Source of the DNA: a virus
Reading direction: 5' to 3' (one strand)
DNA: 24,543 nucleotides
IMG/VR virus record: IMGVR_UViG_3300043137_000171
Span: 1-24,543 of that record
Part shown: positions 1 to 24,543 of the stretch, in pieces
Numbering within the stretch: the stretch's first letter is position 1
Layout: each line of letters opens with the position of its first letter
The notes under the pieces: model-generated
Databases searched by the model: none
The model's input: the letters and a program-made list of their open reading frames with translations, nothing else
Told to the model about the DNA's origin: nothing
Translations under genes and position numbers: made by a program

Positions 1-914
1 CGTCCTGCCAGTACTGCATTTACTTGTTCCAACTTGGACTTGATACTTGCAATGGTCTGTGGAATGTAGCTCAAGCCTTCACGGCTTGCTTGAAAGTCCA
101 GTTCGCCGATGCCAAAGTGCATTTCCAAACCGCAGGACAACAAACGAGCAAGCTCACCCAAGTTATCAGCATGATTAGGTACATCGATTGGATATGCAAT
201 ATTGCCCATCACTGCAACACTATTGCGGCGGCTATCAGTTGAATGTACACCGGGAATAATATCGCGGTCAATATACTCGACATCTTTGAATACAAATTCA
301 CTAGAACCCGACACCACAGGGCGGAGTGCAAAGTATGTATAAACGACCACTGCTTCCTGACGAAACTTTTCAAAGTCATAACGATCGTTGACAGAGAACT
401 TGACTTCAACGCCAGCAGGCTCGGTGGTGTCTTCGGACATCATCAATGCAATGCTTGGTACTCCGCTTCCATTAATGAAGGCAGAGTAAATGCCTTTGAC
501 ACCGTCGCGTATTGCAGTGACAGTAAAATTGTCAGTGTAGCTGAATGGACTCTTAGAACCCAAACCTAACGCACCGATAAACTCGTTGCTGTTGGTCTTT
601 GTAGATTCAAAATAGGTAGTGTAAATTTGGGTAACTTGGTCATGTGAGAGACCTGTACCGTAATCACGAATGGCGAACCATGGTTCCAAACTGTTTGGAA
701 GATGTACGTCAAATGGGGTATCTTTTTTGCCAGATGCGGCATGCGAGTCAACTGCGTTACATGACAGTTCTCGAATCACTGCTCGGATCTTGTTAGCATA
801 CAAACCTGATGACAGAATGTTAAATGCTTTGGCACTGTTGCGAATACGGAATTCGCCAATTTCGCCTACGTTAGACAAAACTGCTTCGTTGACTGGAGTA
901 TCGTTTAAAATCAT
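1..914 (-). CDS. rIIA: RIIA-like GHKL ATPase, C-terminus beyond window edge
   Basis: Reading leftward from the ATG at 914, the frame stays open to base 1, giving 304 codons of an N-terminal part. The GHKL (Hsp90/histidine kinase/MutL) ATP-binding motifs are in order: an N-box with E49 and N53 (IRELSCNAVDSHA), the G1 box around residues 82-89 (IRDYGTGL), and a G2-type glycine loop at 114-119 (GALGLG). This is the layout of T4 RIIA, a membrane-associated protein involved in lysis inhibition and exclusion of superinfecting or resident phage; its biochemical role is poorly defined. AAGGAT lies about 7 nt upstream of the ATG. The gene follows a 57-aa ORF (9-nt gap) and is probably read from the sigma70-type promoter at 1129-1157. 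Family assignment is firm; the C-terminal half cannot be seen. Confidence 0.88.
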   Translation of the reverse strand, partial: MILNDTPVNEAVLSNVGEIGEFRIRNSAKAFNILSSGLYANKIRAVIRELSCNAVDSHAASGKKDTPFDVHLPNSLEPWFAIRDYGTGLSHDQVTQIYTTYFESTKTNSNEFIGALGLGSKSPFSYTDNFTVTAIRDGVKGIYSAFINGSGVPSIALMMSEDTTEPAGVEVKFSVNDRYDFEKFRQEAVVVYTYFALRPVVSGSSEFVFKDVEYIDRDIIPGVHSTDSRRNSVAVMGNIAYPIDVPNHADNLGELARLLSCGLEMHFGIGELDFQASREGLSYIPQTIASIKSKLEQVNAVLAG

Positions 915-923
915 TACTAATCC

Positions 924-1097
924 TTAATATGTTTCTTTAACGATATCGAATTCTGTTAGTGGATACTGTGTTTTAAATGCTTCGCTCTTGACATATTCAT
1001 TATATGCTTTGGCTTCAAAAAACATCTTTTTAAATACACTTTTGTGACTACCTTTGGGCAGTACAGTAAGGTAAATTGATTTTGCTTTACCGGCCAT
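924..1097 (-). CDS. Hypothetical 57-aa basic phage protein
   Basis: A 57-residue protein starting MAGKAKSIYLTVLPKGSHKS. I chose the ATG at 1097 because AAGGATC sits 6-8 nt upstream; a longer in-frame start at 1157 would lie inside the promoter. The sequence is lysine-rich in its first two thirds and more acidic at the end. No recognised domain, signal peptide or membrane segment is visible. It is the first gene after the 1129-1157 promoter and directly precedes rIIA, so it is likely an early gene co-transcribed with it. Function unknown. Confidence 0.72.
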   Translation of the reverse strand: MAGKAKSIYLTVLPKGSHKSVFKKMFFEAKAYNEYVKSEAFKTQYPLTEFDIVKETY

Positions 1098-1128
1098 AAT
1101 ATGATCCTTCTGTGTTGCGTATGTATGT

Positions 1129-1157
1129 ATTATAGCCGGTTTAGATCCAAAAGTCAA
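1129..1157 (-). promoter_or_regulatory. Sigma70-type promoter for the 57-aa gene and rIIA
   Basis: On the minus strand TTGACT (1157-1152) and TATAAT (1134-1129) are separated by exactly 17 bp, one mismatch from the sigma70 consensus. Predicted transcription start is near 1122, giving a leader of about 25 nt with a Shine-Dalgarno sequence. Likely read by unmodified host RNA polymerase early in infection. Confidence 0.85.
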
Positions 1158-1172
1158 CCGTTTTGCGTCAAA

Positions 1173-1195
1173 AAGTTGTTGTATTTTTACAACAA
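1173..1195 (-). terminator. AT-rich hairpin after the phosphoesterase gene
   Basis: Immediately after the phosphoesterase stop codon (1198-1196), the minus strand carries an 8-bp perfect inverted repeat, TTGTTGTA-AAAA-TACAACAA, followed by C and a run of five T. This fits a weak rho-independent terminator separating the ligase operon from the rIIA promoter. The core resembles sequences at 3500-3517 and 11727-11737 upstream of other operons, so it may instead be a binding site. Confidence 0.5.
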
Positions 1196-1729
1196 TTAGC
1201 GATCACGCACTGGAAACTTCATTGCTTTGGCAATAGCATCGTCAAGCAAGTGAGGCAAACAGTTGTTTGCATCCATTGCAACGTCAAAGATACGTCCAGG
1301 AATTCCTGTTTTGCGTCCGTGACAGTGGCCATGAAAATGCACTGCGCCATGGTGCATTCTATCCCATTCCCAAATTGGGAAATGGAACATGACTAAACGA
1401 TTGCCAGCATGTCCAATTTCAAGATAGTCGTGAACTTCAGCAAAACATTCGCGAAAGACTGGCTCGCGCAAAATCTTAGTATCGTGATTTCCTTTGACAA
1501 GGATCTTGGTGCCATTCAATCGATTGACCAATCGTGCAGCCTTGGCAGCATTGGAAAACGCAACGTCACCAAGGATGTAAACAATGTCGTCAACTGCAAT
1601 CAACGAGTTCCAATTTTTGATAATTGTCTCGTCCATTTCTTCTGTGTCAAAGAACGGCCGGCTTGCGGCGCAGAACTTTAAAATATTTGTGTGGCTGAAG
1701 TGAATATCAGCTGTGATCCATTTTTTCAT
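1196..1729 (-). CDS. Calcineurin-like metallophosphoesterase
   Basis: A 177-aa single-domain protein with the full metallophosphoesterase signature in order: D8-x-H10 (TADIHFSH), GD at 54-55 (ILGDVAF), GNHD at 80-83, a histidine at 116 (MFHFPIW) and GHxH at 134-137 (HGHCHG). These residues build the two-metal site of this superfamily, which hydrolyses phosphomonoesters or phosphodiesters. The length matches compact phage and bacterial members. The ATG at 1729 lies 1 nt after the preceding stop codon, so translation is probably coupled. It is the last gene of an operon that also holds an RNA ligase, so an end-processing role on RNA or nucleotides is conceivable, but the substrate cannot be read from sequence. 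Confidence 0.9.
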   Translation of the reverse strand: MKKWITADIHFSHTNILKFCAASRPFFDTEEMDETIIKNWNSLIAVDDIVYILGDVAFSNAAKAARLVNRLNGTKILVKGNHDTKILREPVFRECFAEVHDYLEIGHAGNRLVMFHFPIWEWDRMHHGAVHFHGHCHGRKTGIPGRIFDVAMDANNCLPHLLDDAIAKAMKFPVRDR

Positions 1730-1730
1730 A

Positions 1731-1937
1731 TTATCCCATCAAGTCTAAATTAATAGTTGACTTGCTCATTAAATTTTCAATTTCGTTGGCTGCTTCTTCT
1801 AGTAAGTCTGCAATACGGTCAGGTTTACCTTCTTCTACACTTTTGCGTCCCGAAATCTGTCGCCTAATCTCTGCCCGCTTGCGCAGGCGAAAGATTAGAC
1901 TTTGTTCAGCTACAGGTAGATGTGATTCATCTTTCAT
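1731..1937 (-). CDS. Conserved small phage protein (68 aa)
   Basis: A 68-residue charged protein, rich in Arg and Glu, largely helical by composition, with no signal or membrane segment. The middle (RLRKRAEIRRQISGRKSVEE then DRIADLLEEAANEIENL) resembles a small family common in tailed phages, where it usually carries no functional name. I chose the ATG at 1937 because it overlaps the preceding stop codon as ATGA; a TTG five codons earlier is the alternative. It sits in the middle of the ligase operon. Function unknown. Confidence 0.8.
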   Translation of the reverse strand: MKDESHLPVAEQSLIFRLRKRAEIRRQISGRKSVEEGKPDRIADLLEEAANEIENLMSKSTINLDLMG

Positions 1938-2128
1938 TTTGACCTCACGCAACGATAACGGTCATGCTTCAGTCCTAGCTGACGGGCAGCTTCCTCACAC
2001 TTGGCCTGTCCAGTACCTGCACTGAAGTCATGAAACTCACCAATAGGTCGCCATTCGTATGCTTTTGCTTGTGCATGCCTGTCACCGGCCATTGCTACTA
2101 CTGTCCAAATCATCAAAATGTAAGTCAT
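1934..2128 (-). CDS. Small exported or membrane-anchored protein (64 aa)
   Basis: A 64-residue protein. The first ~15 residues are hydrophobic (MTYILMIWTVVAMAGD), like a short signal peptide or anchor, followed by a hydrophilic domain with two cysteines (C43 and C60) that could form a disulfide in the periplasm. The ATG at 2128 overlaps the RNA ligase stop as ATGA, and its own stop overlaps the next start the same way, so it is a genuine operon member. No positively charged N-terminal region is present, so export is an inference. Function unknown. Confidence 0.72.
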   Translation of the reverse strand: MTYILMIWTVVAMAGDRHAQAKAYEWRPIGEFHDFSAGTGQAKCEEAARQLGLKHDRYRCVRSK

Positions 2129-3033
2129 ACAGTCTCCATATAGTTACGCACCCATGCCAGTCGAGCTTGCTCGTCCAAGGCAGTGTATTCTGCAATGTTA
2201 GCACGAATAGCGTCAACCAGTGGATAGTACTCTTCGTCTAGGTTTTGCTTGATGTCCCGGTTCAGGTCAACCAGCTTGTCTGTACGAGGGTTACGTGCTA
2301 CCCACTTTGAAGTCAAGTAGTAAGGACTCTTGATCTTTGCTCCTACGCCTTCTTCGTCATAGAACACAAAGCCTTCGTGCTTGACTGTCTTGACCAAGTT
2401 CTTTAGCGCCATAACAGTCAAGTGCTGGCATTCAGGAACAAAGCACTTGAACGTTTCGCCCAGTTGCTCTAATACAGCAGGTTCATGACCCACTTCTGAC
2501 CGCCAAGTGTTTTCACGATAACCCAAGATATACATACCTGGCTTTTCAGGTACAATATGTGGGTCATCAGGATGTACACATTCAAACATAAATGTCATTC
2601 CGTCCATGTCTGAGCGGTTAAATGCCAACTGCCAGTCTGCCCAAGATTGATGAATTAACATCATTTCTTTTGCCATTGCAACGTATGGGCTGTCGGTTGA
2701 CCCGGTAGTAGACACTAAGATGTCGCCATTGTACCAAGTCATTGCTACCATAAAACCGTTTACCTTACGGAAAGCAGTTACGATAGTATCAAGTTCGGAA
2801 AACACAGGTGCTTCCTTTTCGATACCATAGTTGTAGATCTTTGTGAATGGATAGCTCACTAGGTTAAAATCAGCATCCACAATACTTCCACGACATTCGG
2901 CAATGTACTCGTTCCATAGGTTGTCATAGAACACACGCTTCTTATATTTGAGTACGTAGATACCTTGCCCAGCTTCTTTCATGTTAACTAGGTTAGATGA
3001 TTCTACGTATTCTTTTAACTTGTCTTTAAACAT
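2125..3033 (-). CDS. RNA ligase (T4 Rnl1-like nucleotidyltransferase)
   Basis: A 302-aa ATP-dependent ligase of the covalent nucleotidyltransferase superfamily. Numbering from the ATG at 3033: an upstream RGSIVD element at 48-53, motif I K90-V-N-G93 with the lysine that would be adenylated, motif III around 148-151 (FMFE), motif IV around 219-223 (HEGFV) and motif V with lysines at 233 and 235 (KIKS). T4 Rnl1 seals RNA breaks, notably anticodon-loop cuts in tRNA made by host defence nucleases. The ATG at 3033 overlaps the previous gene by 8 bp; a TTG four codons upstream is an alternative. The Shine-Dalgarno sequence is weak, so coupling is likely. Residues support a ligase strongly; the RNA-over-DNA assignment rests on overall Rnl1-like appearance. 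Confidence 0.85.
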   Translation of the reverse strand: MFKDKLKEYVESSNLVNMKEAGQGIYVLKYKKRVFYDNLWNEYIAECRGSIVDADFNLVSYPFTKIYNYGIEKEAPVFSELDTIVTAFRKVNGFMVAMTWYNGDILVSTTGSTDSPYVAMAKEMMLIHQSWADWQLAFNRSDMDGMTFMFECVHPDDPHIVPEKPGMYILGYRENTWRSEVGHEPAVLEQLGETFKCFVPECQHLTVMALKNLVKTVKHEGFVFYDEEGVGAKIKSPYYLTSKWVARNPRTDKLVDLNRDIKQNLDEEYYPLVDAIRANIAEYTALDEQARLAWVRNYMETV

Positions 3034-3238
3034 TTTTCTTGCCAATTTTGTTTACAATTTCAGCCTTGCTTTGTAGCAGTTGGGCACGAAATCTACGATA
3101 TACTCGCAATGAAGCAATGCTTAGTGGATCTCGCTTGTCCTCTAGCTCTGCTATCTTAGCATCTAGTTCAGCTTCTTTTGCACGATGGCGTTCGACATCG
3201 GCTGCAAGGCCTCTTGCTTTTCTCCAAAAGTATGCCAT
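3026..3238 (-). CDS. Small charged coiled-coil protein (70 aa)
   Basis: A 70-residue protein, almost entirely alpha-helical in appearance, with a heptad-like stretch (DVERHRAKEAELDAKIAELE) at about 14-33 and a strongly basic C-terminus. The ATG at 3238 has an excellent AAGGAGA 5 nt upstream, which fixes the start; the same frame is open much further upstream but lacks a signal there. It lies between a 63-aa gene (10-nt gap) and the RNA ligase (8-bp overlap). Function unknown. Confidence 0.78.
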   Translation of the reverse strand: MAYFWRKARGLAADVERHRAKEAELDAKIAELEDKRDPLSIASLRVYRRFRAQLLQSKAEIVNKIGKKNV

Positions 3239-3248
3239 CGTGCTCTCC

Positions 3249-3440
3249 TTAAAAGTTATATTCGCGGACCCACTCGAATCGAGTTGATGCAGGTATCCAC
3301 TTGAACTGTTGCTTGCGGCGGTCTGACTGTTCGAAGTCAAAACACACCATAACCCAGTCTCGTTCATTGGAGAAGCCAACAGTGTGTGCCACCCGCATAA
3401 CCTGGACCATACGTCCATCTATTTTTGCGACTATCATCAT
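3249..3440 (-). CDS. Hypothetical 63-aa phage protein
   Basis: A 63-residue protein beginning MMIVAKIDGRMVQVMRVAHT, with a beta-rich pattern and many aromatic residues toward the C-terminus (FKWIP, FEWVREYNF). AGGAGG stands 5 nt before the ATG at 3440, one of the best ribosome-binding sites here. It is the first gene downstream of the consensus promoter at 3462-3490, so it is predicted to be early and strongly expressed, as many host-takeover proteins are. No family recognised. Confidence 0.75.
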   Translation of the reverse strand: MMIVAKIDGRMVQVMRVAHTVGFSNERDWVMVCFDFEQSDRRKQQFKWIPASTRFEWVREYNF

Positions 3441-3461
3441 AATGCCCTCCTACCAGCAAGT

Positions 3462-3490
3462 ATTATAACAATAATAGGACCGTGTGTCAA
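3462..3490 (-). promoter_or_regulatory. Consensus sigma70 promoter of the ligase operon
   Basis: Minus-strand TTGACA (3490-3485), a 17-bp spacer and TATAAT (3467-3462): a perfect match to the sigma70 consensus at both hexamers. Predicted start near 3455, leaving a 15-nt leader containing AGGAGG before the ATG at 3440. It lies just beyond the tmRNA terminator and so starts a separate transcription unit. Confidence 0.9.
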
Positions 3491-3535
3491 CCAATTTTAT
3501 GTTGTATTTTAGCAACAAACAGGTAGAAATTGACT

Positions 3536-3564
3536 ATAAAATGAAAGCACCCGAAGGTGCTTTC
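3536..3564 (-). terminator. Rho-independent terminator of the tmRNA gene
   Basis: A 9-bp perfect stem GAAAGCACC/GGTGCTTTC closed by a TTCG tetraloop (exceptionally stable UUCG type in RNA), followed on the minus strand by ATTTTAT. It closes the tmRNA transcription unit about 40 nt past the tag stop codon. Confidence 0.88.
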
Positions 3565-3605
3565 TTGAGTTTCTGTTACGAGGTATGTCTTACCCTAAGC
3601 TGAGT

Positions 3606-3638
3606 TTAGGCAGCTAATGCGAACTGTGAGTCGTTTGC
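3606..3638 (-). other. tmRNA proteolysis-tag reading frame
   Basis: Ten codons plus TAA encode ANDSQFALAA, with GCA (3638-3636) as resume codon, as in E. coli tmRNA (ANDENYALAA). The first three tag residues and the hydrophobic LAA end are conserved; terminal LAA is what ClpX recognises in the known tags. A-rich sequence precedes the resume codon, as usual. Confidence 0.93.
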
Positions 3639-3747
3639 GTTTACTTTGTTTTGCTTCTGCGACCAGGTTACCCCAATCCTAACGGCTTCTACATTGCCGA
3701 GCGATAGATAACATACTTAATACCCAATCGATAACCAGTTCAGGCCC

Positions 3748-3822
3748 ATCATAGATACATTGTTGGACGGTCTCTAGGACAGCATTCATCCTTACGGACT
3801 ATATTATTCCCCAATGTATCTA
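3748..3822 (-). other. Intervening segment removed from the pre-tmRNA
   Basis: The 75 nt between the encoded CCA and the coding-piece 5' end. A perfect 12-bp inverted repeat (ATAGATACATTG 3823-3812, CAATGTATCTAT 3762-3751) stacks on the acceptor stem: A3826-U3748 and C3824-G3750 can also pair, with one C-A mismatch, giving a nearly continuous helix. RNase P and 3' exonucleases of the host would be expected to remove it. Confidence 0.85.
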
Positions 3823-3891
3823 TGGTGGACCTGCCCGGATTTGAACCGGGTTCTTGAATATTTTTCAGTTCCTACTTTACGCTGTTCAAGT

Positions 3892-3924
3892 ATTTATTAT
3901 ATACTTGTTTTTCCTGCTTGTCAA
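3892..3924 (-). promoter_or_regulatory. tmRNA promoter, sigma70 with overlapping late-type element
   Basis: Minus-strand TTGACA (3924-3919), 17-bp spacer and TATAAT (3901-3896): a perfect sigma70 match. The -35 box overlaps the smpB stop codon. The -10 box overlaps AATAAATA (3899-3892), 7 of 8 bases of the T4 late promoter TATAAATA. Either would start the RNA near 3889, just before the acceptor piece. Confidence 0.85.
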
Positions 3925-4346
3925 GCTAATTTTTGACTTTTTACAATCCTGCGTGTTTCATTTTCAATATCACGCTTCTTGTCAACTTCCCGCTTGTCGT
4001 ATTCTTTCTTACCACGAGCAAGGCCAATCAATAACTTGAACTTGCCCTTCTTGTGATACATTTTCAGCGGAACCAGTGTTAAACCTTTTTCCTGCGTTTT
4101 GCCAATCAGCCGATTGATTTCTTTACGATGCAGCAATAGCTTTCGTGTACGCTGTTGCTCATTGTCTGATGAGCCGACACTGGCACCAACAAGGAACACA
4201 TCGCTGTTGAATACTTTACAATGTGAGCCTACAATAGAGCAAGTCTTGTTGGCAATGGCCTTGACTTCCCACGATTCCAGCACGATGCCACACTCGTAGT
4301 CTTCCAGGATTTCATAATCGTAACGGGCTTTTTTATTTTCGAACAT
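3921..4346 (-). CDS. smpB: SsrA-binding protein SmpB
   Basis: A 141-aa SmpB, the protein partner that delivers alanyl-tmRNA to stalled ribosomes. Conserved blocks are clear: NKKARYDYEI at 4-13, GIVLESWEVKAI at 20-31, FLVGAS at 51-56, RTRKLLLHRKEI at 66-77, GLTLVPLKMY at 88-97, and LIGLARGKKEYDKRE at 106-120. The last block leads into the charged C-terminal tail that enters the mRNA channel in known structures. The protein lacks the ~16-residue N-terminal extension of E. coli SmpB; otherwise the length is normal. The ATG at 4346 is only 5 nt past a -10 box, so the mRNA is probably leaderless. The gene stands directly upstream of the permuted tmRNA, making a complete trans-translation module. 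Nothing looks degraded. Confidence 0.96.
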   Translation of the reverse strand: MFENKKARYDYEILEDYECGIVLESWEVKAIANKTCSIVGSHCKVFNSDVFLVGASVGSSDNEQQRTRKLLLHRKEINRLIGKTQEKGLTLVPLKMYHKKGKFKLLIGLARGKKEYDKREVDKKRDIENETRRIVKSQKLA

Positions 4347-4351
4347 GCGTT

Positions 4352-4380
4352 ATTGTACATTACCTGGCAACAATTGTCAA
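4352..4380 (-). promoter_or_regulatory. Sigma70-type promoter of smpB
   Basis: Minus-strand TTGACA (4380-4375), 17-bp spacer and TACAAT (4357-4352). Only 5 nt separate the -10 box from the smpB ATG, so transcription should begin at or beside the start codon. Confidence 0.8.
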
Positions 4381-4393
4381 TGATGTATCTTGA

Positions 4394-5005
4394 CTATTTG
4401 TTCTTGCACCAAAATCCAAGTCTATCGCCAGCAGGACTACTGTACCAAGTAGTGCCCAGCGGCTGCGGCATTGGATTGTCTTGCCAGACTGGGTATATAA
4501 CTTCGCTGTCGTGATTGCAAAAGTCATCATTCCATCGCAAATGTACTTCAATGATTTTACCATCTATGCATTCTATATTGATCCAAGGTGTCAGACGCCA
4601 TAGTTCTCCCAGCATCTCGGGGAACTTGTACTGGTCGTCAATTTTCTGCCATTTTGAAAATCTATCTAATCTGTCAGGATCATCTCTGAATCCCTCAACT
4701 GCCAAGTGTTGAATGCCGTAGTGAAAATCTACACTGGTATGACGGCCTTCAAAGCATTCAGACCAGAAGTATCCGTCTGGTACTAGGTCAGTATCATCTG
4801 GTGTTAACCACTGCTTGCTGGCGCCTCGACTCATCATGCGTATATTTGTTATGGGGCGAACAATGTACTGTGCTGGTTTAGGCACAGGTATACCTGCTGG
4901 GCCAGCTAAAAAGCCTTGTTTACGAGCCACTATGAGTTTATCGTAAATCCAAAGATATTCATGCGGACATTGTCTCCAGACATCAGCATCATTGATAAAA
5001 GTCAT
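4394..5005 (-). CDS. Conserved phage protein, possibly ATP-grasp-like
   Basis: A 203-aa protein starting MTFINDADVW. The ATG at 5005 follows the preceding stop after 1 nt; an in-frame ATG at 5041 would overlap that gene by 35 bp. It resembles a protein seen in marine T4-like phages without assigned function. Several stretches recall an ATP-grasp fold: YIVRPI at 47-52, GYFWSECFEGRHTSVDF at 78-94 and a strand pair INIECIDGKIIEVHLRWNDD at 142-161, like the terminal Glu-x-Asn/Arg metal-binding strands of that fold. This is inference from pattern only. It is the last gene of the tail-tip block. Confidence 0.8.
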   Translation of the reverse strand: MTFINDADVWRQCPHEYLWIYDKLIVARKQGFLAGPAGIPVPKPAQYIVRPITNIRMMSRGASKQWLTPDDTDLVPDGYFWSECFEGRHTSVDFHYGIQHLAVEGFRDDPDRLDRFSKWQKIDDQYKFPEMLGELWRLTPWINIECIDGKIIEVHLRWNDDFCNHDSEVIYPVWQDNPMPQPLGTTWYSSPAGDRLGFWCKNK

Positions 5006-5006
5006 G

Positions 5007-6698
5007 TTATATAAATTTGAGCAGGCCGTACACTGAGCCATCTTGGTTACTGTAACAAAGGTAATTAACGTGCGGATCGTTTACATTGTTGCTTGATCCG
5101 ACCCATTTTTCAGCACGGTCTTGATTGGATACTTCAACCCACGATCCACTAATTCTATCAGCATCGGGTACCCATCGTTGTGCAACACATGTTTCTGTGT
5201 TGTACCACCAGACCAGCTCGCTTGGATACACGGGCGGAACAGTTCCGGAATATACTTTTGCTTCTGCTTCGAAGTAAAGGGTAGTACCTGTCGGGAAATC
5301 TTCGCGACGTTGCTCACCTTCTCTGCCCGCTAAACCATTTGCATCTTCTAGCAGTTCGTATGTTTCTAAGCGACTTAGTCCTAGATTAAATGGTGCAGTG
5401 GTATCTGGAGTTAGGTCAGCTTTGACTTTATAAATGTAAAATTCTGGGGCCAATGTGTCACCTAATAGATCGTAAGAAGGGACACCAAAGATGTGAGTAT
5501 AGCCACGATGCATTTCAATAGTTGGATTTGCATCCAAGTACGTGTCTTTGCGGCCGTTTACTACTTGCTCGCTTAGTTTACCATCAACTGCCCAACATTG
5601 GCGATCATCAATCCATAGCATATTAAAGTTAGTAGTTGGCGGGCTTAGGTCAGCACCTAGGGCTGGGTCACCACCTAGCGCATCTTGATTGCCGGTAATA
5701 ACAGTTGAGTCGTACCCGACTAATTTTCCGCAATAGTCATAGACTGGGTCTTGTTGTACAAACAGCGGATCCTGTGGAGTTAATGCTTCCACTGCCATGC
5801 CATACAACTCTGGGCCTAATAGCCCTGGCCAAATGTTTACACTGCGAATCCCATTTACATCAGCAGGATAACTTGCAGACTTGTTTACACTTGCAACAAG
5901 AGTTTGTGCAGTGGCTGATGCGTCTTTTAAGTTTGGTACATCGGCTGGAGGATATGGACCGTTCCATTGGTTAGCTGCCGGAGGCGGTGGCGCTAGTGTA
6001 ATAACAGTAGCATCAGATACTTTATATGGCTTGCCTGTTGTTAAATTGTGCTTGTGTCTAAAGTCTGGGAACAGCTGGCGATTGACTGATTTTTTAAGTG
6101 CAGTCTTGACATTCTTCAATCTGGCAACCAATGCGTTTAGTTTGTCACCTGGAATGTCGGCCATTTTTCCACCGTGGGCTGCAATGCTAGCAAGTATACT
6201 TTCAGGATTATATCCGCCTCCAAGGCTTAAGCCACCTGTGCCATCTAAGCACACAGAAGGCTTTGCCAGTCTGCCAAGGTCATTTAGAATTGCATTCATT
6301 TCAGCAAACTCTGCATCAATCACTTGCCCAAGTACATCAGGTATAGCAGGTGCTTTCATTGGAATAGCACACATACCGTCGAGTGCTAATAAACTTTGAA
6401 CTTCAGCAATAGCGGCATTTACTCTTCCGAGTGCTTCTTTGATACCAAGTGCTTCTTCGGCTGCTTTAAGTTCTTTTTTTAGGTCAGCTAGCTCGTTTTT
6501 TAAATCAGCCAAGGAAGGAATACCGTCGACATTTTCCTGTAGCAACTTATCAATGTCCAAGTTAACACAAATCAGAGGACCTTTCAGCATGTTATTAAGT
6601 CCGCCAAAAAGCAGCGCACATATAATGTCTTTGAGAGGTTTGTTTAGGATGCCTTTGGTTGCAACACTAACGCCGGGGATAACTGGAATATTTGCCAT
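5007..6698 (-). CDS. Large protein of tail-tip operon, probable virion protein
   Basis: A 563-aa protein of unknown family. The N-terminal ~50 residues are hydrophobic and Gly/Pro-rich; 60-110 is a strong coiled coil (LADLKNELADLKKELKAAEE and onward); around 145-175 comes a Gly-rich stretch, then a Pro-rich linker near 235-255 (LAPPPPAANQWNGPYPPADV); the remainder is a beta-rich region with many Trp and Tyr and an acidic bias. The ATG at 6698 lies 10 nt after the M15 peptidase stop. The size, modular layout and position next to PAAR and peptidase genes suggest a baseplate or tail-tip protein, but no motif proves this. A shared neighbour with the peptidase could also mean an adhesin-like role. 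Confidence 0.82.
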   Translation of the reverse strand: MANIPVIPGVSVATKGILNKPLKDIICALLFGGLNNMLKGPLICVNLDIDKLLQENVDGIPSLADLKNELADLKKELKAAEEALGIKEALGRVNAAIAEVQSLLALDGMCAIPMKAPAIPDVLGQVIDAEFAEMNAILNDLGRLAKPSVCLDGTGGLSLGGGYNPESILASIAAHGGKMADIPGDKLNALVARLKNVKTALKKSVNRQLFPDFRHKHNLTTGKPYKVSDATVITLAPPPPAANQWNGPYPPADVPNLKDASATAQTLVASVNKSASYPADVNGIRSVNIWPGLLGPELYGMAVEALTPQDPLFVQQDPVYDYCGKLVGYDSTVITGNQDALGGDPALGADLSPPTTNFNMLWIDDRQCWAVDGKLSEQVVNGRKDTYLDANPTIEMHRGYTHIFGVPSYDLLGDTLAPEFYIYKVKADLTPDTTAPFNLGLSRLETYELLEDANGLAGREGEQRREDFPTGTTLYFEAEAKVYSGTVPPVYPSELVWWYNTETCVAQRWVPDADRISGSWVEVSNQDRAEKWVGSSNNVNDPHVNYLCYSNQDGSVYGLLKFI

Positions 6699-6708
6699 GG
6701 TCTATTAC

Positions 6709-7401
6709 TTATGCCCACTTTAGGTCGGCTGGTAAGTTTGCGCCACTGCGGCCGCCACCGTTTTGATACGGAGCCTTTCCGTTTCTTGTTACAAGTACTG
6801 CTACGCTGGCAGGTGATTTACCACCGTAGGAAATGTGTACCCAACGTCCTTCGAAAATAACTTGGCTAAATGGTAGACCGGACTTACCAATCCACTTGAA
6901 TAAATTCTTAGCGTTCTCAACTGCATCACCATTTAGCAATTGAATATCTGCGGCACATGCAAAAGTATGATCGCTTGTATTACTTCCGCCAATACTTGCA
7001 TTATATGCCGGTGAACGATAGCCTGATGAAAGTGTTATCGGGAATCCTGCATCGCGGATTGGATCTAGGATATTTTTACATAGCTTTTGCCAATTGCAAG
7101 CAATTTGTGCTGCCGACTGTCCGCCGTTTGGAGCTGGCTTGTATTTCATGTGTGCAAATTTATAGTATTTGCTGCATGCTGTGTCCCACATTGCATCTGT
7201 ATATGTTGAGCAATCTGTTGTATCTGGTGGCAGCGGTTCTTCACCTGGAGGTTGAGTTGCTTCTCCAACATCTCCGCCACCTTGGGTAGTGCGCTGATCT
7301 TCGGCCGCTGCTGCATGCCCTTCGGCATTGTCTTCGTAATAGACAATGCCGCTAGGTGTTATTTTTCGTCCGCCATTTTTTGTTGGTTTTACACTGCACA
7401 T
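6709..7401 (-). CDS. M15-family peptidoglycan peptidase, tail-associated
   Basis: A 230-aa zinc peptidase of the M15 (D,D/L,D-peptidase, hedgehog-like) family. The fold is visible from residue ~80: SSGYRSPAYNASIGGSNTSD at 125-144, then H145-x6-D152 (HTFACAAD) and the terminal W187-x-H189 (GRWVHI), giving the zinc ligands H145, D152 and H189. The first ~75 residues form a low-complexity Gly/Pro/Asp-rich segment, likely a linker to another virion part. The enzyme would cut peptidoglycan cross-links either at entry (like the gp5 lysozyme of the T4 hub) or at lysis. It stands between a PAAR tip gene and a large putative tail gene, which favours entry. The ribosome-binding site GGGAG lies inside a long hairpin (7404-7439). 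C-terminal residues after ~195 are Gly-rich. Confidence 0.88.
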   Translation of the reverse strand: MCSVKPTKNGGRKITPSGIVYYEDNAEGHAAAAEDQRTTQGGGDVGEATQPPGEEPLPPDTTDCSTYTDAMWDTACSKYYKFAHMKYKPAPNGGQSAAQIACNWQKLCKNILDPIRDAGFPITLSSGYRSPAYNASIGGSNTSDHTFACAADIQLLNGDAVENAKNLFKWIGKSGLPFSQVIFEGRWVHISYGGKSPASVAVLVTRNGKAPYQNGGGRSGANLPADLKWA

Positions 7402-7439
7402 AAATTAAAATCTCCCAGTTATTTATGGGAGATTTTAAT
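7402..7439 (-). promoter_or_regulatory. RBS-sequestering hairpin with late-promoter-like element
   Basis: A perfect 14-bp inverted repeat (ATTAAAATCTCCCA 7404-7417, TGGGAGATTTTAAT 7426-7439) with an 8-nt loop. On the minus strand its 3' arm holds the Shine-Dalgarno GGGAG (7416-7412), 10 nt before the peptidase ATG. The 5' arm and loop hold CATAAATA (7427-7420), 7 of 8 bases of the T4 late promoter. Read-through RNA from upstream would hide the ribosome-binding site; RNA starting in the loop could not form the stem. It may also terminate transcription after the PAAR gene. Confidence 0.75.
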
Positions 7440-7440
7440 A

Positions 7441-7713
7441 TTATGGACCTACATAAACGTTTGGGCTACCATCTGCCCTGGAATCCCCGCATGTGTCAGC
7501 ATCGCCTTGCCTGTTTACAGGAATTCCGCCAATAAAAACAGTGCCGCTACCGTTTGCAGTAGTTGGGCTACTGTGCTCACCTAGACCATGGTCAGAAACT
7601 GTACTACCGTCAATGCTTGCCAATTGTCCATTGACATATACTGTGCCCTGAGGGATTCCTTCAATGGTACCTCCGCCATCATTGGCATCACCTTGACGAT
7701 GTACAGCTGGCAT
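7441..7713 (-). CDS. PAAR-repeat tail-spike tip protein
   Basis: A 90-aa protein composed of PAAR-type repeats: it begins MPAVHRQGDANDGG and ends with GIPVNRQGDADTCGDSRADG followed by SPNVYVGP, with Gly/Ser-rich strands between. PAAR proteins form a sharpened, metal-tipped cone on the tail spike (T4 gp5.4 has 97 aa) and on type VI secretion spikes. His, Cys and Asp residues suitable for metal binding are present (H5, C79). Its ATG overlaps the Sm-like gene stop as TAATG, so the two are translationally coupled. The position before the M15 peptidase suggests both belong to the membrane-piercing tip. Confidence 0.92.
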   Translation of the reverse strand: MPAVHRQGDANDGGGTIEGIPQGTVYVNGQLASIDGSTVSDHGLGEHSSPTTANGSGTVFIGGIPVNRQGDADTCGDSRADGSPNVYVGP

Positions 7714-8027
7714 TATACTCTAAATCCTGCAGGGGCAACTTGGATGCCGCTCATTGCCGAACTGTACTGATCGGCTAGCTCCTTGTCAGTATTTGCCATG
7801 CATACCACTAACGCTCGGTTAATTTTAAGGTTGCGTGTATTAGCAGGGTTGACTGTCATCAAGTACGGAGTTAATGCAGGTCCGCCTTTTGGTCCAACGC
7901 TTAGTGTCACTGGACGATCAATTGTGTATGACAAGCTGTCGTCATCTTTATACGTGCCAATTAACTCTTCGCCTGAACTCATTTTTAGCGTAACTACATC
8001 GCCGTCTTTTTTAATATCAAGTAACAT
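7713..8027 (-). CDS. Sm-like-fold phage protein (104 aa)
   Basis: A 104-aa protein whose N-terminal half has the strand pattern of an Sm/LSm-like barrel (VVTLKMSSGEELIGTYKDDD at about 11-30), followed by a Pro/Gly-rich loop and a helical tail ending QVAPAGFRV. Similar proteins appear in T4-like marine phages without known role. Its ATG lies 11 bp inside the glutaredoxin gene, and its stop overlaps the PAAR start. This places it between nucleotide metabolism and tail-tip genes. RNA binding or a tail role are both possible; the sequence does not decide. Confidence 0.82.
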   Translation of the reverse strand: MLLDIKKDGDVVTLKMSSGEELIGTYKDDDSLSYTIDRPVTLSVGPKGGPALTPYLMTVNPANTRNLKINRALVVCMANTDKELADQYSSAMSGIQVAPAGFRV

Positions 8028-8268
8028 TCTTTTCCTTTAGAAATTTATCTATCTTTGCACTATTGCCAACATACTCACCTTGGTGCCAAAACTGTGGCAC
8101 ACTGTTTGGATTGTGACCTAATCTGTATTCCCAGACCTTAAAGACTTGCTGCATGTTGTCGTCGTCTAGTTTAATTATGTCAAACTTTATGCCAGCTTGC
8201 TCCAATTTGTCACGTGCAATGCAACATGCATCGCACTGATCCATTATGTACAACTCATTGAAACTCAT
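8017..8268 (-). CDS. Glutaredoxin
   Basis: An 83-aa glutaredoxin with a C12-D-A-C15 active site (followed by a third cysteine, C16), the cis-proline segment SVPQFWHQGEYVG around 56-68 and the usual final helix. It would reduce the disulfide formed in NrdA in each catalytic cycle, using host glutathione. The ATG overlaps the nrdB stop as ATGA, making a direct nrdA-nrdB-grx operon. The CDAC active site differs from the commoner CPYC; Cys at position 16 is unusual. T4 has a related protein, NrdC, but this one is shorter and more similar in layout to GrxC/NrdH-like proteins. Confidence 0.9.
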   Translation of the reverse strand: MSFNELYIMDQCDACCIARDKLEQAGIKFDIIKLDDDNMQQVFKVWEYRLGHNPNSVPQFWHQGEYVGNSAKIDKFLKEKNVT

Positions 8269-9365
8269 AGTGATGGCAAAGCATCATAGTCAATTGAATC
8301 CCCCATTACACCAATTACATAGTTGGTTGATTCGTTTTCTTGCAGTGCAGTTTGCTTTTTGCTAGTGTCCACATGCTTGTTGAACCAAGGGATAGGAGTA
8401 CTCTTGGGTGCAGGACTTAGATATTTGATACCAATGTCTTTGAGTGCGCCCACTGCTGTGTAGTCTACAAAGTCACGCAGAATGTTTGCGTTAAGGCCAA
8501 TGACCGGTCCCATCTTAAACAAATAACTAGCCCATGCCTTTTCTTCGCAAATTACATCTAGATACAGTGCATATACTTCTGCTTCACATTCTGCTTTGAT
8601 TGCTGCAAAGCGTGAATCTTCTTTGACCACTTGATTGATCAAATAAGCAGTCCAACCTTTGTGTAGTAGTTCGTCTTGAAGAATCAAGCTGATGATGTTG
8701 CCGTTGCCAATGAAGATTTTGTTCTCGACCATTGCCAAACTTGTAGCAAACGATACCATGAAGCGGAACGCTTCCAGTGCATAACTTGCATGTAGTGCCA
8801 TCCAAATTGCTTTGATATGTTCCTTTTCCGGAATTACTTCACCTACCTGTTTGCGACAATTGATTACATGCAATGCTTCGTAATAGTTACCGACACTCGA
8901 TGCCATGTCGACGATTTCTTTCGTGTCGTGGATAGTGTTAAACACATCCTTTGGCACGTTGTAGATGTTACGGATAATGTGACTGTATGACTTACTGTGA
9001 ATGTTAGTTTCAAAGAACGTCCAGTTGTATACCAATGATTCCAACTCGGGTAAACTGATTACAGGAGTAAACACTTGACTAGGACCACGGCCTTGCAAAC
9101 TGTCCAGTGCTGTCTGACGTAACAAGTTACTTGTAAAGATATGTCTGACAGCTTCGCTTGCTTCTTTGAAATCGTTGCTATCTTTAGTAAGACTTACTTC
9201 TTCTGGTTGCCAGAAGAAGCCACGAGCAGTTTCTTCAAACTCGGCAATTTTTTTATACTTTACTTCTTCGAATCGTTGGATAGTTACAGGGCCAGCTGGG
9301 TCTAGAAACATCTTACGGTTCAAGTAGTCTGTTTTTGTATTTAGGTTGTATTGTTCTTTTGACAT
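8265..9365 (-). CDS. nrdB: Ribonucleotide reductase class I, small subunit
   Basis: A 366-aa R2 subunit supplying the tyrosyl radical for NrdA. The di-iron ligands are recognisable against E. coli NrdB: D88 (LDSLQG), E119, H123, E198 (ALEAFRF), E232 and H235 (DELLH), with radical tyrosine Y127 (HSKSYSH). The first helix-pair ligand motif reads E119-T-N-I-H123, one residue longer than the E-x-x-H of the E. coli enzyme, while the other spacings (D88-E119, E198-E232-H235) equal those of E. coli. The C-terminus (YDALPSL) is acidic and short, like the tail that docks on NrdA. It starts 6 nt after nrdA without a clear ribosome-binding site. No intron or intein is present. Confidence 0.95.
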   Translation of the reverse strand: MSKEQYNLNTKTDYLNRKMFLDPAGPVTIQRFEEVKYKKIAEFEETARGFFWQPEEVSLTKDSNDFKEASEAVRHIFTSNLLRQTALDSLQGRGPSQVFTPVISLPELESLVYNWTFFETNIHSKSYSHIIRNIYNVPKDVFNTIHDTKEIVDMASSVGNYYEALHVINCRKQVGEVIPEKEHIKAIWMALHASYALEAFRFMVSFATSLAMVENKIFIGNGNIISLILQDELLHKGWTAYLINQVVKEDSRFAAIKAECEAEVYALYLDVICEEKAWASYLFKMGPVIGLNANILRDFVDYTAVGALKDIGIKYLSPAPKSTPIPWFNKHVDTSKKQTALQENESTNYVIGVMGDSIDYDALPSL

Positions 9366-9371
9366 TTTATT

Positions 9372-11696
9372 TTATAATTTGCATGCTTCGCAATCTTCTT
9401 CGTCGTCGAAGTTGATTGGCTCTAACATAGTTGGAGCTTCATCAGCAATGGCCTTACTACCTGCTTTATTAATCAAGCTGTAGTAGAATGTTTTCAATCC
9501 CCACATGTGCGACTGCATCAAGTTCTTGGCAATCAATGTTGTTGGTACTTTACGATCTGCAAAGTGCGCTGGATTGTAAAACGTGTTAGTTGAAATTGAT
9601 TGGTCAACATATGCTGCAATAACAGCGGCTGTTTTTAAATAACCGTCGCAGTCCTTTTGTTCCCACATTAGTTGATACTTGTTCTTCAACTTGTGGTACT
9701 CTGGAACAACTTGTACAAACGAACCTGCTTTTGATTCTTTAACGCTGATTAAACTCATTGGCATTTCAATACCGTTAGTCGAGTTAATAACAACCGAACT
9801 AGACTCAACAGGAGCAACAGCCATTTGTGTAGCATTACGCACACCATGTTCTTTCATTTGAACACGTAGAGTTTCCCAGTCTAGTTCAGGAGCAAAGTTT
9901 GCTAACTCATTGACACCATTGGCACGTAGTTCCCACGGGAATACGCCTTGTCCGTAACGTGTCTTATCACTGCCTTCGCACTTGCCACGTTCTTTGGCCA
10001 GTTCAACACTGGCTTCTGTTAGGTAGTAGGATTGATGTTCCATCCAAGATTTGACTTCTCCTAGAGCATCCTTCTCACCGTACCTGAGGCTTCGCTTTGC
10101 GTGCCAGTAGGCGAGGTTGGTGATGCCGATTCCAAGCGGTCTGATTTCGTCATTGCTGAGTTTAGACTGGATGGAAAGAAAGTCTTGATAGTCAAGAATG
10201 TTGTTGAGGCTACGATGCAGTATACGGCAAGCACGGCGCATGTCTTCTGGGTTACGGAACGCACCCCAATTGATTGAGCCCAAGGTGCAAAGTGCGATAC
10301 GACCGCTATCGTCATCCAAACGTTTAAAGGACTTAGTAGGTAAAAGAATTTCACAGCAAAGGTTACTCTGGTAAATGGTATGGTACTCGGGGTCAAACGG
10401 ACCTTGGTTCATTACATTGTCAATGAACACTAGGTAGATACGTCCTGTATCTGTACGTTCTTTCAGAATGCCCGACTTGAATACTTCTTCGGCACTCATT
10501 GTCTTTTTGCGTAGTCCCGGAGTCTGTTCGTACTTGACATACAGCTCTTCAAAGAGTTTAGTATTGGAGTAAAAGGCTTGATATAAGTCAGGTACTTCGT
10601 TGGGATCAAAGAATGTTATTTGTTCTTTGTTTTTGAATCGTCTCCAGAATAGAGCGGAAAGCACAACCCCATAATCCATATGACGGACTCGGGTTTCTTC
10701 TGTGCCTTGGTTGTTCTTGAGTACAATAAGGTCGTCAAACTGGTGATGCCAGATTGGATAAAAGATAGTAGCACTTGCATTGCGAATTCCTCCTTGACTG
10801 CATGAACGCAGGTCACCGAACCATTTCTTTAAAAATGGAATCATTCCTGTGTGCATGATTTCGCCGCCCCTAATGGGACTTCCTAAAGGACGTAGTCGCC
10901 CAATCTCTAAGCCAATGCCAGCACGTTTACTGGCATACTTGGCCATCATTTCTCCACTAGCAAATATAGAATCAAGGTCGTCATCGCTACGGATAAGAAC
11001 GCAACTAGAAAACTGTTTAGTTGGAGTGCCAAGCCCAGCCAGCACAGGAGTAGCAAGAGTGAAAAGACCATCACTGGCAGCATTGTAGTATTCCTTGATG
11101 TAACGCATTCTGGCTGCGTTGGGTTCTTCTTTATGAAACACTGTTGCGGCAGCAACCATGTAACGAATTTGTGGCGTTTCGTAGATTTCCTTTGTACTAC
11201 GATTCTTTACCAGATATTTTTCAATCAGTTGTTCAATGGCGGCATAACTGTATTGTTCATCTTTATCGTGCTCCAGCATTGAGTTCATCTTATCCCAGTC
11301 TTCTCGAGTATACCAGTCAAGAAGTTCGCTGGTATAAAGACCTGTTGCTACGTTCTTTTTAACAATGTCATACAGGTGCGGCACTTCATAACTACCATAA
11401 ACATCTTTCCGTAGCATACTTAGACGTTGCTTGCCTGCCACATATTGGTAGTTAGTATGTCCCACATCTGGATTTGATTCTACGTCGATTAAATCTACAA
11501 TCGCACGTAACGTAATCTCATCGATTTCACGTGTAGTAATTCCGTCATAAAAATGCGGCTGACTTTTAATTTCAATCATTGACTGACTTACATCAGCAAT
11601 GCCTGCACACACTTTGGCAATCTGCGCTTGCCATTTTTCGACTGCTAGAACTTCGCTTCTACCATCACGTTTAATTACATTTATTTTGCTTTTCAT
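9372..11696 (-). CDS. nrdA: Ribonucleotide reductase class I, large subunit
   Basis: A 774-aa R1 subunit that reduces ribonucleoside diphosphates to deoxynucleotides for phage DNA synthesis. Visible in order: an N-terminal ATP cone (residues ~3-95), C232 (QFSSCVL), the active-site trio N445-C447-E449 (SNLCCEI), C470 (ALCTLGSINW), the radical-transfer tyrosines Y738-Y739, and the C-terminal shuttle cysteines C769 and C772 (CEAC, spaced two apart rather than the four of E. coli). Full length with no insertion. The presence of an ATP cone suggests dATP inhibition is possible, which many phages lose. Upstream, 77 nt hold no sigma70 match but share GTTGTATTTTA with another operon leader. Confidence 0.97.
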   Translation of the reverse strand: MKSKINVIKRDGRSEVLAVEKWQAQIAKVCAGIADVSQSMIEIKSQPHFYDGITTREIDEITLRAIVDLIDVESNPDVGHTNYQYVAGKQRLSMLRKDVYGSYEVPHLYDIVKKNVATGLYTSELLDWYTREDWDKMNSMLEHDKDEQYSYAAIEQLIEKYLVKNRSTKEIYETPQIRYMVAAATVFHKEEPNAARMRYIKEYYNAASDGLFTLATPVLAGLGTPTKQFSSCVLIRSDDDLDSIFASGEMMAKYASKRAGIGLEIGRLRPLGSPIRGGEIMHTGMIPFLKKWFGDLRSCSQGGIRNASATIFYPIWHHQFDDLIVLKNNQGTEETRVRHMDYGVVLSALFWRRFKNKEQITFFDPNEVPDLYQAFYSNTKLFEELYVKYEQTPGLRKKTMSAEEVFKSGILKERTDTGRIYLVFIDNVMNQGPFDPEYHTIYQSNLCCEILLPTKSFKRLDDDSGRIALCTLGSINWGAFRNPEDMRRACRILHRSLNNILDYQDFLSIQSKLSNDEIRPLGIGITNLAYWHAKRSLRYGEKDALGEVKSWMEHQSYYLTEASVELAKERGKCEGSDKTRYGQGVFPWELRANGVNELANFAPELDWETLRVQMKEHGVRNATQMAVAPVESSSVVINSTNGIEMPMSLISVKESKAGSFVQVVPEYHKLKNKYQLMWEQKDCDGYLKTAAVIAAYVDQSISTNTFYNPAHFADRKVPTTLIAKNLMQSHMWGLKTFYYSLINKAGSKAIADEAPTMLEPINFDDEEDCEACKL

Positions 11697-11773
11697 ATAT
11701 TATTGTTATTCCAACTTCCTGTTCTAGTTGTATTTTAGGTCAAGTACTTACCATAAAATTCGACGTCAAAAGT
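11697..11773 (-). promoter_or_regulatory. nrdA leader with shared motif, likely promoter region
   Basis: The 77 nt between the 148-aa gene and nrdA. The plus-strand 11-mer GTTGTATTTTA (11727-11737) is identical to one upstream of the ligase operon (3501-3511) and nearly so to 1178-1189. No -35/-10 pair with proper spacing is present, so the promoter may be of a phage-specific middle class. Confidence 0.4.
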
Positions 11774-12220
11774 TTATACTTTAACTAGGCTAGCGAGGTC
11801 GCTAGCCGCCCATGTTTGCAAAATTTGCAAGTCTAAAGTTTTCATGTCAACTGCCTCACCATCATAATAATTTAACACTGTTCCATCTGCTAGAAGTACT
11901 AAAAGTTTGGGAGATTGGTCAACGATTGCCAAAATTAGTTGACAATCAATTCCACTTAGAATAAGACTATAAAACATTCCCAGTCCTTGCGCACTAGGGC
12001 AAAAGGAGCCGCTGCCAATTAGTTCCCATGGGTTTGGCCAAGTTTCCACTCTCCAAGGGTCAAATGTTTTGTTTACTAGCGGAACAAACTTCCACCACCT
12101 GGCAGCTTCGTTAAGAGCAGCCACAGTATCCAGTGTAGACAACTGTGTTCTCCATTCGCGCCAGGCCAGTAACTTTCCTTGTTTGTCAAGAAACCAATGT
12201 TCTAAATTATGTTTTTCCAC
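11774..12220 (-). CDS. Conserved phage protein (148 aa), function unknown
   Basis: A protein of 148 aa from a GTG at 12220, which lies 8 nt after the nuclease stop codon; a GTG at 12268 in the same frame would give 164 aa with a 40-bp overlap. It is rich in Trp (AWREWRTQL, AARWWKFVPL, WRVETWPNPWELI) and has a hydrophobic centre (GLGMFYSLILSGI). The pattern recalls a conserved protein of marine T4-like phages with no assigned function. It follows the nuclease gene and precedes nrdA, so a nucleic-acid or nucleotide role is possible but not shown. Confidence 0.72.
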   Translation of the reverse strand: MEKHNLEHWFLDKQGKLLAWREWRTQLSTLDTVAALNEAARWWKFVPLVNKTFDPWRVETWPNPWELIGSGSFCPSAQGLGMFYSLILSGIDCQLILAIVDQSPKLLVLLADGTVLNYYDGEAVDMKTLDLQILQTWAASDLASLVKV

Positions 12221-12228
12221 GCAGATAC

Positions 12229-12900
12229 TTATACCAACTTGTAATACTGTTCTACTCGTTGCAACCACAAGTCAGTGTATCGGTCAAATTCAGCACCTTC
12301 GATTGTAAACGTTTCATAGTTGTTTTCGCGGTCTACCATGAACAATGCACCAAATTTAATATCAGTCCCATGTACTTCATTGTGTGCTAATGCGTAGGCT
12401 GTGGTCTGAATAAAGTAATCCTGCATCCACTCGGGCTTCTTCATCTTCTTGGCAGTCTTATGATCCATGATGGCCGGGATGCCTTTATAGCAACCTACCA
12501 AGTCAGTAGTGCCTGCGTATAAGCCTGGATAGTATAAGCTGGCTTCCATCCCCCATACCTCAGTTACATCAGGCAAGCCTTTAGTGATAACTTGATCACT
12601 CATTGCTCTGGCCATAACATGCACTGGTGTGCTACCAGGAGGACGTTCTATGCCTTCGATAAAATTCTCAATGTGTTTATGAACAAGTGTTCCAAGTCCA
12701 GCTGATTCTGTTGAAATACGAGTAGCTTCGGCTTCGCCTACTCGTTTTCGCCATTCCAGTAAACCTGTTTTGTCCGCAGTGGCAGATAGAATTGTGGTTA
12801 CACTCGGGACTTTTGATCCGTCGGGTGTAGCGTATAGCCGCTTTGGGCCTTCGATCCTATTCAGGGTTTCGTATTTGTATTTGGGGTTAAAAATTATCAT
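12229..12900 (-). CDS. PD-(D/E)XK nuclease, RecB/Cas4-like
   Basis: A 223-aa exonuclease-type protein. Motifs: YATPDGSKVPSVTTIL at 23-38, a substrate-domain helix with H74 (GTLVHKHIE), D133 (GTTDLVG), the catalytic D146-H-K148 (IMDHKTA) and Q165-x3-Y169 (QTTAY). This set matches the RecB/Cas4/lambda-exonuclease-like superfamily, which degrades DNA ends for recombination or recycles host DNA. There is no Cas4-type cysteine cluster. The ATG at 12900 is only 8 nt past a perfect -10 box, and no Shine-Dalgarno is present, so the mRNA is probably leaderless. A palindrome covers the -10, suggesting repression. Confidence 0.88.
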   Translation of the reverse strand: MIIFNPKYKYETLNRIEGPKRLYATPDGSKVPSVTTILSATADKTGLLEWRKRVGEAEATRISTESAGLGTLVHKHIENFIEGIERPPGSTPVHVMARAMSDQVITKGLPDVTEVWGMEASLYYPGLYAGTTDLVGCYKGIPAIMDHKTAKKMKKPEWMQDYFIQTTAYALAHNEVHGTDIKFGALFMVDRENNYETFTIEGAEFDRYTDLWLQRVEQYYKLV

Positions 12901-12902
12901 TG

Positions 12903-12947
12903 TCGTTTATTATAAACGATAATGATGATAAAGTCAAAGACTTTATC
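12903..12947 (-). promoter_or_regulatory. Nuclease-gene promoter with two inverted repeats
   Basis: Minus-strand TTGACT (12937-12932), 17-bp spacer, TATAAT (12914-12909). A 7-bp-arm palindrome (TCGTTTA 12903-12909, TAAACGA 12913-12919) is centred on the -10. A 9-bp-arm hairpin (GATAAAGTC 12927-12935, GACTTTATC 12939-12947) covers the -35 and directly follows the upstream stop codon. They could be operators, or the second a terminator stem. Confidence 0.78.
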
Positions 12948-13295
12948 TTACCATGCAATGACCCACTGGAAAGTGGTTTGCGTATTTGGGTTTGACTGAC
13001 GATCAATTGTGTATCCAAGATCAGAGAAATATTGGACTACTTTATTCATCTGTAAAGTTTTCTGTCTGTCGTCGCGTGAACCAGTCCATGCATCATAATA
13101 TTCAGCAGCGATACCATATCCAACATCGGCTGCATTTTTTGCCATTGTAGATGTGGTAGGAACAATTACTTCAATTGCACCGTCGGCTGCTGCGGTCAAC
13201 ACTGCTTCTTCCAAGTCACGTATTTCACGCAAAACATAAACATCTTGCAATGACTTGATTCGGGCTTCAGAAGCCGTTAACATTACTCTACTCAT
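12948..13295 (-). CDS. Conserved phage protein, probable virion component (115 aa)
   Basis: A 115-aa protein starting MSRVMLTASEARIKSLQDVY, with helical N-terminal half (LREIRDLEEAVLTAAADG) and a C-terminal part rich in Thr, Gln and aromatic residues ending in QWVIAW. I recall similar short proteins next to virion genes of T4-like marine phages, but no function. The ATG overlaps the previous stop as ATGA. Last gene of the 14252-12948 group, followed by a 9-bp hairpin. Confidence 0.8.
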   Translation of the reverse strand: MSRVMLTASEARIKSLQDVYVLREIRDLEEAVLTAAADGAIEVIVPTTSTMAKNAADVGYGIAAEYYDAWTGSRDDRQKTLQMNKVVQYFSDLGYTIDRQSNPNTQTTFQWVIAW

Positions 13296-13633
13296 ATTCC
13301 TAGATCCTTACGTGCTTGACTGATTGCATCTTTGCTAACTTTTACTTTATTCTGAGCTGCTTGTTCTTCTGTGTCAGCAGTTGGCACAGTTGTTAAAATA
13401 ACTTCATTGTTATTCACATCCGACACAAGGTCGTTGTTCTTAACTTTGAACGAAGCAACAAGTCCGCGGATAGCATCAACTTGACCAGTTGCACTGTACC
13501 CCATGTTATTGAGTTTTTGAACAAGTTCTTGCATAGGAATTTTTGCCAATCCGTCAGATTGACCTTTAATGATCAACATCTTAACAGCGTTGGCAAAATT
13601 CTTATCGAAACTTGCTAGTTCACTCAATATCAC
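13292..13633 (-). CDS. Small helical phage protein (113 aa)
   Basis: A 113-aa protein from a GTG at 13633 with GGGAG 7 nt upstream; it overlaps the previous gene by 14 bp. The N-terminus is helical (ELASFDKNFANAVKMLIIKG), the middle has a helix-turn-helix-like pattern (MQELVQKLNNMGYSATGQVD), and the C-terminus is charged. The HTH resemblance is weak. It is co-translated with two putative virion genes, so a structural or assembly role is the simplest reading. No family recognised. Confidence 0.78.
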   Translation of the reverse strand: MILSELASFDKNFANAVKMLIIKGQSDGLAKIPMQELVQKLNNMGYSATGQVDAIRGLVASFKVKNNDLVSDVNNNEVILTTVPTADTEEQAAQNKVKVSKDAISQARKDLGI

Positions 13634-14252
13634 TCTTCATCTCCCTGCCAGTGGCTTCGCCTTCTGGACCAGCACTGCTTGGAAATATAGGAGCAGCTGG
13701 CTCTTCTGCTGCGGCTGCGGCATCAAGACCAACAGGTTGACCGCCAGTTGTCAAGCTAGTGATAGCAGAGTCAAGTGTATTCTTGGTATCCATTAAGGAA
13801 GTGATAGCAGTATCTAGTGCAGTCTTAACAGTTTGTGCATACTGTTCACCTGCTGCATCACCAAAGCGTTCTTTGATCTGATCAACCAATGTAATCATAT
13901 CGCTACCTAACATGTCAGCAACATCCTCAATCATTCCTTGGAATTCATGATTCATTGCTTTGGCAGCAATGACTACTTCGGCTTGTTCAATGTCAGCATC
14001 ATCAAGCTCGCCTTCAAACAGCACAGCATCAACATTGGCCATATCTTCATAAATTTCTTTATAAAGGATAGCACGAGTATACGCTTGGCCGCCTTTGCTT
14101 GCCAGTGTGTCAATTTCTTCATGTACACGAGTCAACTCGTTTCGTAGACGTCTTCCGCCAAGGCTTTCGTCAACTACAATACTTTCTTTACGTAATGCAG
14201 ATCGAGCAGCTTGAGCAGGCGTGTTTGTGATTGTAATTTCATTAAATTTCAT
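13620..14252 (-). CDS. Acidic phage protein, probable virion/assembly role (210 aa)
   Basis: A 210-aa acidic protein with a long helical body (residues ~35-165) and an Ala/Glu/Pro-rich tail (GLDAAAAAEEPAAPIFPSSA). The helical, acidic, tail-flexible layout is seen in scaffold- and virion-associated proteins, but no specific motif is present. The ATG at 14252 has GGAGA 5 nt upstream and a GCTAAATA late-type promoter at 14277-14270, so it begins a late transcription unit with the next two genes. Confidence 0.8.
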   Translation of the reverse strand: MKFNEITITNTPAQAARSALRKESIVVDESLGGRRLRNELTRVHEEIDTLASKGGQAYTRAILYKEIYEDMANVDAVLFEGELDDADIEQAEVVIAAKAMNHEFQGMIEDVADMLGSDMITLVDQIKERFGDAAGEQYAQTVKTALDTAITSLMDTKNTLDSAITSLTTGGQPVGLDAAAAAEEPAAPIFPSSAGPEGEATGREMKSDIE

Positions 14253-14269
14253 AATGTTCTCCAGTGATC

Positions 14270-14277
14270 TATTTAGC
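14270..14277 (-). promoter_or_regulatory. Late-type promoter GCTAAATA
   Basis: Minus-strand GCTAAATA (14277-14270) overlapping the stop codon of the basic protein, 17 nt before the ATG at 14252. It resembles the T4 late promoter TATAAATA at 6 of 8 positions and matches four other intergenic copies in this window exactly. Confidence 0.65.
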
Positions 14278-14539
14278 GTCTTTTTTTGTTTAACTTAGTC
14301 ACTCGTTTGCTCATTGGGTTAAATTTCTTTGTTCTTTTAATTTTCATGGCAATTCTACCACGCATCTTAGCTTTGGTACGCTTGAACTGTAAACGCTTTT
14401 TAATATCTATTTTTTTACTGCAACTACTAGCAGCACTGACAACTCGTCCACGCTTACGGCCAGACGTACAGCGCACTTTGCGCTTGATCTTTTTGCCGCT
14501 GCGAGCCCATACAAGTTTAGCTTCTACTAGTATTTTCAT
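14273..14539 (-). CDS. Very basic small protein, probable DNA-binding head protein
   Basis: An 88-aa protein with about 40% Lys plus Arg, starting MKILVEAKLVWARSGKKIKR and ending TKLNKKRR. Two cysteines lie at 24 and 40. The composition suggests binding to nucleic acid, such as an internal head or condensing protein. Proteins of this kind recur in marine T4-like phages without experimental function, as far as I recall. No Shine-Dalgarno is visible; the ATG is 3 nt after the previous stop. The gene sits in the late structural block. Confidence 0.8.
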   Translation of the reverse strand: MKILVEAKLVWARSGKKIKRKVRCTSGRKRGRVVSAASSCSKKIDIKKRLQFKRTKAKMRGRIAMKIKRTKKFNPMSKRVTKLNKKRR

Positions 14540-14542
14540 TTG

Positions 14543-14827
14543 TTATTTTGGTAAGTGTGTGACAACATACCCTAGTAATGCTAGCAAACCTACAATTATG
14601 GTTGCAGTAGAAGTCACCATAATTTTGAACTTTTCGTCCTTGGCTCCTGCTAGCATATTCTTAATCTCGCTCATGTTTTTCTGATTGTCTTGCTTAAAAT
14701 TATTAAACTCATCATGAAGCTGATCTAAACGATTCTCCACCGTTTTAAATTTTTCTTCTAAGCGGCCATATCGCTCAGCACACAATTCAACGTGCATTTC
14801 TAGGCTTGTATTTTCTGCAATTGCCAT
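14543..14827 (-). CDS. Coiled-coil protein with C-terminal membrane anchor (XhlA-like)
   Basis: A 94-aa protein: an N-terminal helical domain with a coiled coil (about 20-60; GRLEEKFKTVENRLDQLHDE) and one strongly hydrophobic segment at about 70-90 (MVTSTATIIVGLLALLGYVV) near the C-terminus. This is the arrangement of haemolysin XhlA-type phage proteins that assist holins. A role at the host membrane in lysis is inferred only from architecture. It is preceded by an unusually long leader of about 95 nt downstream of a GCTAAATA promoter. Confidence 0.8.
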   Translation of the reverse strand: MAIAENTSLEMHVELCAERYGRLEEKFKTVENRLDQLHDEFNNFKQDNQKNMSEIKNMLAGAKDEKFKIMVTSTATIIVGLLALLGYVVTHLPK

Positions 14828-14940
14828 TACTTATATCCATGTCTAAAGCACACGCTGTTTCTTACTGCGATGCGGATTTTATTTTATGATGAGCCTAGAG
14901 TGAGTTAAAACGTATTTTTGTAGTTGCTGTATTTAGCAAA
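14828..14940 (-). promoter_or_regulatory. Intergenic leader with GCTAAATA late-type promoter
   Basis: GCTAAATA at 14937-14930 (minus strand), inside TTGCTAAATACAGCAA, a 5-bp-arm inverted repeat. The predicted RNA would carry a leader of about 95 nt before the ATG at 14827, far longer than elsewhere here. No tRNA or long hairpin is seen in it. Confidence 0.6.
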
Positions 14941-15351
14941 TTAGAAAGAATCGTGTAGTATGAAAAACGTATTAGTGTCTGGACCAGTTGTAATAATTTG
15001 TCCTGGCAGTTCTACTGTTTCTGAAAGACCTGTTGTCATGTACTGACCGTTGGCTTCGTTTGTCAGGGTTTCTTCTGTCATTTGACCAATTCCACTTGCA
15101 ATCCATTTTAAACACCAAACACGTTGCTTGCCGCTAAAATTTTCTCCAAATAATTCAGTTCCTAGGTCTTGACTTTCTATGCACTCAACTCCAGCCAACA
15201 GCGGCTGGCCGCGATTTGCAATAACACTCATTAGCACTGCCAAGTTTTCACGGCCAGCAGGACTAATGTCATACAATGTCCAAGCTGAAAAGAATTCTGG
15301 ATCAGCGCCCAGATGCGCACCAGGGATCATATAGGACTTTTTATCAGACAT
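14941..15351 (-). CDS. Hypothetical late-block protein (136 aa)
   Basis: A 136-aa protein beginning MSDKKSYMIPGAHLGADPEF, mildly acidic, with no membrane segment or recognised motif; two cysteines (around 57 and 80). The ATG at 15351 overlaps the preceding stop as TAATG and has AAGGAA upstream, so it is translationally coupled. Neighbours are putative virion proteins; a structural role is inferred from context alone. Confidence 0.8.
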   Translation of the reverse strand: MSDKKSYMIPGAHLGADPEFFSAWTLYDISPAGRENLAVLMSVIANRGQPLLAGVECIESQDLGTELFGENFSGKQRVWCLKWIASGIGQMTEETLTNEANGQYMTTGLSETVELPGQIITTGPDTNTFFILHDSF

Positions 15352-16100
15352 TATAGATTCCTTCCAATTGCATACCCAACTGCAAATCCGCCAGCAGCTT
15401 TGGCCAACCCAGACATAAAACCGTTACCTGTTCTAGATCCAGTAACTGCACCTGCGCCAATGGCTGCAAGTTCTGCATTGCCGACGTCAGTTAGTTCCAT
15501 ATTTTTATTCTTAGCAAGTGTTTCAAGCACTGGAAGCAATTCGCTATGGCGGCCACGCAATCTATAATATTGTAATAAACGTGTCACACATAATTGACGT
15601 TGCATTGTTGTTATATTTTCCCAGTCTGTGATTAAACGACGAAGGCTCTTGTAATTGCTAATGTCAATGCCCATTTGTCCTTCTAGTCGATACATAATGC
15701 GAATAGCAGTAGTACGATCAAGTGCTCCGTTGGCAATGCCTCGTAGGAATTCTTTGACCAATTTGGTGTTGGTGTGCAATTGTGATGCCAACGCAGAATT
15801 TTGTTCTGGTGCTTTGAGCTGTGAAGCAGTATGTCCATTGGGATAAAGCATAATATGCAGGCCTTGGTACAAGTCTGTTCCGCCAACTCTGGGAGCAGCA
15901 AAGTTTCCAAATGCCATTGTTCTATTGGCGTATTCTTGTGCAAACGGTCGAGTTTCAAACTCTTTGCTTAACATGTACAATGTAATCATGTTAAGGAATA
16001 CGCTGTCAACTGTGTCTCGTAAGGTCAACTGGCTAAGATAGTTATTACGAAACATCTTGCTTTCGTTGCAATTTTCTCGAATAAAGCTAAAATCGTCCAT
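15351..16100 (-). CDS. Probable virion protein with glycine-rich hydrophobic C-terminus
   Basis: A 249-aa protein: a helical N-terminal domain with many Leu and Arg (residues 1-200) and a final Gly/Ala-rich segment (AELAAIGAGAVTGSRTGNGF and GLAKAAGGFAVGYAIGRNL) that could insert into a membrane or pack in a capsid. GAGGAA precedes the ATG at 16100 by 7 nt. It seems to belong to a conserved set of marine T4-like late genes, but I do not know its function. No enzyme motif seen. Confidence 0.8.
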   Translation of the reverse strand: MDDFSFIRENCNESKMFRNNYLSQLTLRDTVDSVFLNMITLYMLSKEFETRPFAQEYANRTMAFGNFAAPRVGGTDLYQGLHIMLYPNGHTASQLKAPEQNSALASQLHTNTKLVKEFLRGIANGALDRTTAIRIMYRLEGQMGIDISNYKSLRRLITDWENITTMQRQLCVTRLLQYYRLRGRHSELLPVLETLAKNKNMELTDVGNAELAAIGAGAVTGSRTGNGFMSGLAKAAGGFAVGYAIGRNL

Positions 16101-17252
16101 TTAGAATTTCCTCATGAATACAGGTCGGTTAACAATCTTAATCTTACCGTGTGGAGTGTCGGCAACAAACCCTTCGTGGCCAGGTTCATCCCTAACAGAT
16201 GCTACTACAGCAGCATCTTGGCTGGCATGTACATCTAGCTGATGTTTGAGTGCATATTTCAAGTTGACCAATGCATTTGCAATTTTAAATACTGCACTGA
16301 AACCTGTTTTGTTTTTGTTAATGTGATCCAATACGTTTTGAAGTTTATTGGCTGTTAGTTTACTATCAGGGCTTTGCAACCAAGTTAGGAACTCAGTTGT
16401 GGTTGGCGCATGTTCTCCGCGATATGCCTTAAAGTTCAAGAAACTTTTAAAAATGTCTGGCAAATTGGAAATCTTCAATGCACCCATTGCCATTGGATTA
16501 AGCAACTTGTCTACTAGGCTTGCATTTTTTGAAATTAAATTGCGCACTGATTGCACATCATCTTCTACTAGATCAAATGAAGGAATACTTTCAACTTGCA
16601 TTACCGGACTCAATACTACAAGACCCGGACTTGGCTTTAGAGTAGAAATTTCTGCAGGAGTCATTGCTCTTGGCTCATCTTCCTCTTTGCTGGCAAAGTA
16701 ACTATGTACAACAATACCTGCTTTGCTAGCTTTAATTTTCTTGCCTAGATCACTTGATGCATCAATTGTATACTTTACTTTCAATGGTTGAATTTCAATT
16801 ACACCATCATGTGCCACTGGCTGATTCATCCACATGATGTCGCCTTGAATAAATCCACGGAACTTAACTGGGACAATTTTTTCAAGCATAGGGTATAGTT
16901 TTGCAATCTGTGTTGCATATTCCATACGTGTGGGTTCGTCAGGCTTACGATTGAAAATCATATCCTGGAACATTTTCTGATTACGAGCCATACCGTCGTA
17001 CTTTTTGGCACCAAAGCCAGCTTTGTCTGTTAAGATAAAACCTTGTTCGTCACGACCGAAAATAATAGCAGGAGTACCGTCCCACTTGACTGTGTTGACA
17101 CTTGGATTTTGGGCAGCATGAGCAATAGCTTCCAGTGCTCGTAACGCTCCTGCAGAACCTTCTTCAAATGCCAAGTCTTCGGGATGGTCAATCCGAGCCT
17201 TTGCTTCGGATAACATTGGCTTATTGTATTTTGTTATTTCAAATATTTTCAT
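16101..17252 (-). CDS. Covalent-nucleotidyltransferase-like protein (ligase fold)
   Basis: A 383-aa protein with ligase-superfamily motifs in order: motif I K56-W-D-G59 (VKWDGTPAIIF), a motif III-like strand at 131-141 (FRGFIQGDIMW, with Gln-Gly-Asp where ligases have Glu), a IIIa-like strand at 179-186 (GIVVHSYF), motif IV at 359-363 (HEGFV) and motif V lysines K370 and K372 (GKIKIVNR). The motif III-IV distance (~180 aa) is much longer than in typical ligases, with a helical insert. It may correspond to a phage DUF of the DUF6267 type; I could not verify this. Sealing, capping or adenylylating activity is possible. It overlaps the previous gene as ATGA and lies among late genes rather than replication genes. 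Confidence 0.8.
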   Translation of the reverse strand: MKIFEITKYNKPMLSEAKARIDHPEDLAFEEGSAGALRALEAIAHAAQNPSVNTVKWDGTPAIIFGRDEQGFILTDKAGFGAKKYDGMARNQKMFQDMIFNRKPDEPTRMEYATQIAKLYPMLEKIVPVKFRGFIQGDIMWMNQPVAHDGVIEIQPLKVKYTIDASSDLGKKIKASKAGIVVHSYFASKEEDEPRAMTPAEISTLKPSPGLVVLSPVMQVESIPSFDLVEDDVQSVRNLISKNASLVDKLLNPMAMGALKISNLPDIFKSFLNFKAYRGEHAPTTTEFLTWLQSPDSKLTANKLQNVLDHINKNKTGFSAVFKIANALVNLKYALKHQLDVHASQDAAVVASVRDEPGHEGFVADTPHGKIKIVNRPVFMRKF

Positions 17253-18427
17253 TTTTCTGTCCCATTGACTGCCGCCATAATTCTATCATACAACGGGTCG
17301 TTTGGTTTAATTTCTTGGTTACCAATCTTAACTACTTCAGGCTGACCTGCAGGCGCAATTGGCTTGCCAGCTGGTGCTGTAGGGGTGCCTGTTGGCTCAG
17401 CAGCTGGGGCAGGACTTCCTGTAAGTTTCATATTATCAACTAAACGCATAGAATCAGCACCCCATGGTTCAACATAAAGATGAGCACTTTCAGTTGCTGG
17501 GCGACCGCCTTCTGTTTCTTTAACAGCAATTTCTAACCAAGCTTTGAATTGAGCTTGAATTGCCGGAGTCGCTTGTTGTATTAACTGATTGACAACTGCT
17601 GGGTCAACATTACTAGCATGACTTGATAGTGCCGACTTAAACACCGACGGCAATACCAATGCAGGAGGATTTGCAAGTAGGCCTTGCAACTTTGCATTAT
17701 CAAGCACTGCATATTTCTGTTGAATAGACTTGACCATTTGGATAATTAGCCAATGCAAGTTATCTTTGAAATCCTCATTTGGTTGTAGCGCACGGATTGC
17801 CGGTGATGTTGGATCAAACAGCAGTTCTTTGACCTGCTCACCAGCAGCTTCAAAATTTTGTAAGTCTGTAGGATCAATTTCAAAGTCACCTAAGTCTTCT
17901 TTGGTTGTTTTAATGTAAATGATTGTACCAGCCACAATCAAAGAAATAGTATGGATGCTGTCGCTTAGTGAGTTTCGTAAACGCACACTAGGAGAACGCA
18001 TTACCACAGCTTGAAATACTGATTTAACAGTTGCATCAGCAGCATCGTCGCTGACCAACAACATTTTTAAAATGTCTTCTTTGTTGGTAGCAATTGCAGA
18101 TTGAATTTCAGCAGGGGTTACAATGATATTTTCTTTCTTGGCCATTGCGCTGCCGATCAGCTCTGCTTGTTTCAAGATCATCCCCACTGGGGTTGGTGCA
18201 GAACCATCATCAATGCCTTGGGCCTGATTACCAAGTCGTTCTGTTACCTTAGGGGTAGTTGCATTTGCAATAACATCAGCAAATCTATTCAAAGCAGCGT
18301 CTTGACCACGCAGGGCTCGAAGTACACCAGTTGGGCCGTCACCGCCAGCCATGTTTTGCACTTTGGCAATAAAATTGTCAATAAATCCTTCTTCTAATTT
18401 AGGACGTTTTAAATCGTTTACTTTCAT
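17249..18427 (-). CDS. Unknown late-block protein with Pro/Ala-rich linker (392 aa)
   Basis: A 392-aa protein. Residues ~1-330 are largely helical, with one hydrophobic stretch (ISLIVAGTIIYI, ~161-172); ~335-370 is a Pro/Ala/Gly/Thr linker (SPAPAAEPTGTPTAPAGKPI); the last ~25 form a short conserved-looking tail (VVKIGNQEIKPNDPLYDRIM). The AAGGAA ribosome-binding site fits the ATG at 18427. It overlaps both neighbours by ATGA, forming a coupled pair with the nucleotidyltransferase-like protein, so the two products may act together. No family recognised. Confidence 0.8.
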   Translation of the reverse strand: MKVNDLKRPKLEEGFIDNFIAKVQNMAGGDGPTGVLRALRGQDAALNRFADVIANATTPKVTERLGNQAQGIDDGSAPTPVGMILKQAELIGSAMAKKENIIVTPAEIQSAIATNKEDILKMLLVSDDAADATVKSVFQAVVMRSPSVRLRNSLSDSIHTISLIVAGTIIYIKTTKEDLGDFEIDPTDLQNFEAAGEQVKELLFDPTSPAIRALQPNEDFKDNLHWLIIQMVKSIQQKYAVLDNAKLQGLLANPPALVLPSVFKSALSSHASNVDPAVVNQLIQQATPAIQAQFKAWLEIAVKETEGGRPATESAHLYVEPWGADSMRLVDNMKLTGSPAPAAEPTGTPTAPAGKPIAPAGQPEVVKIGNQEIKPNDPLYDRIMAAVNGTEK

Positions 18428-18675
18428 TGTTCGCTTTCCTTAATAGATCGTACGCCACGTGTGAACTTTGAAGGGTCACCGTTCTTGATAGCTAATTGTA
18501 GTCGTCTAGTCAACTCCTCTGCTTGATGCTCTGGATAATTTTGTTGAATAACTTCCATTAAGTTAATTACACGGGCAATGGCCTGCACTGCCAGTCCTTC
18601 TACGTGCAAGTGTTTATCTTGCTTGGGGACTAAGCCTGTAATTTCATCTAAGATACTTCGAGTTTGTTTACGCAT
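18424..18675 (-). CDS. Conserved small phage protein (83 aa)
   Basis: An 83-aa helical protein beginning MRKQTRSILDEITGLVPKQD and ending TRGVRSIKESEQ. It resembles a small protein family seen in T4-like marine phages, always without function. The ATG at 18675 has no Shine-Dalgarno and lies 8 nt after a GCTAAATA late-type promoter, implying a nearly leaderless late message. First gene of the late block. Confidence 0.8.
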   Translation of the reverse strand: MRKQTRSILDEITGLVPKQDKHLHVEGLAVQAIARVINLMEVIQQNYPEHQAEELTRRLQLAIKNGDPSKFTRGVRSIKESEQ

Positions 18676-18683
18676 GATTAATA

Positions 18684-18697
18684 TATTTAGCTAAATA
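18684..18697. promoter_or_regulatory. Divergent late-type promoter palindrome
   Basis: The perfect 14-bp palindrome TATTTAGCTAAATA contains GCTAAATA on both strands (plus 18690-18697, minus 18691-18684). It lies between the divergent genes starting at 18675 (minus) and 18719 (plus), so one element could fire both ways. The plus-strand message would keep an AGGAG site; the minus-strand message would be nearly leaderless. Confidence 0.7.
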
Positions 18698-18718
18698 ATG
18701 TTTATAGGAGATTGTAAA

Positions 18719-19144
18719 ATGCAATTATCACCAGGTGCGCAACAATTGAGAGACTTAGCAAATAAGATCTCTCGTTTAAATGAGTACGATACTCACACAG
18801 ATACCGGAGAACCGGACCATGAAATTGATACCAGTGAACTTAGCCGTTTAAAAATGGCATTGGGTCCACTGGTAAGTGACGAATTGCAAAGTCGTTTTAT
18901 GCAGACATTGAACAAAATGGCAAGTGGACAGCCTATTACTTTCGCCGAGTCAAAGCTTATTACTTCTGCTTTTGTTAGTATGGCAGATATTATTGCAAGC
19001 GACAGCTCATTGATCAGCAGAATGCGCAAAGATATCCGTGACTTTAATGTTGGGCATGACACCGAGCAAGCCGATGCAGAAGCTGATCTAGCAGCTGATA
19101 TCATGCCAAATGTTGAGTTAGAAGATCCATACCAACCTAAGTAA
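18719..19144 (+). CDS. Hypothetical plus-strand phage protein (141 aa)
   Basis: A 141-aa acidic, helical protein starting MQLSPGAQQLRDLANKISRL, with no cysteine and no membrane segment; the C-terminus is strongly acidic (EQADAEADLAADIMPNVELE). The ATG at 18719 is chosen for AGGAG 8 nt upstream; a start at 18698 is less likely. It points against all neighbours, and its stop codon lies directly against that of the helicase gene (TAATTA). It seems to be driven by the plus arm of the palindromic late promoter. Function unknown. Confidence 0.8.
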   Translation: MQLSPGAQQLRDLANKISRLNEYDTHTDTGEPDHEIDTSELSRLKMALGPLVSDELQSRFMQTLNKMASGQPITFAESKLITSAFVSMADIIASDSSLISRMRKDIRDFNVGHDTEQADAEADLAADIMPNVELEDPYQPK

Positions 19145-20626
19145 TTAAATTTCTCGGCTCACAATAGCCCTTAATGCGTTTCGATTAGCACTAGTTGCAA
19201 CTGGAACAGTTAAGGGCTTTTTCTCCACTGGAAGTTGGCCGCTGTCGGCGTCAGTTGCCCACGGAGCAGACATTACGTCAAGTGGACCAGCTGCTGTTTT
19301 ATTTGTATCTACACTGGTTCCTCCAATGTTGCTTGTACGCTGAATTTTGTTATAAACATCACTTGCTCTACTAGAGCTAGGACTGCTGTCACCTTCCATG
19401 TCGCTGATACGTAGTGTGTCTGGATTAAAGCTTAAATCAATCTTTTGTCCAACTGCACTACTGGAACGTGTCTTCATAAACTGTAGCTGTACCATACAAC
19501 GTTCACGCATGGTAGGAGTACTGAAAATACCAAACACGTTGTCAGCTGTTTGAATCTTACTCAATCCACCAGCAATCATACTGTGATCAAACTCTACACT
19601 TTCCACAGCACTACGGTTCAACTGAGAAGCTGTTGCCAACAACATTTGTTCACTGACAACTAAGTTACGCAACTCCTCGGCAACAAGTTTGTCTTTGACA
19701 AACATATCACTAACGCTAATCTTTTGAGCGGCTGGCATCATCAAGTCCAAGTAGTCAACCAAGATAGCATCTACTTTGATCTTGCGCTGTGTTTGGAATT
19801 CTCGCACCCATGACAAGATGTCATTGGCTGTAATACCGTTTGTCAACTGTACAATTTGCAGAACACCAGCTTTCTTGCCTGCAATACGTACCTTAAGGTC
19901 AACATCTTCAAGTCGCTTAAACACATCACGAGTGGGAGTGTCAGACAGCATAGCGTCCATACGCATTGCACACAGGCCTTCACTCAACTCAAGACTAAAG
20001 TAAACAGTGTTCAGTCCAGACTTGGCCCAATTTAAACCTAAGTTTTGCAAGAACAAACTCTTACCTGCGCCTGACGCACCTGCAAAAATGTTTAGTTCGC
20101 CTCTGTTAAATCCTCCGTACAATTTGTCGTCCAGCGTCTTCCAACCTGTACTCAACTGTCCGTTGTTGTCTTTGAGTGCATTTAGTCGAGCTGCTGGATC
20201 AGCAAAGTAATCTGTACCAAAGGTTTTTGGCAAGCCGACTTGAACAGCATCCTTGATTAGCTTTTCAACTGCACCGTACTCATTCTTGTCAAGCATGTCA
20301 GCACTTTGAAGGATGGCCTTCTCTAACGCCTTATGTCTGGCAAAGCCTTCAAACTCAGTTAGAAACCAAGCACTATGTTCTTCTGCCTGAGCTTGCAAGT
20401 TTGACAAGTCTGTGTTTGTTGTTGCTTTGACTTGTACAATATCTGGAATATTGCCATGCTCGCTGACATACGTCTTGATAAATTCTGCTGCACCTCTTAA
20501 CCTACGGTCAAAATGTTCTGGGTCCAACACGTTCTGGCATCGTGCGGCCAAATCCCTATTGCTAATCATAAAGTCCAGAAATAGTTTCTGGAGCTCGTAT
20601 CCGTATTCTTTTACTTCATTTGCCAT
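19145..20626 (-). CDS. Replicative DNA helicase, DnaB/T4 gp41 type
   Basis: A 493-aa hexameric helicase that unwinds the fork ahead of the phage polymerase and pairs with the primase encoded upstream. Residues 1-130 form the N-terminal helical domain; the RecA-like motor has Walker A G183-x4-GKS190 (GASGAGKS), a switch segment YFSLELSEG at 209-217, Walker B around 287-294 (DAILVDYLDLM) and a Q-loop (LLATASQLNR). The C-terminal ~80 residues are Ser/Thr/Pro-rich and probably disordered. The ATG at 20626 overlaps the previous stop as TAATG, with GGGGGA upstream; a TTG five codons earlier is the alternative. The assignment to gp41 rests on fold and on the adjacent gp61-type primase. Confidence 0.95.
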   Translation of the reverse strand: MANEVKEYGYELQKLFLDFMISNRDLAARCQNVLDPEHFDRRLRGAAEFIKTYVSEHGNIPDIVQVKATTNTDLSNLQAQAEEHSAWFLTEFEGFARHKALEKAILQSADMLDKNEYGAVEKLIKDAVQVGLPKTFGTDYFADPAARLNALKDNNGQLSTGWKTLDDKLYGGFNRGELNIFAGASGAGKSLFLQNLGLNWAKSGLNTVYFSLELSEGLCAMRMDAMLSDTPTRDVFKRLEDVDLKVRIAGKKAGVLQIVQLTNGITANDILSWVREFQTQRKIKVDAILVDYLDLMMPAAQKISVSDMFVKDKLVAEELRNLVVSEQMLLATASQLNRSAVESVEFDHSMIAGGLSKIQTADNVFGIFSTPTMRERCMVQLQFMKTRSSSAVGQKIDLSFNPDTLRISDMEGDSSPSSSRASDVYNKIQRTSNIGGTSVDTNKTAAGPLDVMSAPWATDADSGQLPVEKKPLTVPVATSANRNALRAIVSREI

Positions 20627-20829
20627 TAATTGTTCCCCCAACGCAAGGCCATTATGGCAGCGTCTTGTTTATCTTTAAAATCAAAAATCATGTAATCTTC
20701 CGTCGGTCTTGTTATAAACTTATTACCTGGTAATCCAAATTCTTCTATTGCCCAGGCACAGATTTCATTCCACCATTCATCTGTGTTCTGACCTAACCGC
20801 CAGGATACTTTTATTCTATGGTTAAACAC
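20626..20829 (-). CDS. Small conserved phage protein between primase and helicase
   Basis: A 67-aa protein from a GTG at 20829, overlapping the primase gene by 8 bp. It has many aromatics (WWNEICAWAIEEFGLPG then TEDYMIFDFKDKQDA), a compact alpha-beta pattern. The motif recalls a small family common in marine T4-like phages. Being translationally bound between primase and helicase genes suggests a replisome role, but this is context only. Confidence 0.8.
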   Translation of the reverse strand: MFNHRIKVSWRLGQNTDEWWNEICAWAIEEFGLPGNKFITRPTEDYMIFDFKDKQDAAIMALRWGNN

Positions 20830-21787
20830 ACCACCGCCTTGCTATTAATTTAATCTTCAGTGGACTAGTCTCAATCGCCGATATTACACTTTGTAATGTG
20901 GCAGCTCTTCCAAATTTTTGAGCAGCTTGGTTTGCATCTTTAATTTCAGATGGCCATTCAGGGAAACTTACGCTCCATCCCAACTCAGCTGCTTGCAATG
21001 CCAACCTTAAGCCGGCAGCATCTTTATCCGGAAGTACCACAGGCTCGTTATCAATGTCTTCGATTATCTTTGCTTGTTCAGGACTAATTTCATTTGTCAT
21101 AATAGCAACACCGTCAAGAGATAATGCATCGTACTCTCCTTCTGTAACTATTGTGTATTTTCTATGGCTGCTTTGATGTTCAAGATTAAACACATAGCTA
21201 TGCGGCCTGCTTGCAATCATTTTTGCAGTTTTCTTATCTGGTACATCGCCAATCCAGCGGGCGCTGTAACCTATTAAGCGACCACTATCAGTGTAAGGAA
21301 GAATAACACGATTGTCCATTCCTTGAATCGGGCTTGCACTTGTGTACCAGTCTGTTAGCTCTAGTACACCTCTACTGTCAAGGTATTCGGCTGCTTCTAG
21401 TGTTAACTCTCGAACAGTCCATGGCCACTGTATCTCTGGCCAGTCGGGTTTCTTGAATGGTTCTTCAATGAATGCATCATCAACAACTACCTGATCCCAT
21501 AGCTGAATCTTTAAGCGTTGAATTTCGCCTTCGTCAACTCCCAGCACACGCATTAACTTAATCAGCTTGATACCAAGCTTTTGGCCGGGGCGCCAACCTG
21601 TAGTGTAACCACAGTTGAAGCAATGGTAACCAATTCGATCTTGTTCAAATTTTAGGCCGCCTCGGCGCTTGGAATCTGGTCGATGTCCATTTTGAACGCA
21701 CATAGGGCAGTTCATGGTCAACCAACCATTGGATGTTGTTTTTAATGTAGGCAGGTGGGCCCGAAGCGTATTCTCAACTAAACTCAT
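20822..21787 (-). CDS. DNA primase, T4 gp61 type
   Basis: A 321-aa primase that makes RNA primers for lagging-strand synthesis. The N-terminal zinc-binding domain has C27-x2-C30 (CPMC) and C56-x2-C59 (CFNC). A TOPRIM catalytic domain follows with VTEGEYDALS (214-223; E218 or its neighbour binds metal) and a DKDAAG element at 254-259 (LPDKDAAGLRLAL). No helicase domain is fused: the helicase is encoded separately. The ATG at 21787 is 11 nt after the previous stop, with no Shine-Dalgarno. Together with 20626-19145 it gives the T4-like two-gene primosome. Confidence 0.93.
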   Translation of the reverse strand: MSLVENTLRAHLPTLKTTSNGWLTMNCPMCVQNGHRPDSKRRGGLKFEQDRIGYHCFNCGYTTGWRPGQKLGIKLIKLMRVLGVDEGEIQRLKIQLWDQVVVDDAFIEEPFKKPDWPEIQWPWTVRELTLEAAEYLDSRGVLELTDWYTSASPIQGMDNRVILPYTDSGRLIGYSARWIGDVPDKKTAKMIASRPHSYVFNLEHQSSHRKYTIVTEGEYDALSLDGVAIMTNEISPEQAKIIEDIDNEPVVLPDKDAAGLRLALQAAELGWSVSFPEWPSEIKDANQAAQKFGRAATLQSVISAIETSPLKIKLIARRWCV

Positions 21788-21798
21788 ATAGAGCTAGT

Positions 21799-22596
21799 TT
21801 ATACTCTTATAAGAACTTTGTCAAGTGTGCCGGCGTTCGAAGCAGCGTCGGTTTTAACTATTCGGAGCCAGCGTACACCGGCATAATAGTTGTATGGGTC
21901 AATGCCAGTGAAACCCCTTAGGTCAAGGTTTGAAACTGCATAGTCCTGTGGCTTTAGGTTTGCCCATAACGTGTCACCTGTGACCACTTCGTCCATTGTG
22001 CCTTGGACAACAATAGTTCCTGTCCAATTGGTTGCATAAACACCAACAGTGAACAAACTTGTATCTTTTCTAAAGTACTGCGGACCATTAAATGCACTAG
22101 ATATCATGATACCATCTGAATTAGTAAATGATGTTACTTCTTCTGTGCTACGACTTGTTGGTACTACTGCATCCTTTACTTCAACATCGAATGCACCTTG
22201 CATTGCTCTATTCCAAGTTAGTGCAGTTTCTAAACCTTCGGCATTGATGAATGTGGCGCCAAGCGCATAGATTCCGTTGCTCAGCGTCATTAAGTCTCGA
22301 GCAAATACCACTATCTGCGCTTGGCCATTTTCAGCAACAATGGGCCTAGCTCTACGTCGGAAAATTGTTGCACCAGTTTCCCTATTCCACATTGTGATAG
22401 TGATTTCCCTGCGTAATAAACTAACAGGGCGACGATCGCTACCAGTGATGGTTAGATCTAACAGATTGTCAACACCTTTAAACCAAACAATACGCTGATC
22501 AGTGTAGGATGGTGCATGTCTAGTAGTACTAGGACCTGTGCCCGCACCGGCATAGTTTAATGTTGCTGTTGGAATGCTTGAATTGAGTGTCGCCAT
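21799..22596 (-). CDS. Probable virion structural protein (265 aa)
   Basis: A 265-aa beta-rich protein starting MATLNSSIPTATLNYAGAGT, Ser/Thr/Gly/Asn-rich, with few Lys and no cysteine. The sequence looks like a tail, fibre or neck component (ANGIYALG-like strands, YNYYAGVRWLRI near the end) but no specific family is certain. I chose the ATG at 22596 since it lies right after the GCTAAATA element; the frame extends upstream to 22728, opposite to a plus-strand gene. It stands alone between primase genes and the polymerase-like fragment, as a late island among early genes. Confidence 0.82.
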   Translation of the reverse strand: MATLNSSIPTATLNYAGAGTGPSTTRHAPSYTDQRIVWFKGVDNLLDLTITGSDRRPVSLLRREITITMWNRETGATIFRRRARPIVAENGQAQIVVFARDLMTLSNGIYALGATFINAEGLETALTWNRAMQGAFDVEVKDAVVPTSRSTEEVTSFTNSDGIMISSAFNGPQYFRKDTSLFTVGVYATNWTGTIVVQGTMDEVVTGDTLWANLKPQDYAVSNLDLRGFTGIDPYNYYAGVRWLRIVKTDAASNAGTLDKVLIRV

Positions 22597-22601
22597 AGCA
22601 T

Positions 22602-22609
22602 TATTTAGC
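22602..22609 (-). promoter_or_regulatory. Late-type promoter GCTAAATA
   Basis: Minus-strand GCTAAATA (22609-22602), 5 nt before the ATG at 22596. A T4-type late start would fall at the ATG itself, giving a leaderless mRNA. The element is identical to four other copies in this window. Confidence 0.65.
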
Positions 22610-22642
22610 TGACCAAGCTTTTTTAAAATGCTAAGTACTTCG

Positions 22643-23017
22643 ATGGATAATAAAGTCAAAGAATTTCTAGAAAGATTCCCGTTTATGAGCTTGGTACGAT
22701 ACGGTGACCAAGAACTCGTAGGTATCATTCAAAATAGTGATCAAACAGTTGTCACTATGTACGTCTACAACTTGCTAAAAGACGAAGCGGATAAAACATC
22801 GTTTATTGAGTGCGGGGAAGAATGGTGGTGGGGTTCAAATCGAATAATCCCAATTAACATTGTTTTAAAAGCTCCAATGCGACAGTTTACCTATGCATTG
22901 AAAACTTATTCTACCAAAGATTTTGAAGTACTACACGGGTACCAAACTAGCTTAACTAATGTAATTACTAAACGTACAAAGAGACGTCAAATTAGTTTAG
23001 TTAGGAAGATGACCTAA
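22643..23017 (+). CDS. Conserved plus-strand phage protein (124 aa)
   Basis: A 124-aa protein starting MDNKVKEFLERFPFMSLVRY, beta-rich (LVGIIQNSDQTVVTMYVYNL) with a W-rich segment (EEWWWGSNRIIPINIVLK) and a very basic C-terminus. I recall close relatives in T4-like cyanophages, none with a function. The ATG at 22643 fits them better than the in-frame ATG at 22628; neither has a Shine-Dalgarno. Its last 17 bp overlap the convergent 3' end of the polymerase-like gene. Confidence 0.8.
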   Translation: MDNKVKEFLERFPFMSLVRYGDQELVGIIQNSDQTVVTMYVYNLLKDEADKTSFIECGEEWWWGSNRIIPINIVLKAPMRQFTYALKTYSTKDFEVLHGYQTSLTNVITKRTKRRQISLVRKMT

Positions 23018-23585
23018 GCTCTTCACATATCAAGTTCATCTGAGCCACAATTGCAACCGCATACGCCGTGGCATGGCTCTTCTTAAAAAAGTATTCGTCG
23101 GAATCTGGTTTAACCCAAACTTCCTTCATAATCATATTCCAAGATTTTCCAATTAGATATCGTTTGGCAGGACGAATCATTGCAAGCACTGCTGCCAATT
23201 GTTCAACTGAACTGGGACAAGTTTTTCGCAGAATATCACCATGTCCATTTAAGTGAAATAGCAAATTCACAAAATCATCTTGTTGCAACAGTTCCCAAAT
23301 TGGCTCTTGCTGTGCAAGCCTGTCCAAGTGTTCTTTATCTTTGACTCGTTGGTATAAGCTAACGTTAAGAAGGTCAACTTTAAAGAAGCCTAGTTCATCT
23401 GCTTCTTTGTAATCAACCCCGCACCATCCGGTAAACGGGTTTACCGGAACTGGATGAAAGTACACACCCGTTTTATGCTTCTGTTTTGTTTTGTTTGGCA
23501 TTACCAAGGTTGCAGGAACGTGTGGCAGTAGTTTTAACAACTGCTCTCTGTCGGCAAAGTCAATGTCAACGTCAGGGTGGCTCAT
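23001..23585 (-). CDS. Miniature DnaE-like (C-family polymerase) fragment
   Basis: A 194-aa protein matching pieces of bacterial DnaE in order. PDVDIDF at 4-10 parallels the catalytic DFDVDF of E. coli DnaE, so D7 and D9 match D401 and D403. GVDYKEADELGFFKVDLLNV at 56-75 parallels the KFDFLG strand, with D71 matching D555. LLFHLNGHGDILRKTCPSS at 108-126 parallels the AVFQLESRGMKDLI region, and IRPAKR (137-142) follows as in DnaE. KKSHATAYAV at 168-177 parallels the KSHSAAYAL motif. The PHP domain, most of the intervening palm, thumb and fingers and the C-terminal domains are missing. All three carboxylates survive. The ATG overlaps the previous stop as ATGA. Residue matches are from memory of DnaE. 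Confidence 0.72.
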   Translation of the reverse strand: MSHPDVDIDFADREQLLKLLPHVPATLVMPNKTKQKHKTGVYFHPVPVNPFTGWCGVDYKEADELGFFKVDLLNVSLYQRVKDKEHLDRLAQQEPIWELLQQDDFVNLLFHLNGHGDILRKTCPSSVEQLAAVLAMIRPAKRYLIGKSWNMIMKEVWVKPDSDEYFFKKSHATAYAVAIVAQMNLICEELRSSS

Positions 23586-23782
23586 TTAATTTTTTTTCTA
23601 AGTAAGTCTAACAGTTCGCGTTGTTGCTTTTTGATTTCTTCGACTTCTGAATTCATTCTGTCAAGCTTTTCAATAAAGTCGAGCAAACGACTTTCTAGCA
23701 ATTCGAATCGAGTACCTGCTGCATTGTCGTGTTTATCCACTTCACTTCGCTCGGGTTTTTTTGTAATTTTTTTATCCACCAT
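23582..23782 (-). CDS. Coiled-coil ORF overlapping the zinc-finger gene
   Basis: A 66-aa Lys/Glu-rich frame starting MVDKKITKKPERSEVDKHDN, with a clear heptad coiled coil from about residue 27 (FELLESRLLDFIEKLDRMNS then VEEIKKQQRELLDLLRKKI). It joins the polymerase-like gene by an ATGA overlap, which supports the 3' part. The first 88 bp lie inside the 3' end of the zinc-finger gene in another frame, so either the overlap is real or the true start is internal, for example the ATG at 23656. Function unknown. Confidence 0.62.
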   Translation of the reverse strand: MVDKKITKKPERSEVDKHDNAAGTRFELLESRLLDFIEKLDRMNSEVEEIKKQQRELLDLLRKKIK

Positions 23783-24387
23783 TCTGTGTCCACATGTTTA
23801 GCAACTGTATCAATTTGTCCAGGCTCCATTCTATCTAATAATTTTTGTGCTGCATCTGTACTGTATATTATCCAAGGACTTAGTTTTCCAAGTACTACCA
23901 TATTCATACCAGCAGCTGGCGAAATTTTATTAAAAAAGTCTTGCCAATTGTTCCCAGTTGTGTCTCCCCATTCTTGCATTGCAAGTATAGTTCGTTCTAA
24001 TGCCCGGTCAGCAGTTTCTTTCTTAGAAGCTTCCTGTACATACAGTTGATAAGTCCCGGGCTTTTGCCAATCGCTTAACCTAACACCCATCTTAAAAATC
24101 CAATGAATGAATTTGTCGCTTTCGATAGGTCGCAGCTCAATCAAGTAGTTAGCAAATTTTACAAAGCTGATATAATCTTGGCTCCTAATAAAATCGTCAA
24201 CTGTCTTAACCTTTTTAGTGGATGGGCTAACATATTTTATAAAGTCAGACCATACTCTAAACGCAATACGACTGTCTGTGTCATCTTTACACATCCACCT
24301 ACGCTTCTTTTCACACATGTGACTACTCAATGTGCTTTCGCGGGCAAATGCTTTATTACAGAATTTGCATTGATAGTCCTGTACCAT
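23695..24387 (-). CDS. Zinc-finger phage protein (230 aa)
   Basis: A 230-aa protein with an N-terminal finger: C7-x2-C10-x12-H23-x-C25 (CKFCNKAFARESTLSSHMC), resembling a C2H2/C2HC finger, followed by an Arg/Lys patch and a helical body without recognised motif (SFVKFANYLIELRPIESDKF, GVRLSDWQKPGTYQLYVQEA). Similar finger proteins occur in T4-like marine phages. The ATG overlaps the preceding stop as TAATG, with AAGGAT about 10 nt upstream. DNA binding is inferred from the finger; the helical body may act in replication or late transcription. Confidence 0.85.
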   Translation of the reverse strand: MVQDYQCKFCNKAFARESTLSSHMCEKKRRWMCKDDTDSRIAFRVWSDFIKYVSPSTKKVKTVDDFIRSQDYISFVKFANYLIELRPIESDKFIHWIFKMGVRLSDWQKPGTYQLYVQEASKKETADRALERTILAMQEWGDTTGNNWQDFFNKISPAAGMNMVVLGKLSPWIIYSTDAAQKLLDRMEPGQIDTVAKHVDTEWWIKKLQKNPSEVKWINTTMQQVLDSNC

Positions 24388-24543
24388 TATTTAAACAAAT
24401 CCTTGATATCTTTATTACCCATGTTTTTAGCTACTGCAATATCTTCCAATACTGCATTGCCATTTATAGTTCTAAACAGTTCAATTTCATCGTCGCTCAT
24501 TGCAGGAAACTGTTCAATTAGCCATGCAGTCAGTTTATCCTTT
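24387..24543 (-). CDS. C-terminal part of an unknown phage protein
   Basis: The minus strand is open from the right edge to a TAA at 24389-24387, giving about 51 C-terminal residues (KDKLTAWLIEQFPAMSDDEI and onward, ending KDIKDLFK). The end is helical and charged. The stop overlaps the start of the zinc-finger gene as TAATG, so translational coupling is likely. The rest is outside the window and the function cannot be judged. Confidence 0.7.
   Translation of the reverse strand, partial: KDKLTAWLIEQFPAMSDDEIELFRTINGNAVLEDIAVAKNMGNKDIKDLFK

Follow-up and report, generated by a model that had tools for sequence, protein, structure and literature searches.

The gene at positions 16101-17252 (-) of the window, by which we mean the whole 24,543-nucleotide stretch of viral DNA that we analysed (IMG/VR record IMGVR_UViG_3300043137_000171), encodes a 383 amino acid protein of the Pfam family DUF6267 with an invariant active site of the polynucleotide ligase type and a leader resembling those of T4 internal proteins. 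On balance we lean towards reading it as a ligase-type enzyme that is packaged in the virion, injected into the host and acts on nucleic acid ends, its substrate being a prediction. DUF6267 is present in hundreds of phage records, abundant marine T4-like phages included, and has no assigned function. A ligase assignment would give a concrete answer to a stated gap, namely T4-like cyanophages and subgroup 2.1 jumbo phages in which no DNA ligase is recognised. While the DUF6267 family is already catalogued, the leader and the linkage of three enzymes described below appear to be new.

DUF6267 is a widespread phage protein family

The 383 amino acid protein matches Pfam DUF6267 (PF19782) over its full length (E 2.4e-32, profile positions 4-368 of 376), scoring 113.2 bits against a curated cut-off of 27. 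The family, which corresponds to phrog_455, is found in T4-like marine phages and jumbo phages, and the window's protein shares its invariant residues and belongs to the same phage groups. Direct tblastn identified relatives in 83 phage records, and a cyanophage query raised this to 471, while a scan of IMG/VR returned at least 561 stretches carrying DUF6267 relatives. Given the PF19782 match and these IMG/VR relatives, a chance ORF is excluded by sequence comparison. No DUF6267 was found in T4. The literature searched contains no mention of the family name, and the PF19782 record assigns no function and holds neither the ligase assignment nor the leader or the enzyme linkage.

The start codon of the DUF6267 gene overlaps the stop codon of an upstream 392 amino acid ORF as ATGA, in keeping with the translational locking described in an earlier reading made from the sequence alone (the sequence-only reading). 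The ATG of the gene downstream abuts the DUF6267 stop codon. The gene, its motifs and its neighbors are as follows (↓, cleavage site).

12948-14252 (-): three ORFs, orthologues of PA5oct EST35_0237, 0238 and 0239 (phmmer E 4e-15, 3e-4 and 4e-18; ESI-MS/MS notes)
14273-14539 (-): 88-aa highly basic protein, leader MKILVE↓A, candidate packaged DNA-binding protein (from sequence)
15351-16100 (-): 249-aa protein directly downstream of DUF6267 (family so placed in 45 loci)
16101-17252 (-): predicted DUF6267 ligase-type nucleotidyltransferase, 383 aa (PF19782 E 2.4e-32; AF2 pLDDT 91)
16125-16145 (-): motif V, KIKIVNR (K372, R376 invariant 43/43 with a residue there; K370 variable)
16164-16178 (-): motif IV, HEGFV (E360, G361 invariant 43/43 with a residue there)
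16221-16565 (-): helical insert, residues 230-344, between motifs IIIa and IV (DSSP on AF2 model)
16695-16718 (-): motif IIIa, GIVVHSYF (H183 invariant 44/44)
16830-16856 (-): motif III, GFIQGDIMW, Asp138 in place of Glu (D invariant 44/44)
17076-17087 (-): motif I, K56-W-D-G, predicted AMP-lysine (K, D, G invariant 44/44)
17205-17252 (-): N-terminal leader, residues 1-16, MKIFEITKYNKPMLSE, predicted prohead-protease cut after E16, LSE↓A (pLDDT <50; [LIM]xE statistic; T4 leaders)
17249-18427 (-): 392-aa partner, ATGA overlap, leader MKVNDLKRPKLEE↓G (upstream neighbor in 18 loci, window's clade)
18424-18675 (-): small virion structural protein, leader MRKQTRSILDE (phrog_11854 E 1.8e-17)

Conserved motifs and a predicted structure point to a ligase-type fold

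The motifs follow one another in ligase order: KWDG (K56), GFIQGDIMW (133-141), GIVVHSYF (179-186), HEGFV (359-363) and KIKIVNR (370-376). About 172 residues lie between motifs IIIa and IV, and residues 230-344 of these form predicted helices in the AlphaFold (AF2) model. The translated ORF and the model thus contain what the sequence-only reading had described, including a helical insert that it put at about 170 residues. The order of KxDG, a hydrophobic-acidic motif III, IIIa, EG in motif IV and K in motif V, like the order of strands and helices, is common to DUF6267 and to polynucleotide ligases and covalent nucleotidyltransferases such as T4 gp30, Rnl1, Rnl2 and archaeal DNA ligases.

Both the model and the conservation count are based on an alignment of 44 DUF6267 sequences, all divergent relatives. 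K56, D58, G59, D138 and H183 are invariant (44/44), as are E360, G361, K372 and R376 in the 43 of 43 sequences with a residue at that position; K370, the first Lys of the KxK motif V, is not conserved. The motif III residue is acidic but is Asp in all 44 sequences, whereas classical members carry Glu. The sequence-only reading was therefore right that motif III is altered, but the Asp is a family-wide trait and no defect of this copy. A degenerate-ligase reading of this copy was rejected, the active site being invariant across the family. We propose that the window's DUF6267 protein is a ligase-type nucleotidyltransferase core, lysine-adenylating and catalytically intact, which carries a helical insert and lacks an OB domain.

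The nucleotide-binding active site is invariant as a whole, which speaks for catalysis and bears on an alternative according to which DUF6267 is a virion assembly factor using a ligase fold, as in the Rnl1 family named a tail-fiber attachment catalyst. This alternative draws on the location of the gene in a late, virion-type block and on the phrog_562 annotation of the Rnl1 family, but the absence of DUF6267 from T4 and the existence of leaderless DUF6267 forms in replication blocks also speak against it, and we consider it highly improbable. The window itself carries an Rnl1-type ligase at 2125-3045 (-), rightly recognized as Rnl1-like in the sequence-only reading (PF09511, E 2e-11; phrog_562), which has many close IMG/VR relatives.

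The model is confident (pLDDT 91, pTM 0.86), with pLDDT below 50 only at residues 1-17. In a PDB fold search with the full model, the top five matches are all ligases (E from 0.04), archaeal ATP-dependent DNA ligases and a Naegleria RNA ligase being the best. When the N-terminal domain was searched by itself, DNA ligases took all nine of the highest ranks (E from 0.009), and modeling this domain without the insert improved the ligase ranks with E still not below 0.001. A fold unrelated to nucleotidyltransferases, which the sequence-only reading had named, together with a K56 that is not adenylylated, as grounds for abandoning it, is not what this comparison returned, the best neighbors being ligases at E of 0.009 or above. 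Because no fold match passes E 0.001 (TM-scores are 0.2-0.35), the fold assignment rests on several agreeing lines, namely the model, the conservation and a sequence bridge.

This bridge runs through two jumbo phage proteins. The DUF6267 profile matches EST35_0228 of phage PA5oct (E 0.0016), and in the reciprocal search with PA5oct 0228 the Atu_ph07 RNA ligase is followed in rank by DUF6267 proteins only (E of 0.016 or more). PA5oct 0228 and the Atu_ph07 RNA ligase match each other at E 4e-8 in both directions, and the latter matches PF09414 RNA_ligase (E 0.002). The link between DUF6267 and the Rnl families suggested by these searches is only indirect, through PA5oct 0228 and Atu_ph07. Neither the protein itself nor the 44-row profile gave a significant match when PDB sequences were searched, and no Rnl1 (PF09511) or Rnl2 (PF09414) match is among the Pfam families listed for the 44 members; two DUF6267 members show weak PNKP_ligase matches (E 0.011), the only Pfam ligase matches. 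HH profile comparison with Rnl1, Rnl2 and gp30 gave no signal and counts neither way, since alignments this shallow failed to connect even Rnl1 and Rnl2, the positive control. Taken together, the invariant motifs, the confident model with ligases as its best PDB neighbors and the bridging homologues make a ligase-type fold and active site, as the sequence-only reading had proposed, very probable.

DUF6267 differs from these ligases in the motif III Asp, in the 115-residue helical insert before motif IV and in its C-terminus. The protein stops 7 residues past motif V, so that a C-terminal OB domain with motif VI is absent from both sequence and model. Without an OB domain, DUF6267 is neither a classical DNA ligase nor a capping enzyme.

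A T4-type leader predicts cleavage in the prohead

The window's protein begins with an N-terminal leader of the T4 capsid-targeting type that ends in a predicted (I/L)xE cleavage site, a feature that the sequence-only reading had not noticed and that supports its suggestion of virion packaging. The first 16 residues are disordered and run into the domain as MKIFEITKYNKPMLSE↓AKARI. T4 IPII and IPIII begin MKTYQEFIAE↓A and T4 gp24 begins MAKINELLRE↓S, while T4 gp23 reads FLTE↓AEIGG at residue 65. Published data (PMC9958956) have 10 residues cut from gp24 and 65 from gp23, which places both cuts exactly after these glutamates. The T4 internal proteins (IPI-III and Alt), which undergo capsid targeting and gp21 cleavage, share with DUF6267 a short N-terminal leader of the form MK-x-(F/Y)-x-E-(F/I/L), and both leader types end in (I/L)xE before a small residue. 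The two belong to unrelated families, the DUF6267 leader is usually longer (14-25 amino acids), and packaging of DUF6267 is predicted from sequence.

Among 71 distinct DUF6267 starts, 64 have [LIM]xE within 12 residues before the domain, at distances ranging from 5 to 12 residues, compared with 9.8% when stretches are drawn at random from these proteins. When both M[KR]x1-4[ED][ILFV] and a cleavage site are demanded, 58% of DUF6267 genes qualify, as against 5.4% of the remaining genes in those loci; the sequences behind these percentages are related and are not independent trials, so part of the statistic reflects common ancestry. A 285-kb relative encodes an S77 prohead protease, and in the major capsid protein from a different relative YLTE↓T aligns with the T4 cleavage site. 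Cyanophage DUF6267 proteins do not carry the leader; those of two cultured phages, Methylophilales phage Melnitz and Pelagibacter phage HTVC008M, do.

In the window's clade, DUF6267 would be made as a precursor that the 16-residue leader targets into the prohead, where a T4 gp21-like protease would cut the leader off after LSE. The mature enzyme would then be packed with the DNA, enter the host with it and act within minutes on nucleic acid ends. Possible tasks are the sealing of nicks in the incoming genome or the resealing of RNA or tRNA cut by host defenses. More generally, the leader could predict which phage enzymes come pre-loaded in the head and act at time zero.

An internal protein-type leader would also suit an injected enzyme that transfers NMP to host proteins in a role like that of T4 Alt. 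T4 gpAlt provides the precedent of a packaged enzyme modifying host proteins, and the two other nucleotidyltransferases of the set are probably co-packaged. The bridging relatives are RNA-ligase-like, however, and the pairing of the ligase with a Pol-beta-type enzyme resembles RNA ligase-RlaP repair pairs (PMC7824862), making a protein-modifying role rather improbable in our view. That DUF6267 acts on a nucleic acid we judge fairly probable.

The surrounding genes are colinear with a region of phage PA5oct that includes virion genes

Despite low sequence identity, positions 11774-22728 of the window are colinear with the 144-163 kb region of the Pseudomonas jumbo phage PA5oct (MK797984). Orthologues detectable in the window comprise a structural protein, primase, helicase, a small ORF, three structural proteins, exonuclease and 0242. 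The PA5oct orthologues of 21799-22728, 13620-14252, 13292-13633 and 12948-13295 carry the note 'structural protein, ESI-MS/MS', in keeping with the late, virion-type surroundings described in the sequence-only reading. A T4-type late promoter, TATAAATA, was not found in the window, and late expression is consequently read from context alone. The 88 amino acid, very basic protein at 14273-14539 (-), with its leader MKILVE↓A, resembles a packaged DNA-condensing internal protein.

Further virion evidence comes from proteins associated with DUF6267 in related phages. The PA5oct Pol-beta homologue 0231 is a structural protein detected by mass spectrometry (MS). In cyanophage S-SM1, the gene after DUF6267 encodes the T4-GC190 cytidylyltransferase, which begins MKKFSAFLNE↓A and was detected by mass spectrometry in purified S-SM1 virions (PMC3037559). 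This enzyme of cyanophages thus adjoins DUF6267 and has the same leader type, but as a HIGH-superfamily nucleotidyltransferase it has a different fold. The DUF6267-like PA5oct 0228 and the DUF6267 protein of S-SM1, SSM1_189, are annotated 'hypothetical' and not as detected by MS, while neighbors of theirs are. This missing MS record is the main evidence against packaging, and low copy number or the absence of the leader in cyanophages may explain it. Weighing leader and gene context, we consider it likely that DUF6267 is packaged in the window's clade.

DUF6267 is linked to two other nucleotidyltransferases

A Pol-beta-type nucleotidyltransferase (G[ST]xGK...SGDxD...D) lies directly upstream of DUF6267 in 33 loci. 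Its usual start, M-I-L-K/S/N-E↓GG, is itself an LxE leader, and it has no Pfam match, either within the fused proteins or in the PA5oct copy. The enzymes also occur as fusions, with a HIGH-type nucleotidyltransferase as the third partner: HIGH+Pol-beta+DUF6267 (L067, L074, L075), Pol-beta+DUF6267+HIGH (L089, L096), Pol-beta+DUF6267 (L093-L095), DUF6267+Pol-beta (L058-L065) and, in S-PM2, DUF6267+HIGH. Where a fusion continues into DUF6267 or Pol-beta, the domain is in most cases preceded by LxE↓A or LxE↓G, as would be required of a polyprotein that is processed inside the prohead. If true, a prohead-processed nucleotidyltransferase polyprotein would be an unusual delivery format. DUF6267 probably works together with the Pol-beta-type and HIGH-type enzymes of the same phages.

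In the window's clade the upstream gene is the 392 amino acid ORF, which has its own conserved LxE↓G leader, and not Pol-beta. In the 285-kb relative, both a Pol-beta enzyme, with leader ...IVKE↓GGNVF, and one of the HIGH type are encoded away from DUF6267. Comparison of the 392 amino acid partner with PA5oct 0227 gave nothing significant (E 0.02 in a set of 22 sequences), so the two are linked by position alone. In L004, L005, L025 and L027, DUF6267 lies behind a protein of about 670 amino acids with hydrophobic segments and leader-like LxE sites, to which it is fused, and a free ORF related to this protein lies upstream in L043. The fused protein was considered as the 392 amino acid partner and rejected, the partner being a separate upstream ORF in these loci.

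Jumbo phages are known to carry RNA ligase-RlaP repair pairs (PMC7824862), in which a ligase-type enzyme adjoins a Pol-beta nucleotidyltransferase as it does in the 33 DUF6267 loci and the fusions. Atu_ph07 has an RNA ligase followed by a Pol-beta-type gene and then a homologue of the window's 249 amino acid gene (E 6e-24). By this analogy, the ligase and Pol-beta pairing would favor an RNA substrate. Compared with these pairs, the DUF6267 set includes a Pol-beta protein that has no Pfam match, carries its own LxE↓GG leader and is detected by MS in PA5oct virions, and it adds a HIGH-type enzyme.

DUF6267 is a candidate for the missing ligase of T4-like phages

Cyanomyoviruses lack gp30, for which an unrecognized distant homologue or the host ligase has been suggested (PMC2984593). 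Most subgroup 2.1 jumbo phages lack a known DNA ligase but encode a stand-alone ligase-type DNA-binding domain (PMC7824862). We found no match to PF01068, PF01653, PF09414 or PF09511 in six complete Kyanoviridae genomes with DUF6267 (S-SM1, S-PM2, P-TIM40, P-HM1, HTVC008M and Melnitz-3), while T4 carries three of the four families. T4 gp30 as a tblastn query matched 2,520 phage records; the ten names that occur most often do not include Synechococcus. The absence of known ligase families from DUF6267-bearing Kyanoviridae, together with the gap noted in the literature, makes DUF6267 a candidate for the ligase that these phages seem to lack. AAX44695.1, the stand-alone DNA-binding domain of ligase type cited in PMC7824862, was considered as DUF6267 itself and rejected, as it lies elsewhere in the P-SSM2 gene order.

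These absences, along with the stand-alone DNA-binding domain of the jumbo phages, would also fit DUF6267 being chiefly an intracellular replication DNA ligase, an unrecognized replacement of T4 gp30 for which packaging is secondary or absent, and so would the cyanophage gene, which carries no leader and lies in a polymerase-UvsX-helicase-primase block. This reading, which we rank second, has to contend with the lack of an OB domain, with the leader and the location among virion genes in the window's clade, and with PA5oct, which encodes a canonical DNA ligase as well as the DUF6267-like 0228; moreover, gp30 is replaceable by a host ligase. We regard it as unlikely. For the packaged enzyme that we prefer, RNA and DNA are about equally plausible substrates. 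A broader version, in which DUF6267 and the Pol-beta-type and HIGH-type enzymes form a kit packed in the capsid, sometimes as one prohead-cut polyprotein, and injected to mend ends before phage gene expression, with DUF6267 as the missing ligase of ligase-less T4-like phages, is put forward tentatively and seems to us rather doubtful as a whole.

Other features of the window

The window also encodes a trans-translation pair, consisting of a permuted tmRNA at 3515-3915 (Rfam tmRNA_permuted, 93 bits; tag ANDSQFALAA) and an adjoining SmpB gene at 3921-4346 (-) (PF01668, E 1.5e-45). A PAAR-motif protein (7441-7713) adjoins an M15 peptidase (6709-7401, (-)), and the two probably have roles at the tail tip and in lysis or entry through the cell wall.
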